Shown here one piece after another: positions 1 through 64,000 of a stretch of DNA of 64,000 nt (its first letter is position 1; the number at the start of each line of letters is the position of its first letter). The position numbers were made by a program, and so were the translations under genes. Under the pieces are notes generated by a model. It did no database searches, was not told where the DNA came from, and worked only from the letters and a program-made list of their open reading frames with translations. The stretch is from a virus, in IMG/VR virus record IMGVR_UViG_3300023231_000004, positions 111,824 through 175,823 of that record. The stretch is one strand, 5' to 3'.

Positions 1-1
1 T

Positions 2-2836
2 GGTCGACACACTAAAGTCTTTACGGCAGAAGACTCCATAGAGGGCTGGGCAGATACACTAGGGGTTTTCATTAGTAGTGTCTATGGGGGAGGAGACTTC
101 CCAGAGTATGAGGGATACAATGTTGAATTTGATCTCTCAGAAATTAGACCAGAAGGTGCTAAGGTTGGTAGCGGCAGGGGGAAGGCTCCAGGCCCCGAAC
201 CTTTACAAAAAGCCCTCAATAAGATCAAACTAATTTTTGCCGATGCCCTTGCCGCAGGACAGACTCGATTTAAGTCAATCAACTGTTATGATATCATCAT
301 GCACGCTAGCGATGCTGTTATCTCTGGTGGTATCAGACGTAGTGCTACTATTTGTTTATTCAGCCCAGATGACGAAGAAATGGCGAAAGCCAAGACTGGG
401 AACTGGTTCATTGACAACCCACAGCGTGGACGTTCAAACAATTCGGCTGTGCTAGTTAGAGGCGAAACGACATTTGAAGAATTCCAGACTCTAATGGGAT
501 TCGTTAAACAGTATGGAGAGCCTGGGTTTGTTTGGGTAGACCATAGAGACTTAATGGTAAATCCCTGTGTAGAGATTGGCTTCTACCCAGTATGCGTAGA
601 GACCGGAGAAAGCGGATGGCAGGCTTGTGTTTCTGGAGATACAAAACTAATTACCAAGGACGGCATTGATAACATCAAAAATCTCGTAGGTAAAGATTGT
701 AAAATTTGGAATGGTGACTCCTGGAAAACCGTAAACCCATTTGTGACAGGTGAAAATAGAGAACTATACAGAGTAGAACTTTCTGATGGGTCTTATCTAG
801 ACTGTACCGATAATCACGAATGGCTAGTTAAAAACAGGTTTGAACAAGAATATAGGGTTGTTAAGACTAAAGACCTGCTGACGGGTGAAAAGTATAAAAT
901 ATCGACGCCCAGGGTTAATTGTGTAAACCCTGGAGGTAGGTGGGAAGAGTATGCCTATGAGTATGGTTTTGTCTTAGGAGATGGGACGGCTAGACCTAAT
1001 CATTCTCCTTTTGCAACCCTATTTGGAGACGACTTTAAGCTAAACCTACGAGGAAAACAGAGTGAAACTAAGCCCCCGAATGAAAAATACGCTTTAGAAC
1101 ACGCTCATATAACCTTTACAGATCTAGATAACAAATTTAGTTGTGACCTCAAATACTCTCAAGGGCTACCTAGAGATGTATTTACCTGGGATGAACATTG
1201 CATATTGGAGTTTGTTAGTGGGTGGATTGACGCAGATGGATCAAAAGCCAATGATGGATGTAGACTATACGGCGAAGAGAGTAAAATTAGAGATTGTCAA
1301 CTTCTTTTGACCAAGGTTGGGGTTAATTCTAGTGTAAACCTAATGTCCGAAGCTGGTTCAATTACAAATATTGGAGAAAGGAGACGTTCAGTTTGGTATC
1401 TTCAAATACCAAATGCAGTCAAACTTAGGTCGAAAAGTAAAGGTAGAAGGCAAATTATTCAATCTGTGACAAAGCTACAAGGCTTGCACACCACCTATTG
1501 CGTATACGAAGAAGAAAAGAACCAATGCACATTCAACAACGTATTAACTAAGCAGTGTAACCTTTGTGAGATTAACGGCAAGCATTGCAACACCCCAGAA
1601 AGGTTCTATAGTGCTTGCAAAGCTGGGGCCATCATTGGGACTGCCCAGGCTGGCTATACTGACATGGGCTACCTTGGAGACGTTAGTAAGCGAATCCTAG
1701 AAAAAGAAGCCCTACTTGGTATTTCTGTTACTGGCATGATGGATAATCCAGACGTATTGTTTGATCCAGAGGTACAAAAGGAAGGGGCAAGAGTAATCCT
1801 AGAAGAAAACAAGCGTATTGCCAAAGCTATTGGGATTAACCCAACCGCAAGGGCAACTTGCGTGAAGCCCGCAGGGACCACCAGTTGCGTCCTAGGGACT
1901 TCTAGCGGCATTCACCCCCACCATGCCAAAAGATACATCCGACGCACTCAGAGCAACTACCTGGAGGCTCCACTGGCCTTCTTTACCAAAACGAACCCCT
2001 TGGCCGTGGAAAAGTCCGTTTGGTCAGCCAACGGAACAGACAATGTGATCGCATTTTGTGTAGAAGTTCCTAAGGGAGCAAAGACAAAGAATGACATTGG
2101 TGCTATTCAGTTGCTAGATTATGTCAAATCGACACAACAGCACTGGGTAGAGGCAGGTAAAGTAGAAGAAAGATGTACTAGGCCTTGGTTATCCCACAAT
2201 GTTTCTAACACCATTACTGTTAAAGACGATGAGTGGGAAGACGTAACTGAGTATATTTACGCCAATAGAGAGTACTTTGCTGGTATCAGCCTGTTGTCCA
2301 TTAGTGGCGACAAGGACTACCAACAGGCCCCCTTTACGGCGATCTATACCCCCAGAGAGCTAGTTACTATGTACGGAGATGCTTCTGTAATGGCTTCTGG
2401 TATGATTACCGATGGATTACATGCCTTTGAGGGCAACCTTTGGAGTGCTTGTGAAGCGGCCCTTGGTGTAAGGAAGGTCGACTATGGTAAGTTAGAAGAG
2501 GCAGAAAAAGAGCTTAAAGAGCTAAGAAATGGCATCGAAGAAGGTGCAGATGTGCCCCCATTCATTGTTTTTGCAGCAGAAGAAGGCTATAAAAAGCTTT
2601 GGAGTCAACATGATTGGGTTAGAAGGTCTAAACAGTTTGCGGAAAGATACTTCGATGGTGATGTCAAAAAGATGACATACTGTCTAAAGGACGTAAATAA
2701 TTGGAAATACTGGTGTGACCTTCAAAGAGAGTACAAGGACATCGATTATTCAGGAATGGTAGAAGAAGAGGATAATACCAAAATAGAGGAAACAACGGCA
2801 TGTTCAGGGGGAGCTTGCCAAACTCAGTACGCATAG
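2..2836 (+). CDS. nrdJ: Class II (adenosylcobalamin-dependent) ribonucleotide reductase, N-terminus missing
   Basis: This enzyme would reduce ribonucleotides to deoxyribonucleotides with a B12-derived radical. The reading frame is open from the window edge, so the start lies upstream; 944 residues are visible, including an intein. Visible landmarks are SGGIRRSATI near residue 107, the active-site NPCVE at about 187-191 (matching the Asn/Cys/Glu pattern of class II enzymes), and CSGGAC near the C-terminus. The spacing of that last Cys pair matches the C-terminal redox pair of monomeric RTPR-type enzymes. The intein interrupts the protein between GESGWQA and CNLCEING. The assignment to RNR is firm; the monomeric class II subtype is inferred from NPCxE and the C-terminal Cys pair. 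ThyA, dUTPase, MazG and dNMP kinase in the same window fit a dNTP-supply role. Confidence 0.93.
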   Translation, partial: GRHTKVFTAEDSIEGWADTLGVFISSVYGGGDFPEYEGYNVEFDLSEIRPEGAKVGSGRGKAPGPEPLQKALNKIKLIFADALAAGQTRFKSINCYDIIMHASDAVISGGIRRSATICLFSPDDEEMAKAKTGNWFIDNPQRGRSNNSAVLVRGETTFEEFQTLMGFVKQYGEPGFVWVDHRDLMVNPCVEIGFYPVCVETGESGWQACVSGDTKLITKDGIDNIKNLVGKDCKIWNGDSWKTVNPFVTGENRELYRVELSDGSYLDCTDNHEWLVKNRFEQEYRVVKTKDLLTGEKYKISTPRVNCVNPGGRWEEYAYEYGFVLGDGTARPNHSPFATLFGDDFKLNLRGKQSETKPPNEKYALEHAHITFTDLDNKFSCDLKYSQGLPRDVFTWDEHCILEFVSGWIDADGSKANDGCRLYGEESKIRDCQLLLTKVGVNSSVNLMSEAGSITNIGERRRSVWYLQIPNAVKLRSKSKGRRQIIQSVTKLQGLHTTYCVYEEEKNQCTFNNVLTKQCNLCEINGKHCNTPERFYSACKAGAIIGTAQAGYTDMGYLGDVSKRILEKEALLGISVTGMMDNPDVLFDPEVQKEGARVILEENKRIAKAIGINPTARATCVKPAGTTSCVLGTSSGIHPHHAKRYIRRTQSNYLEAPLAFFTKTNPLAVEKSVWSANGTDNVIAFCVEVPKGAKTKNDIGAIQLLDYVKSTQQHWVEAGKVEERCTRPWLSHNVSNTITVKDDEWEDVTEYIYANREYFAGISLLSISGDKDYQQAPFTAIYTPRELVTMYGDASVMASGMITDGLHAFEGNLWSACEAALGVRKVDYGKLEEAEKELKELRNGIEEGADVPPFIVFAAEEGYKKLWSQHDWVRRSKQFAERYFDGDVKKMTYCLKDVNNWKYWCDLQREYKDIDYSGMVEEEDNTKIEETTACSGGACQTQYA
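626..1555 (+). mobile_element. Intein in NrdJ with LAGLIDADG homing endonuclease
   Basis: An in-frame insertion of 310 residues starts with Cys1 (CVSGDTKLITKDG, block A-like) and ends just before CNLCEI. Block B is visible as LDCTDNHEW. Two dodecapeptide endonuclease motifs are present: FVLGDGTA and VSGWIDADGS, so the homing endonuclease may be active. The C-terminal splice block is TYCVYEEE followed by FNNVLTKQ. The intein therefore appears to end in Lys-Gln instead of the usual His-Asn, followed by Cys+1. Removing the insert restores a continuous RNR sequence. Confidence 0.9.
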
Positions 2837-2840
2837 TTGG

Positions 2841-2849
2841 TGTATAATA
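2841..2849 (+). promoter_or_regulatory. TGTATAATA promoter-like motif
   Basis: TGTATAATA lies directly downstream of the NrdJ stop codon and upstream of the small membrane-protein genes. It contains a perfect sigma70 -10 hexamer, but no convincing -35 box is seen 17 bases upstream. The same nonamer recurs in other intergenic gaps of this window (14772, 36062, minus strand 39437, and one mismatch at 61859). Confidence 0.5.
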
Positions 2850-2864
2850 AGATGAGGTACAATC

Positions 2865-3185
2865 ATGTTTTACATAATCGCAGAAGCCGAAACATCATCG
2901 GCAGATCCTTACTGGGTCAGTTTAATTACTGGCTCCGGTGGTGCTCTGATTGTGTTGATGCTATGGGTGAAATCTCTTTCCGCTTCTAATAAAAGACTAG
3001 AAGAAGAAAACAGGGACATTTCCAGACAATCTATTGAGTGTATTACAAAGATTCTAGAGAGACAAGACCAAGAAAAGACGACAAAGACCACACAAATGAT
3101 AGCCGACGCGTCTTGGAAAGAGGACTTGAAGAGTCTCATGAATAGGATTTGTAATAGGCTTGAATTGGATAAGGGAGAGAACTAA
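2865..3185 (+). CDS. Small membrane protein with cytoplasmic coiled coil
   Basis: This 106-aa protein has one hydrophobic segment at about residues 21-36 (LITGSGGALIVLMLW), followed by a long charged helix rich in Glu, Lys, Arg and Gln that probably forms a coiled coil. It overlaps the next gene by one base (TAATG), and that gene has the same architecture, so the two are probably co-translated and may interact. Single-span phage membrane proteins of this type include holin-like and spanin-like proteins, but no specific signature identifies it. Function unknown. Confidence 0.6.
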   Translation: MFYIIAEAETSSADPYWVSLITGSGGALIVLMLWVKSLSASNKRLEEENRDISRQSIECITKILERQDQEKTTKTTQMIADASWKEDLKSLMNRICNRLELDKGEN

Positions 3186-3445
3186 TGGAATTATTGATTT
3201 CTGTGGTGATTATGGTTGGAATAGTGCTCTTTTCCGTATACGTCCTTCATAAAGGCGAGCAAAAAAAGACCAAGGCGGTACAAACCTTAATGTCTTCATA
3301 CGAAGAAAGTTGCAAAGAGCAGTGTCAAACGACTAGGGAGGTGACAGATAGATTTATGGAAGTCTCTGCGGAAAATTTAGGTAGCATTCGAGACCTACAC
3401 AAACGAACACTAGAGATACTATCTGGAGAAAAACTTGATGTTTAA
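3185..3445 (+). CDS. Small single-span membrane protein
   Basis: This 86-aa protein begins with a hydrophobic N-terminal segment at about residues 3-22 (LLISVVIMVGIVLFSVYVLH), followed by a charged helical tail containing two Cys residues (ESCKEQC). It overlaps both neighbours by a few bases. The layout of an N-terminal anchor and cytoplasmic or periplasmic helix resembles the upstream protein. A lysis or envelope role is possible from context alone; no family is recognised. Confidence 0.55.
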   Translation: MELLISVVIMVGIVLFSVYVLHKGEQKKTKAVQTLMSSYEESCKEQCQTTREVTDRFMEVSAENLGSIRDLHKRTLEILSGEKLDV

Positions 3446-3869
3446 TGACATATCAGCACTAATCTCTCTTGCCCTAACCGTTCCAACTGTGGTGTTTGCC
3501 GTTGCGGTGTTGTGTATTTGGGGCAAAGAGGCACTAAGAGTATTTAAGGCAGGCCCAAGTAACCCTATGGAGTGGTTGATTATCGGCGTTGTTATCGCCT
3601 TCCTAGGAAGCGTTGTAAACAACCTGTACTGGGGATTTGCGTGGTCTCACACCTATCTATCAGGACAAGAACTAGACCCAACTATCGCCCACATGGGCGT
3701 TGTGTTTAACATATTCTTTAGACAAGTTTGTGGTATTCTTGCCGCATATTGTCACTTAAAGTCCTACACTGAACTTAAAAAAGATTCAAACCTAAATGCC
3801 AACTTGTGGATTTCTGGTTCTATTGTTGGCGTTGTATACGTTATGTTATTGTCTCTCTTTAAGAGGTAA
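3438..3869 (+). CDS. Multi-span membrane protein, possible holin-like
   Basis: I use the ATG at 3438, which overlaps the preceding stop codon, instead of the in-frame TTG one codon upstream. The 143-aa product has about four hydrophobic stretches: an N-terminal LISLALTVPTVVFAVAVL, then LIIGVVIAFLGSVVNNL, then a moderately hydrophobic stretch around VVFNIFF, and a C-terminal GSIVGVVYVMLLSLF. It is the third in a run of small membrane proteins. Several phage holins have this size and topology, but there is no adjacent lysin here, so the role is uncertain. Confidence 0.55.
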   Translation: MFNDISALISLALTVPTVVFAVAVLCIWGKEALRVFKAGPSNPMEWLIIGVVIAFLGSVVNNLYWGFAWSHTYLSGQELDPTIAHMGVVFNIFFRQVCGILAAYCHLKSYTELKKDSNLNANLWISGSIVGVVYVMLLSLFKR

Positions 3870-3871
3870 GC

Positions 3872-4396
3872 ATGTTTAGACGAATAAGATACCTAGCTCG
3901 GCACTTAGTCGAGGGGTTGTTCCCTCCCAAGCCCCCTCATGTTGTGGGCATTTACTTATGGAGTTGTTCTATGAAGAAAGCAAAGTTGAGAGTTTATTGG
4001 GGTAAGTCCCCATCTAGCGATGTTGTTGAGTACAGCGTCATTGTGATTAACGAGAGTACTCAAGAGACGGTCTTAGAGCAGACAGTTTCTTTTGCTGAGA
4101 CAGAAGTTGTAGTTGAGGTTCCTGAGAATACAAGCATTACGGAAACAGTGATTGCTAATGATGGTGTGTTCGATAGCGATCCTGTATCTGCTTCTTATCA
4201 AGTTGGAGATCTAACAGCACCGGCCCCTGCGTCGTTTGTTGGGATTGAAGTTCTTGAGATTGTAACTGTTAAAGATGAAGAGCCTGTTGAGGTTGTCGAA
4301 GGAGGTGAACTTGACAACTTAGGTGAAGAGACCGATGTTGTACCAGTAGTTGAAGACGTGACAGCCCCAGAAGGCGACGAAGAAACCACTGTTTAA
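3872..4396 (+). CDS. Hypothetical beta-sandwich protein with acidic tail
   Basis: The 174-aa reading frame begins at ATG 3872. A second in-frame ATG at 3971 follows a GGAG and would give a 141-aa protein beginning MKKAKLRVYWG; either start is possible. The central part alternates hydrophobic and polar residues (EYSVIVINES, TEVVVEVPEN) as in fibronectin type III or Ig-like domains. The C-terminal 50 residues are rich in Glu, Asp and Val. It is the last gene before a strong terminator. Function unknown. Confidence 0.5.
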   Translation: MFRRIRYLARHLVEGLFPPKPPHVVGIYLWSCSMKKAKLRVYWGKSPSSDVVEYSVIVINESTQETVLEQTVSFAETEVVVEVPENTSITETVIANDGVFDSDPVSASYQVGDLTAPAPASFVGIEVLEIVTVKDEEPVEVVEGGELDNLGEETDVVPVVEDVTAPEGDEETTV

Positions 4397-4414
4397 TCTA
4401 TTTGAATTGAGAAA

Positions 4415-4454
4415 GGGGTCTTGGTGTCTAAAGCGACACCGAGCCCCTTTTTTT
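4415..4454 (+). terminator. Rho-independent terminator
   Basis: A GGGG(T)CTTGGTGTC arm pairs with GACACCGAGCCCC across a short loop. One bulged T and one G-U pair are present, and seven T residues follow. It lies 18 bases after the stop codon at 4396 and closes the membrane-protein operon. Confidence 0.85.
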
Positions 4455-4610
4455 GTCCACTAACAAGCTTCCATAAAATTATTTTGAAAAAAAACCGAGA
4501 ATTATCGGTTCAAAAGTCGCTCAACTAGCTACAATATAACAAATGTCGAGTTTGACTTGCGAGACTCTAGCCGGGTTCTGTCAAGACGGAAGACTATCTT
4601 AGGAGAAGTT

Positions 4611-5201
4611 ATGTCTAATTTAACACAAGAGGAAGAAGCAGCAAGCTTTCATACCTTTAGACACATCGAAACTGTAAGGAATTACCTTAATAGGTTCGTG
4701 TGCTCTTTAATAAGAAGAGGTGAGAAGCACGATCAGAGTAAACTAGAGAGTCCAGAGGTTGAGTTGTTCACAGAAATGACTCCCCTTCTTAGTCAACTTA
4801 CATTCGGGAGTCCAGAATATGACGAGAGCAAAGCTAAGCTTGGTCCTGCACTGGATCACCACTATGCTAAGAACCGACACCACCCAGAACACTGGCCCTC
4901 GGTAGACAGCAAAGAAGCAGACCTAGTGGATGAGCATGTTAAAACATTAAATGAAGAAGCACAGCCAGAGTTGGTAGCAACACTCAAAGACTATGCTGCT
5001 TCCCTTAGAAGCTCCATCAACAACATGAGCTTGCTAGACCACAGTGAAATGCTATGCGACTGGAAGGCATCTAGTGAAAGACATAACGATGGTAACATCA
5101 GAAAGTCTATCAAACACAACGCCAAACGTTTTGGCATGAGCCCACAACTTATTAACATTTACGAAGCCACATTGGAAGTCTTTACAGACGACGACAAGTA
5201 G
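4611..5201 (+). CDS. DUF5662-like phage protein
   Basis: I choose ATG 4611 because it follows AGGAG with good spacing; the frame is open further upstream but the extra residues look unconserved. The protein has the His-rich core of a phage family of unknown function: KHDQSKLESPE, then HHYAKNRHHPEHW, and a final helix ending RFGMSPQLI. The spaced His/Asp residues could bind metal, as in HD-type hydrolases, but that is inference. It is the first gene after a terminator, so it probably has its own promoter in the 4455-4600 gap, where a weak -10-like TACAAT is seen near 4532. Confidence 0.6.
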   Translation: MSNLTQEEEAASFHTFRHIETVRNYLNRFVCSLIRRGEKHDQSKLESPEVELFTEMTPLLSQLTFGSPEYDESKAKLGPALDHHYAKNRHHPEHWPSVDSKEADLVDEHVKTLNEEAQPELVATLKDYAASLRSSINNMSLLDHSEMLCDWKASSERHNDGNIRKSIKHNAKRFGMSPQLINIYEATLEVFTDDDK

Positions 5202-5209
5202 GAGAGAAT

Positions 5210-5779
5210 ATGTCAGGAAATATGCACACAGGAATGTTTGACGGATTCATTAAAAATGGAAAGATCGACTCCAACGGGATGATCGATAGCTTTCTTGAAG
5301 GGGCAAATAAGAAAATAGATGGGTTTGTAGACAAAGTGTTTGAACCCGCACCACTGGCAGTCATTAAACTGTCAGATACGGCAACTTTGCCCACTAAGGC
5401 AAATGAATCAGATGCAGGCTTTGACCTCTATGCAAGCAAAGAGGTGGTGCTGTATGATGGCCCCAATCTAGTTTGCACCGATATCTCTATGGAGATCCCA
5501 GAGGGCTATGTGGGGCTCATCTGGCCGCGTTCTGGCCTATCTGCTAAGCACGGCATTGATGTGCTTGCTGGCGTCATTGACAGCGGCTATCGTGGAGAAA
5601 TCAAAGTGTGTCTTCAAATGGCACACAGAGAGGAAGGGACGCCACTATACAAGGTTGAGAAAGGAGACAGGATCGCACAGATCTTGATTCAGGGAGTGCC
5701 AAGATTCAAATTGATCGAGGCGGAAGCCCTATCTGACTCCAATCGTGGAGCAAAAGGGTTCGGCTCAAGTGGACACTAA
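5210..5779 (+). CDS. dut: dUTP diphosphatase (dUTPase) with N-terminal extension
   Basis: Hydrolyses dUTP to dUMP and pyrophosphate, keeping uracil out of DNA and feeding ThyA. All five trimeric-dUTPase motifs are present: DAGFDLYA (1), PRSGLSAKHG (2), GVIDSGYRGE with the catalytic Asp (3), GDRIAQILI (4) and the glycine-rich RGAKGFGSSGH (5). The core is preceded by about 45 residues (MSGNMHTGMFDGF onward) that are not part of the canonical fold. The start has a GGAGAG ribosome site. It sits just before phoH in a tight gene run. Confidence 0.93.
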   Translation: MSGNMHTGMFDGFIKNGKIDSNGMIDSFLEGANKKIDGFVDKVFEPAPLAVIKLSDTATLPTKANESDAGFDLYASKEVVLYDGPNLVCTDISMEIPEGYVGLIWPRSGLSAKHGIDVLAGVIDSGYRGEIKVCLQMAHREEGTPLYKVEKGDRIAQILIQGVPRFKLIEAEALSDSNRGAKGFGSSGH

Positions 5780-5791
5780 CAGAGAGTAAAC

Positions 5792-6517
5792 ATGACAACA
5801 AGACGTAAAGCTAGAAACCAAGAAAAGGAAGTTTCACAAAAGCCTCGTGGCTTATCTGCCAAGTCTAAGAATCAAAAGGATTACATTCGCACAATTGTCG
5901 AGAATGATATCATCTTTTGTTCTGGTCCCGCAGGTAGTGGTAAATCCTATATCGCCTCTGGTATGGCAGCTAACAAGCTGTACACTGGAGAGGTAGATCA
6001 GATCATTGTTACCAGACCCCTAGTCTGTACTGGTCGAGAACTTGGTGCCCTCCCTGGCAATGTCAGTGAAAAGGTAATGCCTCACCTTGCTCCCATGGAA
6101 GAGAACCTAAAGTGGTTCCTACAGAAAGTTAACTACGGCAAATTCATGAACGAGGGCTCTATTAGATATGAGCCTTTGGAATTGATGAGAGGGGCGACCT
6201 TTAACAACGCCTACATGATCCTTGACGAAGCACAGAACTGTACTTCCGATCAGATCAAGATGTTCATCACCCGTATGGGCGAAAACACAAAGGTTCTTAT
6301 CAATGGAGATACGAACCAGACCGATTTACATGGTCAGAGTGGACTAGCCTTTTGCATGGGGCGTCTTGAGGGCGTGAAGGGCGTGGGCGTGTCCAAGTTA
6401 AATTACGGCGATATTCAACGAAATGGCATTTTGGGCAGAGTTTTATCGGCTCTCGAAGGCGATTCCGGCTATAATAACGATGACGCCTTCCTTTACGACG
6501 ACGACGGAGAATACTAA
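5792..6517 (+). CDS. phoH: PhoH-like P-loop ATPase
   Basis: A 241-aa PhoH-family ATPase. Walker A is GPAGSGKS at about residues 47-54 and Walker B is MILDEAQN at about 145-152, with TRPLV and NGDTNQTDL between the standard landmarks. phoH-like genes are common in aquatic phages; the protein is an ATPase possibly acting on RNA, and its role in phage is unsettled. The last residues are strongly acidic (DDDGEY). It overlaps the next gene by one base (TAATG). Confidence 0.9.
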   Translation: MTTRRKARNQEKEVSQKPRGLSAKSKNQKDYIRTIVENDIIFCSGPAGSGKSYIASGMAANKLYTGEVDQIIVTRPLVCTGRELGALPGNVSEKVMPHLAPMEENLKWFLQKVNYGKFMNEGSIRYEPLELMRGATFNNAYMILDEAQNCTSDQIKMFITRMGENTKVLINGDTNQTDLHGQSGLAFCMGRLEGVKGVGVSKLNYGDIQRNGILGRVLSALEGDSGYNNDDAFLYDDDGEY

Positions 6518-7017
6518 TGCAAGAAAGTACAGAAAAGACAGTTGAAGCTTCTATTGACGCAATTACAACACCAGCACAGCCTGTAAGGCCAAGCCCTGTT
6601 GTAGATTCAAAGGAGACTGTGGAGCCAGAATTGACTCCAGCACCACAACAACCTTCAACTGCCGAAGTGACCCTACGACAAGAAGAGAAGAACTTTGTAG
6701 TGGGCGAGCAAAGAAAGCAGGGGACTCTTTACTTTGGAATTGATGCCAAAGAAGTACTAGAGAGCGAGCCCTACTTCGCAAAGAAGACCGTAACCACTAA
6801 CAGTGATGGGTCAGAGTCTATCAAGTATTCGTTAGCCCTGTATAATGGCTCCCTATACAACCCTGCTGGTCCTTTTTCTCGTAGAAATAAGAACCTCAAG
6901 GACTTCTTTAGTTACAAAACATGCACAGAAGCTTGCTTCAATGACTATGTTGAGTTCCTAAAGAGCAAGAGAGAGCCTATCTACTGGCGAGCAAACAGGA
7001 GTATCCTAAATGGCTAA
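6517..7017 (+). CDS. Hypothetical protein with disordered N-terminus
   Basis: A 166-aa protein. The first 70 residues are rich in Pro, Thr, Glu and Gln and look disordered. The folded part begins around GTLYFGIDAK and contains SLALYNGSLYNPAGP and two nearby Cys (KTCTEACF). The C-terminus overlaps the next start by 8 bases. No family recognised; position between phoH and the recombination genes is compatible with an early accessory role. Confidence 0.55.
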   Translation: MQESTEKTVEASIDAITTPAQPVRPSPVVDSKETVEPELTPAPQQPSTAEVTLRQEEKNFVVGEQRKQGTLYFGIDAKEVLESEPYFAKKTVTTNSDGSESIKYSLALYNGSLYNPAGPFSRRNKNLKDFFSYKTCTEACFNDYVEFLKSKREPIYWRANRSILNG

Positions 7018-7315
7018 ACCAGGACCACTGAGTAAGGCAGACAAGTTCTATATCGATGAGAACTGGATGCACAAGAGCGTAAAAGCTATTTCTGCGTTCT
7101 TGGAGAGATCAGAAGAAACCGTCAACACCTACGTGGAACATGTTAAGATCATGAAGACAAAGGCTGGTGGACAGTTCGCTAGGTACGGAGACCCTGAGAA
7201 GGGTGGAGCCGTAGTAGCAACAGAGGCCGCTACCATGCGTGGTGACGACTTTAAGAGAAGCTCTGGATCAACAAGAAGGCAAAAAAGATGCACAGTCAAG
7301 ATCACAGACTTGTAA
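7010..7315 (+). CDS. Small HTH-like protein
   Basis: A 101-aa basic protein. Residues about 8-45 (SKADKFYIDENWM, then ISAFLERSEETVNTYVEHV) read as a helix-turn-helix of the type used to test a template or operator, suggesting a small DNA-binding protein. The C-terminal third is Arg/Lys/Ser rich and probably flexible. It overlaps the following gene by 28 bases. Regulatory function is inference only. Confidence 0.5.
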   Translation: MAKPGPLSKADKFYIDENWMHKSVKAISAFLERSEETVNTYVEHVKIMKTKAGGQFARYGDPEKGGAVVATEAATMRGDDFKRSSGSTRRQKRCTVKITDL

Positions 7316-7713
7316 GCAGCCTTGAAGAGTGGAAGGCAGAGTATCGAAAAGATAAGACTAAGGTCTGGATCGTCGTTACTCTGTCTGATGACTCTCTTTA
7401 TTTCTTTAACGAATTCGATGATTGGTACAAGATCATTGAGCGGGGCAAAGAAAGGCAATTGAAAGTAAAAGAAGTGGGCCTTAGGTATAGGTCTAGTGTA
7501 TACAGACAGCCCGTAGAGGGCGATGGTTTGTATTTGAGTAAGTCAGCCCTGGGTTCGCCTGGGGTCGCAACGACACAAACGATGACCATTGGAACCGTGT
7601 TAAACAACTCGGTATTAAAAACAACAATTCAACTGCCCGCCTTTCAGGTCATGGATTCATTTGAAGACGGTATTGAAAACTGCTTTAGAGAGGTTATGTG
7701 GATATGGAAGTAG
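7288..7713 (+). CDS. Hypothetical protein
   Basis: A 141-aa protein starting inside the end of the upstream gene. It contains a beta-strand-rich N-terminal region (TKVWIVVTLSDDSLYFF) and a second strand-rich region around TMTIGTVLNNS. No motif or family is recognised. The overlapping arrangement with both neighbours indicates translational coupling within the early operon. Confidence 0.5.
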   Translation: MHSQDHRLVSSLEEWKAEYRKDKTKVWIVVTLSDDSLYFFNEFDDWYKIIERGKERQLKVKEVGLRYRSSVYRQPVEGDGLYLSKSALGSPGVATTQTMTIGTVLNNSVLKTTIQLPAFQVMDSFEDGIENCFREVMWIWK

Positions 7714-7940
7714 AAGAAATTTTGGTAGAATACCTATCAGTAGAAGATCAAAAGACCTTTGAAGATGTACACCTTTTCGACAAGGGGTTTGCTTGTTCAA
7801 ACAACGCAGACAGAGAACTGGTCGGATGGTACAACAGAAAAAACCTACGTGTTGCTTTTTATTATGAGCCCTCGTGGTGGAGTAAGAAGAAGATGTACTG
7901 GATTTACGGATGGGAATGGGAACCTAAAAACAAGGACTAA
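7698..7940 (+). CDS. Small aromatic-rich hypothetical protein
   Basis: An 80-aa protein with an unusual density of Trp and Tyr at the C-terminus (YYEPSWWSKKKMYWIYGWEWE). The start at 7698 overlaps the previous gene by 16 bases; an ATG two codons later (7704) is equally possible. A competing 63-aa frame in the same interval lacks coding character. Function unknown. Confidence 0.5.
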   Translation: MDMEVEEILVEYLSVEDQKTFEDVHLFDKGFACSNNADRELVGWYNRKNLRVAFYYEPSWWSKKKMYWIYGWEWEPKNKD

Positions 7941-7942
7941 CA

Positions 7943-8485
7943 ATGGCTAAAGAAAAGCCGAAGCTGTTCAATCAAGAGTATCAGAAAGAGCAGTCTGATA
8001 AGTACAAGTACAAGCACATTCATACGGGTGAGCATTGTACTTTTGAGGCTTATGTAGCAGAGTATCTAGTTCTTAGAAGGGCAGAGAGGATGAACCTTGA
8101 GAAACCAGGATACAAATTCTGGACCAAGGGCGACCCTAATCACTGGATTTGGATGAAGCAGATGAATGCGGCGAGAGCCCTTGCTAAAAGATACAGCGAA
8201 GAAGCTGTACTAGCTGCCATCAAGTCACCCGACTTCAATAGATACTTAGTCATTGGTCTTCAAAACGGCAGAGGTTGGAAGATCAACCCTCCTATTGAGC
8301 CCATCATTAAGAAGCATCACGAAAGGCTTCTTAGAGAAGAGAAGAATAGAAAAGAAGAAACACTGGAAGTAAAAGACAATCCTGTTCGTAGAAAAGCTAG
8401 ACCTGCGGGTAAGGGCTCTATACTTAACAAGCTAAGAGGTAAAGATGGCGAAAAAATCATCAGTAGAAAAGAAGAAGAAGTTTGA
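7943..8485 (+). CDS. Hypothetical basic protein upstream of the RecA-like gene
   Basis: A 180-aa, Lys/Glu-rich, mostly helical protein. Its central region (YVAEYLVLRRAERMN, KGDPNHWIWMKQMNAA, VLAAIKS) is well structured, while the last 50 residues are charged and probably flexible. It overlaps the UvsX-like start by 41 bases, so the two are probably co-translated and the product may be a replication or recombination partner. That role is inferred from position only. Confidence 0.5.
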   Translation: MAKEKPKLFNQEYQKEQSDKYKYKHIHTGEHCTFEAYVAEYLVLRRAERMNLEKPGYKFWTKGDPNHWIWMKQMNAARALAKRYSEEAVLAAIKSPDFNRYLVIGLQNGRGWKINPPIEPIIKKHHERLLREEKNRKEETLEVKDNPVRRKARPAGKGSILNKLRGKDGEKIISRKEEEV

Positions 8486-9548
8486 CGATGATACTTCTAA
8501 CGCCCTATTGAAAGAGTACGGCGACATTATCAAGAGTGGTTCAGAAGTCTTGGGAGAAATCCAAGAGCTAAAAACCATTAGCGTTTCTCCAGCCCTTGAC
8601 TCTGCACTTAACGGGGGCATCAGAGAAGGAACAGTAGTAGGTATCGCAGGGGCACCTAAGACTGGAAAGACAACAGCGGCCCTTAACTTCGCGGCCAAGT
8701 GTCAAGCGAAGGGCAAGCTAGTGGTTTACCTCAACAGTGAAGGTAGACTTAACAGCCAGAACTTCGATGGCGTCAAGGGTCTTGATGTTGCAGCTTTGAA
8801 GATTGTAGAATCTACAGACAAGGTTGCCGTTACTGGCGAAATGTTCTTGGACATTGCTGAGCGTTATGGTAAGACTGTGCCGGGTTGCGTAATCTTGATT
8901 GACTCGCTATCTAGTTTGGTCCCAAAGAACGAAATGGAAGACAAGCTTAATGCACAGACTAGAAATAGCCTGCCAAGACTGCTTGCTCAATTCTTTAAGC
9001 GTTCTAGTCACTACATTACAAAGAACGGAATTATCCTGATTTGTATTGCTCACCAAATTGCAGACACCGGACCTTCTCGTAAGACTAAGATGACGGACTG
9101 CGGCAACATGTTCCAATACCAAGTGGGTACAAACCTTGTTATCAATTTCAAGACACCTTGGAAGGGCAAAGAGGGTGAGTCTGACATTGGTCAGTGTCTA
9201 AACTGGGAAGTCCTAACGTCTAATACTGGGGCTATCCCTGGTACTAAAGTTGTTGGATGGCTTAGATATGGCATTGGAATTGACGATGTAAAGGAAATGC
9301 TAGAAGCTGCTTGTGAATACAGGTTAATCTCTGGCTCTGGTTGGTATACAGTTTGTGCCCTATCAGAAGATCCAGAGCATCCGTTGGTTGCCAAGTACCT
9401 AGAAGAGAAGGGCACTGATACCTCTAAGCAAGAGAATATCGACAAGGCCTTCAAATTCCAGGGTATGGCTAAGCTGCAAGGATTCTTCCAAGATCATCCT
9501 GAGTTCATTCCTGTTATGAACGAGAAAATGAATGAGTTGTTTGCATGA
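8445..9548 (+). CDS. uvsX: UvsX/RecA-like recombinase
   Basis: A 367-aa RecA-superfamily strand-exchange ATPase. Walker A is GAPKTGKTT at residues 69-77, and Walker B is CVILIDSLSSL near residue 150. The segment ending IILICIAHQIADTG corresponds to the L1/L2-adjacent core of phage RecA proteins. It would coat ssDNA and drive recombination-dependent replication and repair. Next to it are a PD-(D/E)XK nuclease gene and the helicase/primase genes. It overlaps the nuclease gene by four bases (ATGA). Closer to phage UvsX than to bacterial RecA in layout, but the boundary between those families cannot be set by eye. Confidence 0.85.
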   Translation: MAKKSSVEKKKKFDDDTSNALLKEYGDIIKSGSEVLGEIQELKTISVSPALDSALNGGIREGTVVGIAGAPKTGKTTAALNFAAKCQAKGKLVVYLNSEGRLNSQNFDGVKGLDVAALKIVESTDKVAVTGEMFLDIAERYGKTVPGCVILIDSLSSLVPKNEMEDKLNAQTRNSLPRLLAQFFKRSSHYITKNGIILICIAHQIADTGPSRKTKMTDCGNMFQYQVGTNLVINFKTPWKGKEGESDIGQCLNWEVLTSNTGAIPGTKVVGWLRYGIGIDDVKEMLEAACEYRLISGSGWYTVCALSEDPEHPLVAKYLEEKGTDTSKQENIDKAFKFQGMAKLQGFFQDHPEFIPVMNEKMNELFA

Positions 9549-9967
9549 GAGTACTAGGTTTTAACGGTAGAGAATACAGTTGGAACCTCGCTAAGTACAA
9601 TACTTCAAACACGGTTACTAAGAACAGGTCTAAGTACCATCTAAAAGCTAGAGAAATCATATCTAGTATCTATCACAGCTACGTTGTTCTGGAAGAAGTA
9701 AAGCTTCCAGGCAGCGTCATAGCTGAAAAGAAATCAGTGTTGTACTTCGATTTCTTCCTACCAAATTTAAGGCTAGCCATAGAGGTTCACGGTCAGCAGC
9801 ATTATGAGTACACGCCCTTCTTTCATAAGAACAAGGCTGCTTTTCTTCAAGGCTTAAACAGAGACGAAGACAAGGCACGTTGGTGTGAACTTAATGACAT
9901 CGAACTAATCGTACTCAAGTATTCAGGAGCAGAAGATGAGTGGAGAGAGCAATTACGCCCAGGATGA
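9545..9967 (+). CDS. PD-(D/E)XK nuclease, possibly recombination-associated
   Basis: A 140-aa protein with a restriction-like fold signature: LYFDFFLPNLRLAIEVHGQQH places Asp in a first strand and Glu-x-His/Gln in the second, as in Vsr- and DUF559-like enzymes. A later DEDKARWCEL and IELIVLKYS match the usual closing helix and strand. The gene directly follows uvsX with an ATGA overlap, so a nicking or junction-processing role in recombination is likely. A degenerate homing endonuclease is the alternative, but its tight fit in the operon speaks against that. Confidence 0.65.
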   Translation: MRVLGFNGREYSWNLAKYNTSNTVTKNRSKYHLKAREIISSIYHSYVVLEEVKLPGSVIAEKKSVLYFDFFLPNLRLAIEVHGQQHYEYTPFFHKNKAAFLQGLNRDEDKARWCELNDIELIVLKYSGAEDEWREQLRPG

Positions 9968-10412
9968 ACTTGACAAGTATCTAGTTCAAATTGACGAGTT
10001 TATTGAGTGCAATCACTTTACAGACTCGACATACAAAGAACAGTATAAATCATACGCGGACCTAACCGCAGAAGACCTAAGACGGATGGGCTCCAAAGAA
10101 TTACTCGATGGGGCCTACTTTTTGTTTGGATACTGTTCTTACATTCAGGATTGTGCGAACAAGCAAAGGGTTATACTCAACTGGTGCAACAGTCAGCTAG
10201 AAAAGATCGTAAGCAAATACGAGAAAGAGTCTGGCTTTGACAAGTACACTAAGCACGAGTCAAAGAAACCAATTGTGATTCGCGAAAACATATACGCCGA
10301 AAAGGTCGAAGAGCTACGACTCATAGCTGAGTCTAAGTATCAGATCTTAGAACTTAAATCTCTCAACATCAAGAAACGTGGAGAGGTACTAATGGAGAAG
10401 TCAAGAAAATGA
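9936..10412 (+). CDS. Hypothetical helical protein
   Basis: A 158-aa, Lys/Glu-rich, predominantly helical protein starting within the end of the nuclease gene (32-base overlap). Visible segments include a Cys-containing helix (FGYCSYIQDCANKQ) and a basic C-terminus. It overlaps the next gene by four bases. No family recognised; gene position suggests a replication or recombination accessory. Confidence 0.5.
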   Translation: MSGESNYAQDELDKYLVQIDEFIECNHFTDSTYKEQYKSYADLTAEDLRRMGSKELLDGAYFLFGYCSYIQDCANKQRVILNWCNSQLEKIVSKYEKESGFDKYTKHESKKPIVIRENIYAEKVEELRLIAESKYQILELKSLNIKKRGEVLMEKSRK

Positions 10413-10843
10413 TAACGAAACAAGAACTAATAAACGTGGTCCTTGATATTCTTACGCAAGACCAAATGAAGGAACTGATTGCCAGACTTCAAGCCGTCGA
10501 CGCCAAGTCTAACAAAACAGAAGACACTGGCCCAGTGTATGAAGAGCCGCCAGCGATGACCAAAAGAATCGTGAATGATGACTTCACCGTCAACAGAGAC
10601 GATAAGGAAGATAGAAAATCTGTTCCAGTCCAGGCCAGTAGCAATACTTGGGTGGATGCTGGAGAAGAAAGAAAAGAAGAGACACAGATCAAGAAAGACC
10701 CAATGCCTCGTGTTCGCAAGAAAGTAGAGATGATTAAGGTAAACTGCTCTGTGTGTCACCAGCCCAAAGAGATTTCTCCTGGTTTGATGACCAGTAGTAG
10801 GGCTTATTACCGTTGTGAAAATTGTGTTGGCGGTGGAAGATAG
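10409..10843 (+). CDS. Protein with C-terminal zinc-ribbon motif
   Basis: A 144-aa protein. The N-terminal 25 residues form a helix (INVVLDILTQDQMKELIARL). The middle is disordered and charged. The C-terminus carries CSVCHQPKEI and YRCENCVGG, giving a CxxC...CxxC zinc ribbon of the type that binds nucleic acid. It lies directly before the helicase gene. A role as a helicase or primase loader or an ssDNA-binding accessory is possible but not shown. Confidence 0.55.
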   Translation: MITKQELINVVLDILTQDQMKELIARLQAVDAKSNKTEDTGPVYEEPPAMTKRIVNDDFTVNRDDKEDRKSVPVQASSNTWVDAGEERKEETQIKKDPMPRVRKKVEMIKVNCSVCHQPKEISPGLMTSSRAYYRCENCVGGGR

Positions 10844-10851
10844 GAGAGAAT

Positions 10852-12309
10852 ATGGAAAATTTATGTGACAATGGTGCAGAGAGGGCCGTACTGGCTGGAC
10901 TTCTACAGTACGGATCAGAGGCTTATGTAGAGGTACACGACGTTCTGTCAGAAAACTCCTTTGCTTCTACTAGCAATCAAGTGATCTATAAGTGTTTGAA
11001 GAGAGTAATCGAAGCAGAACAACAAGTAGACTTGCCCGCAATCTTGTCTGCCGCAGAAGGTCTAAACTTACTTGACGTTATTCAGACAGAACAAGAACTA
11101 AGCTACATCAAGTCGCTATCTAACTTTTTCGTAAACAAGGCCAATGTTTTTAGCTTTGCCGTTCAGGTTAAGAAGTTTGAGTATGCGAGGTCTATCTGTG
11201 TTACGGCAGATAGTATTAAGGCTACAGTCTCAAATATCAACGGTAGCGAGACTATTGATGAGATTATCAATATCCTTGAGAGGCCCGTTGAAGAGTTTGT
11301 GAGGCAAGGTGAATCTACTGACAAGACTATCGTACTTGGTAGTGGGGTCATGGACCATCTAACCTACCTAGAAGAAAACCCTTGCGACCTAGTTGGTATC
11401 CCAACACACTTCAAGCACTACGATGAAGCAATCGGGGGCGGGTTAAGAAGAAAGACTGTTAACCTAATTGCCGCTAGACCAAAGACTGGTAAGTCTGTGT
11501 TTGGTGACGCCGTCGCCGTTAATGCAGCACTAGATGGAACACCCACCTTGATGCTCGACACGGAAATGAGCAAAGAGGATCACATCAATCGTATTTTGGC
11601 TAGCCTTAGTGGTGTGCCTATTAAGATGATTGAGACGGGCAAGTTCTCAGAAGACCAAAACATGAAGTCAAAGGTCATTGCCGCAGGTCGACAGCTAGAA
11701 GCTTTGCCCTACCACTACGTTAGTGTTGCTGGTAAATCCTTTAGTAGTATCCTGAACATCGTTAAGCGATGGGTGATGCACGAAGTTGGACAAGATGAAG
11801 AGGGCAATACAAATGACTGTCTATTGGTGTTTGATTACTTGAAGATGATGTCGGCTGAGGGTATCAGCGGTAACATTCAAGAGTATCAAGTGCTTGGTTT
11901 CCAGATTACGGCCCTACACGATCTATGTGTCAAGCTTGACATTCCCTGCCTAGCCTTCGTTCAATTGAATAGGGATGGTATCAGTAAGGAAAGCACCGAC
12001 GCGGTTAGTGGATCTGACAGATTGGTTTGGCTTTGTACTTCGTGTACGATCTTCAAGAACAAGTCTGAGGAAGAGATAGCCCAAGACGGGACAAAGAATG
12101 GCAACCGTAAAGCTGTCGTTCTCGCCGCTAGGCATGGGCCAGGACTAGTCGATGGTAACTATATCAATATGAACATGATTGGTGACCAAGCGAAGCTTTT
12201 GGAAATAGGAACCAGGAACGACGCACACATAGAAATCAAAAACGACACAGGACTTGTAAATGAGGACGACCTAGATGAAATCGAAGCAAACGGATCTGAA
12301 TCAGCTTAA
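10852..12309 (+). CDS. dnaB: DnaB-type replicative helicase
   Basis: I choose ATG 10852, preceded by AGGAGAGA; the frame opens 30 bases upstream but lacks a ribosome site. The 485-aa product has the DnaB N-terminal helical domain (NGAERAVLAGLL, then NSFASTSNQVIY) and a RecA-fold core with Walker A ARPKTGKS near residue 208 and Walker B CLLVFDYLKM near 322. RLVWLCTSCTIF and ARHGPG correspond to the later DnaB motifs. It would unwind the fork as a hexamer, and it overlaps the primase gene as expected for a coupled helicase-primase. Confidence 0.92.
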   Translation: MENLCDNGAERAVLAGLLQYGSEAYVEVHDVLSENSFASTSNQVIYKCLKRVIEAEQQVDLPAILSAAEGLNLLDVIQTEQELSYIKSLSNFFVNKANVFSFAVQVKKFEYARSICVTADSIKATVSNINGSETIDEIINILERPVEEFVRQGESTDKTIVLGSGVMDHLTYLEENPCDLVGIPTHFKHYDEAIGGGLRRKTVNLIAARPKTGKSVFGDAVAVNAALDGTPTLMLDTEMSKEDHINRILASLSGVPIKMIETGKFSEDQNMKSKVIAAGRQLEALPYHYVSVAGKSFSSILNIVKRWVMHEVGQDEEGNTNDCLLVFDYLKMMSAEGISGNIQEYQVLGFQITALHDLCVKLDIPCLAFVQLNRDGISKESTDAVSGSDRLVWLCTSCTIFKNKSEEEIAQDGTKNGNRKAVVLAARHGPGLVDGNYINMNMIGDQAKLLEIGTRNDAHIEIKNDTGLVNEDDLDEIEANGSESA

Positions 12310-13306
12310 ATCAGTTATGTACAAAAACCTAGAGATGGTTTTTGCTAACTTAGAGCTTGAAGTTGAACAGGACGGCGGTAGCTATATTGGTTGTTGTCCT
12401 ATCCATGATGATAGTGATAATCCTAGTGCTTTCACTTATAGTGTTGAAAAGAACATGTGGAAGTGCTGGACTCACGAATGTCACTCTGACTACAGTTGTG
12501 ATATCTTTGGCCTTATTCGCGGAGTGCTCTCTAAAAAGCAAGGAAAAGAGGTTAGCTTTGGAGAGACCCTAGGTTGGTGTTTCAGAGTCTTGAATTTAGA
12601 CACCAGAGACATCGACACCGTAGAGATCCACAAGGAGGCCCCTGACAGCTTTTTTGGCTTGGTCGACAAGTTCTACAAACCAACCGACGAAGTCGCAGAC
12701 GAGCCCGGCAGGGAGTGGGAAACGCAGGTTCCTTCGGAGTACTTCGTTTATCGTGGATTTGAGCCCGCCACCATCGATCATTTTGGCGTAGGAGACTGCA
12801 AAGTCAACGGCCTTATGAAGTATAGGGCCGTCATTCCTATCCATAACAAAGATGGTACTGTCCAAGTTGGGGCTATTGGTAGGTCTACCCTTGACTATAT
12901 TGATCCTAAGTTTGTAATTGAGCCTGGGTTCAACAAGAGAAACTACTTCTACAATCACCACAGAGCCATTGAGAAGATAAGAGAGACTAACTGTGCCTTT
13001 CTTAGTGAGGGCCAGGGCAACGTTTGGAGGTTGCACGAGTGTGGTGTGTTCAATGCTATCAGTATGCTAGGCAAAGAGCTATCACCTAGGCATGAAACCC
13101 TACTAGACGAAATGGGTATCACCACGCTAGTGGTGTTGACAGACCACGACCAACCTGGAAGAGAAGCCAAGATCAAGATTCAGCGTAAGTACGACAGAAT
13201 GTTTAGGCTTATCTTTCCTAAGGTGCCCACAAGAAGAGACGTAGCCCAAATGGCTCCAGATAAAATCAAAAGCACAATCCTTAAAGACCTAAGAGGGCTA
13301 TACTAA
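12275..13306 (+). CDS. dnaG: DnaG-type primase
   Basis: A 343-aa primase. The N-terminal CHC2-type zinc ribbon is visible as IGCCPIHDD (Cys40, Cys41, His44) with WKCWTHECH (Cys64, Cys69/His70). The TOPRIM domain shows FLSEGQGN with the catalytic Glu and VVLTDHDQPGREA with the metal-binding DxD. It lacks a long C-terminal helicase-binding domain, making it shorter than bacterial DnaG and typical of phage. The start overlaps dnaB by 35 bases; a second ATG at 12317 would shorten the overlap. Confidence 0.88.
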   Translation: MKSKQTDLNQLKSVMYKNLEMVFANLELEVEQDGGSYIGCCPIHDDSDNPSAFTYSVEKNMWKCWTHECHSDYSCDIFGLIRGVLSKKQGKEVSFGETLGWCFRVLNLDTRDIDTVEIHKEAPDSFFGLVDKFYKPTDEVADEPGREWETQVPSEYFVYRGFEPATIDHFGVGDCKVNGLMKYRAVIPIHNKDGTVQVGAIGRSTLDYIDPKFVIEPGFNKRNYFYNHHRAIEKIRETNCAFLSEGQGNVWRLHECGVFNAISMLGKELSPRHETLLDEMGITTLVVLTDHDQPGREAKIKIQRKYDRMFRLIFPKVPTRRDVAQMAPDKIKSTILKDLRGLY

Positions 13307-13479
13307 TGCCTCACGGATATGAAAACGAACCTATAAATCCATATCAATCCTCAACCAAGGATTATAAATGTCCTCTCAACTGTAGGGACATGAGCACACA
13401 CAATTTTCTTTTATACAGCCTAATGGTGCTAGCCTTAGGTTTTTTCGTTGGCGTGATAGTAGGAGTTTTCGCAATATGA
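13306..13479 (+). CDS. Small single-span membrane protein
   Basis: A 57-aa frame starts at ATG 13306, overlapping the primase stop, and ends overlapping the MazG start (ATGA). It has a polar N-terminus with two Cys (KCPLNCRD) and a C-terminal hydrophobic segment (LMVLALGFFVGVIVGVF). Perfect packing between two genes and a clear membrane segment support it as real. Function unknown. Confidence 0.55.
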   Translation: MPHGYENEPINPYQSSTKDYKCPLNCRDMSTHNFLLYSLMVLALGFFVGVIVGVFAI

Positions 13480-13808
13480 TTTCAGACAGATTACAATTAC
13501 TGATAGAAGCTATTGAAACAAGAACAAATGAATGGGGAGGCGAAGAGAAAAGTGCCTTATTCAAAGCTTGTGAGATGGGAGGTGAGGCTGGAGAAGTCTT
13601 AAACGAAGTGAAGAAGCTCGAAAGGGCGAGAATTGGAATGAAAGGTGGAAAAGAAGGACTCTCTGATTTAGCAGATGAAATTGGAGACGTAATTGTTTCT
13701 ACCTTGATCTTAGCAGATCACTATGGATTAGATGTAGTGGCCTGTGCTGCTTTGAAATTTAACAAAACGTCAGCCAAGCATGGCTTCAAAACAAGGGTAG
13801 AGGTATAA
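13476..13808 (+). CDS. mazG: MazG-like nucleotide pyrophosphohydrolase
   Basis: A 110-aa all-alpha NTP-PPase. The family metal-binding pattern is clear: EMGGEAGEVLNEVKK (ExxE) and LADEIGDVIVSTL (ExxD). These enzymes hydrolyse nucleoside triphosphates, and in phage some act on (p)ppGpp or non-canonical dNTPs. Length fits the single-domain MazG-like class. It sits between primase and dNMP kinase, consistent with dNTP-pool maintenance. Confidence 0.85.
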   Translation: MISDRLQLLIEAIETRTNEWGGEEKSALFKACEMGGEAGEVLNEVKKLERARIGMKGGKEGLSDLADEIGDVIVSTLILADHYGLDVVACAALKFNKTSAKHGFKTRVEV

Positions 13809-13907
13809 TCTATGATTTTATGAAACATTTTACAAAAGTAATAACTTTAGATTGCCGAGAAAGAGCCACAAATTTACAGAATTATTCACACAAAAAAGGA
13901 GGTAAAA

Positions 13908-14753
13908 ATGAGTTGTAAAATCATCGGAATCAGCGGGAGAAAACAGAGCGGAAAGAATTCTTCGGCTAATCACCTGAATGGTGTTATCCTGCAACAAAGA
14001 GGAGTAGTGTCAGACTTCAATATGTTGGAGACTGGAGAGCTAAACGTCTTGACAAAATTTGAGAATGGAAAAGAAGACTGGGGAGTCTTGGACCTTTATC
14101 GTAAAGACTATACCTTCCTAGAGGCGGCAGAGAATCGAATCTTCCCCTTTGTGAAGAACTATAGCTTTGCAGACTCTTTGAAAGAAGCTGCTATCAATCT
14201 GTTTGAACTTAAACCAAGTTCTGCTTATGGCACAGACGCACAGAAGATGGAGACTACCCATCTACGATGGGAAGATATGCCAGGAGTAATAACGCCCTCT
14301 ACAATAAATGCAAACTCTGATAATTTGCTTTGCGACGGTGCCGAAGAGATACACCAAGATATCGCCAATGGACTAGGCTTAATTTTGCATTCCGAAGGGA
14401 TGATGACAGGTAGAGAGTTCTTGCAGTTCTTTGGTACAGAAATTGGAAGAAAGATGCACGGCCCGATCTGGGTAAACGCCACGATCAACAAGATCAAGGC
14501 AGAGCAATCAGGGTTAGCCATCGTAACAGACGTTAGATTCCCAGATGAAGTACAAGCAATTAAAGATGCTGGTGGTTATGTCATCAGGCTTGACAGAGAA
14601 ATGTTTCAAGATGACCACCCTAGCGAGGTGGCGTTAGACGCCGATGTCTATGATTGGGGCAACTTTGACGCAGTAATCAACAACCAAGATCTAGCACTTA
14701 CAGACGCTTGTGCGTTAGTTGAGAAGTTTGCCAGGTCAAATTATTTAATTTGA
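13908..14753 (+). CDS. Deoxynucleoside monophosphate kinase
   Basis: A 281-aa P-loop kinase that would phosphorylate dNMPs, as T4 gp1 does. The P-loop is GISGRKQSGKNSSA at residues 7-20. The C-terminal part carries the family segment IVTDVRFPDEVQAIK followed by GGYVIRLDRE. A strong AAAGGAGGT ribosome site precedes the ATG after a 99-base gap that holds no gene. The product fits with the neighbouring MazG and the ThyA/RNR/dUTPase set. Confidence 0.82.
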   Translation: MSCKIIGISGRKQSGKNSSANHLNGVILQQRGVVSDFNMLETGELNVLTKFENGKEDWGVLDLYRKDYTFLEAAENRIFPFVKNYSFADSLKEAAINLFELKPSSAYGTDAQKMETTHLRWEDMPGVITPSTINANSDNLLCDGAEEIHQDIANGLGLILHSEGMMTGREFLQFFGTEIGRKMHGPIWVNATINKIKAEQSGLAIVTDVRFPDEVQAIKDAGGYVIRLDREMFQDDHPSEVALDADVYDWGNFDAVINNQDLALTDACALVEKFARSNYLI

Positions 14754-14780
14754 CATAAATAAAACTTTGGGTGTATAATA
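14750..14780 (+). promoter_or_regulatory. Near-perfect sigma70 promoter for the HNH gene
   Basis: TTGACA at 14750-14755 is followed after 18 bases by TATAAT at 14774-14779, forming TGTATAATA. It overlaps the stop codon of the kinase gene and lies about 40 bases upstream of the free-standing HNH endonuclease start. This is the best consensus promoter in the window. Confidence 0.8.
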
Positions 14781-14819
14781 TGTGTAGAAGTTCCCAATTC
14801 TAAATAAGGAGAAATTAAA

Positions 14820-15506
14820 ATGGGACCAAAAGACATGTTAACCAAAGATTTTCTTGAAGAACACTATGTAAATCAACTTAAAAGCATCCAAGTCATAACC
14901 AAAGAGACTGGCATCAAGTCTTCAAACTCTGTGTCTCAGGCGTTGAGTCGTCATGGCATTAGCAGAGGTCACGTGTATGATAGCTCTAAAACTTTCACAA
15001 AAGAATTTTTAGAAGAATACTATGTAGACAAAAACATGACATTGAAAGAGGTGGCTGAGCTAGGAGGATTCAAAAGAAAGTCTATAGTTAGAAAAGCACT
15101 AGAAAAACACGGAATCACCATTAGAGAAAAAACCTATAGTCAAAAACAAGAGGATTTCCACAATAGGCAAAGATCTCACCACACAATTCCTGGTAGGTTT
15201 TTTCATTCTGTAAAATGTCAAGCAAAAAGAAGAAATATAGACTTTAACATAACGATTGAAGACATTTGGGACAAGTATGAAGAGCAAGGAGGCTTGTGTG
15301 CGATGACCAAGACGCCAATAGCTTTTAAGAAAACAAAAGAGAAGCAAAATTGTCAAACCGTCTCTGTGGATAGGATAGACAGCGAAGAAGGGTACACCAA
15401 AGACAACATTTGGTTAGTTCACAAAGATATCAACATAATGAAAAACCAGTTTACACTAGAATACTTATATGAACAGTGTGAGCTAATACTTAAACACAAG
15501 GAGTGA
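14820..15506 (+). CDS. Free-standing HNH homing endonuclease with duplicated HTH
   Basis: A 228-aa protein with AAGGAG ribosome site. Residues about 8-46 and 59-97 are two copies of one HTH-type repeat (TKDFLEEHYV...ALSRHGI and TKEFLEEYYV...ALEKHGI). The catalytic part carries GGLCAMTKTPI, SVDRIDSEEGYTKDN and VHKDINIMKN, the pattern of the phage HNH/endonuclease VII-like homing group. It is inserted between the kinase and nuclease genes and has its own consensus promoter, as expected for an independent mobile gene. Catalytic residues look intact. Confidence 0.8.
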   Translation: MGPKDMLTKDFLEEHYVNQLKSIQVITKETGIKSSNSVSQALSRHGISRGHVYDSSKTFTKEFLEEYYVDKNMTLKEVAELGGFKRKSIVRKALEKHGITIREKTYSQKQEDFHNRQRSHHTIPGRFFHSVKCQAKRRNIDFNITIEDIWDKYEEQGGLCAMTKTPIAFKKTKEKQNCQTVSVDRIDSEEGYTKDNIWLVHKDINIMKNQFTLEYLYEQCELILKHKE

Positions 15507-15509
15507 AAC

Positions 15510-16553
15510 ATGGGGATACTAATTCCTTATTTTAGAAGCAGTTCTTTAGGTTGTCATAGTTTTTGTGAGATGCAATACTATCAAATATATGGACTTGGGT
15601 ATCAAAACGCAAGTGGTCTTAAGGCGGTCCTTGGCACCTGCACGCATCGAGTTATGGAGATATTAGGTAAGTGTAAAAAAATACTACAAGACGGAGATAA
15701 GCAATCTTTTATCGATGACGCGATAGGATTGGTAAAGTTTACTAAAAAGGGGCTGCATACAGACAAATTTGTAGATGACCTTATTAGGAGAAGCTATGAC
15801 TACTATGGGGCCTCTCATCCAGAACTAGATTTCAATAAACCAAAGTTTTCTGAAAAGGTTGACGATGAGACCATTAAAGATACTTTCAAGTTCGTAGAGA
15901 AACTTGTGTATGTAGGACTTAAAAACTGGAAAAAAGAATATGACCCAAGAACTAGTAATGTTTTAGCGATTGAGAAGCACTTTGATTTACCCATAGAGAA
16001 GGACTGGGCACACTTCGAGCATGAAGGTAAAAAAATGCAACTATCTATCAAGGGAACGATAGATTCGGTAATGCTGCCAGACTCCAACACTATAGAGGTT
16101 GTAGACTACAAAAGTGGCCAAAGAAAAGACTTTGCTACTGGAGAAGTTAAAGACTACGCAAAGCTGCAAAAAGACCCTCAGCTATTGTTGTACAACCACG
16201 CGTTATCCAGATTATATCCAGAAGTAGAAAATAGAGTAATGACTATACTCTTTTTAAGAGACGGCGGACCTTTCTCTATGATGTATGGAAAAGAAGATGA
16301 CGAAATGTTTCTTGAACATCTAAGAAAAAAGTTTGAAGAAATTAGCAATACTAAAAAGCCTAGGCCAGTATCTTCTGCTAGAAATAGTTGGAAATGTAAG
16401 TACGTTTGCGAGTTTAGTAAAATAGACCCAGAGACGGGAAAGATGAAGTGTAAACACGTAGAAGACACGATAAAGACATACGGCATAGACGCTGCTACTA
16501 AAAAGCTTAAAAAGCCTGGATTCAAAGTGGACTACTACGAAAGCCCAGGATAA
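15510..16553 (+). CDS. RecB/Cas4-like PD-(D/E)XK exonuclease
   Basis: A 347-aa nuclease. The restriction-fold core is visible as KGTIDSVMLPD, then TIEVVDYKSGQ (Asp and Glu-x-Lys-type residues) and KDPQLLLYNHAL (QxxxY helix). Cys pairs near the N-terminus (LGCHSFCEM) and the C-terminus (WKCKYVCEF, later MKCKH) suggest a Cas4/AddB-type iron-sulfur cluster that staples the fold. It would degrade DNA ends and supply ssDNA to the recombinase or annealing protein. No Cas genes or CRISPR arrays are nearby, so a CRISPR role is not implied. Confidence 0.75.
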   Translation: MGILIPYFRSSSLGCHSFCEMQYYQIYGLGYQNASGLKAVLGTCTHRVMEILGKCKKILQDGDKQSFIDDAIGLVKFTKKGLHTDKFVDDLIRRSYDYYGASHPELDFNKPKFSEKVDDETIKDTFKFVEKLVYVGLKNWKKEYDPRTSNVLAIEKHFDLPIEKDWAHFEHEGKKMQLSIKGTIDSVMLPDSNTIEVVDYKSGQRKDFATGEVKDYAKLQKDPQLLLYNHALSRLYPEVENRVMTILFLRDGGPFSMMYGKEDDEMFLEHLRKKFEEISNTKKPRPVSSARNSWKCKYVCEFSKIDPETGKMKCKHVEDTIKTYGIDAATKKLKKPGFKVDYYESPG

Positions 16554-16577
16554 TCAAAAATTTTTGATGGTTTTCGG

Positions 16578-16606
16578 TTGTCGATTACGTCGCCGACGAC
16601 TATTAT
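16578..16606 (+). promoter_or_regulatory. Sigma70-like promoter before dnaE
   Basis: TTGTCG at 16578 is separated by exactly 17 bases from TATTAT at 16601. It lies in the 81-base gap upstream of the polymerase gene. Confidence 0.55.
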
Positions 16607-16634
16607 AGAATAGGACAACCAACCGGAGGAAAAA

Positions 16635-17816
16635 TTGGAAAATTTCGCACCACTGTGTAACTACACGCACTACAGCTTACAACTAGGATTCTCAAAACCC
16701 AAGGCCTTAGTTAAGAAATGCAAAGACAATGGATATACCGCATGTGGTATTTCTGATTACAAGAGTATCTCGGGCACTGTCCGATTCTTTCAAGAGTGTA
16801 AGAAAGCTGGTATAAAGCCAATCATTGGGTGTTCTTTTGATGGGTTTAGTCTGTTTTCTAAAAACAAAGATGGCTGGTTTGACCTTATCGCAATTGTGTC
16901 GGCTATTCAGCACCAAGATGAAATGACTGTCATCAAAGAGTACTGCAAACGTGGTAACTTGATCTATGTTGGACGTAAGCAACAGACGCCACTGTGCCCA
17001 GGTGGCGATAATTACTTGAAGGGCGGGAAGATTAAGAATTACTTCTACACGGACAAGTCAGAGGTAGATATTCATAGAATTTCTTTATGCTCTGGGTTGA
17101 AGGTGCCCCTTCCCGACATGATGAAGTATATTGGTAAGGGTAAAGTTCAAGACGAACTAAAACCCTATATCAAGTTCTTCACAGAAGATAGCTTTGGCGT
17201 ACCTAACAAGGATCACGCAGTTGTTTGTGAGGATATTTGCAGTATTGTAGACTCTTGTACAGAGTATGATATTCTTGAGAAGCCAATGTTGCCAACCTTC
17301 CCCACTCCAAATGGAGAGTCCGAGGAAGAGTATCTAAAGCAGCTATGCCGACAAGGCTGGAATGAATTACTTGGGAAGACGGGCAAAGTAGAAAAAGAAG
17401 AAGCCAAGCAAAGATACCTAGACCAATTCAACGAAGAGTTTGGAGTTATTAAGGGGGCGAAGCTGTTTGGTTATTTCTTGATTGTATGGGACATCATTAA
17501 CTTCATCAAAAGCAAGGGCTGGATCAGCGGACCAGGAAGAGGGTGCTTTTTGCCAGACACGAGGGTGAGAATGTCTAACGGCTTATTGAAACCAATCTCT
17601 ATAATAAAGAAAGGAGAAAGCGTTGTAGACGCTTTTGGTGGTTCGCAAATTGTTGCAGATACACTTTCTTATCTAGTGGATGAAGAAATAATTGAAATGA
17701 CCATGGAAAACGGCAAAATTATTCGGTGTACAGAAGATCACAAGTTCTTAACGAGCAATAGAGGCTGGGTTACAGCAAAAGACTTGACAGAATTTGACGA
17801 AATCACAGAAATATAG
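16635..17816 (+). CDS. dnaE: DnaE-type DNA polymerase, N-terminal piece fused to split-intein N half
   Basis: Starts at TTG 16635 behind a strong GGAGG. The first 303 residues are the N-terminus of a C-family replicative polymerase. It includes a PHP-like domain (NYTHYSLQLGFSKP, ACGISDYKSISG, AGIKPIIGCSF) whose usual first HxH metal motif reads N-x-H. It runs up to the conserved GWISGPGRG. There the frame enters a 90-aa intein N half and stops at TAG 17814. The polymerase resumes in the next frame with SAAGCLISY. The protein must be joined by trans-splicing to give the normal GPGRG-SAAG loop of the palm. Confidence 0.88.
   Translation: MENFAPLCNYTHYSLQLGFSKPKALVKKCKDNGYTACGISDYKSISGTVRFFQECKKAGIKPIIGCSFDGFSLFSKNKDGWFDLIAIVSAIQHQDEMTVIKEYCKRGNLIYVGRKQQTPLCPGGDNYLKGGKIKNYFYTDKSEVDIHRISLCSGLKVPLPDMMKYIGKGKVQDELKPYIKFFTEDSFGVPNKDHAVVCEDICSIVDSCTEYDILEKPMLPTFPTPNGESEEEYLKQLCRQGWNELLGKTGKVEKEEAKQRYLDQFNEEFGVIKGAKLFGYFLIVWDIINFIKSKGWISGPGRGCFLPDTRVRMSNGLLKPISIIKKGESVVDAFGGSQIVADTLSYLVDEEIIEMTMENGKIIRCTEDHKFLTSNRGWVTAKDLTEFDEITEI
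17544..17813 (+). mobile_element. Split intein, N-terminal half (DnaE)
   Basis: 90 residues beginning CFLPDTRVRMSNG (block A, Cys1), with block B as RCTEDHKFLTSN, ending FDEITEI before the stop. Length and end point match the N halves of natural split inteins known from fractured phage-type genes (about 90 residues). The partner half is 147 bases downstream. Confidence 0.88.
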
Positions 17817-17951
17817 TCTAGGTCGGGGTTCTATTATAACAACCCAATTGAATATGAAGACGAAAATGGTGTCTTTAGGATGTATTTTCCAGACTTTATT
17901 ATAAATGAGAAAACAATCGTAGAAGTTAAAGACAAATTACCTCAAAGCTAG
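17817..17951 (+). pseudogene. Remnant of PD-(D/E)XK endonuclease between intein halves
   Basis: Directly after the IntN stop codon, and in the same frame, the sequence reads as protein for about 43 codons (GFYYNNPIEYEDENGVF, then YFPDFIINEKTIVEVKDK) before a second stop. The PDF...EVK pattern is the core of a PD-(D/E)XK nuclease such as the Vsr-like enzymes that accompany fractured-gene inteins. It has no start codon and lacks the rest of a nuclease fold, so it is a relic of the homing endonuclease. Confidence 0.6.
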
Positions 17952-17962
17952 AAAGTGGCACC

Positions 17963-18067
17963 ATGCAAATAAAAAAGAAAAGAAAAATTAAATACTCTGG
18001 ACTTGTTAACGATCTAACCGTCGAGAACTCCCACACTTACAACGTAGAAGGGTTAGCTGTGCATAAC
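17963..18067 (+). mobile_element. Split intein, C-terminal half (DnaE)
   Basis: 35 residues ending in VENSHTYNVEGLAVHN followed by Ser+1. Block F (DLTVENSHTYNVEG) and block G (canonical HN) are intact. It has its own ATG, as expected for a naturally split intein; splicing would join GPGRG to SAAG. Confidence 0.9.
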
Positions 18068-18238
18068 TCTGCTGCTGGTTGTTTGATTTCTTACCTTATT
18101 AGAATCACAAAGATTGACCCTATTGAGTATGACTTACTGTTTCAGAGATTCTATAATTCGGGGAGAAACACTCCTGATAATGTATCTTTTCAGGAATTTA
18201 CTTTTGAAGATTTTATGCATAGGGAAACAATGGAATAA
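17963..18238 (+). CDS. dnaE: Split-intein C half fused to DnaE middle piece
   Basis: A 91-aa frame from ATG 17963. Residues 1-35 are the intein C half; from SAAGCLISYLIRITKIDPI the polymerase sequence continues into YDLLFQRFYNSGR. In related polymerases this leads straight into the catalytic PDIDID segment. Here, after NTPDNVS, the frame changes character (FQEFTFEDFMH) and stops at 18238. The catalytic segment appears in the same phase only at about 18685. The piece is short and its C-terminal 20 residues belong to a second interruption. Confidence 0.75.
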   Translation: MQIKKKRKIKYSGLVNDLTVENSHTYNVEGLAVHNSAAGCLISYLIRITKIDPIEYDLLFQRFYNSGRNTPDNVSFQEFTFEDFMHRETME

Positions 18239-18473
18239 AAAATATAAGAAGTTTTACCCTAGACAATGTTTTGGAGTTTGTTCTTATTTAAGAAAGAATA
18301 TTGAAATAATAAGGTTTGAGCTTCCTTACGAGGGAAACCTTAACAAAAAGAAAAATCAAGAGCTTTACGAACTAAGATATGGATCTCTACCTCAAATACT
18401 AGAAGTTAGAGATTATTTATCAGGAAAAATAAGATTGGAATCAAAATGGCAAAAATTACAGACTTTGGAATAA
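18237..18473 (+). pseudogene. Frame-shifted coding segment inside the second dnaE interruption
   Basis: After the stop at 18238 the protein-like reading moves to the +1 frame (KKYKKFYPRQCFGVC, then EIIRFELPYEGNL, ELRYGSLPQILEVRDYL) as far as ESKWQ. It then moves back to the original frame at the next run of A (about 18450). Both switches lie at runs of A. The three segments together would make a roughly 165-residue insertion between NVS and LPDIDID. No intein end motifs or nuclease motifs are seen. It could be a decayed insertion domain, an intron-like remnant, or a locus with two indels. Confidence 0.45.
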
Positions 18474-19324
18474 ATCATAACAAAGACAAGCTTGTGGAGG
18501 TGCGTCGTAATCCTCATCTTCAAAATGAACTTGATTTGATTTCTACTATAGATCAATGTGTAGAATACTACAGATTTTTAATTTCAAATAGAGAATTTTA
18601 TAGTCAAGGAAACCTAAATAATAGCTATGTATTGTGGATTTACGACAAGGCCGATAGACCTGACTTTAATAAGTCTTTAGATTATGGTCGTGGACACGTA
18701 TCCCTGCCCGATATTGATATCGACGTTCCAGGAGATAAGCGTGATGAAGTGATTGCCTATCTCAAGTATAGGTATGGAGCAGAGAACGTTAGCCAGATGA
18801 TTACCTATGGGCGACTTCAAGGTAGAAGTTCTCTCAAGGAAGTCTTGCGTATGAACAAAGCTTGTGGTTTCAATGAAATGAACGCTATGACTAAGCCAAT
18901 CCCTGATGAAGCGGCTATCTCTGACCAACTTGAATTGATGGATGAAGAGGATCGTTCTATTATCAGATGGACCCTCATCAATGACCCAGAAAGCTTGCGT
19001 CAGTGGTGCCACTTAGATGAAGAGGGAAACTTAAAAGGTGACTATGCTCCATACTTCGATCAGGCTATTAGACTTGAGGGCACATTCAAGAGTCAAGGTA
19101 AACACGCCGCTGGTGTGGTTATCTCTAGGGAGCCTCTTGACAAGGTTTGTCCTATGTTGCCAGAAAAGAATGGCGAAATGATTGCAGGACTAGAAATGAA
19201 CGACCTAGAAGCACTGGGTCACGTTAAATTTGATATCTTGGGTCTCATGTTGCTTGATAAGCTTATGGAAATCCAAGAACTAATTGGAGAAAAAAAAGAT
19301 GAATGCAAAGAAACAAGCTCTTGA
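18446..19324 (+). CDS. dnaE: DnaE catalytic (palm) piece
   Basis: A 292-aa frame. Its first 80 residues (KITDFGINHNKDKLVEV onward) are unlike polymerase. From about residue 78, GRGHVSLPDIDIDVPGDKR gives the two catalytic aspartates. The palm continues through YGRLQGRSSLKEVLRM and GKHAAGVVISREPLD to HVKFDILGL, the site of the third catalytic Asp. The frame ends soon after DKLMEIQELIGE with about 9 extra residues. The next polymerase segment lies 2 kb further on. No intein half is attached at this end, so the palm piece may work as a separate polypeptide. Confidence 0.8.
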   Translation: MAKITDFGINHNKDKLVEVRRNPHLQNELDLISTIDQCVEYYRFLISNREFYSQGNLNNSYVLWIYDKADRPDFNKSLDYGRGHVSLPDIDIDVPGDKRDEVIAYLKYRYGAENVSQMITYGRLQGRSSLKEVLRMNKACGFNEMNAMTKPIPDEAAISDQLELMDEEDRSIIRWTLINDPESLRQWCHLDEEGNLKGDYAPYFDQAIRLEGTFKSQGKHAAGVVISREPLDKVCPMLPEKNGEMIAGLEMNDLEALGHVKFDILGLMLLDKLMEIQELIGEKKDECKETSS

Positions 19325-19538
19325 GCTAATAAGAAAGAAAGACGAAGAGCTTGGGGAGGGGTGGTCAGACGACACAGAAGAGATCGCCAGACTTATGGTC
19401 GAGTTCCAAAACTCTACCTTGAAAGATATCAAACAAATCATGGAGAATAGCACACCCAACCGTAGATACTATAAGGGCTGGGAAGAACGTGTTCTTGATC
19501 TGTGTAAAGAGACCGACCCATATTTACAAACGAGGTAG
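19299..19538 (+). CDS. Small hypothetical protein
   Basis: A 79-aa charged helical protein from ATG 19299, preceded by GGAG and overlapping the end of the palm piece by 26 bases. Segments such as DDTEEIARLMVEFQN look structured. It is the first of a group of genes lying between the palm and C-terminal polymerase pieces. No family recognised. Confidence 0.5.
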   Translation: MNAKKQALELIRKKDEELGEGWSDDTEEIARLMVEFQNSTLKDIKQIMENSTPNRRYYKGWEERVLDLCKETDPYLQTR

Positions 19539-19540
19539 AC

Positions 19541-19630
19541 ATGAGCCAAGACGAAACCAAGATAGTCAAAGAAGGCGACAAAGTTGTGGTCATTGACAAA
19601 GACGGAAAGAAAATCGGAGGACAAAGATGA
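19541..19630 (+). CDS. Very small acidic/basic ORF
   Basis: A 29-aa frame from ATG 19541 (MSQDETKIVKEGDKVVVIDKD...). It has beta-hairpin-like KVVVIDKDGKKIG and overlaps the next start (ATGA). Tight packing suggests translation; function unknown. Confidence 0.4.
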   Translation: MSQDETKIVKEGDKVVVIDKDGKKIGGQR

Positions 19631-19839
19631 ACGAATGCAGACTAGGAAACTCTAGACCAAGGTGGCTATGCAGATGGTGGCTTAGGACAAGAGAAGGTCA
19701 GCCAATCGCTGGTAAGAACCCATGCAGAGAGATTTCTACTTGTGAGTTTTACGTGCCCTGGTGGGGATGGCCGCTTGAGCTATTACATAGGGCGATATTT
19801 GGATACGCAAAATTGGAGAAACTAGATGGAAATCAATAG
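19627..19839 (+). CDS. Small Trp/Arg-rich protein
   Basis: A 70-aa protein rich in Trp, Arg and Cys (RWLCRWWLRTREG, then FYVPWWGWPLELLHRAI). The hydrophobic C-terminal stretch could be membrane-associated. It overlaps the following gene by 14 bases. No family recognised. Confidence 0.45.
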   Translation: MNECRLGNSRPRWLCRWWLRTREGQPIAGKNPCREISTCEFYVPWWGWPLELLHRAIFGYAKLEKLDGNQ

Positions 19840-20326
19840 CAGTAACAAAGACGAGTTTGTGAGACAGATCTACAGACAAGAAGTGCAGGCTGTCAGGGAT
19901 CATCCAAATCACCCAGAAGCGGCGGCACAGAAAGAGAAACTAAAACAATTCAGAGAAGAGAACGTAGACCTCTTCGAGACACCCCTAGGAGAAGAACACA
20001 TGAGCAGCAAACTAGATTGGGAGAGAAATTCTCCGAAAGTGAACAAAGATATAGAGAATTTGTTATTTTACGCTGGAAATGCAAACATGACTGTTTACGA
20101 TCAAGATGGAGATCCCGGCGTGTTTACGGAAGCTCTAAAGGTACTTTGCAACAAGGTTATGCTAGACAACTATGGTGAGATTCCCAAGTTCATAATTACA
20201 GACAATAGCTTAATCGAGGGTTATTTGTATGACTATTACGAGTCTAAAAAAGTTAGCATGGTTGATGGTAAGCATAATTTTTGCGTATTTGTTTCAGATA
20301 ACCATTCTTTATTAGCTTGTTATTAA
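19826..20326 (+). CDS. Hypothetical protein
   Basis: A 166-aa protein. The N-terminal half is helical and charged (DEFVRQIYRQEVQAV), and the second half is more globular (GVFTEALKVLCNKVM, IPKFIITDNSLIEGYLYDYY). It ends abruptly after FVSDNHSLLACY. A protein-like frame continues in another phase at 20341-20495, so the gene may be truncated by a frameshift. Function unknown. Confidence 0.45.
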   Translation: MEINSSNKDEFVRQIYRQEVQAVRDHPNHPEAAAQKEKLKQFREENVDLFETPLGEEHMSSKLDWERNSPKVNKDIENLLFYAGNANMTVYDQDGDPGVFTEALKVLCNKVMLDNYGEIPKFIITDNSLIEGYLYDYYESKKVSMVDGKHNFCVFVSDNHSLLACY

Positions 20327-20366
20327 CCAGTTTTAAGATATTATAGAGTTTTATTCTCAGGACGAA

Positions 20367-20495
20367 ATGAGGAAGATGTACAATCTGATGTATAAAAGCC
20401 CAAATGGCTTTAGATTGAACAGAAAGTGTAGAAAATTTTTAAGTATACTCCAAACATGGGACAAACAAAAGGAGATAAACAATTATGGCAGATAG
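20367..20495 (+). CDS. Small basic ORF upstream of the exonuclease
   Basis: A 42-aa frame from ATG 20367 (MRKMYNLMYKSPNGF, then KCRKFLSILQTWDKQKE) overlaps the exonuclease start by 11 bases. The same frame is protein-like for nine codons upstream of the ATG (IIEFYSQDE), so it may be the detached C-terminus of the preceding gene. The stretch also contains TGTATAAAA (20389) and a short AAAGCC/GGCTTT hairpin (20395-20411). Confidence 0.35.
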   Translation: MRKMYNLMYKSPNGFRLNRKCRKFLSILQTWDKQKEINNYGR

Positions 20496-21180
20496 AGACT
20501 TCATCGTATTTGACTTTGAAACCGGTGGCAGAGATCCACATACGTGTCAACCAACGCAGCTTGCTGCAATCGCCCTACATGGACGAACTCTTGAAATGAA
20601 GAAAGTGGGGGGCGAGTTTAACAGTGAAATCTGGGCAGAAACAGATGACGACAAGGCTATTGCGGCGGGGCTGGCACCTCTTGAGGAAGAGGCTTTGAAG
20701 GTCACGGGAAAGACTAGAGAACAGATCGCCAAGGCACCTAAGCCAAAGGCTGTGTGGACTAAGTTCTTAGCCTTCGTAAACAAGCACAACTGGAAGGGTA
20801 CGACTTGGTTTGCTCCTATTCCTGCTGGCTACAACATTATCAACTATGATATGCCAATTATTAACAGAATGGCAAAGTTATATGGAGGCTGGGATGACAA
20901 GAAGGGCCAGAACAAGTTCTTTAATCCTATCAAGAAATACGACATGATGGACGACATGTTCTTGTGGACCGAGAGTGACCCTACCATCAAGTCTATTAGT
21001 ATGGACAACGTCAGAAAGCGAATGGGCATGGAAAGCGAGAACGCTCACGACGCTCTTCAAGACGTAAAAGATACGGCAAACATCATTATTAAATTCCTTA
21101 AAACTAGAAGGGCAATGTATAAGACACTTAGCCCTAAGATTGACAAGGCGTTTGCTAATGGTGGACTATACATAGAATAG
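20485..21180 (+). CDS. DEDDh 3'-5' exonuclease, probable polymerase proofreader
   Basis: A 231-aa DnaQ-family exonuclease. Exo I is FIVFDFETGG with Asp10 and Glu12, Exo II is around GYNIINYDMPIINR, and Exo III is AHDALQDVKDT (His and Asp of the DEDDh type). It would remove mismatched 3' ends and act as the epsilon subunit for DnaE. The gene lies physically inside the broken polymerase locus, between the palm and C-terminal pieces. Ribosome site AAAGGAG. It is not fused to the polymerase PHP domain as in PolC. Confidence 0.88.
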   Translation: MADRDFIVFDFETGGRDPHTCQPTQLAAIALHGRTLEMKKVGGEFNSEIWAETDDDKAIAAGLAPLEEEALKVTGKTREQIAKAPKPKAVWTKFLAFVNKHNWKGTTWFAPIPAGYNIINYDMPIINRMAKLYGGWDDKKGQNKFFNPIKKYDMMDDMFLWTESDPTIKSISMDNVRKRMGMESENAHDALQDVKDTANIIIKFLKTRRAMYKTLSPKIDKAFANGGLYIE

Positions 21181-21189
21181 GAGATTGGA

Positions 21190-21351
21190 ATGGACATAAC
21201 TTGCCCAAGATGTGAATGTGAATTTGAGGACAAAACATGGAATGGTGGCCAGTGTCCAGATTGTAACTTAGACTACTGGTGGGATGACGGCTATGTCCCA
21301 AATACGGACATTGATTACTGCTTGATTGTGTGGGAAAAATATGACAGTTGA
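21190..21351 (+). CDS. Small zinc-ribbon protein
   Basis: A 53-aa frame from ATG 21190 with CPRCEC and CPDCN, a classic CxxC...CxxC zinc ribbon, followed by an acidic, aromatic tail (DYWWDDGY). It overlaps the start of the C-terminal polymerase piece by 11 bases. Position between exonuclease and polymerase suggests a replisome-associated or nucleic-acid-binding role. Confidence 0.55.
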   Translation: MDITCPRCECEFEDKTWNGGQCPDCNLDYWWDDGYVPNTDIDYCLIVWEKYDS

Positions 21352-23323
21352 CATTGATAATATTCCGATGAATGATCCAGAAGTCTGGAAGCTTTTCGCG
21401 GAAGGTAGAACCAAGGGTATTTTTCAACTTGAAAGCAATCTTGGAAGATCGTGGTCCAAGAAAGTCAAGCCAGAAAATATGGAAGAGCTTGCGGCTCTGA
21501 TCTCTATTCTTCGTCCTGGCTCTTTGAAAGCTATGTATCAGGGCAAGTCTATGTCCCAGCACTATGTAGACAGAAAGCACGGACTAGAACCCGTTGAGTA
21601 TCTACATCCTTCTCTTGAGCCATTCTTAGCTCCAACCTACGGGGTTTTGATCTATCAAGAACAAGCTATGATTATAGCCAAAGAGCTTGCGGGTTTCTCT
21701 GAGTCAGAGGCTGATGTTCTTAGAAAGGCCATTGGTAAAAAGAAAGCAGACGTGATGGCAAAGGTCAAGGAAGACTTTATCATTGGTTGCGAGAAAGTAG
21801 GGACGGTTGAAGCCAAAGACGCAGAAGAAATCTTCGGGTGGATTGAGAAGTCTGCTCGATACAGTTTTAACAAGTCTATTACGAAGGATTCAGTAGTACA
21901 AACACCAGACGGTGAAAAGCAGCTATCAGAAATTAAAGCTGGAGATTTTGTACTATCTCCCTGTTTATTGTCTGACCAATACGTAAAAGTCTTAGAGACT
22001 TATGACCACGGGTCACTAGAGGTCTATGAGTTAGAGCTAGAGTGTGGTAAAACTATAAAATGCACAATGGAGCATAAATTCTTGTGCAAAGATGGTGTTA
22101 TTAGACCTCTTTCTGATATTCTGTTATATTTTCACGAGATAGTTGTTCAAGATTGTGTAGACATGAAATCTAGTAAAATAGTTAGAATAAAAAGCTTGGG
22201 CACAATGCCCACTATGGACATTGAGGTTGATAGTGATAGCCATCTTTTTTATGCTAATAAAATAGCCACCAGTAATTCTCACGCGGTTGCCTATGGATTG
22301 GATTCATATTGGAGTGCTTATTTCAAGGCACACTATATCAAACAGTTCTTTGTAGCCTATTTTCGTTACGCAAAAGACAAGCAGGACGCTCACCAAGAGG
22401 TTTATGAACTAGCGTCAGAAGCTAAGCTTTTTGATCTTCAATTGAAAACTCCTAGTATTGCTAACTTCAAACGTCAATTCAATTGCGTTGGAGACACCAT
22501 TTACTTTGGCATTAAGGACATTAAGTCTTTGACCGGAAAGAATGGGGACAAGGCTTTCATTGCTGTTGAAGATCTATTTGTACATCTAAATAAAAAGATT
22601 GAGAACACATCGTGGATGGAGATCTTGTTGTTCTTCTCTCCTAAGGTGAACTCTACGGTATTCAAGACGCTTGGGTCTATTGGGTTCTTCCGTGGAATCA
22701 AAGACAAGGTTACGAGAAACAAGGTCTTATATGACTATGAGATCTTTCGTATCTTGACGAAGGCTGAGACCAACTGGGTAATAGAAAACTACCCTAAGAG
22801 AAGATGGAAGGATTTGCAGTCTTGCTTTAGAGATCTAGCACCTACAAAAAAAGAGGGCGGCGGGACCAGTAAAGAGTCCAGAAAGCAGATTATCTTGAAC
22901 GAGATTAAGATGCTACAGAACCCACCCTACGACCTAGAAGACGATCCAGAGTGGATCATTGACCAGGAAGTGAAGTTCTTAGGTTGCCCTGTCTCTATGT
23001 CTAAGATTGAAACCACAGACATGTGCGGCAATACAACCTGTAAGGAACTAGCAGACGGGAAAAAGGGCAAGAAGCTAACAATCGCCGCAAACATTACCCG
23101 AGTGTTTAACACGAAGGTTAAGAAAGAAGGGGCAAGTAAGGGAAAAGAGATGTCCTTCCTGACCATTGAGGACGAAACCTGCTCAATTGACAGCGTTGTG
23201 GTCTTTCCAGAGGCGAGAGAAGACAATAAGTACAGCTTATTTGAAGGAAACAACGTGATGATCTACGGAAGTTCAGAGAAGGGCGACGGAAGTCTGATCG
23301 TTGAAAAAATTTCAGATATTTAG
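21341..23323 (+). CDS. dnaE: DnaE C-terminal piece with mini-intein
   Basis: A 660-aa frame; I prefer ATG 21341 over the TTG at 21326. It starts with DIDNIPMNDPEVWKLF and KGIFQLES, the fingers region that normally follows the palm directly. It continues through ISILRPGSLKAM, TYGVLIYQEQAM and VLRKAIGKKK. A 134-aa intein occupies residues 179-312, between SFNK and SHAVAYGLDSYW. The rest includes the tandem-HhH-type region and a C-terminal OB-type domain (LTIAANITRVFN...FLTIEDETCS). It lacks an obvious intein or splice signal at its N-terminus, so it probably associates non-covalently with the palm piece. Confidence 0.85.
   Translation: MTVDIDNIPMNDPEVWKLFAEGRTKGIFQLESNLGRSWSKKVKPENMEELAALISILRPGSLKAMYQGKSMSQHYVDRKHGLEPVEYLHPSLEPFLAPTYGVLIYQEQAMIIAKELAGFSESEADVLRKAIGKKKADVMAKVKEDFIIGCEKVGTVEAKDAEEIFGWIEKSARYSFNKSITKDSVVQTPDGEKQLSEIKAGDFVLSPCLLSDQYVKVLETYDHGSLEVYELELECGKTIKCTMEHKFLCKDGVIRPLSDILLYFHEIVVQDCVDMKSSKIVRIKSLGTMPTMDIEVDSDSHLFYANKIATSNSHAVAYGLDSYWSAYFKAHYIKQFFVAYFRYAKDKQDAHQEVYELASEAKLFDLQLKTPSIANFKRQFNCVGDTIYFGIKDIKSLTGKNGDKAFIAVEDLFVHLNKKIENTSWMEILLFFSPKVNSTVFKTLGSIGFFRGIKDKVTRNKVLYDYEIFRILTKAETNWVIENYPKRRWKDLQSCFRDLAPTKKEGGGTSKESRKQIILNEIKMLQNPPYDLEDDPEWIIDQEVKFLGCPVSMSKIETTDMCGNTTCKELADGKKGKKLTIAANITRVFNTKVKKEGASKGKEMSFLTIEDETCSIDSVVVFPEAREDNKYSLFEGNNVMIYGSSEKGDGSLIVEKISDI
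21875..22276 (+). mobile_element. Ser1 mini-intein in DnaE C-terminal piece
   Basis: 134 residues starting SITKDSVVQTPDGEKQ and ending DSHLFYANKIATSN before Ser+1 (SHAVAYG). Block B is KCTMEHKFLC and block F is DIEVDSDSHLFYAN. There is no endonuclease domain, so it is a mini-intein. Two departures from the common type are Ser instead of Cys at position 1 and Ser instead of His before the terminal Asn. Confidence 0.85.
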
Positions 23324-23324
23324 G

Positions 23325-23353
23325 TTGTCTTTTCCAAACCTTCTGACTATAAT
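23325..23353 (+). promoter_or_regulatory. Sigma70-like promoter for HNH gene
   Basis: TTGTCT at 23325, exact 17-base spacer, TATAAT at 23348. It begins just after the polymerase stop and lies 17 bases upstream of the HNH start codon. Confidence 0.75.
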
Positions 23354-23369
23354 AGACAAGGGAGCAAAA

Positions 23370-24113
23370 ATGAAAACCTGTAGAAGATGCAAAGAATATC
23401 TTGATGAAAGTCGTTTTGGAAATAGCAAACGTCACAAAAGCGGCAAAAATAATACATGTAAAAGGTGCCTTAGGGATTTGTACTATACTCCAAGACCTAG
23501 AAAACCTGTGAGTACTTTGTGTGCTAAGTGCAAGACAAATAAAAAAGATCCTCAAGGTAATAGAAAACGTCAACCTAGCTATTGTAAAGAGTGTAATAAA
23601 GCAATGGTGAAAGAAAGTTATCCTAAGTATGAAGAAAGGCGAAAAAGGAGTGCAAGAGAATACTACCTCAAAAATCAAGAAAAGATACAAGAGTATTGTA
23701 GAAACAACACAGAAGCAAGGAGGGAGCGAAATAGAACCTGGAGAAAGAACAATCCAGAAAAATGCTTAGCACAGAGTAGGAAAAGCAATGCCGACCCAAT
23801 ACAAAGAATGAACAGGAATATGAGGAATAGTATAACAAGAGGACTAAGGGGCCAAAAGAAGAAGTTAAAAACGTTTGACTACATAGGGCTTAAAACGGAA
23901 GAGTTTTGGGACTATTTAGAATCTAAATTCCAAGATGGTATGACTAGGGAAAATTATGGAGAATGGCATGTAGATCATATAAGGCCATTAAGCAGCTTTG
24001 ATTTTGCTTCTAATGGCATGGAAGATCAACTAAAAATAGCATGGCATTACACAAACCTACAACCCCTATGGGCTATTGATAACTTCAAAAAAGGAAATAA
24101 AATAGAACAATGA
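23370..24113 (+). CDS. Free-standing HNH endonuclease with Cys-rich N-terminus
   Basis: I choose ATG 23370 (ribosome site GGAG); the frame extends upstream without a start signal. The 247-aa protein begins with two CxxC pairs (KTCRRCKEY, NTCKRCLRD) and two more (TLCAKCKTN, SYCKECNKA), forming zinc knuckles. The catalytic part near the C-terminus is GEWHVDHIRPLSSFD with TNLQPLWAIDN and KGNK, the standard HNH signature. It sits between dnaE and a glycosyltransferase gene with its own promoter, as a self-contained homing gene. It overlaps the next gene by ATGA. Confidence 0.82.
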   Translation: MKTCRRCKEYLDESRFGNSKRHKSGKNNTCKRCLRDLYYTPRPRKPVSTLCAKCKTNKKDPQGNRKRQPSYCKECNKAMVKESYPKYEERRKRSAREYYLKNQEKIQEYCRNNTEARRERNRTWRKNNPEKCLAQSRKSNADPIQRMNRNMRNSITRGLRGQKKKLKTFDYIGLKTEEFWDYLESKFQDGMTRENYGEWHVDHIRPLSSFDFASNGMEDQLKIAWHYTNLQPLWAIDNFKKGNKIEQ

Positions 24114-26815
24114 GAAAAAAAAGAATCCTCTTCTGTAGTGAGGCGACCTTTCTAAACACTGGTTATGCTACCTACACTAGAGAAATCATGGAGTATCTAA
24201 ACTCCACAGGAAAATACGAACTAGCCGAATTAGCCGCCTATGGTCAAAGAAACGATCCTAGGGGGCTATCTTTGCCTTGGAGGTACTATGGAGTACAACC
24301 AAACAAGGAGTTTCAACCTAGAGCTAGTAGAGAAGAGATGCAGTCATACGACTCAAGTCCCTTCAATCAATTTGGCGAGTTCATCTTTGAAGAAGTTTGC
24401 CTAGACTTTAAGCCAGACATTGTCTTTGATATCAGAGACTTCTGGATGTGCTTAACTCCTAATACTAATATCGTATGTAAAAACTCCATCAAGAAGATCA
24501 AAGACATAAAAGTCGATGACTTGGTCTTAACACACGAAGGAAGATATAGAAGAGTAATAAACACATTTAAAAAGAGTTATTTCGGAGATCTCCACACTAT
24601 TAATGTGCAAAATTGCCCATTTAATGTAGAACTAACAGACGATCATCCGGTCTATTGCTTAAAAAGAAATGGAGAGAAAAGCCTACCAGTGCATAAGTTT
24701 TCACCTAAAAATTTAGAATGGGTAGACTCCCAAGGCATTGAGAAAAACGACATATTGGTTTACCCAATTGACAAAGAGGGAGATAAAAATCACAAGAATG
24801 ACTTTTGTAGATTCTTAGGCTACTATATGGCCGAAGGCTGCATAATGTACGAGGGCTTAAAAGAGGACAACAAATACAAAGGTATTCAGTTAACCTTTAA
24901 TGCTAATGAGTCTAGTCATATTGATGACTTTATCTCTCTTGTTAAGGTTTTTTATGATAAAGAAGCTAAAATAAAGATACTTGGGAATACGGCAATAGTA
25001 AGGTGTTACGGCAAAAGAATATCACAAGATTGTCTAAAGTTTTGCGGTTCTTTGGCTGGAGACAAGAAGCTTTCTGATGAGGTGTTTTTCTCAAATAACG
25101 AGTGTATAAGGTCGTTTTTGTGTGGCTTATTTAGGGGTGACGGAGGTTATTACAAGGAAAGAGCTTCTTACTGCACAAAGAGTGAGCAATTAGCACACCA
25201 AGTATTTAGGATGTGCCTAAGGATTGGAATATTGCCATCCTTCAATCTAAATAAAAATAATATCAAAGGAATCGACAAAGATTATTTTAGATACATATTC
25301 TCTTTTAGGTCTAATAGCTTAGAGGGATTTAAGACTATTTATGACAACCTCCTCAATAAAGAAATAGCTAAAGCGACAAGAATTAAAAATGGCTACGCTT
25401 GGTTAACTGTTAAAGAGGTTATTAAACAATCCTATGGAGAACAAGTTCATAACTTTGAAGTAGAAGAAGACAATACCTATGTATCTTCTTTTTGTATTCA
25501 TAATTGCGAGTTTGTAGAGCGATCTCCCTTTAGGAAGATGTTCAAGTGGGTAATTATGCCAACGGCAGACTCAGCACCACAAGCTAGACAGTGGATTAGT
25601 ACTTATGCGAGTGCTGACGCAGTTCTGTCTTACTCTGAGTGGTCTGGCAACGTTATGAAGGAACAGTCTGGAGGGAAGATCAACTATGTTGGGACAGCCC
25701 CTCCATCTGCTAATCCTGCGTATAAGCCAATGGACCAAGCTGTTTGTAGAGAAAACCTGGGGCTAGATAAGGATATAAAGATTGTGGGCACGGTTATGCG
25801 TAATCAAAGACGCAAGCTTTACCCAGATCTCTTTGAGGCGTGGGCTCTGTTCTTAGGGCAACAAGAGAATCCTAATGAGTACAAGCTGTACTGTCACACA
25901 AGTTATCCAGACCTAGGTTGGGATATCCCAGAGTTACTACAGCAGAACTGTGTCTCTTCAAGTGTTTATTTTACTTACATTTGCCCAGAGACCAACAAGA
26001 CATTTGCTTCATTGTTTGCGGGGGCTATCTGTGAATCGCCTTTCACTGGTAAATACAACGCCACCATGTGCAATGTTAAGCAGGGTGCTAGCTATGAACA
26101 GTTGTCAGAAGTGATGAATTGCTTTGACTTATATGTTCAATATGCTAACAGCGAGGGATTTGGCCTTCCACAAGTAGAGGCGGCTGCTTGTGGTATCCCC
26201 GTTGTTTCTGTTGACTACAGTGCTATGAGCAGTGTTGTTAGCAATCTAGCCGGAGTGCCCTTGAAGCCCAAAGCTCTATACAAAGAACTAGAGACAGGAT
26301 GCTATAGGGCCGTTCCAGATAACGAAGACACCGCGATGGTTTTCGGTAGGTTCTTCGATATCGACAAAGAAGACAGGATCGCTTTGGGGCACATAACTTT
26401 AGACAGATTTAAGAAGCATTATCAGTGGGATCAGACTGGAGACATACTTGCAAAGGTATTCGATTCATTCGAGATTGAACCAGTAGAGAAAACTTGGGAG
26501 TCTGCACCAAGAATTCACCAACCAAAACCAAAACCAGAGATTCCTCCGCAGACTACGCACAAGCAATTGGCTCAGTGGTTGATTGTAAATGCACTAGGAG
26601 AGCCTGACAGACTTAACACTCAGTTTGAGTCTCGTCTTACTAGAGACCTTATGTATGAGAGTAGGACTTCTTCTACCTCTAAGGTTTATGAGAATGAGAG
26701 TTCGGCAGGTTTTGATGGTAAGGTGGTAAGAATACCCTTTAACTTTGATCTAGCTTACCGGGAAATGCTCAAGATAGCAGAGAAGAGGAACTATTGGGAA
26801 CAAAAGAGAATCTAA
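24110..26815 (+). CDS. GT4-type glycosyltransferase containing an intein
   Basis: A 901-aa precursor; residues 114-465 are an intein, leaving a 549-aa enzyme. The N-terminal GT-B domain begins RILFCSEATFLNTGYA and reaches DIVFDIRDFWM, where the intein sits. The C-terminal domain includes VGTVMRNQRRKLYPDLFEA and the GT4 E-x7-E nucleotide-sugar motif NSEGFGLPQVEAAACG. The last 100 residues after a Pro-rich linker (HQPKPKPEIPP) are extra to the fold. It would transfer a sugar from an activated donor; the acceptor is unknown. It leads a run of glycan genes. Confidence 0.85.
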   Translation: MRKKRILFCSEATFLNTGYATYTREIMEYLNSTGKYELAELAAYGQRNDPRGLSLPWRYYGVQPNKEFQPRASREEMQSYDSSPFNQFGEFIFEEVCLDFKPDIVFDIRDFWMCLTPNTNIVCKNSIKKIKDIKVDDLVLTHEGRYRRVINTFKKSYFGDLHTINVQNCPFNVELTDDHPVYCLKRNGEKSLPVHKFSPKNLEWVDSQGIEKNDILVYPIDKEGDKNHKNDFCRFLGYYMAEGCIMYEGLKEDNKYKGIQLTFNANESSHIDDFISLVKVFYDKEAKIKILGNTAIVRCYGKRISQDCLKFCGSLAGDKKLSDEVFFSNNECIRSFLCGLFRGDGGYYKERASYCTKSEQLAHQVFRMCLRIGILPSFNLNKNNIKGIDKDYFRYIFSFRSNSLEGFKTIYDNLLNKEIAKATRIKNGYAWLTVKEVIKQSYGEQVHNFEVEEDNTYVSSFCIHNCEFVERSPFRKMFKWVIMPTADSAPQARQWISTYASADAVLSYSEWSGNVMKEQSGGKINYVGTAPPSANPAYKPMDQAVCRENLGLDKDIKIVGTVMRNQRRKLYPDLFEAWALFLGQQENPNEYKLYCHTSYPDLGWDIPELLQQNCVSSSVYFTYICPETNKTFASLFAGAICESPFTGKYNATMCNVKQGASYEQLSEVMNCFDLYVQYANSEGFGLPQVEAAACGIPVVSVDYSAMSSVVSNLAGVPLKPKALYKELETGCYRAVPDNEDTAMVFGRFFDIDKEDRIALGHITLDRFKKHYQWDQTGDILAKVFDSFEIEPVEKTWESAPRIHQPKPKPEIPPQTTHKQLAQWLIVNALGEPDRLNTQFESRLTRDLMYESRTSSTSKVYENESSAGFDGKVVRIPFNFDLAYREMLKIAEKRNYWEQKRI
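24449..25504 (+). mobile_element. LAGLIDADG intein in a glycosyltransferase
   Basis: 352 residues from Cys1 (CLTPNTNIVCKN) to SFCIHN before Cys+1 (CEFVERSP). Block B is ELTDDHPVYC, blocks C and E are FLGYYMAEGC and LCGLFRGDGG (dodecapeptide endonuclease motifs), block F is NFEVEEDNTYV and block G is the canonical HN. All splicing residues are intact, and excision gives a continuous glycosyltransferase. Confidence 0.9.
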
Positions 26816-26829
26816 AATACGAGAAGTAA

Positions 26830-26952
26830 CCATATCTCCATACAAAGGAAAATTGCCAATGGGTAACGAGAGACGTAAACAGAATGAAAATGGACATGAA
26901 TCAGTCAGACTTCATTCGGGTCTGCAAAAAAATAGTGGAAGCTCAAAAATGA
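26830..26952 (+). pseudogene. C-terminal relic of an HNH homing endonuclease
   Basis: An open stretch of 40 codons bounded by stops reads LHTKENCQWVTRDVNRMK, then DFIRVCKKIVEAQK. It has the same pattern as the C-terminus of the intact HNH protein at 14820 (YTKDNIWLVHKDINIMKN ... EQCELI). The HNH core and start are missing. An internal ATG at 26884 would give a 22-aa peptide whose stop overlaps the next gene's start (ATGA), so the relic may now serve as a translated leader. Confidence 0.7.
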
Positions 26953-28055
26953 AAGTGCTATACTTGGGTCACCAAAATGAGCCGACAGGGTGGGGGCGAG
27001 CAGCACTTGACAACATTTTAGCTCTCGACGCCGCTGGTGTTGATGTTGTGTGTCGCAACATTGACCTTACCGGACAAGTTAATACTCCACCGGAGTTGGT
27101 AGAGTTTGAGCGTAAGGATTGTCACGACGCTACTCATTGTGTGCAACATGTATTGCCCCACCATCTAGTGGGCACTACTAAGTATAAGAAGAACATAGCC
27201 TACTTTGTTTCTGAAACATATGAGACCAATCACTTAGACTGGAACAGTCACCTACAACTAGTAGATGAACTTTGGGTTCCTAACGACGGCCTTAGGAGTG
27301 ACTTGTCTATGGAAGGCTTTAAGGCTTCTGTTGTGCATCACTGTTGTGATCCTACTAAGTATGCTAAGTCATATCCAGAAGTTAAGATTCCAGGTGCCGA
27401 CCACACGTTTAAATTCTACTGTATCTCTGATTTTAATGATCGAAAGAACATCGAATCGGTGGTTAGGTGCTTTCACTCCGAGTTCGATAGGTCTGAGCCT
27501 GTTTCTCTGATATTGAAGCTTAATAAGTTCAACATCCCAGCAGAAAAGGTTAAACATCAGATTGAAGGGCTTTGTAATAACATAAAGATTAGATCTAGGC
27601 TGTATTCAAACAAAGAAGACTATCACAAAGAATTTGTTATCACCGGCCATAGCACAGAAGATCAAATAATGTCTCTTCATCAGTATGGTGATTGCTTCCT
27701 TAACTTCTCACACGGAGAAGCTTGGTCGATTCCAGCCTTTGATGCGATGGCGTTTGGCAATACTCCCATTGTGACAGACCTACCTGGAACTAGCGAGTAC
27801 ATTCAGTGGGATGAAGACGAGGTTGGTTACTGTGTTTCTTGTCAGTCTTCTGTGTGCGATTCTGTTGATGCTGCATTCCCAGACTTGTTTACCGCTAGGG
27901 ATACCTGGAGGCAGATAGACGAAAGCGAAGCCAAGAGAACAATGCGACACTACTACGAGAACAGAGTGGACAGAAGATCCAGAGGCTTAAAGAGGGCGAA
28001 GGACTTCTCGCACCAATTGGTCGGCAACACAATGAAGGAGCTACTTCTAGCATAA
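26949..28055 (+). CDS. GT4-type glycosyltransferase
   Basis: Start placed at ATG 26949 (MKVLYLGHQNEPTGWG), because the upstream in-frame codons overlap an HNH relic read in another frame. The 368-aa enzyme has a GT-B fold. The N-terminal domain contains ALDNILALDAAGVDV and KNIAYFVSETYETN; the C-terminal domain contains FYCISDFNDRKNIES and the donor-binding SHGEAWSIPAFDAMAFGN (E-x7-D/E). It belongs to the glycan cassette. Substrate and linkage cannot be told. Confidence 0.8.
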   Translation: MKVLYLGHQNEPTGWGRAALDNILALDAAGVDVVCRNIDLTGQVNTPPELVEFERKDCHDATHCVQHVLPHHLVGTTKYKKNIAYFVSETYETNHLDWNSHLQLVDELWVPNDGLRSDLSMEGFKASVVHHCCDPTKYAKSYPEVKIPGADHTFKFYCISDFNDRKNIESVVRCFHSEFDRSEPVSLILKLNKFNIPAEKVKHQIEGLCNNIKIRSRLYSNKEDYHKEFVITGHSTEDQIMSLHQYGDCFLNFSHGEAWSIPAFDAMAFGNTPIVTDLPGTSEYIQWDEDEVGYCVSCQSSVCDSVDAAFPDLFTARDTWRQIDESEAKRTMRHYYENRVDRRSRGLKRAKDFSHQLVGNTMKELLLA

Positions 28056-28149
28056 CAAGCATGTGAATTATATGAAATGGACTCACGATCAAGATTACTT
28101 TTTGGAACTATGTAAAAGGATAACAGAAAACAATGACAAATGTAGTTAA
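28051..28149 (+). pseudogene. C-terminal relic of a second HNH homing endonuclease
   Basis: An open stretch of 32 codons reads HNKHVNYMKW, then DYFLELCKRITENND. It matches the HNH C-terminal pattern (HK-x-VN-x-MK ... LCK-x-I-x-EN) seen at 26830, 35336 and 14820. The similarity starts before the only ATG (28072), which argues for a relic. It ends inside the start of the following glycosyltransferase gene. Confidence 0.62.
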
Positions 28150-29128
28150 TTACGTTAGAAGAGAACCTAAGAAAAAATTAAATATATTAACGTTTTGTAC
28201 TCACCGTAGATACGAGACAGAGTTGGCCAAGACTGGTCACAACTTCTATGCTGCAAACATTAAGGGTATGGGGGCGGTTGAAGACTATGGACTAGACAAC
28301 TATCACCTTATGCCACTAGACAAGTTCTATCCCTACGATGGGTACGACTTGATCTTGTCACAGAACAGGTTTGGGCAGTTTGATCTAGCCAATCAGATCA
28401 ATCAAAAGCTACAGATCCCCATCATTGCCCTTGAGCACACAACGCCCACAATTGACTTGAGCCAATCCGCTTTGAATCAAATGGGGGCCATGATTGGTGA
28501 TGTTAATATCTTCATTACGCATCATTCAAACTATGTTTGGTCTAGTGTTGGTATTCAGAAAAACAACAATGTGATTCATCACTGTGTTGACTCAGATGTC
28601 TTTAGTCCAAAAACAGAAAGGACGGGCAAATACATCTTAACAGTAGCAAACGACTATAAGGCTAGAGACTATTGCTTAAACTACAAGATGTGGGAAGAGC
28701 TTTACAATACTGAAAAGTACATGATGACTGTTATTGGAAAAAACAGCGATCAAATCAATGACACGTTTGTTAGTGAGGGCAATTCAGAAAGACTGGCGTT
28801 CTATTACAGCGAGTGCCAAGCTTATCTGAACACAACCCTGGACAGCCCAATGCCGATGAGTCTCCTAGAGGCGATGGCTTGTGAGTGTCCAGTTGTCACT
28901 ACTGGCACCTGTGGGATCTCTGAGTTCGTCGAGGACGGCGTTAATGGTTTAATCGCCAATACCTCAGAGGAAGCTTCTAAGGCTCTTGACAGGCTCGCTA
29001 GAGACCCTGACTACGCCAAGAAACTAGGAAAGGCCGCTAGGCAGACAGTTCTTGATAAATGCTCTTCGGACAGATTTGTTCAAGAGTGGAATGAAATCTT
29101 CACCAAAACATACGAGGCAAGTTTATGA
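28133..29128 (+). CDS. GT4-type glycosyltransferase
   Basis: A 331-aa GT-B enzyme. The first domain runs from KLNILTFCTHRRYET through ALEHTTPTIDLS. The second has GKYILTVANDYKARDY and the nucleotide-sugar motif TLDSPMPMSLLEAMACECPVV (E at the end of the E-x7-E region), followed by GISEFVEDGVNGLI. It would use an activated sugar donor; the acceptor is unknown. Overlaps the following gene by ATGA. Confidence 0.82.
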   Translation: MTNVVNYVRREPKKKLNILTFCTHRRYETELAKTGHNFYAANIKGMGAVEDYGLDNYHLMPLDKFYPYDGYDLILSQNRFGQFDLANQINQKLQIPIIALEHTTPTIDLSQSALNQMGAMIGDVNIFITHHSNYVWSSVGIQKNNNVIHHCVDSDVFSPKTERTGKYILTVANDYKARDYCLNYKMWEELYNTEKYMMTVIGKNSDQINDTFVSEGNSERLAFYYSECQAYLNTTLDSPMPMSLLEAMACECPVVTTGTCGISEFVEDGVNGLIANTSEEASKALDRLARDPDYAKKLGKAARQTVLDKCSSDRFVQEWNEIFTKTYEASL

Positions 29129-29538
29129 AACTAATGATTTTGAACCCAGGCGAGAAGGGACCAACCGGGTATGAGTTTGTCTATATGACAGGCGTAGATG
29201 TTAATCTTGACCACATTTCAGACAACGAGTGTGAAGAGATCTCAGTACAGAACTGTTTTGCAAGTCTGCCCCTTGAGGCTTCAATCGGATTCTTGACCGC
29301 CCTATCGTGCAAACTTAGACGTGGTGGGCTGTTAAGGTTTAATGGAGTAGATGCTAGGATGCTGTGTCGGGCACTTATCAAGGGGAAGATGAACGACCAA
29401 GACTTCAACACCATTGTGTATTCTTGCCGTTCTCTCTTGTCAGTCCCAACAGTAAAAGAGATCATTCGCAGATCTGGACTACAAATTGAAACTCTAACAC
29501 TCAACGGATTCAACTATGACGTTACAGCCACAAGGTAA
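29125..29538 (+). CDS. Methyltransferase-like fold, SAM motif absent
   Basis: A 137-aa protein whose middle (CFASLPLEASIGFLTALS then KLRRGGLLRFNGVDARML) reads like the second half of a class I SAM methyltransferase. That includes the loop after strand 4 and the helix after strand 5. The N-terminal glycine-rich SAM loop is missing, so it may be a degenerate or accessory subunit. It is translationally coupled to both neighbours in the glycan cassette. Assignment is tentative. Confidence 0.5.
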   Translation: MKLMILNPGEKGPTGYEFVYMTGVDVNLDHISDNECEEISVQNCFASLPLEASIGFLTALSCKLRRGGLLRFNGVDARMLCRALIKGKMNDQDFNTIVYSCRSLLSVPTVKEIIRRSGLQIETLTLNGFNYDVTATR

Positions 29539-30253
29539 ACAATCACTAGAGACCATCTGTAAAGACTGCGTGTTCGCCGTATACGATGGAGACAATCAGT
29601 CTGGATGCAAGGCCAAGAGGCTGGAATCTTTTGCAGCAGACAAGGTCACAGAAGCCACTGACAATGAAAAGGAATTCTATGTCATCAAAGGGGTTTGTCC
29701 TTCTTATAGGCCTCCAAGCTGGGGCGAAGCAAACCTAGAAAAGATTAGAGAAGAGCTACGTCCAAGTTTCACACTAATCTTAGACGTTGATGAGTACACT
29801 AGGCCTCAATTGCTTGAACTACAAACTAGTCTCAGAAGCATTTTCTACTACGAAAGTGTTGACGTGATTTTGGCACATAGGGGCACTTATGACAATAAGG
29901 ATATTGTCTCTCAGATGGTCCACGAATGGATGGGTAAGAAGAAGTTCCGCGTTATCCAGTACCACGACGATCTGACCAAGCCAGAGATTGATGCGGAACT
30001 ATTGAGATATGTCAAAGGGAAGTTCTTCTCTATGTCTCCAGTGACTCCGTGGACAGAAGATCTAATGAGAGCAATCGAATATGATTTCTCTGTAAACTAT
30101 GGGGTTTTCATTGTCGCCTCCAAGTCTGACAGTGTAATGGTTATGTCCTCTGCTCTAAAATTCTATCAAATGAGTGATGGAAAGACGTACCAAGATTTCG
30201 AGGATAGTCTTTTGGATGGAGCAAAGACTGCCAATCTCTATAAGAAGTTCTAA
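29516..30253 (+). CDS. GT-A-like protein with N-terminal Cys cluster
   Basis: A 245-aa protein. Residues 15-62 contain four Cys (ICKDCVFAVYDGDNQSGC and KGVCPSYRP), a possible zinc or iron-sulfur site. The rest resembles a GT2/GT-A domain: TLILDVDEYTRPQLLELQTSL (Rossmann-like first strand and helix) and FFSMSPVTPWTEDLM. A clear DxD is not obvious, so catalytic activity is uncertain. It is part of the glycan cassette by position and coupling. Confidence 0.5.
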   Translation: MTLQPQGKQSLETICKDCVFAVYDGDNQSGCKAKRLESFAADKVTEATDNEKEFYVIKGVCPSYRPPSWGEANLEKIREELRPSFTLILDVDEYTRPQLLELQTSLRSIFYYESVDVILAHRGTYDNKDIVSQMVHEWMGKKKFRVIQYHDDLTKPEIDAELLRYVKGKFFSMSPVTPWTEDLMRAIEYDFSVNYGVFIVASKSDSVMVMSSALKFYQMSDGKTYQDFEDSLLDGAKTANLYKKF

Positions 30254-30254
30254 C

Positions 30255-31046
30255 ATGCCAAGAAACAGAGTCAACTCTATAACGTCAGCGAGAGGCGATA
30301 AAAAGAATAGAAAGAAAGGGGACAAGGTAACAATTGCTATCTTGTCTGCCAAGCCTGGCTATAGGATGAAGTCCTATGGTCCGCCATCACTACTTTGCGT
30401 CGGGTCGCACTGCTTGCTTGACATTCAAATTGAAGCGATTAGAGCCGTACATAAGAACTATGAGATCATAGTCTGTTGCGGCTTTGAAGCTGACCGTGTC
30501 TCAAGACACATAAAGACGAAGTATAAGAACCAAAACATCAGGATAGTAGAGAACCAACTCTTCGACGAGACCAATTGCTGTGAGACTCTCAGATTGTGCT
30601 TAAACAACGTGTCTTCGGATTCGCTATTGGTTTGCAACGGGGAGTTGGTTCTATATCCTGAACTGGTTAAGATACACGAAGAGGTGCCATACATCCTAAG
30701 TCATAAGCGTGGCAAGAAAAAGTCTACGTTAGAGATTGGCAGCGTATGTGATGAAAATGGACTTGTTACGAATATGTCCTATGGGTTAACCGACTTGTGG
30801 TCCGAGATCTTTTACTTGCACAGCAGAGAGACAATAGAGTCCCTAAGAAGGATTGTCTCTACAGAAGCCTTTAAGAACAAACTGATCTTTGAGGCCTTGA
30901 ATGAGTTCAATAAGACTAAATACAATCTTCACCAAGTAATGACAAAAGACAAGGCGGTGAAAATTGACAACATCAAAACATACCACAGGGTTAAAGATAG
31001 ATATGAGAACATTGGTACACAACTATTCGTCAGAAATTTCAACTGA
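30255..31046 (+). CDS. Nucleotidyltransferase-like protein
   Basis: Start at ATG 30255, two bases after the preceding stop. The 263-aa product, after a basic N-terminus, contains GPPSLLCVGSHCLLDIQIEA and EIIVCCGFEADRV. That is the arrangement of sugar-phosphate nucleotidyltransferases, which read KPLL..gkplle and eiivv.Gy. The signature G-x-G-T-R loop is not clean, so activity is uncertain. It could make the activated sugar for the cassette, or be a divergent relative. Confidence 0.55.
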   Translation: MPRNRVNSITSARGDKKNRKKGDKVTIAILSAKPGYRMKSYGPPSLLCVGSHCLLDIQIEAIRAVHKNYEIIVCCGFEADRVSRHIKTKYKNQNIRIVENQLFDETNCCETLRLCLNNVSSDSLLVCNGELVLYPELVKIHEEVPYILSHKRGKKKSTLEIGSVCDENGLVTNMSYGLTDLWSEIFYLHSRETIESLRRIVSTEAFKNKLIFEALNEFNKTKYNLHQVMTKDKAVKIDNIKTYHRVKDRYENIGTQLFVRNFN

Positions 31047-31800
31047 GGCGATCTATATTGCTAAGTTCCTAAGAGAAGAGGGCAACGAGGTAAAGTTTTG
31101 GAATAACCAAGAAAGTGCCTTTGATGTCTTTGATGACTTTAAGCCAGATATCTTTTTTACTCATTATCTAATGCTGACTAAAGACATTGCAAAGAGAACC
31201 AAAGGAGAGGGGATCAAGACTGTAATTAACGTCACCGGAGCCACGCCACAGCACCTACAGGTTATTGACGACATGATGGAGAACCATTACTGTTTTCAAA
31301 ACTACAAAATGCTGCCAGACATAGACGTTGTCGCCCCTTGTGCTGATTTTTACCTAAAGGATACACCTGGACTTAAAGTTCCAAGATATGCCATAGAGAC
31401 GCTATTTATTGTAGACTCTCAACAAGAACTTGACTTGGTTAGTCCGTTGTTTGAAGATAGAGAGACGTATCACGTCTTAACAAACTCTATTGATATGAAA
31501 GCTTCTAATCAAGTTGATGAGTATGTGAGCATTGCGGTATTGTCAAAGCTTTACCAAAACTACGAAGAGATCATTGTAACAAAGTCTAATCAAGTGTTTT
31601 TCGACGCGGCCTACTACGGTGGAAAGTGTGGATTGATTCAGCGAGAGGGAAATCCGGTATTTTTACAAAAAGAGGTTGTCGAATCGGGCCATTCTCCCTA
31701 TAATAGAGTGACAGCCTTACTCGAAAAGATTGGCGAAAACGGCCCTTATGGAGAAAAAGATGCCAGATACATCGGTAACAGTGGTGATGAACGGGTTTAA
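31003..31800 (+). CDS. Hypothetical, glycosyltransferase-related Rossmann protein
   Basis: I use ATG 31003 (MRTLVHNYSSEISTEA), 44 bases inside the previous gene; an earlier in-frame start is less likely. The 265-aa product has a Rossmann-like N-terminal region (EAIYIAKFLREEGNEVKFW, FKPDIFFTHYLML) as in CgeB or GT-B proteins without a clear donor-binding motif. Coupled to neighbours in the glycan cassette. Function inferred from context. Confidence 0.5.
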   Translation: MRTLVHNYSSEISTEAIYIAKFLREEGNEVKFWNNQESAFDVFDDFKPDIFFTHYLMLTKDIAKRTKGEGIKTVINVTGATPQHLQVIDDMMENHYCFQNYKMLPDIDVVAPCADFYLKDTPGLKVPRYAIETLFIVDSQQELDLVSPLFEDRETYHVLTNSIDMKASNQVDEYVSIAVLSKLYQNYEEIIVTKSNQVFFDAAYYGGKCGLIQREGNPVFLQKEVVESGHSPYNRVTALLEKIGENGPYGEKDARYIGNSGDERV

Positions 31801-32539
31801 GAGACCCCACGCTGCAAAAGAACAATACGAAGCCTACAGAAACCAGTCGACGGGAACGCCCAAGTTTCTCTTCTGGGGCAACTACGACGGCAAGAACACA
31901 ATTGAAGACTCCTTTGATCGCTATGTTGTAGATGGCTCCAAGTCGGCTATCGCCAATAGCAACATGGGTGTGTGGGCTAGGTTTGCCTACGCTCTTAATG
32001 CAGACACCTCCTACGTGTGTGTCGCAGATGACGACACGATCCCAGGTAAGTGTTGGATTGAGAACTGCATTGACACAATTGAAGAGATTGGTAATCAAGC
32101 TGTTTTGACTACTCGTGGAGTGAGGATAAAGAGCAACAACTATCCAATGCCCGAAAGCTATGACGCAGTTGGTTGGCCAAGTCAAAACGAGAAGATAGAA
32201 CAGGTAGACTTTGGTGGACACTGTTGGTTCTTCCACAAGACCCTCTTGAAAGCCTTCTGGATAGATGCTCCAGATGTTCTACCGTTGAACTATGGGGAGG
32301 ATATCAATATCTCTTACGCAGCTTGGAATACGGCAAATTGTAACACTTACGTTCCTAAGCACCCAAAAGACAACAAAGAACTTTGGGGCTCGTTAAATGG
32401 AAGTAAGTATGGAGAAGACATGAACGCCACTTCTCGGCTGGGTGATGCTAGTCAGGGGATGTTTCAGTACTTTAACTGGATTCTTAGGAAGGGGTATGTT
32501 CCTGTATTAGCGAGAAACCAAGATGCAAAAACCACTTGA
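31760..32539 (+). CDS. GT-A glycosyltransferase
   Basis: Start at ATG 31760 after GGAG. The 259-aa enzyme begins SVTVVMNGFKRPHAAKEQ, the first strand and helix of a GT-A fold. VCVADDDTIPGKCW provides the DxD metal/nucleotide-sugar motif. FGGHCWFFHKTLL and LNYGEDINISYAAW match the acceptor-side motif, which carries a general-base Asp/Glu. It would add a sugar to an unknown acceptor. Confidence 0.72.
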   Translation: MPDTSVTVVMNGFKRPHAAKEQYEAYRNQSTGTPKFLFWGNYDGKNTIEDSFDRYVVDGSKSAIANSNMGVWARFAYALNADTSYVCVADDDTIPGKCWIENCIDTIEEIGNQAVLTTRGVRIKSNNYPMPESYDAVGWPSQNEKIEQVDFGGHCWFFHKTLLKAFWIDAPDVLPLNYGEDINISYAAWNTANCNTYVPKHPKDNKELWGSLNGSKYGEDMNATSRLGDASQGMFQYFNWILRKGYVPVLARNQDAKTT

Positions 32540-32804
32540 TATTTGGCATGAAGACTTTGACAAGTGTCGAGGCTGCTGTAGAGAAGGGACGCACAAGATG
32601 TGTCCAGCCTACGGTACTAAGTTCTACATGTCTGGTATACCTTTTACAAAAGACATGGAAGCTGGATTTAGGGAGATCGCACTAATTGGTGGTGGAGATA
32701 TGATTCACATTGCTAATCACGCCTTTGACATTGGCAAACACAAAGAACCCTCCACTATAGAGAGAATAATTCAATGGGTCACAAGGAAGAAGCACTCTGC
32801 CTAG
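32523..32804 (+). CDS. Small Cys-rich hypothetical protein
   Basis: A 93-aa protein with CRGCCREGTHKMCPAYG, four closely spaced Cys that could bind a metal, and a later GGGDMIHIANHAFDIG. It overlaps the preceding gene by 17 bases and is the last clear member of the glycan cassette. No family recognised. Confidence 0.45.
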   Translation: MQKPLDIWHEDFDKCRGCCREGTHKMCPAYGTKFYMSGIPFTKDMEAGFREIALIGGGDMIHIANHAFDIGKHKEPSTIERIIQWVTRKKHSA

Positions 32805-32949
32805 AAAGAAGAAAAAAAAACAAAAGCAAGAGATTCATGAAGTAATAGTGGCCGTGGAGAAAAGACACGCCAGAAAGATTAAGAACAAAGTATGCGGGGC
32901 GACAGACATTTACAACGAATGGCCAAAGGTGAAAGATGCCCGTAATTAA
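32797..32949 (+). CDS. Possible small basic ORF with non-ATG start
   Basis: In the gap between flanking genes one frame reads like protein (PRKKKKKQKQEIHEVIV, then EWPKVKDARN) and ends overlapping the next start by 14 bases. There is no ATG; CTG 32797 or a GTG around 32851 would have to be used. Real but non-canonical, or a remnant. Confidence 0.25.
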   Translation: MPRKKKKKQKQEIHEVIVAVEKRHARKIKNKVCGATDIYNEWPKVKDARN

Positions 32950-33388
32950 ACCAGGAACAGACACAGAGAGAGACGAAAGCTTGCCCTCTGTATTTCTAGC
33001 TGGCTCCATTGAAATGGGGGTCGCAGAAGAGTGGCAAAAGAGAGTAGGGGCACAAATTGGCCACCTGTACAACGTCTACGACCCAAGAAGGGACGACTGG
33101 GATAGTAGCTGGACAGAAGACAGTCCTGAACTAGAAGCACAAATTCTATGGGAACAGCACTACTTGAGACGGGTTGAGTACATCTTGTTTTATTTTGATC
33201 CTAATACCAAGTCTCCAGTAACACTGTTGGAACTAGGTCAAGCTCTTGAGAGAGATGTTTTTCTTGCTGTTGTGTGCCCCCAGGGGTATTTCCGAAGAAA
33301 GAATTTAGAAATAACATGCCAAGAGTATGGAGTAGAGCTTAGAGAAGATCTAGGTGAAGTTATTGAAGAAATCATTCAAGCAGGTTAG
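32936..33388 (+). CDS. Nucleoside 2-deoxyribosyltransferase-like protein
   Basis: A 150-aa protein of the NDT/deoxyribosyltransferase-like fold. Visible motifs are SVFLAGSIEMGVAEEW, then VYDPRRDDWDSSW, QILWEQHYL and TLLELGQALE (catalytic Glu region). Members exchange bases on deoxynucleosides or hydrolyse N-glycosidic bonds of (d)NMPs. It precedes thyA, fitting nucleotide salvage, but could also make modified nucleotides. Confidence 0.75.
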   Translation: MPVIKPGTDTERDESLPSVFLAGSIEMGVAEEWQKRVGAQIGHLYNVYDPRRDDWDSSWTEDSPELEAQILWEQHYLRRVEYILFYFDPNTKSPVTLLELGQALERDVFLAVVCPQGYFRRKNLEITCQEYGVELREDLGEVIEEIIQAG

Positions 33389-33396
33389 GAGTTAAC

Positions 33397-33495
33397 ATGG
33401 CTCCATACACAATTTTAGAAGTCATGGCTGGGTCTTTGAATGTAGATCACGAAGGAGTAAAATCATCCTCGCTACTTTACGGAAATAGAGATTGA
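33397..33495 (+). CDS. Very small ORF
   Basis: A 32-aa frame from ATG 33397 (MAPYTILEVMAGSLNV), preceded by AGGAG. In a second frame the stretch 33464-33569 reads protein-like up to the thyA start (YFTEIEIEDYFTNYVND, then IVEELGG), so a single small gene may be split by a frameshift here. Function unknown. Confidence 0.3.
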   Translation: MAPYTILEVMAGSLNVDHEGVKSSSLLYGNRD

Positions 33496-33569
33496 AGACT
33501 ACTTCACAAACTACGTGAATGACATTACAGACAGTATGAACGACATCGTGGAAGAATTAGGAGGATAAG

Positions 33570-35339
33570 ATGAAACAATACATTGATATGGTAAGTAGGG
33601 TTTTGGAAGACGGCAAGTGGAAGTCTCCAGTCAGAAAAGTCGGTAACACATGGGAGCCAGTAGATGGGGGTATTAGGACTAAAGCTGTACCTAACGTTTT
33701 CTTTTCTCACGAAATGCGGGATGGGTTTCCTTTACTTACGACGAAAAAGATGGCTTGGAAAGCAATCAGAGTCGAACTTGAAGGATTTATCAAAGGGATC
33801 ACAGACAAGCAGTGGTTTCAAGACCGAAACTGTAAGATTTGGTCAGAATGGTGTAACCCCGAGGCGGTAGAGGGGCACCAGTATATGCAGGAATACTCTC
33901 ACGACGACACAATGAGTCATGAAGAATCTAATGCAGAATACAACTCTCGAAAGAAAGCCGCCCAAAAAGAACTTAATTGCCTTGGTCCCATATATGGTGC
34001 GAATTGGATTAATTTTGATGGAGACTATGCTCCAGTTCCACAAATAACAACAGGACTAAATAAGACAATTAAGGTCTCACTGAGTGAAAATTGTCCATTC
34101 GATCTAGTTGGCAAAGAATTCAATGGGACAAATGGGATATACACAGTAGTATCATACGACGGCAAAGACAGGCATTGCAATTGTAGGTTCTCAGTAAAGT
34201 TTCATACTAGTGGATTTGTAAAAGATAATTTGTGTAAATCACAAGTACAAGAAGGGAAAATCTACGATCCATATTATCCATCGGTATGCGGTGTCGCTTG
34301 CATGGGAGAGTATAAAGATGTTGAGATTCCAGATCTTCACTATGAAGAAGATAAGGAATCCACGGTAGAGGCGATAAAAAACCAATGGAGACAAATGATC
34401 CAAAGATGCTATGATAAAAGCAACAAAGATTATAAAAATTATGGTGCTTACGGAATCTATGTTCACAATAACTGGCTAATATTCGAGAACTTTTTAAGAG
34501 ACATTCAAAGAGTAAACGGATGGAAGTTTAAATTAGATAATTGGTCTGGATACCACTTAGACAAAGACATTAATGGACTAGGCTTTTATGGACTTAGGGG
34601 GTGTCAATGGACCACTAGAGAAGACAACGCTAATCATACTAGCCAACAATACTATTTTGACGCTGTAGACCCAAACAACAATACGTTCTTTAACGAGTAT
34701 GGCTTAGCTAGATTCTGTAGAAAATACAATCTAAATGTCAAAACAGTAGAAGCTTCTATAAAGAGCAAAACAAAGACCCATGGTGGATGGTGTTTCCATA
34801 GAAAAGAAAACTTAGATACTAGGCCAAAGATTAAGACTGGCACTAATCAACTAGCCAACATCGTTGAGACTCTTCGCACCAACCCTATGGACAGACGAAT
34901 GGTCTGTTCCGCATGGAACCCCAATCAGATCCACATGATGGCCCTACCACCCTGTCACTATGCTTGGAATGTCACAGTCATCGATAACAAGGTCAATCTC
35001 TTCTGGGCTCAGCGTAGTGCAGATCTGATGTTAGGCGTGCCCTTCAACATCGCTTCTTATGGCTTACTTTTAAGCCTATTGGCCGCAGATGCCGGGTTGG
35101 AAGTGGGCAATCTATCAGGCGTATTTGTTGACTGTCATATCTATGAAAATCAACTAGATGGAGCTATTGAGCAAGTCCAAAGAGAGCCGCAACCCTTGCC
35201 CTCTATTGAATTGGACCCTAATGTTCAAAACTTAATGGCCCCTAATGAGTTTGATATCTTCAACTGGACCCACGACAAGGTGGGACTCGTAGGATACAAC
35301 CCCCTTGACAAGATTGACTTTGGTAAGGTAGCAGTATGA
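33570..35339 (+). CDS. thyA: Thymidylate synthase (ThyA) with in-frame insertion
   Basis: Methylates dUMP to dTMP using methylene-tetrahydrofolate. The 589-aa frame follows GGAGG. ThyA landmarks are DGFPLLTTKK, NCLGPIYGANW, DRRMVCSAWNP, LPPCHYAW with the nucleophilic Cys, GVPFNIASY with the dUMP-selecting Asn, and VDCHIYENQ. Asn, not Asp, in PFNIASY argues for thymidylate synthase, not dCMP hydroxymethylase. Residues about 165-426 are an insertion inside the segment that normally links the GPIYG loop to the DRR helix. Without it the protein is 327 aa. Confidence 0.9.
   Translation: MKQYIDMVSRVLEDGKWKSPVRKVGNTWEPVDGGIRTKAVPNVFFSHEMRDGFPLLTTKKMAWKAIRVELEGFIKGITDKQWFQDRNCKIWSEWCNPEAVEGHQYMQEYSHDDTMSHEESNAEYNSRKKAAQKELNCLGPIYGANWINFDGDYAPVPQITTGLNKTIKVSLSENCPFDLVGKEFNGTNGIYTVVSYDGKDRHCNCRFSVKFHTSGFVKDNLCKSQVQEGKIYDPYYPSVCGVACMGEYKDVEIPDLHYEEDKESTVEAIKNQWRQMIQRCYDKSNKDYKNYGAYGIYVHNNWLIFENFLRDIQRVNGWKFKLDNWSGYHLDKDINGLGFYGLRGCQWTTREDNANHTSQQYYFDAVDPNNNTFFNEYGLARFCRKYNLNVKTVEASIKSKTKTHGGWCFHRKENLDTRPKIKTGTNQLANIVETLRTNPMDRRMVCSAWNPNQIHMMALPPCHYAWNVTVIDNKVNLFWAQRSADLMLGVPFNIASYGLLLSLLAADAGLEVGNLSGVFVDCHIYENQLDGAIEQVQREPQPLPSIELDPNVQNLMAPNEFDIFNWTHDKVGLVGYNPLDKIDFGKVAV
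34062..34847 (+). mobile_element. HNH/AP2-type endonuclease insertion in ThyA
   Basis: About 262 in-frame residues. The N-terminal part (FDLVGKEFNGTNGIYTVV, then CNCRFSVKF) and the C-terminal part (QMIQRCYDKSNKDYKNYG, GIYVHNNWLIFENFL, YHLDKDINGLGFYG, CQWTTREDNANH) match phage HNH-type homing endonucleases of the YGxxGIxV..W family. No intein blocks (Cys1, His-Asn end) are visible. The ends carry an imperfect repeat: QITTGLN before and KIKTGTN after. The boundary is placed by that repeat and is uncertain by a few residues. Confidence 0.7.
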
Positions 35340-35674
35340 AGAGTCACACAGGAGAAGTCTTTGGGACTAAGACCGTAGGAAAGTTCGTTAAAAAGTCCCA
35401 CAATGGTTTTCAGATATACGAGGTGTTTTGTTCTGCTTGTGGTAAGACGGCAGAAAGAAGATACCAAAAATCAGACCTTAAATGCAGATGCGTCTGTCGT
35501 ACTAGAAAAAGTGTTGATTATGGAGACATCTCTTGTGGCTATCTAACAGGCATAAAGGAGGGCAACGTTCAGTGGGTTCATAAGTATGTAAATAACATGA
35601 AAATGTCCCTAGACCAAGGAGCGTTTATCCGTATGTGTAAAAAAATATCAGAAAACAACAAGGTGACATACTAA
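35336..35674 (+). CDS. Internally deleted HNH endonuclease relative
   Basis: A 112-aa protein beginning with the Cys-rich N-terminal domain of phage HNH proteins (EVFCSACGKTAERR, LKCRCVCRT). After GDISCGYLTGIKEG it jumps directly to the HNH C-terminal tail NVQWVHKYVNNMKM...FIRMCKKISENN. The region that should contain the HNH catalytic centre is absent, so it cannot be an active nuclease of this type. It still reads as an intact gene, overlapping thyA by ATGA. Confidence 0.6.
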   Translation: MKSHTGEVFGTKTVGKFVKKSHNGFQIYEVFCSACGKTAERRYQKSDLKCRCVCRTRKSVDYGDISCGYLTGIKEGNVQWVHKYVNNMKMSLDQGAFIRMCKKISENNKVTY

Positions 35675-36036
35675 TGAATAGAGTAATGTATATGCACGAA
35701 ACTACATTTCGATATTTGAAAGAGCATCCAGACGTGTTCAAGGCGAAGCAACAAGTCATGACAAGCGGCTTTGAGTTTGGGTTCAATGGAATTGATATCA
35801 AGTTTGACAACAAGCTAAAGCCAACCATCAATGAGCAAAAGGGGCGATGGATTTTTCCAAAGGAAAGATTTGTCACCTACGAACATAGCGATGAAGGTTG
35901 GTGTCGCTATTTCAAGATCGGACACGAGGGTAGGGGTTTAATCTTAGGAGAGATCTTGGGAGTAGACAAGGACTTCTTTCAAACAAAACCAATGAAGAGA
36001 TCACGAGCTTTTGATCCAAAAGGAATGAGATACTAA
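35674..36036 (+). CDS. Hypothetical protein
   Basis: A 120-aa protein coupled to the preceding gene (TAATG). Features include FEFGFNGIDIKFDNK and RWIFPKERFVTYE, suggesting a small beta-rich fold. It ends this sub-operon; the next motif is a promoter-like TGTATAATA. No family recognised. Confidence 0.5.
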   Translation: MNRVMYMHETTFRYLKEHPDVFKAKQQVMTSGFEFGFNGIDIKFDNKLKPTINEQKGRWIFPKERFVTYEHSDEGWCRYFKIGHEGRGLILGEILGVDKDFFQTKPMKRSRAFDPKGMRY

Positions 36037-36061
36037 GAAGATGGGGGTTTTAAAGACTTGA

Positions 36062-36070
36062 TGTATAATA
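36062..36070 (+). promoter_or_regulatory. TGTATAATA promoter-like motif
   Basis: Lies 26 bases after a stop codon and 23 bases before ATG 36093. It has a perfect -10 hexamer but no clear -35 box. Confidence 0.5.
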
Positions 36071-36092
36071 CTTACAACAATAAGGATAATAA

Positions 36093-36215
36093 ATGATAAT
36101 TTGCGGAACTGGTCACAGACCTAAATTCTGTCCATGTAAATACAAGGATGTGCATCCTTGGCTTGATAAATTAAAGGGCGATATCAAAGTCACAGTAACA
36201 GTGGAGGCCTCATGA
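36093..36215 (+). CDS. Short SLOG-like N-terminal peptide
   Basis: A 40-aa frame starting MIICGTGHRPKFCPC, which resembles the first strand and GHRP loop of SLOG/DUF1273-type nucleotide-binding proteins. It stops after about 40 residues instead of the usual 150 or more. Its stop overlaps the next start (ATGA), so it is probably translated. It could be a truncated relic or a short Cys-containing regulator; the SLOG link rests on one motif. Confidence 0.45.
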   Translation: MIICGTGHRPKFCPCKYKDVHPWLDKLKGDIKVTVTVEAS

Positions 36216-36652
36216 ATTTTGGAGTATTTATTGAGAACATAGGAGACAGTAGAGTCTCTGTTCCTGCTTATAAAGCCGCGAACAAGGCGGTGTCTTCCCG
36301 AAAGTTTAAGGATGCGAGCCTGTTCTATCAAGATGTGGGCCGCTGTTCAGAAGAAAGAACTTTTGGCATCTTCAATTCTACTGATATTTGTCATTTTAAG
36401 GGCTCTTTAGTGGTTACATTCCTTGATGGTATCAAGAGCGTGTCAAACGAGATTAACAATAGAGACCTGTATTATTACTTCGGTCTTGAGAAGAACAGAG
36501 ATTTATTTGGTTACTTGCAATACCTACGAGATGAGAACGTCACCATTCTCGCTGGTGGCTCAGACGTTGACTATGTAAAGCGTAAGCTTTGTAGACACGA
36601 CGTTGTGACATGTGAAAACTTAGAAGACGTAGTGGATATTATCAATGACTAA
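36212..36652 (+). CDS. Hypothetical protein
   Basis: A 146-aa alpha/beta protein (MNFGVFIENIGDSRVSV, ICHFKGSLVVTFLDG, NVTILAGGSDVDYVK). The alternating hydrophobic strands and helices suggest a Rossmann-like fold related to glycan-processing proteins, but no signature is present. Overlaps the homing endonuclease gene by 8 bases. Confidence 0.5.
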   Translation: MNFGVFIENIGDSRVSVPAYKAANKAVSSRKFKDASLFYQDVGRCSEERTFGIFNSTDICHFKGSLVVTFLDGIKSVSNEINNRDLYYYFGLEKNRDLFGYLQYLRDENVTILAGGSDVDYVKRKLCRHDVVTCENLEDVVDIIND

Positions 36653-37421
36653 AACAGACCTAAACAAAACAGAGGTAATTCAAGCGTATAAAGACGGAGA
36701 GTCTACATACGACATTGCCAGAAAGAACAACACAAACCCCAATAGGATTCGTAGGCTCTTAAAGAAAGAAGGAGTGAAACTACGAAGCAAAGCAGAAGCC
36801 CAGAAGAACGCACTAGAGAAGGGCAATGTTGAGCACCCAACCAAGGGCAGAAAGAGAACAAAAGAAGAGAGGCTTGCTATTAGCCATTCTGCTGTTCGAT
36901 ATTGGAACAATATGGACGAAGCCGAGAAAGAGAAGCGTCGTAAGCAGGCTGAGGCCAATTGGAAGAAGATGACCCCTGCACAAAGAGAAGACATGCGGAA
37001 GAAGGGTCACGCACAAATTAGGAAGGCCGCTATCGAGGGGTCTAAGCTTGAGCGTGAGGTGCAGAAATTCGTAGCTGGTGCTGGCTACAGATTCCAGGCT
37101 CACAAGAAAGATCTGATTCCGCAAAAAAATTACGAAATAGATTTGTACATTCCTGCGTTAAGGACTATAATAGAAATAGATGGACTCTCTCACTTCGCAC
37201 CGATTTGGGGAGAAAAGGCTCTAAGAAAGCAAGTGGGCTTCGATACTGAGAAAGATGGAGTACTCCTAAGTAAAGGATATCAACTTATCAGGATTGAAAA
37301 CCGAAGTAGTTCGATGGCCCTGTCTAAACTGGCTCAGCTAGAGACGGACTTGGTTCAAGTTCTTACACAGATTTCAGAAGGAACAATTGACTCCCAATTA
37401 AAGGTGATAACTTATGAGTGA
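36645..37421 (+). CDS. Free-standing EDxHD-type (Vsr-like) homing endonuclease
   Basis: A 258-aa protein. An N-terminal HTH (EVIQAYKDGESTYDIARKN) is followed by NUMOD3-type GRKRTKEERLAIS. A Lys/Arg-rich linker leads to a Vsr-like nuclease domain: YEIDLYIPALRTIIEIDGLSH and QLIRIENRS. The E, D and xH residues fit the EDxHD group, which belongs to the PD-(D/E)XK superfamily and is associated with phage introns and split inteins. It is free-standing here and overlaps the next gene by 8 bases. Confidence 0.78.
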   Translation: MTKTDLNKTEVIQAYKDGESTYDIARKNNTNPNRIRRLLKKEGVKLRSKAEAQKNALEKGNVEHPTKGRKRTKEERLAISHSAVRYWNNMDEAEKEKRRKQAEANWKKMTPAQREDMRKKGHAQIRKAAIEGSKLEREVQKFVAGAGYRFQAHKKDLIPQKNYEIDLYIPALRTIIEIDGLSHFAPIWGEKALRKQVGFDTEKDGVLLSKGYQLIRIENRSSSMALSKLAQLETDLVQVLTQISEGTIDSQLKVITYE

Positions 37422-38163
37422 GAAGGAAGAGATTTTCAGCGACACAGTAGTGAGCGATGACAAAGTGGAACTAGTAGTTAACGGCGAATCTGCCCCAGAC
37501 CCAACCTCTGTAGAGTGGGCTGGTTGGGTGATGAGCCTATTTGACGAAACTGAACTGGTGCAGCCAGAGCAGGGAGACCCAATGCCCAAGGTGGCAGGGC
37601 TTCGACGTGTGGCAAACCTAGTTCTAGGCAGGATTGTATCAAGTGGGCCTACTACAGTGTTCCCCGCAACGAATGTGGATCATCCTGGCCGTGCAACTAT
37701 TGTCTTCCAAGTTGAATTTGAGGACGGCACAGTGTTTAGAGAGGTGGGCGAATCTTATGTTGATAATACTGACGATAAGTTTGCCATCTATCCATCCGCT
37801 ATTGCCAGTACAAGAGCAGAAGCCAGGGCCTTGAGAAAGGCACTAGGCATCAATCGTGTCTCGGCTGACGAGATCACAAACAAAGACGCCAAACAAATTG
37901 TCCGTGATTCTGTCCGAACCGAAGAGGCGAAGAAAGAAACGGATGGTGAGTTTAAGGGCGACAACCTTGCGACTGATAAGCAAAACAATCTTATTGGCTT
38001 TTTAGCTGATAAGCTTGAAATTGATCGTGAGAAGTTCTTATCGGAAGTCATCAAGGTAAAAGATGGCGACGCTCTGTCTAAGGCCGATGCTAGTATTAGT
38101 ATTGACCAACTACATAAGTACAGAGACGAGAAAGAAGACATTCCAACAAATATCAAAAAATAG
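37414..38163 (+). CDS. Possible single-strand annealing protein (Rad52/Sak-like)
   Basis: A 249-aa protein. The core has TIVFQVEFEDGTVFREVGES and IASTRAEARALRKALGI, an arrangement shared with phage Rad52/Sak-type annealing proteins (beta sheet, then a helix ending A-x-TRA-x-ARALR). The C-terminal TDKQNNLIGFLADKLEI is like the Q-containing tail found in related proteins. It would anneal ssDNA and work with the RecB/Cas4-like nuclease. Motif similarity is moderate, so the call is tentative. Confidence 0.5.
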   Translation: MSEKEEIFSDTVVSDDKVELVVNGESAPDPTSVEWAGWVMSLFDETELVQPEQGDPMPKVAGLRRVANLVLGRIVSSGPTTVFPATNVDHPGRATIVFQVEFEDGTVFREVGESYVDNTDDKFAIYPSAIASTRAEARALRKALGINRVSADEITNKDAKQIVRDSVRTEEAKKETDGEFKGDNLATDKQNNLIGFLADKLEIDREKFLSEVIKVKDGDALSKADASISIDQLHKYRDEKEDIPTNIKK

Positions 38164-38178
38164 TTTAGGTGAAAAAGA

Positions 38179-38511
38179 ATGAAGTTGAATTACACAACTG
38201 CCAACGGCAGAATTAACGTCGGTTTTGAAGGTAACTCCGCTAAAGACCTATTTGGTCAGATTGCAGAGTTTCAAGAGATCTTTGACGTTTCAACCTGCGG
38301 CAAGTGCGGTAGCGACGACTTGCGATTTGTAAAGCGTACCGTAGACGGAAACGACTACTACGAGTTACGATGTAACAAGTGTGGAGCTAAGTTGGCATTC
38401 GGTGCTAACAAAGATGGTAAGGGCCTATTCCCGAAGAAGAAGGATGGCGATAAGTATCTGCCAGACGGCGGGTGGGTCAAGTGGGACAAGGCATCAGGCG
38501 GTTACGTCTAA
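38179..38511 (+). CDS. Zinc-ribbon protein, possible ssDNA-binding accessory
   Basis: A 110-aa protein with CGKCGSDDLRF and LRCNKCGAKLAFG, giving a CxxC...CxxC zinc ribbon. The N-terminal 35 residues are a beta-strand and helix (LNYTTANGRINVGFEG, LFGQIAEFQEIF). It is the last gene of the + strand block before a terminator. Neighbouring an annealing-like protein suggests a nucleic-acid-binding role. Confidence 0.55.
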   Translation: MKLNYTTANGRINVGFEGNSAKDLFGQIAEFQEIFDVSTCGKCGSDDLRFVKRTVDGNDYYELRCNKCGAKLAFGANKDGKGLFPKKKDGDKYLPDGGWVKWDKASGGYV

Positions 38512-38525
38512 GCCAAGTGTCTACG

Positions 38526-38562
38526 AAAAAAGGGAGACTCCGTGAGGGGCCTCCCTTTTTTT
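38526..38562. terminator. Bidirectional terminator between convergent blocks
   Basis: GGGAG(A)CTCC, GTGA loop, GGGG(C)CTCCC, with six A residues before and seven T residues after. Such a structure works in both directions. It lies 15 bases after the + strand operon and about 120 bases beyond the end of the - strand tail operon. Confidence 0.85.
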
Positions 38563-38682
38563 ATGCGTCTAAATCGCTAGCCCCAACATAGTGAGGGTCC
38601 ACTCTAAAAGAATTATTGAGAATCCTGATATTCTTTAAGCTAAAATTCAAAAAACTATCTAAACAATCTTATGTTTTTGTTC

Positions 38683-39408
38683 CTATAGGTATTCTACTGA
38701 AATATAAAGAGCATAATTTATTTTACTTCCAATGCTGTCAGGCTGAGAACTAAGTCCCACATACCAGTCGTGTCTTAGGCTTGTATGGCTAAGTCCTTGG
38801 AACGAAAGCACTTGTTGTCCCTGGGGACCAGTGAAGTCATAGTCGTCGTCTGATGTGGTATTAACACCGCTAACGCCTGGAGACGAAGTCAAGGGCATGT
38901 CTGACATGTCGTCAACTGGATCGAATTCATACCAAGTCAAAGCGTCTCTACCTGCTTGATCTAGGACTCCCGCGTTCTCATCTGATGCTGGGTGTCGAGC
39001 TTCGTAAACATAAGTAGTGACACCACTGGCCTGATTGGCGATGTTGTTCCTGTCAAACACTCTCAGCTTGCAGTTTTGCACCCGTACAGCCTCGTCGTGC
39101 TCAAACCTGATGTTTAGTGGGCACTGGCCGTTGGTGAGCTTATCGAGGCCCACAGGAGCTTGTCCGTTGATGGCTACTTTGTCCTTATTTACAAAGTCTA
39201 CAGCCTTAGTGTTTTGAAGGCGAACCCTCTCACTAGCTGTCCCATCTGAGTTAGTTAACCAAGTGCTGTCTTGAGTTCCACCAATAGGGACAGAAACACC
39301 GTACCCATTGCCATAGAAGCCAAGGCCAGAACCTTCTTCGTGTGTGATTAGTACGCCACCTACGTTGGCTGCGTTCTGTTCTGTTGCATAAAATTTGATA
39401 TCTGCCAT
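38683..39408 (-). CDS. Probable structural protein
   Basis: A 241-aa protein starting behind AGGAG (ATGGCAGAT). It is rich in Gly, Asp, Asn and Thr with alternating strands (GVLITHEEGSGLGFYG, CPLNIRFEHDEAVRV, VTTYVYEARHPA). It is the last gene of the tail block and has its own TGTATAATA upstream. Small beta-rich proteins in this position are often tail or decoration proteins. No specific family. Confidence 0.55.
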   Translation of the reverse strand: MADIKFYATEQNAANVGGVLITHEEGSGLGFYGNGYGVSVPIGGTQDSTWLTNSDGTASERVRLQNTKAVDFVNKDKVAINGQAPVGLDKLTNGQCPLNIRFEHDEAVRVQNCKLRVFDRNNIANQASGVTTYVYEARHPASDENAGVLDQAGRDALTWYEFDPVDDMSDMPLTSSPGVSGVNTTSDDDYDFTGPQGQQVLSFQGLSHTSLRHDWYVGLSSQPDSIGSKINYALYISVEYL

Positions 39409-39436
39409 TTTGTTTCTCCTGTATGTTGTTCTGTGT

Positions 39437-39445
39437 TATTATACA
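39437..39445 (-). promoter_or_regulatory. TGTATAATA promoter-like motif (minus strand)
   Basis: Immediately follows the TAG of the 1,216-aa gene (TAGTGTATAATA) and precedes the 241-aa gene by 28 bases. No clear -35 box. Confidence 0.5.
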
Positions 39446-42400
39446 CTAAAGGGCGGTAATCTCCATTGAAACCCTTTGGGGCTCAATGAGCATTCTACCA
39501 CCACCATCATGGACTGTATGAGTAATGTCGTTGTGAAAATAGAAGAACATATCGTACTCACCTGTATCGCTTTGCTCTTCAATGGTTAAGAATTGTTCTC
39601 TTGGTCCTTCTACGAAGCCTTCCCCGGCGTTTCCTCTGCCGTCTCCATTCCCATCTGTTAATCGAATATAGCCTTGAGATCTGTTCTTTGGGCCTTCATC
39701 TAGGTATTCTACCCTGTGCATTATGCCCTTTGTAATCTTTACGTCAGATCCAGTGCCCTTTCCGCCTACTAAGCTAAGTTTAGAGGTTGTAGGGTCTGAG
39801 GGATCTCCAAAATCACTTGGAATATAGCCTTCTCCTCTGTTTTCAGCTACCATGCTGACAATAGTACCAGAAGCATCTACTGAAATCTTGACAGTCGCGT
39901 CTTTTCCAGAGCCACCAGAGACTTCTAATATCTCTTGATCCTCATAGCCGGTGCCTCCATCGATGATAGAAGACTCTTTGACGCCACAAGAGGTTTTGTA
40001 GTACCTAAAGCCTCCGTCTGAAAGCATCATGCCCCTTCTCATTGTGTTAACTCTCCAGTTTTCTTCGTCTGCCAAAATGACATCCCCATCAATTACATCC
40101 CCATGCTTAGCTGGAGTGTTGTCTGGATAAGTAGGAACCCTAAAGTCAACAGATTCCGTTAAAACGTCAGGCTTGAATGGAGCAACGCCAGGGACCGTAA
40201 TCTCTTCTTCCGCTTGGTCTGGCCTACTTAATAAAGAACCTGGGTTAAAATGAAACACAGAGAAGTATCTAGCGTCATAAATGGTCTGGTCTTCTGGCCA
40301 AGCGTCAAACATCTTCATGTGAAGGGCTGTTGTTTTGAACCTATTGGGCTCATCGCTTAATCCTCCCCATCTTGGATAACTATTAGAGCTAGACTGCGTA
40401 CCCTGTGTGGAAGCAGAGAATATGTTGCCGATGGCATTAAAACTACCAGCGGTGCCTAAAGTAGATCTAGTGTCAGTCTGTAAGCCAAACTGTTGATCTA
40501 AGTTGAACTTCAAACCGTCACCCCTAAAGGAAATTCGGCACCTAGAAGCGATAACACCAACACAACTGGCGTTTTCATCTTGCTCGTCTGGCCAAATGGC
40601 CGGTAGAGAGATCTTATTGTCTCCAGTAGACCTCTTCTCAACGTAACCAAAGTAAGGAAGGGTGTAGTTCTTCTTAGAAGGGTCTGGAGCACTAGCAAAC
40701 CCATTATAGGAGTACTGAACGAAGTCTCGTTTTCCTACATGGCGATTTCTAATAAACAGGTGGTCAGAACCTAGAAGGTGGTCTACTCCGTTGGTAATAA
40801 AGTCCTTATGCCAGACGGCATTCCTAATTTCTGTATTTCTAGCCATCAAGGGCAGCATACCATACTCAAGAGAGACACCCGGCTCTGAACTTGTTCCACC
40901 ACGATTGTAGTCAGTTGACGAAACAACTTCGGCAGCTAAAGGATAAAAATCAATTGAACTGGGGCTATTAGGTCTAAAACCATACACGGGTGTCGTTATG
41001 CCACCAACTGGATCGTCTTCGTCATGTCTGTACAACCAATTAAACCTAGTTTGCTCTCCGGTTGCATAATCTCTTCTAGTAGCAAGCTCGAATGCGTCTA
41101 CTAGATTTTTCGATTCATTAGCGGTGTCATCTAAAGCAGAAAGACTCTCGATTGGAGAACATCTATCCTGATTAGGTGGGCCGTTTGTACCCACTTCTGC
41201 TGGCAGGTTGAGGGCCGTCTTGTCTCTACTGTTGAAAAACATACCCTTACCAGCGTAGGAAATTGAAACATTCCTATCGGGCAAATTGTCTACTAGGGCA
41301 GGCTCTCCAGTTGTAGCCACATATTCAAACTCTGTCTCTTGAAAGAAGAAGTCATTGGTAGAGTAGGAGCCATAGCCGGGCATTGGTCTAAGTGTTACGT
41401 TTTTTCTTACGCTAGAAAGCCCTTGCACATCTTCGGAGTTAAAACCACGAGGGAAAGTAGGCCCCCAGTACTCCATCATTTCATAAGGAGCGAATGGATC
41501 GGAGTCTTCCTTGGTGGTGTCTATGGGGGCGATAGCGTTAGTTCTAGCGATTACGTTTGCCTTGTTCTTTCCGCCAGCGAAGTTGCCCATTTGGTCAAAC
41601 GCTGTGATTTGAGTATAGCGATTAGAAGGAATAAAATCCCAATTCTTAGGGTCTTCACTATCTAGTACTGCATCGTCATTATTGCCCAGGTTCATATACC
41701 CAAGGGCACCAAATACCTGCGGATCTAAGTCTGTTAAAAAGTCCACTGGATAGCTACCATCTGGAACGGGAGAAGTGCTCCCGCCCAAGTAGTTCTTTAG
41801 GCCTAGGTAGAATCTATTACGCATCATGATCTCATAGCTTTGAGGATCAATTCTTTGCTTAGTGTAGTCTGGGGCAGAGGCGTTTAAGTATCTCTCGTCT
41901 CTAAAGAAATCGTCAGCACCAGCGACAAGCTTTTGAAACTGCCATCTCTGAACGCTAAACTTAGCGGCAATGCCACCATCTTGTCCCAGGTCTTGTGGAA
42001 TCCACTCGCCGTCTAAGAAGCTACACATTACAAGCTGATTTGCTTGAAAGTTTCTCGGCGTTCTGTTAGTGATCCTAATCTCTTCTTTTCGATACTCGTC
42101 ATCCTTGTCGTATCTGTTAACGTAGTTAGGGCCGAACAGGTATGGGTTTCCCTTTTGGATGTTGACGGGAATTCCACTACCAATACTTGACCCCTTATCC
42201 CAGTCTCCAATTTGGTTAAACGGAGCGTCTTTCTTGTATACTTGGTCGTGATCTAGGGAGTGTACGGTATCAGGATCGAACCCAGGAGAATTAACACTCA
42301 GAATATCTGTTGTAAGTCTTACGAGAACCTGTCTAGTACCAGCCTCGAACTTTCCTATTGTTCTGTTGTATGTAACGTCTAGTTCACCAGCACGAAGGTT

Positions 42401-43096
42401 GTCTGGATTTGCACGCCCACCCTCTATAACAGGCCTGTAACTAGCGATGCCGTCTTTGTCTTCTCTTTTTTCTGTTTCTCTAGCTCCATACTTCAAGCCC
42501 CCTTTGGTTCTAGGGATATCTGCGATGAAGGGTGCGTAAGTCGCAATCTCTTGAGCCATAGGACTCTTAGAAGAATCAAACAGGGAAATTGAAAGCCTTG
42601 GGGCAAACTTCTGCACAAACCTTCCGCCCACAACGTAGTATAACTCTGGGTGCCAAACGGCATCGCCTGAGCAACTATTCTTGATATCTCCCACCAGGTC
42701 TTCGGCTTGGTCTAAGTTAAAACTGTAATCACTAAAGTAATCTTCGGAATCGCTTTCGTGTCTATACTTCTCTCTAAGTACTAAGTCGTTAGCAATAGAA
42801 GCCCATTCAGCCTCAGGCTTAACAGCTTCGTCTACGACGGGGTAGGTATTTAGGGCAGTTGTTTCGTATGCTCTATCGTCATCATCCCATCTCATAATCT
42901 CCGCAACGCCAGTCAAGACACCACCATACAACTCTCCAGGCGTGCAAGTGGCACCTAATGGGTCTATTGTAATATAAGGGGCAAATTGAGCACCAGTTTG
43001 ATGACTCTTAGCAAAATCTTCCAGGGTATCCAGATCAAAAATCTGCATACCGACCAACTTCATAATTGGGTCGTTTGTTTGAATTGTATGGTCCAT
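39446..43096 (-). CDS. Large tail/baseplate-type structural protein
   Basis: A 1,216-aa protein, Gly/Asp/Asn/Pro rich, with almost no long hydrophobic stretch. Around residues 1045-1110 it has glycine-rich repeats of the G-x-G-Y type (IIDGGTGYEDQ, AENRGEGYIPSD, VGGKGTGSDV) that are common in baseplate and tail proteins of large aquatic phages. The N-terminus is MDHTIQTNDPIMKLVG. It is separated from the next upstream gene by six bases. Exact role unknown. Confidence 0.65.
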   Translation of the reverse strand: MDHTIQTNDPIMKLVGMQIFDLDTLEDFAKSHQTGAQFAPYITIDPLGATCTPGELYGGVLTGVAEIMRWDDDDRAYETTALNTYPVVDEAVKPEAEWASIANDLVLREKYRHESDSEDYFSDYSFNLDQAEDLVGDIKNSCSGDAVWHPELYYVVGGRFVQKFAPRLSISLFDSSKSPMAQEIATYAPFIADIPRTKGGLKYGARETEKREDKDGIASYRPVIEGGRANPDNLRAGELDVTYNRTIGKFEAGTRQVLVRLTTDILSVNSPGFDPDTVHSLDHDQVYKKDAPFNQIGDWDKGSSIGSGIPVNIQKGNPYLFGPNYVNRYDKDDEYRKEEIRITNRTPRNFQANQLVMCSFLDGEWIPQDLGQDGGIAAKFSVQRWQFQKLVAGADDFFRDERYLNASAPDYTKQRIDPQSYEIMMRNRFYLGLKNYLGGSTSPVPDGSYPVDFLTDLDPQVFGALGYMNLGNNDDAVLDSEDPKNWDFIPSNRYTQITAFDQMGNFAGGKNKANVIARTNAIAPIDTTKEDSDPFAPYEMMEYWGPTFPRGFNSEDVQGLSSVRKNVTLRPMPGYGSYSTNDFFFQETEFEYVATTGEPALVDNLPDRNVSISYAGKGMFFNSRDKTALNLPAEVGTNGPPNQDRCSPIESLSALDDTANESKNLVDAFELATRRDYATGEQTRFNWLYRHDEDDPVGGITTPVYGFRPNSPSSIDFYPLAAEVVSSTDYNRGGTSSEPGVSLEYGMLPLMARNTEIRNAVWHKDFITNGVDHLLGSDHLFIRNRHVGKRDFVQYSYNGFASAPDPSKKNYTLPYFGYVEKRSTGDNKISLPAIWPDEQDENASCVGVIASRCRISFRGDGLKFNLDQQFGLQTDTRSTLGTAGSFNAIGNIFSASTQGTQSSSNSYPRWGGLSDEPNRFKTTALHMKMFDAWPEDQTIYDARYFSVFHFNPGSLLSRPDQAEEEITVPGVAPFKPDVLTESVDFRVPTYPDNTPAKHGDVIDGDVILADEENWRVNTMRRGMMLSDGGFRYYKTSCGVKESSIIDGGTGYEDQEILEVSGGSGKDATVKISVDASGTIVSMVAENRGEGYIPSDFGDPSDPTTSKLSLVGGKGTGSDVKITKGIMHRVEYLDEGPKNRSQGYIRLTDGNGDGRGNAGEGFVEGPREQFLTIEEQSDTGEYDMFFYFHNDITHTVHDGGGRMLIEPQRVSMEITAL

Positions 43097-43102
43097 AATA
43101 TC

Positions 43103-46100
43103 CTAAACTTCAAAGTGAGTGTTAACTGGCTTTCCAGCAGGAAGAGACGGGTGAACTGATCTACTAGCAGGAGGACTTGGAGCCCTAGTTGCTGAGTTTG
43201 CCTTCACGTTTCTCTTGTCTGCTTCCGTTGGAGCCTTGTCTATAGCAGCCCTTGTGGCTACGGATGGTCTACTGGTGTCACTAAATCCGGTTCTTTTCTT
43301 TTGTCCAGATTTTCCGTCTTCGCCTACATGTGTAGTAGTTGTCTCTTCTAGTGCTGCAACCTCTGTAATTCCAAGGTCTTCTCCCCTTTGCACCCTCTCT
43401 GCCCAAGAGTCTGCAAACCTTGAAGCACCATTGATAGAATCTAGGCTTTGCTTCATAACGGCATAGTTAACAGACTTCTGAGCCTTGCCCATGCCCTTTC
43501 TGATAAGAGCATTTCTTTCGTCTGTGATCTGTTGTCTTTGTCTTGAAATCTGAGAAATCAAGTCTTGTCTTTGTTTTTGAAGTCTACCAAACCTTGGCGT
43601 ATAAATGTTCATTGAGTAGTTAGTATTGACTCCATCAGAAGCACCAATAGACACGTCGATATTAGTAACCAATGGGCCACCTTCAATAAGCGAACTACAA
43701 AGAGTGTTACCAGATGGTAATCCTTCATAACTTAAACTACCATTCTCTGTGAATAACTGTAGGCTATTTGAGAACTGTGCTTGTAGCTTACCAGCTTCGT
43801 CCATCAGTTGATAACCAGCGTAGTTCCATGGTGCTAAGTTTTCATCCTTAATAAAGTCCACCTTACCTGGGATCTCAGCGTATGTTTTACTATCAGACTC
43901 TACTTGAGAAGACAACCAAGGGCCGTAACACCTCTCTTGAGACATCAAAGGAATAACGACTAAGTCTGGATAAACAGGAGATGGATTAGTCATGTTAAGA
44001 ACAGACAACGAATTAGCAGATAGACTTTTCAGGGCCGCTCTGTGTGCGTTGAATGCGTTTGCCATAGGATCAGTATTAGAAGTGAAATCACCTTCTACGT
44101 TAATTATGTCTGTATCACCAGGAAGGAAATTTGGGGACTTGCCTTTAATAGCTGGCTTCTCTAGTCCATTTACACCCTTGACTGTATCCATAGCCAAGAA
44201 GTGCTTAATGGCACCAGCTTGATAAGTTTGAAATGGGCCATCTTTCATTCTTGAATCAATTGTACTTTGGATTTGGGCAGGTAAAGTAATAAGGGCATAC
44301 ACGTGGTTAGAGTCTTGGTTAGCAGGGGCGGTGTTTACCAACTCTCCGCTTTGCAAGATGTCCCAGTATCTCATGAAGTCTTCTTCTAATACGTCTGTTC
44401 CGTCTACCCCTCCTCGACTATCGGGTGTGCCATCTCCGCTAGAAGGGATAAAGTGCGACTTGTAGATTGGATATGAGTCTACGAACTTGCCTTTTGATTC
44501 ACTCCAAATTTGACTAGGTGGAGTAATCTTTCCAATGTCATCTACTTCTCTGGCAAAAACTTCTGTTCTAACGTTGTAATTGACTCTTGGGGGCATGTAG
44601 AATCTTTCATCAAGCTCACACTTAACAAAAGCAACAAATTTGGTTCTATCTGGGGAGCCCTCTTCTGTGTATTCCTGGTTAGGGAAATCAGACATTTGGT
44701 CTTCTTCCATGTTCTCAAGCTGATTGGTAACATCTGGGATAATATACCCCTCTCTAGTTACTGCTTGTTGAGCTATTGAACCTTCTGGCATCTTGCTAAA
44801 GTTCAAGAACTGACTATTGTCAAACCTTGCGTAACAAGTGACTCTATTTTGCTCCGTTAAGAAGTTGGTCAAGTCTCTAGGCATAAGAGCCTGCTGAGTG
44901 CCAAGGGGCAACTTCGACGTGTCTGGAATTAGCCTGTGGTGCTCATCCGTTAGTAGATTGTTAAACAAGCCGAATTCGTAGAAACCACCTTGTGGCTCAG
45001 GTCTATAGTTAAACTCGTGTTTGTCGTTTACTCCGTTGTAGTCAGACTGCAAGGCTCCATATCGTCTATCAAACACAAACGAAGCACCATCTAAATAATT
45101 TCCAACAAGAGAAGATACGCCATTTTCAATGCCCAGGTCCAAGTAGGCCTTGTGGACATTCTCATTAAGGGTCTCTGTGAAGAGTCTCATTTGATAAAGC
45201 TGGAAATTATACTGACTGTCGTAAAGTACGCCAATGTTGTCAGAGATCTTCCTAGGCATAAATCCAAACGGACCCCATTGCAATTCGTTTACACGCTCAT
45301 CGTCTGCCGTAGAAGCTACGGTAGGGATGGCTAGTTTGCTCGTCGACTTTAGGCCGATAACATTTGAATAGAAAGAGTTGGTTTCCTTAGGAATCTTGAC
45401 CAAGAATTTTCTTCCTAAATTTTGATCTGCAACCCCTTTGACAAAGTTATAGATCTTTAGGGCGTTGTCTGTGTGTTTTTCTGAAAGCCTTGGTACAGAT
45501 TTAAACACAGATTCGTGCTTAGTAAGCTTCTCTTGAATAAGGGCAATAACGTCTTCTGCTTTTGAGTTTGCGTTATTTAAGATAGACTTAATTTCTTTTA
45601 TAAAAGCCTTCTCTTCTGGAGAGATGCCTGGACGCTTATCATTTAGCGACTCTTTAAGAGTGCTGTTAACAAGCTCCTTCCAGTTTTTATTACCTGTGGA
45701 CTCAAACTTCTGCAAGCTAGTAACAATCCTGTTACCAGAATTATAGAATGCAGCAAGTCCAGCCTCAGGTAGTCCAATCTTTAAACCCCTCTTGTAATAC
45801 AAAGGGTATCCGAAAGGGGGATTACAAGGAGAAGCAGGAAGACCATCTTCTCCCATGTAGTTTCTTTCTGATCTAAAAATACACCTAGGCACAGTGACGG
45901 CATAGTTATTAGAAAGATTAGTAGGAACAGAAATATCAAAAGCTGGATTGCTAGGATCAGACGTTCTAAGTAAACTTCCTTGGATGATGTCGTCTTCTTC
46001 TGTAGACTCCATATAAAGGTCATTGTACTGTAACAAGAATTCTTTCCAAGCCTCAAAAGAGACCGACGCGGCACGTAGTTCTATTTCTGTAGCTACATAG

Positions 46101-47962
46101 TAATTCCCAACGCCATTGGCATTCAAGCTAGTTGTGTCGAGCATAATCTGTTGAAACGAACCATAGCCACGAGGAATAGTGATTGCATCCTTGCCCAAAA
46201 ATCCATAGAATGGCAGCACTTGCTGTTTCAAAGAATTCGACAGGTGCCACTGCTCACTAATTTGTTGCTGTAGTCTATTTGGTAGTCCATTTTGAGACTT
46301 GCGGACTTCTAGGTGGTCTCTATCTCCATTTGTCGTGAAGTAGTGCATTTCTACTTCTTGAGCACCTACGATAAACTTGTCTGTCGAGATGTTGGATAAT
46401 TCATACCCAACTTCTTTGGACGTTACGTTGATATTGTCTTTTTCTAAGTTCTTAATGAACTTATCAATAGCACCATACTCAGGTTTAACACTTCTATCAA
46501 TAGTGTCAATACGAATAATTCCAGCGATTAGGTTCTCTGGCTCATTGTTTTCGATTGCTCTCTTGTTTTGCTTGTAGTAGTAGTCACAGCCTGGGTGGTC
46601 AATAACAGGAAGCAGTGACACATACAGGTCATGACTAATGGTCTCACAAAACTCTTGCAAGAACTCCATCAGTGTCATTTGGTCAAAGTCAAAGAAGTAC
46701 ATAGGAGGAATCTTCTCTGATGGCAGACCAGTAAAGTCGACAACGTAGTTAAATCCTCGGAAGTTAATTCTACCTCCGAAGTTCTTAACTTCATACTCTT
46801 CTGGAAGAGGTCCAGCAAATCCCATAAGTGCGTTGATACCCTGAACAATCCTGTAGAACGGCACGCCCTTTTCACATCTACGACAATAAGACGTTCCAGT
46901 GAATGGAAATTCGTTAGGAAGATTTCTATTTCCATCACCGTCTGTATCAAACAATCTGTCAATTATAGAATCTCTAACGGCTCCAGGTCCAATTCTACCA
47001 AAGATAGTTCCTAGCCAATCAGATCTAGCATAACTATCTGTGTATTGTGGAATAGAATCCATAGTAAATGGATCAACTCCACCCCTATAGATAACAGTAC
47101 CATTAGACTGAACGTCCTTTGTTAGAATTCCGCTATTCTCATAGAACGTATTCATCCTGTTACGAAGCTGTGTCGTAGGGTTGTACTCAAGAAAGCCAAA
47201 AATGTTAATTAGGTTTGGGCAATTAAGAGTAGAATCAGAGTAATTGTTAAGAATCAAAGTTGTGTTTGATAAGATTTCTCTTGGGTCAACGACGGTTGTG
47301 TCATAAAGATTCTTGCCTTCTGTGTTGTTGCTCTCTTTATATCTTTGCAGGATTCCGCCAAAGACGAAGTGGCCGCTACCAACCGCATTGTGGTTGTCAT
47401 AGGTTATGCTAGACTTGTCGACAACCGTATAAGTTCGACCATTACCACCAGATCCAGAGATATCCGAGTTTTCTATATCTACATATTCCCCAGGATTAAG
47501 CTCTTGTAGTACGCCAGAGACCTCTCTTATTGGTAGCTCAAGAATAGGATTGAAAGTGTGGTAGTCATAGATGTCGTCAAAGGTCTTTCTCCAAGACTGC
47601 TCTATGGTTGCAAAACCCTTTCCAAATTTAAAGAACACAGGAGACCCAACTGGAGGCGGATTGAATTCATCTTCAACGCCATTGTGATAAACGTCGTCAC
47701 CAATACCAAGGCCGAAGCCATCAGAAGTATTAAACTCGTCATCCACAAGAGAGACGCTTAACATAGAACTAGAGTCCCCAAAAGCACCCTGGGCAGAAAA
47801 ATTCCTGACAGAACCACCTAAGAAGGTTTGTTGTGTAAACCCCTCGTTGTTCAATGTCCATCCAGCGGCAGAGTATGACTCTGGAACCGCACCGCTCCCA
47901 GGCCAGCTACTTCCATAAGCACCTGATGCTGGATTAACGCTATATCCTAAATCTGAACTCAT
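43103..47962 (-). CDS. Very large tail/baseplate hub-type protein
   Basis: A 1,619-aa structural protein with ribosome site AGAGG. Notable parts are a CRRCEK pair near residue 360, FDFDQMTLMEFLQEFCETI, a helix-rich middle (KAFIKEIKSILNNANSK, EDVIALIQEKL) and a C-terminal coiled coil (LQKQRQDLISQISRQRQQ) followed by a Pro/Ser/Ala-rich tail. The MTLMEFLQEF stretch resembles hub-type domains that sit on the tail tip, but that is weak. Expressed with the other tail genes. Confidence 0.6.
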   Translation of the reverse strand: MSSDLGYSVNPASGAYGSSWPGSGAVPESYSAAGWTLNNEGFTQQTFLGGSVRNFSAQGAFGDSSSMLSVSLVDDEFNTSDGFGLGIGDDVYHNGVEDEFNPPPVGSPVFFKFGKGFATIEQSWRKTFDDIYDYHTFNPILELPIREVSGVLQELNPGEYVDIENSDISGSGGNGRTYTVVDKSSITYDNHNAVGSGHFVFGGILQRYKESNNTEGKNLYDTTVVDPREILSNTTLILNNYSDSTLNCPNLINIFGFLEYNPTTQLRNRMNTFYENSGILTKDVQSNGTVIYRGGVDPFTMDSIPQYTDSYARSDWLGTIFGRIGPGAVRDSIIDRLFDTDGDGNRNLPNEFPFTGTSYCRRCEKGVPFYRIVQGINALMGFAGPLPEEYEVKNFGGRINFRGFNYVVDFTGLPSEKIPPMYFFDFDQMTLMEFLQEFCETISHDLYVSLLPVIDHPGCDYYYKQNKRAIENNEPENLIAGIIRIDTIDRSVKPEYGAIDKFIKNLEKDNINVTSKEVGYELSNISTDKFIVGAQEVEMHYFTTNGDRDHLEVRKSQNGLPNRLQQQISEQWHLSNSLKQQVLPFYGFLGKDAITIPRGYGSFQQIMLDTTSLNANGVGNYYVATEIELRAASVSFEAWKEFLLQYNDLYMESTEEDDIIQGSLLRTSDPSNPAFDISVPTNLSNNYAVTVPRCIFRSERNYMGEDGLPASPCNPPFGYPLYYKRGLKIGLPEAGLAAFYNSGNRIVTSLQKFESTGNKNWKELVNSTLKESLNDKRPGISPEEKAFIKEIKSILNNANSKAEDVIALIQEKLTKHESVFKSVPRLSEKHTDNALKIYNFVKGVADQNLGRKFLVKIPKETNSFYSNVIGLKSTSKLAIPTVASTADDERVNELQWGPFGFMPRKISDNIGVLYDSQYNFQLYQMRLFTETLNENVHKAYLDLGIENGVSSLVGNYLDGASFVFDRRYGALQSDYNGVNDKHEFNYRPEPQGGFYEFGLFNNLLTDEHHRLIPDTSKLPLGTQQALMPRDLTNFLTEQNRVTCYARFDNSQFLNFSKMPEGSIAQQAVTREGYIIPDVTNQLENMEEDQMSDFPNQEYTEEGSPDRTKFVAFVKCELDERFYMPPRVNYNVRTEVFAREVDDIGKITPPSQIWSESKGKFVDSYPIYKSHFIPSSGDGTPDSRGGVDGTDVLEEDFMRYWDILQSGELVNTAPANQDSNHVYALITLPAQIQSTIDSRMKDGPFQTYQAGAIKHFLAMDTVKGVNGLEKPAIKGKSPNFLPGDTDIINVEGDFTSNTDPMANAFNAHRAALKSLSANSLSVLNMTNPSPVYPDLVVIPLMSQERCYGPWLSSQVESDSKTYAEIPGKVDFIKDENLAPWNYAGYQLMDEAGKLQAQFSNSLQLFTENGSLSYEGLPSGNTLCSSLIEGGPLVTNIDVSIGASDGVNTNYSMNIYTPRFGRLQKQRQDLISQISRQRQQITDERNALIRKGMGKAQKSVNYAVMKQSLDSINGASRFADSWAERVQRGEDLGITEVAALEETTTTHVGEDGKSGQKKRTGFSDTSRPSVATRAAIDKAPTEADKRNVKANSATRAPSPPASRSVHPSLPAGKPVNTHFEV

Positions 47963-47976
47963 ATTTTACCTCTGTA

Positions 47977-48540
47977 TTATCCAAACCTTGTTGGTGGTTT
48001 TCCTGCTTCGTCTGTAAAAATCGGGTCTCCGCTACTATCTACGGCATCGTAGTCTACGTCTCTCTCGCTATATCTATTATAGCTATTTGTGGGCGAAAAG
48101 GTAAGAGAATAATCCACCTTAAACGGCACAGGCACTTCTATCGTCGAGAAGAGACTGGTCGCAGGCGGAACCCACCTTGGATAGTGGTGTATGTAAGGAA
48201 AGAATACACCAAGATTTGCATAGTAAGGCTCTTCGCTGTAGGAAATGTCTCTAGGTGGAGAAAGAAAAGAGTCTTTAATACCCTGGACTTCTCCAGAATT
48301 GCCTAGTATCTGTTCATAAGACCCAGAATTTTCAGGATAAGTGTGAAGAACACCCGACTCGTGGGTTTCTGGACTAGGATAGTGTCTATTTATACCAGAA
48401 TAGAACCTAGGCACTTGACCACTAGTGGCGTGAAGATCTATATCTTGACCTCCGCTACCTTGTATGTTTTGATCGTAAAAATTACCTTCACCAGATGCGA
48501 CTACCCATCCGCTTTCAATAGGGCCTTGAAGAATGGTCAT
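47977..48540 (-). CDS. Structural protein, tail-associated
   Basis: A 187-aa, Tyr/Pro/Gly/Ser-rich protein (FYSGINRHYPSPETHESG, FFPYIHHYPRWVPP) with low-complexity character typical of tail-tip components. Its start overlaps the stop of the inserted HNH gene (TAATG) with ribosome site AAAGGTGG. No family. Confidence 0.5.
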   Translation of the reverse strand: MTILQGPIESGWVVASGEGNFYDQNIQGSGGQDIDLHATSGQVPRFYSGINRHYPSPETHESGVLHTYPENSGSYEQILGNSGEVQGIKDSFLSPPRDISYSEEPYYANLGVFFPYIHHYPRWVPPATSLFSTIEVPVPFKVDYSLTFSPTNSYNRYSERDVDYDAVDSSGDPIFTDEAGKPPTRFG

Positions 48541-49076
48541 TATTTTCCACCTTTTCTTAAATTATCTGCGGCCCATAATGGCTGTAAGTTCTTATAGCTG
48601 AAACACTTCCTTTGCTGCTCTGGTTTTGTCAAGTCAAACTGACAGCAGGGCTTAATATGGCCCATGTGCCAATCTCCGTAATTATCCCAAGTCATATCCT
48701 CAGTAAATCGTAATTCTAAGTGCTGTCTTAGCTCTTTCATAGAACATCCTATTAAGACCTTTGTATTGTCTACTTTGGGTAGCCCTTTCAAAGCACGACA
48801 AACCCTAGTTCTTAGGCTATCCTCTATTCTAAACTGAGGACATTCTTTCCTTTTTTTTCTTTTATACTCAACCGTCTTGGATATCCTGGCTTTAGCATTT
48901 TTTGCATAGCTATCTCTGTTTCTCTTGTTTACAAGTTTCCTATCTTGGTCGTGGTACTCTTTAGTGTGCAGACTTCTACAGTCACGACACTGTTTGCGAA
49001 ACTTCTTTGTATCAGCTCGAACTTGAAAAAATTCGTCTGTAGCTGGTTTGTCTGTGTTACATTTAGTACAAATCAT
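48540..49076 (-). CDS. HNH endonuclease inserted in the tail operon
   Basis: A 178-aa protein with N-terminal CTKCNTDKPA and KQCRDCRSL zinc knuckles. The catalytic segment is DWHMGHIKPCCQFD with KNLQPLWAADNLRKGGK, as in phage HNH enzymes. The usual WHxDH appears as WHMGH. It lies between two tail genes with only short overlaps. It is related in layout to the + strand HNH gene at 23370 but differs in its N-terminus. Confidence 0.8.
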   Translation of the reverse strand: MICTKCNTDKPATDEFFQVRADTKKFRKQCRDCRSLHTKEYHDQDRKLVNKRNRDSYAKNAKARISKTVEYKRKKRKECPQFRIEDSLRTRVCRALKGLPKVDNTKVLIGCSMKELRQHLELRFTEDMTWDNYGDWHMGHIKPCCQFDLTKPEQQRKCFSYKNLQPLWAADNLRKGGK

Positions 49077-49078
49077 GA

Positions 49079-50872
49079 TTACTTCGATAATTCATACGTC
49101 CAGCTAATACTAAAAGAATATCTTCCTTCTTTTGGAGTCCAACTTTCAGTCATTGGAGAAACGAACCACTTTCTAACTCCAGGTTCAAACTCTGGACTAA
49201 GCTCTTTAACGAGCTGATTAAGCTGACTTTTTGTTGGCTCAAGTACGCTGGGCTTTTTAAGCAATAAGGAATTACGTCCTGATCCGTATGGAATATCTGT
49301 GTAGTCCATAATTAAATCAATACTAAGATCCCTAGTGTATTCACTTCTACCGCCAATTGCTTGCAGTACTGGACCAGTTGCCCTTCCAATTACAGGGATT
49401 ACGGCAAAAATATCGCCAGGATATGTATCACTTATGTTAATTGTCTCAGTGAGTACTCCAGAGATAATGTTTGTTGGCCTATTGTTGAAGTCTAAGGAGT
49501 ACGTGATACTACCATCGAACTCATTAGTTGCTAAAGCAATGCTTTGAGGCTGTGCATTAAGCTCTACGGCAACTGAATTATTCGCCCTTTTGAAGATATC
49601 AGAGCCAACTCCAAACCTACCGCTGGAACTAACGTCGTAATACTTCGATAGGGCACTCTGGTAGGGCGTCTGAGCGGCTCTGTCGTCCATTCCGCCATAG
49701 AGAGACCCAGAAGGCGTAACGCAGCCTAGGCCCCTAATCTCGCCCTGTATTGAGACATTGACAAATGGGTCGTCAATCGACGTGGAGACCGACATGTTGT
49801 AGTTCTCATAGGCCTTACCACTAGCAAGAACCCAGTCTTCTGTTACTGAGTATGTTCCATCGGTAATAGAGATACTCTCTGTTCTTTTATGGTCAAATCC
49901 TTCATATGCTTCAACTAGATCAAGAAGGCCACTACCAAATCTACCCATAACATTAGGATAGCCAGAGGTTAACGGCTCATCTTGAAGTCTAAACTGAACA
50001 TAGTCTCTAGCTTGTTCCCATGCGTGTCTTTTCTCTACGCCCTCTGTTCCATTTCTATCTAAAGAAGTCGGAGCCCAATAGTCTTTACCAGTAGCAGAAA
50101 TACTTCTACTAATTCTATAGCTCTTTGTCAAATTGGCAGACTCACCAAGGCCATCTTCGGCCTCTAAAGACCAATTGTCTGAATATGTGTCAATGAAGCG
50201 ACCAGAAGCTTCCATGATCTCTGAATCGGTCATGCCTCCAGAAGCTACAACCATGCCCTCAAGATACAAAGGGTTGCCATCAAGGTCAACTTTGAGGTCT
50301 TTGTCGTATAGAACGTCTGTCTCTAGCGTGATCGTGTATTCACATCGATCAACATAGATGCCGTCTGTAAAATCACAGCTAACAAATCTAGGGTAACAAA
50401 TAATAGAAGGCTCATCAGTGTGAATAGCACTGATCTCTAGCCTTTGGCCGTCTTTAGAAAAGAGAGCCCTAATTACTTTCTGCTTAAACAGAATAGCATC
50501 AACCGCAGATTCATATGGAACGTACTGTCTATCTGGCCTATTGTCTGTAACCGCACCTGTAACGATGTCTACAGAATACGAATGACTCTGCCTCGTGTCA
50601 AAAGATAGATATGGGCCAGCATTGGCTGTTGCAGGAACATAAGGTCCAGCACCTACAGAGTCATGGTAGTCAAATAGTCCATTGTTTCTAGTATCCCTAG
50701 CTAGAGGGAAACCAAGGTCAGCAAGAATGTGCCCCTTTAGAGTGATCTGATAGGTAGAACTATTGGTTCCGTCTTTTGTCCTATTTGGACTAGGAGACAC
50801 TGAAACAATAGGTGCAGGCCTAAGTACGCAGTTCTGATTGGGGTCGTTAAGATATCTTACTAGAATCGGCAT
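49079..50872 (-). CDS. Tail/baseplate-type structural protein
   Basis: A 597-aa protein with ribosome site AGAGG. The N-terminal part is beta-rich (IVSVSPSPNRTKDG, STYQITLKGHILAD). A motif YPRFVSCDFTDGIYVDRCEYTITLETDVLY reads as adjacent strands. The C-terminus is PKEGRYSFSISWTYELSK. The pattern resembles phage tail-completion or baseplate proteins. It ends three bases before the HNH gene start. Role inferred from position. Confidence 0.55.
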   Translation of the reverse strand: MPILVRYLNDPNQNCVLRPAPIVSVSPSPNRTKDGTNSSTYQITLKGHILADLGFPLARDTRNNGLFDYHDSVGAGPYVPATANAGPYLSFDTRQSHSYSVDIVTGAVTDNRPDRQYVPYESAVDAILFKQKVIRALFSKDGQRLEISAIHTDEPSIICYPRFVSCDFTDGIYVDRCEYTITLETDVLYDKDLKVDLDGNPLYLEGMVVASGGMTDSEIMEASGRFIDTYSDNWSLEAEDGLGESANLTKSYRISRSISATGKDYWAPTSLDRNGTEGVEKRHAWEQARDYVQFRLQDEPLTSGYPNVMGRFGSGLLDLVEAYEGFDHKRTESISITDGTYSVTEDWVLASGKAYENYNMSVSTSIDDPFVNVSIQGEIRGLGCVTPSGSLYGGMDDRAAQTPYQSALSKYYDVSSSGRFGVGSDIFKRANNSVAVELNAQPQSIALATNEFDGSITYSLDFNNRPTNIISGVLTETINISDTYPGDIFAVIPVIGRATGPVLQAIGGRSEYTRDLSIDLIMDYTDIPYGSGRNSLLLKKPSVLEPTKSQLNQLVKELSPEFEPGVRKWFVSPMTESWTPKEGRYSFSISWTYELSK

Positions 50873-53800
50873 TATTTTCCTCTAACTCTAAGGTCCAAAT
50901 TAGTATCAAGAACTCCGTATCCAGATCCTCCGTAAAGAATCAATGAATTGTCTGTCAAAGTTGGGGCATCACCCTTGACTAACAGGCTGACTCCAGACTC
51001 GGCGGAGTAGGCGGAATAAGTGAACAGGTCTAGGTTATTATACACTATGTCAGACTCTTGGCCAAGCATAAACAAATTGACGCTTCCGCTAAGGTCAAAC
51101 GGGTCGGTGTAAGAAGTTAAAGGCATAAACTCCTCGACTGGAGTACCATGAACAATTTCTCCTTCAATCCTTTCAATGTATGGTCTTTGTACTATAAAGC
51201 TTAATTCTCTAGGATCTTGACCAGAAGCTTCTAAGAAGATTTGCCCCTTAGCGTCTGAATAAATCAAACCCTTGGCAATCACTTCTTCGTTGGTGTTAAA
51301 TGCTCCTAATTGATCTAATTCAAGGTTTACTTCGTCTAGCTCTCTGTTTAGTCCAAAAATACTAGCCTTGAGCCATGATTCTTCACTAAAAGTAGCTGGA
51401 GGCTGATTTCTAAGCATAGCATCGTATGTGTAAGAAGCACCACCGCCACTCTCTTGAGAGTAAGATCCATCTAGTCCACTTGTGTGTCTATGAGATCCTA
51501 CGCTCATTGAGTAGTCACTGTCTCTTCTAGCAAATCTTGAGATTGATACAGAGTTTCCAAAGCTAGAGGTATCTTCACCAGAAGCATACCCGTGAGGCAC
51601 AAGCTTTTCTGCGAAAGTCCAGTCTTTGGCCCTATTAGACCAATCATATAGTCTATTTTCAAAGGTAAAGATAGCACCAGTGTTGTTAGAAGCTGGAGTC
51701 TCACCAGGGCCTAGGCTTGAAACAGAACGTGTACCAATGTCAAACGCAGCACTAAATTCTTTTCTTACGAAAGCCCCCTTGGTGTATTCAACTGAATTTC
51801 CAAAGTCATGACCTGGAGCTGAGATAGCCGCAAAGTCGCCGTCCATCGAAACGCTCCATCCAAATCTATCTGAGTTATCGAAGCTTCTTATCTCTTCTGG
51901 CTTTAACTTCTTAGAGACGTCCCAGCCAAACTGTATAGTCTTTTCAAAGACGTAAGCAGATCCACCACCTCCCTCTATACCTAATTCAGAAACGCCAGAA
52001 ATTGTCTGTAAATCGCCAGTGTAGGCTGAGTATGGAGAACCAACAACAAGTTTGCTATTGTGAATATCAAGACTGTGACCAAATAGGTCGCCTGGATATG
52101 AACCAGATTGCAAATCATAATCTAAAAAGTCTTTTCCGGTGTCTCTTAGTAAATCAGAAAATGGATTACCGCTCATAGGAGCGTCGACATATCCGTTGTA
52201 TGAAAATCTAGGACTAGAAAAACCTTGAACAGTAGAATCAAATTCTCCTAAAACAGCCTTTTCAGCCTCTTCAAATTCATCAATTTTCTCATGAACATTC
52301 TGAACCACTTTGCCCTGCTGGTAATCTTTTTCGTGGCCAAACTCTTCTAGCGAACCACCAGCAAAACCTCCAAACTTAGTCCCCATATTGGACTGATTAA
52401 GAGAATAAATAGCTGGACTACCTTTCTCTGGAGAAACAATCTTTTCGGTATATTTATACCCAAGATTAAGTTCTGTCTTGTTGCCCACCAGAGTTGTCTC
52501 AGTTGTCGTCAAACTATTCAGGAATGAGTTAACTCTGGCGAGCATTGTATTATTAGGAACGGTTGGCACTCCACTTACAAGCGAAGGCTCTCCAGTTCCG
52601 GTCTCTTCTAGGCAACCATTAACGATTGTTGAATCAGAGATAAGTAAAATTTTAGATCTTGAGTTTCCAGTAGCACCGTCTGAGAAGTGCTCTGGCTCTT
52701 CTGCAATAACAACTGGACCGTCAGCCACAAGCTTGCCACCACAAGAAATATCTGTCAAGCAGTATCTAGTGTTGTCGTTCATGATAGGCTTAATTGTAGC
52801 AGGAAGCAGAACGGCCTTAGGAGGAACATACTCTTGCGTGACTTCTTCCGTAAATCCAATTTCTCTTGTTTCACATCTTTCCGAAGTAAAGTATTCTGTC
52901 ACTTCGTTGATAGGAAGTGGGGCTCCAGAAACAGAAAGGAGTTTATAGGTTGTGGGCACTTGATTTCCGTTAACCTTGATCTTGTCTCTATTTCCAGTGA
53001 AGAACAAGCTAAGGTAGTCTTTGTCGCTAGAAACTTGAACGTCTAAATAGCCTTCTGACACAGCAGTACCAAAAGAGGGCGATTCTAGCTTAATAGCTCT
53101 AGTAGATGCGTAGTCTACAATTTTTAGATCTCTATTTTCGTCATAGTCTCTAATGGGAGTGCCAGTCCTAGCAATAAGTGTAGCCGGATTACCGGCCCTT
53201 GTTTCAGGCTTAATCTTGTGGAGAATATCTCCTGCATACAGATCGATTTCTTGTTTCTCTTCTGGTCTATCTGCAATCCAATTGTAGAAGATCCTATATC
53301 CAGAGCCAGGAGTAGCCGGAAACTGAACCTTAGCAACACCAGTATTCATACTCCAAATATCTTTGTACTCTTCTGTGACTTGAAGTCTTTCATCTTTCAC
53401 AGTTCCGTCTTGCCATACAACAGCTTTTCCTCCAGATCTTAGATCGACAGGGCAGTAAGTCGCGTTAAGCGTGAAGTTCTCTACAGAGAAGCTTCCGTCA
53501 CAACTAGCAATAGACTGATCTTTGTCGTCCAGTAGAACTTCTAGCTTCTTTCTTGAGACGTAGATTCTTTCCCTTGTTGTTGGGAACTTGTTTGCACCTG
53601 GAAGATACCAAGGCTTCATAGTAAGTCCTAAGCTTTCGCAAAGCCTATAAGCCTTAGAAGATTGTTCTTCTTGTTCTTCGTATGTGATAACAAGCTTCTT
53701 CTTTCCAAGTGCTAACCAATTTTTAATCTTAGTAATGTCTTGGGCGGCAGGCTCTCCGTCTGCATTCGCGATCCAAAGGACATCCTTAGAAGCAGGAATA

Positions 53801-56800
53801 ATGGGGCCATCCCAGTTCTCTACTAAATTATGACCCATTGCATCAAAGACCTTGCCTAATAACGAACCTTCTCCGGCACTAGCAAACGAGCTTCTAGCCG
53901 TCCATCCTCCAAGTTGAATGATAAATGCGTTATCGCAGTTTGCATTTCTAACAAGATTATCGTAGAATGAAATGTTTTCGTCATTATCGGTAGTTAGGGC
54001 GACTTGGTTTTCAGTGGCAGTACCAGCAATTAAGTAGACCTCAGAACCAGAAATTGATTCTTTAGCTACATAGTTGACAGGATCTCCAACTTGGAATCTT
54101 TCAGTCAATTCTTCTCTTGTAACTTGAATGTCTAGCGTTCCGTCTGCTTGTAGCAGTGCGCCCCTTTCATTGAACGACTCGGGATTATAAAATCGTCCTT
54201 CGCTTTGATTGCTTCCAATATTAGTGTCTAGGAAGTTTTGATTACCACTACCTTGCATCCAATAAAAAGCCAACTCATCTACGTGGTTGTCGTCAAACAA
54301 GTAGTAAGTATTAGAAGTATTAGACTGAAAACAAGTGGTTTCAGTTATAGGTGTTATTGTAATAATTTCAGGCTTAGCTGGAATAATTCCGTAGTTTTCT
54401 GTAAACTCAGCAGCAACCATAAGAGGTCTAGGCTGCTCGCCCTGACCACCCAGACTAAGATCTTTAGCGATGTCAACAGCATCCTCAGGTTTTACAGGTG
54501 GAAGTCCATTGCTATAAAATTCAAAGGGTAGATTTCTCTCCCAGTATGTGTACGGATCTTTGGCTTCTGGGTCGGGTGGATCTTTAATCTCTCTCTCAAT
54601 CCATCTAGCTCTCAAGTCTCCGTTATGGGCAATGGGAGGTCCACACTTAGGATTGTAAAAAGAACAGTTTCCATACCTTTTATTATTTACAATGCTATGA
54701 TCTTTGCCCCAGTTGTCTTCTTTGAAGATTGCGTTTGGAACGTGAAGCCGAATATCGGCAACGCCGTATCCAAACAAGTGATTTTCAATTTCTACGTTGC
54801 TACTGTTACTACCCTGAGGCTTGTAAGACTTGATAACATTAGGGGCGATCTCACCAGAACAAGAGGTATTAGCAATAAGGGCCTCTCTTTCGTTTCTAGC
54901 TGGATGTAGTCTCATTCGAGAATCTAGTTTCTCAAGAATCTTGTTAATGATTTCGTTAGACTTTGCGTATGCTCCGTTCTTTTCCCACACAGGGTCATCC
55001 CCTACTAAAACGAGCCTTCTATCGCCAAGGCTCATCCATCGCTTAATCTCTTCAATGACTTCGTCGTTTGCAGCGTCAATTTCAGGCGTGATAATGAAAA
55101 TAGATCCAACATCCTTAGGAATTGAAACATCACCAAAGTCAGTCTTGTCGTAGTGTTCGTTTTGACTAATGGCAGTACTATTTGTCTCATTACCTTCGTC
55201 GTCGTATCCTCCTGTGTTGTTTATGGTATTACTCAAGTTTCCAAATTTGTTGTACTCAAGCACATTTCTCTCAGAGATGGGCTCAAAGTCTTGACCTTTC
55301 TCAAACATTCTAACGGCACCAGCATTTACATTAGAGGCCCACAGGCTTCTAGGGAACTCTGGATCTCCACTTTCAGATAGATACTCTCCATCCTTATGTA
55401 AGAAGTAGAATGCGGCATCTTCGTATTGACCAATGCTGTCGGTAGGGGCACCAAAAGCCACAGTCTGACCATCCTCGCTAACAGCAGTGCTGTAACCAAG
55501 TCTAGGGTTGGGGGCATTCTGACGCATTGTCTTTGTGAATGTGCCTTCTAGTCCACGCTCAATATCATCAAGTCCATACTTGAAAACCTTTCTGTATTCT
55601 TGAATGTGGTTATTTCTCCAGAAATCATAGTCTGATCTAGCTTTGAACTTATCTGTTCTGCTTAGATCTGCATAGATAGACATTCCAGCTTCTCTGACTC
55701 CAGATGCAACCTCAAGCTCCTGATACTCGGCAAGTCTATTGTAGTACTGTCCAAGAGTAACAGTTGCGTCATTTCTGAACTTTAACCATCTTCCAATGTT
55801 GTCATATAGCCTGTTTCTCTCTCCGTCTGCAAATTGATACATCGAGCACGACTCTCTAATAAAAGGAGAACCTATAGAGAAAACAGAGGCGTCGTCACTG
55901 ATAGAAACGGCGTGGCCAAATCTTGCTGGTAGTTTGTCAGGTGCAGAAACGGGAGATTTGATCTCTTGCATTAAGCTCCAATCGCCAAACTCTTTTTCAA
56001 AAACATAAACTCTACCGCCACTTTCTGGGCTTAGGTTAAAGTCAATAGCTTGCTCATCAGCGAACTCAAGGCCAATACCAGAAGTAATGAGGGTGTGATG
56101 TCCACCATCGTATAGGTTTCCAGTGTCGAGTAAGTTATTGACAAGATTGTTGGAGATCTTGAACCAGTCTTCACCCTGGTCTTCGTCTGTTGGAGTGTAC
56201 TCATAAATGTATCCGCTTGCAGGATTGTCATAGAAATCTCTCACTCCACTTTGGAATGAGTAGTTTTTGTAGAAGTTGACGAACTGATCGATAGCTGGCT
56301 CAACTACCGGTCTACCAAGAGACCTACTATTGTCAACGTAGAAGCCAACAATAGGAGGAATATTATTGTTGACCTGTGTTTCATCATAAGGGAAAGCCTC
56401 AAAGAAGCTACTCTTAATTCCACTAAGCATCTCAGCGGTTACCGCTGGGTCTTCTGGCTTGCTAGGGATTGCCCTAGGGATAGTTCCTACAATCAGATTT
56501 TCAATTCCAGGCTCGGTGTATACACTTTGGTCAAAGATTCCTGTTGGAATGCAACTGATGATCTTTAAGTTAATGTTTACCGCTGGCTCTGCAAAGTATC
56601 TGTAAAGGAAATTGTGGATGTCAATATTGTCCATTATCTCTTTAATTTGGTCTTGATCGTATGAGAACTCATTATTGAACACCATGATAGCGACATTAAC
56701 GCCAGATGTTTCAATCTCTTCAAAGCCTCTAGTGTCCCACTTAGCACCAGGGCCACCCGCTACAATGACTTCTCTATCTTTAGTTACAGCGATATCAAAC

Positions 56801-59800
56801 GAGTGACCAAGCTCTCGACCCTCTTGTCCAATGTTCCACTGCTTCTCTGGGATCGTACCGATACCTGGGAACGAAATCTTTCCACCCCTGTCGTAGTACC
56901 AGTCACCAATAAACCCAGAAGGAAGTGTAAGCTTAGTCTCAAGATCCCAAGGCTTCTTTTCTCCACCTTCTTCTTCTTGTCTTCTATAGAGGAAGATAGC
57001 ACCGGCCTCTTTGTAGATACCCAAGTCGTGACCTGGAGCACCAACTCCCATGATCTCACCCTTAACCTTCACGCACTTCCCGTAAAGATCGCCCTCGTGT
57101 CTTTCTTCTGCAACATGCTTGAATCCTTCAAAGTCAATATCTCCAAGCGTACCGTATTCCCACTCTTCAAACTTAGGAGGAAGGGCGATAGATTTCTTGT
57201 CTCCGGTCTTGCCGACAACAGTAATCGTATAAGGAGTGTTGGGGAATAGTCCCTGATATTTTCTGGAGCCGTAGAAGTGTCCGTTGTATGTACCAGCGTC
57301 CTCATTGCCGAAGGCGAATTCGCCTGAGTTTCGATATGTCGTACTAGGTCTAAGGATACCGCCGTCAACGCACTCTTTGTTGGCCCAATTTGTATCGTGA
57401 GTAATGATGTCTTGCTCAACGCATGGGTTGTCATCTACAGCAGAGCAATCGCCCCAACAAATAGTTTGCGTACCTCTAATAAGATCAATAGAAGGAACAG
57501 TCAATAGCCCCTCGTCAATCTCTTCGGTGTTTCGTCCAACGTTTCTATTGTTCCAAGAAACGTAAGAATCTCCGCTGCCGTTTAAGTAAACCGCTGGGAA
57601 GCACTTGTTATACAAGTTCATGAATGAGTCTGTTTTCAACCCTTCGTTCTCTCTTCCAAACAGCACTAGGTTCATACTATCTCCAAACTCCGTAGGGGAG
57701 TCTGTGAATAGCGGCATAGCGTTATCGGCAAATACATCTTGGAAGCCACGAGAAGCAACCATCTTCATAGGCAAGACGCCACTTAGGGCGCCCTGGCTAC
57801 TAGATAAAGAGCTATAGGCAGTCATAGAAATACTTCTTGAAAGATCTGCATTAGTGGCACTACCAAACATGTGGAGAGGCAGGAACATTTCGGAAGGGAG
57901 AACTGGGTCGTCATTAAACGAAACCAAGTTCATTTCCGCTTCAACGCGATAGTTCCCACTTGTCGCAATAGGTAGTCCACTGTTTTCTACTGTCTCTTTG
58001 TTTACTAAGTGCATTGACATTTGAGAAGTCTCAAAGTAAGCACCAGAAGTAGAAAGATTAACAGCACCAAGGTCTACTGGAGTTGGAACTCCAGACATGT
58101 ATAGATTCATGCTTTCTATTTCGAGACCAATTGGGTCAACATACAGAGGCATTGGTGAGTACGAGTAAGACTCTCCACTAGTGAATACATTCAAAGCCTG
58201 ATCTACTAACGTGGGCTTAATGAAAGCGTTCTCCATTCTCAAATTAGCTGAGTGGATATTCAAGTTAACTTCAAACTCGTCGCCAGACGGAGTCACAAGG
58301 TCATACTGTAAGAACATCTCGTCGGCGTCTTTAGAAAAGTACCTGTGATTGAATTCGCTTAGCCTCTTCTCTTCTGGGAATACGGACCACTTCTCGCTTT
58401 CATCAAGCAGAGACTCTAGGTCAAACGTGCTCTCCAGCTTGGACCACCTATTGTTAGGATTCAAGTAGTGGGATTTTCTATTAACAAGACCCCAATTGTG
58501 AGTACCAATCTCTTCGTCTTCTTGGTTTCTAGTGTAAACAGATACGATAAGCTTAGGGCCAACGTTTCCATCTGGCCACACAATCTCTCCAGACTGTGCG
58601 TAACTGATAATACTGTCAACTACAATAGACTTCTCGTCGAAGTGATAGCCACGAGGAAGAGCTTTGGCAATTCTCGGAGAGGCTGAATAGAAATTAGGAA
58701 GAGAGTCTGTTAGGTTAATCCTAAGGAAGTCATTCTCTGCCTGAGTGTGGTAACTGACGGAAGAGTCAATATCAGATGGGAAGGGCAAATCTGTCTTGTT
58801 AGCATAGGGCACTCCGTCCCCAACTAGTCTAAAGTTGATTGCGTCTTTTCCGATACGCTGCGTGAACATGTCGAATTCGTGAGGGGTGAACTGTTTCCAG
58901 TTAAATGCCCCTAGGTTCCAATCTAATGTGTCTCCGTCGATATAGCTCGGCAAGACGTAGGAGTCGTCACTCCATACGCCATTAGAGTCAGTCCAATGAA
59001 CTGATTGTGCGTTTAAGAAACTCTGTACTGTTTGCTGCTTGTAAAGAGGGTTGGGCGAAACTTCGTCGCCATCGACTAGGTTTACGCCAGAGCCATTACC
59101 AGCAGAGATTCCAATTTCATGATAAAGATTATTAGCTGGAGCTACAAGAATTTGACCAGGAGTATCAACCCTTGAGAAACTAGGAATTTGAGACTTCTCG
59201 ATATCCTTGTTTTCATACTTAACATAGAGCTTAGCTTTTCCTGAACCTGCGTCGTTATATGTGAACACGACAGAAGCGGGGAAGACCGCATCGGGCTGGG
59301 CACTAGAGCTTACAGATCCGCCACCAGAAACGGTAGCAGAGAACTGATTAGTGTCATGATTGAATGCAATAGAAACTCCATCTTTGAGCAATACGGTAGG
59401 AGTGCCGGTTGCGTTTTCATCTGGAGAGAACCTCAAGTAAAAGGCAAATCCCTCTGAGAAGTCCTGTGCAGGAAATGAGATGTTATTAGCAAGTCTAGTA
59501 ACGCTATCGTAAGCGTCTACGGTCTTGCCGTTCCAATCAATAGACTGATATGTATTGCTTGTATTTACTAAAGTAGGACTCTTGAATCTAAAGCCTACAT
59601 TTTGCTCTGCTGAGATTCCAACAGAAGTACCAACAGTCGTACTTAGGTCGTTCATTGGTCTTGAGAATACAGAGTCCCCACTAATGTTAGTGAAGTCAAA
59701 GTGCCCCAGTAAGAACGGAGAGTCTAATTGATGGCTCTCAAATCCAAAGTCGAAAGCATTCGTATCGAATGGGCCGCTTGTAATCCCCTCAACACCACGC

Positions 59801-61821
59801 CATCTTCTAGCGTAGTTGCTCTTTAGGGTGGCGGGACTCTCATATCCGTGTGGAACGCTTTCAATTAAGGACGTAGCCTCCCTGTTCACTGGCAAGTCAT
59901 TGACAGTTCTAGTCGTTGGGAAGAATTTTCCTTCTTTTCTATCTAGCTCAATTCTTGAAATACCACCAGCAAGGGTTGTAAATTGAAGAGCGTTAGAAGG
60001 AGTATATTTTACACATAGTTCGGCACTAGAAATACTAGCACCGCTAGGTAGAGGATAAATATCGAGGAAAAGCTTCTCGAAGAACGAAGCACTCGATCTA
60101 TCTTGAAGCCCAAGCTTGAACTCGTCTACTTCTATTACCAGTGGAACTTCGTAATCTCTATAGCTAGTCGAGTCAACAATAGCTGGAGATATCTTATAGT
60201 GATCCGAACCATGACCCTGAACCGTTTCATATTCATAGTATTCATCCTGCTCGGAGAGTGATTCTGATGAGATTCCTTCGTTGTCTAAATTGTTCCATCC
60301 CGACTCAACTGGTACAACTCCGGTTCCAGTTGTGTTTTGTAAGAATCCACCAACCTGAGAAGTTACGTTCAATAGGTTGTCATCGCTCCACCCGACTACG
60401 TCAAGGGCATAGTCTCTTGATCCAACTTCTTTCTTAGCTCTAATCTTTAAGTAGATCTCGTCTACTACAAAGAAATCATCGCTAGCTTTTTCCTTAAATG
60501 CCCTACCGACTTCAAACTCTTTATGATCAAAACCTAATCCAAAAGCGCCACCCTTGAATCCAAATACAAATTCTTGAGGCTTGTGTTCAAATAATAGGTT
60601 TAGCTTTCCAGAGTCTTGTACACTAGAGCTTGTAAGGGTTATGTTAGAATAGTCATACGGCTTACTTAAATCATTAGCCAAAACCCTACCTTGGGGCTCA
60701 GTAAGATTAGAATATCCGTATGTGTTTTCCCAAATGGTCTGAACCTCTGGCCAAACGTCGGTAGAGAAGTTGTGGGGCAAAACTTTACTAGGTTCAATTT
60801 TCCTAGTTAGTCTGTCTCCTTTTTCTCTAACACCAACGGAAACTGGCAAGAAGTTCTCATGTCTGAATCCAAAGTCACCACTGTTGCAAATTTCAACGGC
60901 AGAGATTCTAATTTCAGGACTGTAAAGGGTAGAGCATCGCTCAAATCCCTGATCGAATCCATCGTCAAAGCCGTCAGCGTCCTCAATGCAAGAAGCTTGC
61001 GTCTTGAAACTAAGGGTGCAGCCAGATGATGGGATTTTTGGGTACTCAGCAGACCATGTATACTGGGCACCATTGTTAATTCTAGGTTTGGAAGAGTACA
61101 TAGTCGGGTAGTTGTCACCAACAAACTCGATATCTTCATACTCGCAGATTAGATTGTCTTCTTCGTCTCTAAATTCAATCTCGTAGATCTTTTGCTTAGA
61201 GTTAAAAGCCTGTGCGTTAAATACAATATAACTCTCTGTGAATGACACAGATGGTAGGCTCATATTAGTCGTGTATTTTGTATGATCTGAGTCACCAGAA
61301 GACTTGATGAAGTCTTGGTAAGAAAACAGGGAATCGGACTGCTTTTCGTGCAAATGGTAGTCACCCGCGTAGACGCCCTCATTGACTAGCTCGTAGAGGT
61401 TATCCAAAACAGGTGTGTCGCTAGACATTCCGATTAGATTGAGCTTAGAAACGTCCTGAGTGGGGTACAGCTTGTCATAGCAGTCGTTGGGTCTGAAATC
61501 GCCAGCAAACTTAGCAACCTTAGCCTTTATTTCAGCTTGGGCGACCAGTTCTTTGCTCAGATTGAAGATTTGACTTAGGTGAGGTCTTAGCTTAGCCTTG
61601 CTGGTGAGAGCAGACTTGGCCGCAAGCCTAATCGACAATGCAGCATCAACCTTAGCAGAACCCTTAATAGTAGGGGTTAAACTAGGTAGGTTGGTGTTTG
61701 CAGGTTTAATAATAGCTACGGCTTTAAGTGTAGCTTTATTCTTTGACCTTATACTTAGATGGGCCTTAATCTTAGACCCAGGAGACTTTTTAGTCTTGAT
61801 TGGCTGTAGACAGCAATTCAT
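50872..61821 (-). CDS. Giant (3,649 aa) tail adhesin-like protein with FG-GAP repeats
   Basis: Ribosome site AGAGG. By eye, seven FG-GAP-type repeats occur near residues 1578, 1670, 1966, 2106, 3243, 3316 and 3416 (for example RFGHAVSISDDAS, RLGYSTAVSEDGQTVAFGAP, RFGWSVSMDGDF), several preceded by AYVFEK-type strands. A MIDAS-like DNSRS starts at Asp1830, between repeats 2 and 3. Around residues 700-880 a LamG-like region is seen (FSEGFAFYLRFSPDE). Two GATase-like Rossmann segments follow repeat 4 (IKRWMSLGDRRLVLVGDD and IKNWLALGKKKLVI). Short strands of the form x-L-x-L-x-x-G repeat throughout. It is probably a host-contact protein. Confidence 0.7.
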   Translation of the reverse strand: MNCCLQPIKTKKSPGSKIKAHLSIRSKNKATLKAVAIIKPANTNLPSLTPTIKGSAKVDAALSIRLAAKSALTSKAKLRPHLSQIFNLSKELVAQAEIKAKVAKFAGDFRPNDCYDKLYPTQDVSKLNLIGMSSDTPVLDNLYELVNEGVYAGDYHLHEKQSDSLFSYQDFIKSSGDSDHTKYTTNMSLPSVSFTESYIVFNAQAFNSKQKIYEIEFRDEEDNLICEYEDIEFVGDNYPTMYSSKPRINNGAQYTWSAEYPKIPSSGCTLSFKTQASCIEDADGFDDGFDQGFERCSTLYSPEIRISAVEICNSGDFGFRHENFLPVSVGVREKGDRLTRKIEPSKVLPHNFSTDVWPEVQTIWENTYGYSNLTEPQGRVLANDLSKPYDYSNITLTSSSVQDSGKLNLLFEHKPQEFVFGFKGGAFGLGFDHKEFEVGRAFKEKASDDFFVVDEIYLKIRAKKEVGSRDYALDVVGWSDDNLLNVTSQVGGFLQNTTGTGVVPVESGWNNLDNEGISSESLSEQDEYYEYETVQGHGSDHYKISPAIVDSTSYRDYEVPLVIEVDEFKLGLQDRSSASFFEKLFLDIYPLPSGASISSAELCVKYTPSNALQFTTLAGGISRIELDRKEGKFFPTTRTVNDLPVNREATSLIESVPHGYESPATLKSNYARRWRGVEGITSGPFDTNAFDFGFESHQLDSPFLLGHFDFTNISGDSVFSRPMNDLSTTVGTSVGISAEQNVGFRFKSPTLVNTSNTYQSIDWNGKTVDAYDSVTRLANNISFPAQDFSEGFAFYLRFSPDENATGTPTVLLKDGVSIAFNHDTNQFSATVSGGGSVSSSAQPDAVFPASVVFTYNDAGSGKAKLYVKYENKDIEKSQIPSFSRVDTPGQILVAPANNLYHEIGISAGNGSGVNLVDGDEVSPNPLYKQQTVQSFLNAQSVHWTDSNGVWSDDSYVLPSYIDGDTLDWNLGAFNWKQFTPHEFDMFTQRIGKDAINFRLVGDGVPYANKTDLPFPSDIDSSVSYHTQAENDFLRINLTDSLPNFYSASPRIAKALPRGYHFDEKSIVVDSIISYAQSGEIVWPDGNVGPKLIVSVYTRNQEDEEIGTHNWGLVNRKSHYLNPNNRWSKLESTFDLESLLDESEKWSVFPEEKRLSEFNHRYFSKDADEMFLQYDLVTPSGDEFEVNLNIHSANLRMENAFIKPTLVDQALNVFTSGESYSYSPMPLYVDPIGLEIESMNLYMSGVPTPVDLGAVNLSTSGAYFETSQMSMHLVNKETVENSGLPIATSGNYRVEAEMNLVSFNDDPVLPSEMFLPLHMFGSATNADLSRSISMTAYSSLSSSQGALSGVLPMKMVASRGFQDVFADNAMPLFTDSPTEFGDSMNLVLFGRENEGLKTDSFMNLYNKCFPAVYLNGSGDSYVSWNNRNVGRNTEEIDEGLLTVPSIDLIRGTQTICWGDCSAVDDNPCVEQDIITHDTNWANKECVDGGILRPSTTYRNSGEFAFGNEDAGTYNGHFYGSRKYQGLFPNTPYTITVVGKTGDKKSIALPPKFEEWEYGTLGDIDFEGFKHVAEERHEGDLYGKCVKVKGEIMGVGAPGHDLGIYKEAGAIFLYRRQEEEGGEKKPWDLETKLTLPSGFIGDWYYDRGGKISFPGIGTIPEKQWNIGQEGRELGHSFDIAVTKDREVIVAGGPGAKWDTRGFEEIETSGVNVAIMVFNNEFSYDQDQIKEIMDNIDIHNFLYRYFAEPAVNINLKIISCIPTGIFDQSVYTEPGIENLIVGTIPRAIPSKPEDPAVTAEMLSGIKSSFFEAFPYDETQVNNNIPPIVGFYVDNSRSLGRPVVEPAIDQFVNFYKNYSFQSGVRDFYDNPASGYIYEYTPTDEDQGEDWFKISNNLVNNLLDTGNLYDGGHHTLITSGIGLEFADEQAIDFNLSPESGGRVYVFEKEFGDWSLMQEIKSPVSAPDKLPARFGHAVSISDDASVFSIGSPFIRESCSMYQFADGERNRLYDNIGRWLKFRNDATVTLGQYYNRLAEYQELEVASGVREAGMSIYADLSRTDKFKARSDYDFWRNNHIQEYRKVFKYGLDDIERGLEGTFTKTMRQNAPNPRLGYSTAVSEDGQTVAFGAPTDSIGQYEDAAFYFLHKDGEYLSESGDPEFPRSLWASNVNAGAVRMFEKGQDFEPISERNVLEYNKFGNLSNTINNTGGYDDEGNETNSTAISQNEHYDKTDFGDVSIPKDVGSIFIITPEIDAANDEVIEEIKRWMSLGDRRLVLVGDDPVWEKNGAYAKSNEIINKILEKLDSRMRLHPARNEREALIANTSCSGEIAPNVIKSYKPQGSNSSNVEIENHLFGYGVADIRLHVPNAIFKEDNWGKDHSIVNNKRYGNCSFYNPKCGPPIAHNGDLRARWIEREIKDPPDPEAKDPYTYWERNLPFEFYSNGLPPVKPEDAVDIAKDLSLGGQGEQPRPLMVAAEFTENYGIIPAKPEIITITPITETTCFQSNTSNTYYLFDDNHVDELAFYWMQGSGNQNFLDTNIGSNQSEGRFYNPESFNERGALLQADGTLDIQVTREELTERFQVGDPVNYVAKESISGSEVYLIAGTATENQVALTTDNDENISFYDNLVRNANCDNAFIIQLGGWTARSSFASAGEGSLLGKVFDAMGHNLVENWDGPIIPASKDVLWIANADGEPAAQDITKIKNWLALGKKKLVITYEEQEEQSSKAYRLCESLGLTMKPWYLPGANKFPTTRERIYVSRKKLEVLLDDKDQSIASCDGSFSVENFTLNATYCPVDLRSGGKAVVWQDGTVKDERLQVTEEYKDIWSMNTGVAKVQFPATPGSGYRIFYNWIADRPEEKQEIDLYAGDILHKIKPETRAGNPATLIARTGTPIRDYDENRDLKIVDYASTRAIKLESPSFGTAVSEGYLDVQVSSDKDYLSLFFTGNRDKIKVNGNQVPTTYKLLSVSGAPLPINEVTEYFTSERCETREIGFTEEVTQEYVPPKAVLLPATIKPIMNDNTRYCLTDISCGGKLVADGPVVIAEEPEHFSDGATGNSRSKILLISDSTIVNGCLEETGTGEPSLVSGVPTVPNNTMLARVNSFLNSLTTTETTLVGNKTELNLGYKYTEKIVSPEKGSPAIYSLNQSNMGTKFGGFAGGSLEEFGHEKDYQQGKVVQNVHEKIDEFEEAEKAVLGEFDSTVQGFSSPRFSYNGYVDAPMSGNPFSDLLRDTGKDFLDYDLQSGSYPGDLFGHSLDIHNSKLVVGSPYSAYTGDLQTISGVSELGIEGGGGSAYVFEKTIQFGWDVSKKLKPEEIRSFDNSDRFGWSVSMDGDFAAISAPGHDFGNSVEYTKGAFVRKEFSAAFDIGTRSVSSLGPGETPASNNTGAIFTFENRLYDWSNRAKDWTFAEKLVPHGYASGEDTSSFGNSVSISRFARRDSDYSMSVGSHRHTSGLDGSYSQESGGGASYTYDAMLRNQPPATFSEESWLKASIFGLNRELDEVNLELDQLGAFNTNEEVIAKGLIYSDAKGQIFLEASGQDPRELSFIVQRPYIERIEGEIVHGTPVEEFMPLTSYTDPFDLSGSVNLFMLGQESDIVYNNLDLFTYSAYSAESGVSLLVKGDAPTLTDNSLILYGGSGYGVLDTNLDLRVRGK

Positions 61822-61858
61822 ACCGATTTCCTCTAATCCTGAACGACGTTTGACATTA

Positions 61859-61867
61859 GATTATACA
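61859..61867 (-). promoter_or_regulatory. TGTATAATC promoter-like motif (minus strand)
   Basis: Directly follows the TAG of the tape-measure-like gene (TAGTGTATAAT) and precedes the giant gene by about 38 bases; one mismatch to the other copies. Confidence 0.45.
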
Positions 61868-64000
61868 CTAGAAAGCACTATCGTTCCTAGCGGCGATTTG
61901 ATTCCTAACTTCGTCGGCAACTGCATTTCTAGCAGCCTTGGAAACATAATCTAATAAATCTGGGCCAGTAACATTAAGAGTAACAGTCATAGGGTCAACT
62001 TTAACATGAATTTGCGAGCTAGCAAGCTTCTCTACAGCAGCAGATAACTTTTGAGTAGCCTCTAAGAAGATATTAAAGTTCTTCACGTCGGCTTCCGAAA
62101 AGTAAGATCTCGAAGGACTAGATTCGCTCTCGGTTGTTGCCGCTCCAGTGGGAACACCATCTGCAACAGGGGTACTGGTAGAAGTGGCCGTAGAAACCGC
62201 TTCTGCTTGTTGTCTTGGGGTGTTTGTAGATCCAACAAGATTAAGATACGCATCTAAAGCGCTAGAAGCTCCATTGTCCACAAATTTCAAGCCTGGAGAT
62301 ACAACGTTAGAAATCGATTCGTAGGAACTGCTTGCTAGCCTATCTAAAGATCCCATAAACTTACTAGAAGACAGTTTAGTACTATCAACATCGGGAGAAG
62401 ACCTTGTAACAGAAGCCAAGCTAACACCATTCAAGTAAACGGACTGCGATTGAACACTTAAATCTCTAACAGAATCCAATGGATCAACACCTGCTTCTGG
62501 AACAGTCTTTCCTTCTGTTGTAGAAGTTACACTGTCACTATCTGCTTTTTGCTTAGGAGTAGGCTTGGAGTCTGGAACGCTCTTCTCTTTTGCCTTTTCT
62601 TTAGCAGCTTGTTCCGCAGCTATCTTAGCCTCAGTTTCAGGAGTAGTTAGAGTTTTTCTAACGTCATCTTGGAACCTTTCTCCAATTCTTCTAGTTACCT
62701 CTTCTCCACCTCTAACAGCAGTTCGAGATACTCTATTTTGTGCTCCAGATAATTGCTTTAAGTTTCCACCAAGTCCTCTTGTTTCTGCGTTGATTCTTTG
62801 CTCTTGTGGGCTATTTCCACCTACTGACCTAGCAGCAGATCTAGCTTCCTCTGCGTCAAACCCTCTCATTTTTAGTCCAAAAGTTCTAAGGTTTTCTTGA
62901 AGAGAACCAATATCTTGCCCATAAAGACTGGTTACGCCAGCCCCTTTTTGAGACTGTACGTCATCTAGGGCCTCTCCGATAGCACTAGCACCAAAGAGTC
63001 CAATAAGTCTGTCGTCTCCACTAGCAGCCGCAGCGGTAGCACCCACAGCAGATTGCTTCTTAAAGAAGTCTGCAATGTCGCCCTTAATTAAACTGTCGAT
63101 AGAGTCTTTTTCAAGCTTGTTCTTTCTTCCGATAAGTTCTAATTCGTCTTGCTTGGCTTTCACTGTGTCTCTAATAGTAGAAGTCTGTTGTTGCATAGCC
63201 TTGTTAAGATCATTGATGGTATCTTGCTGCTCTGCTAATCCTGATGGATCTCCGTCAAACTTACCACTACTAACGTCAGACTGTGCCTTATTAAGAGCGT
63301 TTTCAATCTCAGAGATATTCTTAGAGAAATCTTGTGGTCCAGAAATCTCTGCAACACCAGCCTCTTTGTTTAATAGGTTCTGCCTTTGGATAGCAACGTC
63401 TGTATCAGACTTAGCCTTTGGACCTCCAGCACTCTCAATAAGCTTGTCCGCCTCTTGATTTAAGTCTATTCCAGAAAGTCTAACATTAACTAGTTCATTC
63501 TCAAGTTCAATTTGCTTTTGCAATCTTTGAAGCTTGAATGCGTCAAGCTTCTGAAGGGCGGCACTAAAGGCTTCAAGAGTTTTAGTACTAGCCTTCAATA
63601 GAGGTTGAAGCTGTTCCATGGTCTTGCGTCTAGCTTCTTCAAGTTTAGCCGGATCGACATCCCCACCAGCGTTACCAGCTTCGGCAATGATGTTAGACCT
63701 GAACAACTTTTTCATCTGCTTACCAAGAGTCGAATCTTCTTTTCCACTCTCTGGATCGAATCCTGTAGCGGCGTTGACGATAGCCGAGAACTTACTAGCA
63801 GCATCACTAGCCTTTTCATCAGGGCCTAGACCTGTAACTTTAAGATTAGCAAAGTCTTGACTAACCTTATCAAAGAGCGTGTTAGACTCTTGTTGGAATT
63901 TAGCTTCTTTAATTACTTGCTTAGCTAGTTGGCTGTCATCTGACTTCTTAATACCAAATCTTTTCAGACCACTGTTAACATTCTCAGTAATAGCAGAGTT
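61868..64000 (-). CDS. Tape-measure-like protein, N-terminus outside window
   Basis: The frame is open to the window edge at 64000 (710 residues visible); the ATG at 63715 is internal. The visible part is first helical and coiled-coil rich (KLEEARRKTMEQLQ, LQRLQKQIELENEL), then Ser/Thr/Pro-rich linkers (DSVTSTTEGKTV). It ends with VKVDPMTVTLNVTGPDLLD, the kind of C-terminal strand pair seen in tail tape-measure proteins. Position at the start of the tail gene run fits. The call is by pattern and position, not by a diagnostic motif. Confidence 0.6.
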   Translation of the reverse strand, partial: NSAITENVNSGLKRFGIKKSDDSQLAKQVIKEAKFQQESNTLFDKVSQDFANLKVTGLGPDEKASDAASKFSAIVNAATGFDPESGKEDSTLGKQMKKLFRSNIIAEAGNAGGDVDPAKLEEARRKTMEQLQPLLKASTKTLEAFSAALQKLDAFKLQRLQKQIELENELVNVRLSGIDLNQEADKLIESAGGPKAKSDTDVAIQRQNLLNKEAGVAEISGPQDFSKNISEIENALNKAQSDVSSGKFDGDPSGLAEQQDTINDLNKAMQQQTSTIRDTVKAKQDELELIGRKNKLEKDSIDSLIKGDIADFFKKQSAVGATAAAASGDDRLIGLFGASAIGEALDDVQSQKGAGVTSLYGQDIGSLQENLRTFGLKMRGFDAEEARSAARSVGGNSPQEQRINAETRGLGGNLKQLSGAQNRVSRTAVRGGEEVTRRIGERFQDDVRKTLTTPETEAKIAAEQAAKEKAKEKSVPDSKPTPKQKADSDSVTSTTEGKTVPEAGVDPLDSVRDLSVQSQSVYLNGVSLASVTRSSPDVDSTKLSSSKFMGSLDRLASSSYESISNVVSPGLKFVDNGASSALDAYLNLVGSTNTPRQQAEAVSTATSTSTPVADGVPTGAATTESESSPSRSYFSEADVKNFNIFLEATQKLSAAVEKLASSQIHVKVDPMTVTLNVTGPDLLDYVSKAARNAVADEVRNQIAARNDSAF

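Follow-up and report, generated by a model that had tools for sequence, protein, structure and literature searches.

The locus described here raises the question of what a set of integrin-like repeats is doing in a giant phage protein, and of how far that protein is laid out like the head of an integrin alpha chain. The window, by which we mean the whole stretch of DNA analysed (64,000 nucleotides), makes up the final 64 kb of a virus record 175,823 bases long (IMGVR_UViG_3300023231_000004), and it contains two adjoining reading frames on the same strand:

50872-61821, minus strand: ORF of the giant, probable tail-tip protein, 3,649 aa read without a stop; its relatives are mostly 3,600 to 5,600 aa long
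61868-64000, minus strand: C-terminal part of a tape measure protein, truncated where the contig ends; the gene lies immediately upstream of the giant ORF

The 3,649-aa ORF reported in a preliminary description of this DNA is real, and the name "phage tail protein" given to it there gains support from the adjoining tape measure gene. The upstream gene product shares 97.8% identity over 456 residues with the C-terminal part of a 2,328-aa protein of the relative L001, for which PHROG gives a match to tape measure families (1.7e-26). The giant ORF thus lies directly downstream of a tape measure gene, in the position of a tail-tip gene, and for this reason of gene order its product is probably a tail-tip protein. 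In the relatives L001 and L002, the giant gene and two others, of ~595 aa and ~1,600 aa, stand in the same order. An Endonuclease VII-like gene (phrog_1035, 2.3e-14) also lies among the structural genes of the window, at 48540-49076, and L002 carries a 271-aa ORF at the same place.

Successive scans of IMG/VR returned 2, 12, 20, and then 67 loci, and a genome-contig scan added three contigs, found in MAGs that carry the labels SAR202 and Verrucomicrobiales; we do not trust these labels as hosts, since the contigs may be phage DNA in bins. With identical regions removed, 62 relatives and the window made up an alignment of 63 rows with a median pairwise identity of 40%. Among 50,697 phage records, no convincing relative of the giant protein was found, the FG-GAP similarity of phage Phosso aside (see below), and a whole-protein sequence search of phage records and the PDB returned nothing. 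The literature searched on FG-GAP in phage tails gave nothing of relevance; the single vWA/MIDAS paper, on a halovirus, deals with an accessory gene. In Pfam, the whole 3,649-aa protein matched FG-GAP_2 (PF14312; E 9.1e-14, 51.8 bits against a curated cut-off of 23) and no other family, and the FG-GAP_2 match recurred in all 24 family proteins.

The cores of seven FG-GAP repeats lie near residues 1580, 1671, 1968, 2108, 3247, 3320, and 3421, and the repeats occupy the following positions:

56914-57102, minus strand: FG-GAP repeat 1 (residues 1574-1636)
56725-56829, minus strand: FG-GAP repeat 2, first half (residues 1665-1699)
55948-56025, minus strand: FG-GAP repeat 2, second half (residues 1933-1958), placed by a profile match to repeat 5 and two model strands
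55573-55944, minus strand: FG-GAP repeat 3 with a helical insert (residues 1960-2083)
55252-55518, minus strand: FG-GAP repeat 4 (residues 2102-2190), where model confidence is partly low
51886-52104, minus strand: FG-GAP repeat 5 (residues 3240-3312)
51583-51885, minus strand: FG-GAP repeat 6 (residues 3313-3413)
51412-51582, minus strand: FG-GAP repeat 7 (residues 3414-3470), with its outer strand absent from the model

A family HMM, trained on these same repeats, located exactly seven of them in the window protein, with no sign of an eighth, and recovered the full set in 24 of 24 family proteins, the window included. Independent support comes from an all-against-all profile comparison of the family alignments, in which repeats 1, 3, 5, 6, and 7 paired mutually at 94 to 98% probability, repeat 2 matched these five at 81 to 94%, and repeat 4 matched repeats 3 (95%) and 6 (93%), while 120 comparisons with control segments from the same protein stayed at or below 3.4%. 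The count of seven, made by eye in the preliminary description, was therefore right and lies beyond chance. When each repeat was left out of HMM training in turn, repeats 3, 5, 6, and 7 were recovered in 19 to 24 of the 24 proteins, repeat 1 in 12, repeat 2 in 7, and repeat 4 in 1. Repeat 4 is the weakest of the set, and the case for it thus comes mainly from the profile comparison.

Do these repeats form one propeller? Repeats 1-4 (residues 1545-2350, 24 sequences, mean pLDDT 67.2) and repeats 5-7 (residues 2985-3480, mean pLDDT 50.5) were modelled separately with AlphaFold. The likeness to integrin alpha held in both halves, whose best structural matches are integrin alpha headpieces: in Foldseek, the model of repeats 1-4 matched integrin alphaX chains best (1.6e-6 and 1.7e-6), and the top seven PDB matches of repeats 5-7 were all integrin alpha chains (best E 9.4e-5), with low global TM-scores against the PDB for both half-models. 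An insertion of ~1,050 residues splits the blades into four and three, which add up to the integrin number, and neither half makes a complete propeller. Moreover, blade 7 has only three strands in its model and a conserved stretch precedes blade 1, a pattern that a velcro closure would produce:

57103-57168, minus strand: conserved stretch ahead of repeat 1 (residues 1552-1573), proposed missing outer strand of blade 7

We propose, from the sequence pattern and the three-stranded blade 7 of the model, that residues 1552-1573 supply this outer strand, and that the seven repeats probably close into one seven-bladed propeller of the integrin-alpha type. It is unlikely that they instead form separate or open groups of four and three blades; such an arrangement would agree with the ~1,050 residues that set the two groups apart and with the limited confidence of both models, but neither four nor three blades is usual for a self-standing propeller, and together they make seven in every one of the 24 family proteins.

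The preliminary description had placed a MIDAS-like DxSxS motif between repeats 2 and 3, exactly at the site of the I domain of integrins. The motif belongs to a domain that lies elsewhere, inside repeat 2:

56026-56724, minus strand: alpha/beta domain in repeat 2, possibly a permuted vWA (residues 1700-1932), delimited by AlphaFold secondary structure, mostly at pLDDT 70-92, and by conservation
56320-56334, minus strand: MIDAS-like DNSRS (residues 1830-1834), with [DE]x[ST]xS in 62 of 63 sequences

Ahead of the insert, the model has strands 1674-1679 and 1684-1690; behind it, strands 1937-1944 and 1947-1955. The second half of repeat 2, GGRVYVFEKEFGDWSLMQEI (residues 1935-1954), sits C-terminal to the insert and matches repeat 5 in the profile comparison at 79% in one direction and 44% in the other. 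Thus, by profile comparison and model together, the insert interrupts repeat 2 and is looped out between its strands 2 and 3, that is, in the beta2-beta3 loop inside blade 2. In I-domain integrins, the I domain stands between blades 2 and 3, on the same face as the phage insert but in a different loop. We also weighed whether strand 1706-1715 might be strand 3 of blade 2, a reading that would move the insert nearer to the integrin position, and rejected this: a conserved Asp follows that strand directly, then a long helix and more strands, and the post-insert GGRVYVF makes a better strand 3.

The motif D.S.S occurs seven times in the 3,649-aa protein; a DxSxS by itself is therefore at chance level and carries no meaning alone. 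The site described at first, at Asp1830, is present, and what distinguishes it is that among the D.S.S sites it alone is conserved as a set. Across the 63 sequences, position 1830 is Asp in 47 and Glu in 16, Ser1834 is near-invariant, position 1717 is Asp in 56 (Asn in the window), and position 1900 is Thr or Ser in 52 (Thr1900 in the window); Pro1822, Gly1826, Phe1847, and Gly1859 are conserved at least as strongly as the motif. The order of the candidate ligands 1717, 1830, and 1900 is that of a vWA domain only after circular permutation. A co-occurrence of Asn1717 with Ile1900, examined as a sign of metal-site coupling, was discarded since it comes mostly from one clade.

As for the fold, a vWA domain had been suggested around residues 1700-1950. 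An alpha/beta domain is there, an alternation of strands and helices in beta-alpha-beta fashion, but no vWA sequence homology was detected: Pfam gave no vWA match in any of 24 family members, genome-level searches with PF00092 and PF13519 gave none at the insert locus, and profile comparison of the insert with vWA gave no similarity above controls. The DxSxS of the model sits at a strand end and is followed by a helix, yet the strand that it follows is a later one (1824-1829) and not the first (1706-1715), a strand order that would suit vWA only if circularly permuted. The N-terminal half of the insert aligned best to the TDG strand of vWA and the C-terminal half to its DxSxS strand, non-significantly and at the level of controls. 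In the Foldseek search with repeats 1-4, the alphaX chain 5es4_A (1,080 residues) matched at 1.6e-6 over 561 columns, compared with E 0.11 over 178 columns for 5es4_G (883 residues). Judging from its length, 5es4_G probably lacks an ordered I domain; hence, the I domain probably contributes to the 5es4_A match. The flavodoxin, SurE, and macro folds also matched the model containing the insert, though weakly. A tblastn search of plasmids with the human integrin alphaM I domain returned nothing.

A metal-dependent propeller had been suggested as well. Bacterial propellers have a single calcium site in each repeat and integrins have three or four, and Ca-binding DxDxDG loops are expected in blades 5-7, or once per repeat in bacterial forms (PMC3192720). 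The window protein has no DxDxDG loop, and the repeat cores of the 24 family proteins contain only six in all; a metal-dependent propeller is therefore unsupported.

How, then, should the insert be read? A true integrin-type layout, in which the propeller depends on metal and a canonical vWA/I domain stands between its blades 2 and 3, would account for the DxSxS at a strand end with a helix behind it and for the longer match of 5es4_A than of the shorter 5es4_G. We nevertheless regard it as very improbable: the motif is off the first strand of the insert, the insert breaks repeat 2, Pfam, the locus searches, and the profiles all failed to detect vWA, the window repeats lack Ca-binding loops, and 16 of the 63 sequences carry Glu at position 1830. 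A second reading is a circularly permuted vWA that projects from the top face of the propeller, with a MIDAS made up of D1717, [DE]x[ST]xS, and T1900. Such a domain would explain the conservation of all three candidate ligands (56, 62, and 52 of 63) in the cyclic order of vWA, the half-by-half alignments to the TDG and DxSxS strands, and, again, the contrast between the two alphaX chains. It stays rather doubtful, as those alignments do not rise above controls, the window itself carries Asn at 1717, a change from Asp to Glu in the first ligand is uncommon among MIDAS sites, a cyclic order comes out right by chance half of the time, and the apparent coupling between 1717 and 1900 reflects mainly one clade.

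There is about an even chance that the insert is another Rossmann-like alpha/beta domain, in which the DxSxS-like motif would serve as a structural loop and hold no metal. The near-invariant Ser1834 and the conserved D/E and S/T at a strand tip look like a site, and so does the conserved Asp that ends another strand, which suggests more than a constraint of the fold. On the other hand, the beta-alpha-beta alternation and the weak flavodoxin, SurE, and macro matches would suit such a domain, conservation at the Pro, Gly, and Phe positions around the motif equals or exceeds that of the motif itself, and the motif tolerates both D/E and S/T.

The large domains announced between repeats 4 and 5 are present. 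The ~1,050 residues that separate these repeats hold tandem DUF4350/GldG-type (GATase1-like) domains:

54862-55110, minus strand: DUF4350-like alpha/beta domain D1 (residues 2238-2320), identified by Pfam in relatives
53587-53934, minus strand: second copy, D2 (residues 2630-2745), by profile match to D1
52492-52674, minus strand: segment D3, RSKILLISDST... (residues 3050-3110), family-conserved and likened by eye to the last GldG-type strand

D1 and D2 are homologous (profile probability 95.3%, P 2.2e-8). With Pfam matches accepted up to an E of 1, DUF4350 was found in 14 of 20 family members (best 1.5e-7), and ABC_transp_aux in three of the 20 (best 5.1e-5); the window's own DUF4350 copy is weak (E 0.11, below cut-off). 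In the phage family, these domains are nested within an FG-GAP protein. To our knowledge, integrins have nothing comparable between blades 4 and 5.

Set beside the alpha heads of alphaX and alphaM, the phage protein shares seven FG-GAP-type repeats and a DxSxS-like alpha/beta domain looped out at blade 2, but it differs in that this domain sits inside blade 2 and not between blades 2 and 3, in its strand order, which is not that of vWA, in the missing Ca loops of the window, and in the ~1,050 additional residues between blades 4 and 5. Neither is there a significant sequence match to integrin alpha: the profile A5 searched against PDB sequences found only integrin alpha-6 (E 0.75) and an unrelated match (0.59). 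The bacterial seven-bladed integrin-type propellers and FG-GAP_2 proteins belong to the same repeat family and likewise have seven repeats; theirs are sequential with one Ca site each, whereas the phage repeats span 1,900 residues and those of the window have no Ca sites (PMC3192720). Among phages, repeats 5-7 found only Sinorhizobium phage Phosso, at E 0.9 (5e-3 with the relative L086). The protein concerned, XYS97267.1 of this jumbo phage (3,692 aa, annotated as hypothetical; L117:7901-18979, record 57900-68978), is likewise a giant FG-GAP_2-type protein, similar repeat by repeat, but its more than 30 repeat matches run in long, largely uninterrupted series and its gene neighbors differ within the stretch read. 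As no annotated tail gene stands beside it in that stretch, FG-GAP repeats alone do not prove a tail-tip role.

Altogether, we favor, with moderate confidence, a giant tail-tip protein with a single seven-bladed propeller, an insert in blade 2, and DUF4350/GldG-type domains between blades 4 and 5. We propose that this protein, whose gene in an uncultured family of tailed phages comes right behind that for the tape measure, would be located at the tail tip. There its four and three FG-GAP_2-type blades would close as one integrin-alpha-type propeller, with the MIDAS-like alpha/beta domain looped out of blade 2, where it separates strands 2 and 3, and the tandem DUF4350/GldG-type domains emerging between blades 4 and 5. 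The propeller would likely display these domains for host recognition and attachment, and any use of metal would be conjectural. Most likely, then, the protein works as an adhesion platform at the tail tip, on the plan of an integrin alpha head. The bolder version seems unlikely to us: an integrin-alpha-like head on the phage tail tip, used for host binding, that arose independently of animal integrins as one seven-bladed propeller, with a permuted metal-binding vWA projecting from blade 2 and GATase1-like domains between blades 4 and 5.

If the favored model is true, it would describe a phage adhesion head on the integrin alpha plan, in which a seven-bladed propeller serves as the platform for looped-out binding domains. 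The conserved family, with at least 62 non-identical relatives and no convincing counterpart in cultured phages among the records searched, would represent a type of tail-tip protein so far unrecognised. Only with confirmation by a structure would the DxSxS-like domain add a new metal-dependent geometry of adhesion.

Several other features of the genome deserve mention. Rfam and tRNA scans of the 64-kb window were empty. A separate vWA-like protein is encoded at G000:C1:92418-92855 (L040:12418-12855), with DRSGSM and MTDGGEN motifs and a Pfam VWA match at E 9.7e-4, below cut-off. Two ORFs at 16635-17816 and 21326-23323 of the window, ~3.5 kb apart, match different parts of the DNA polymerase family phrog_405 and are possibly a split or interrupted polymerase, with no Rfam intron match for the pair. 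A thymidylate synthase ORF (33570-35339) contains an internal HNH endonuclease match (residues 205-422), possibly an intein or a fused homing endonuclease. Finally, three adjoining genes at 24110-29128 match phage glycosyltransferase families (phrog_2170).
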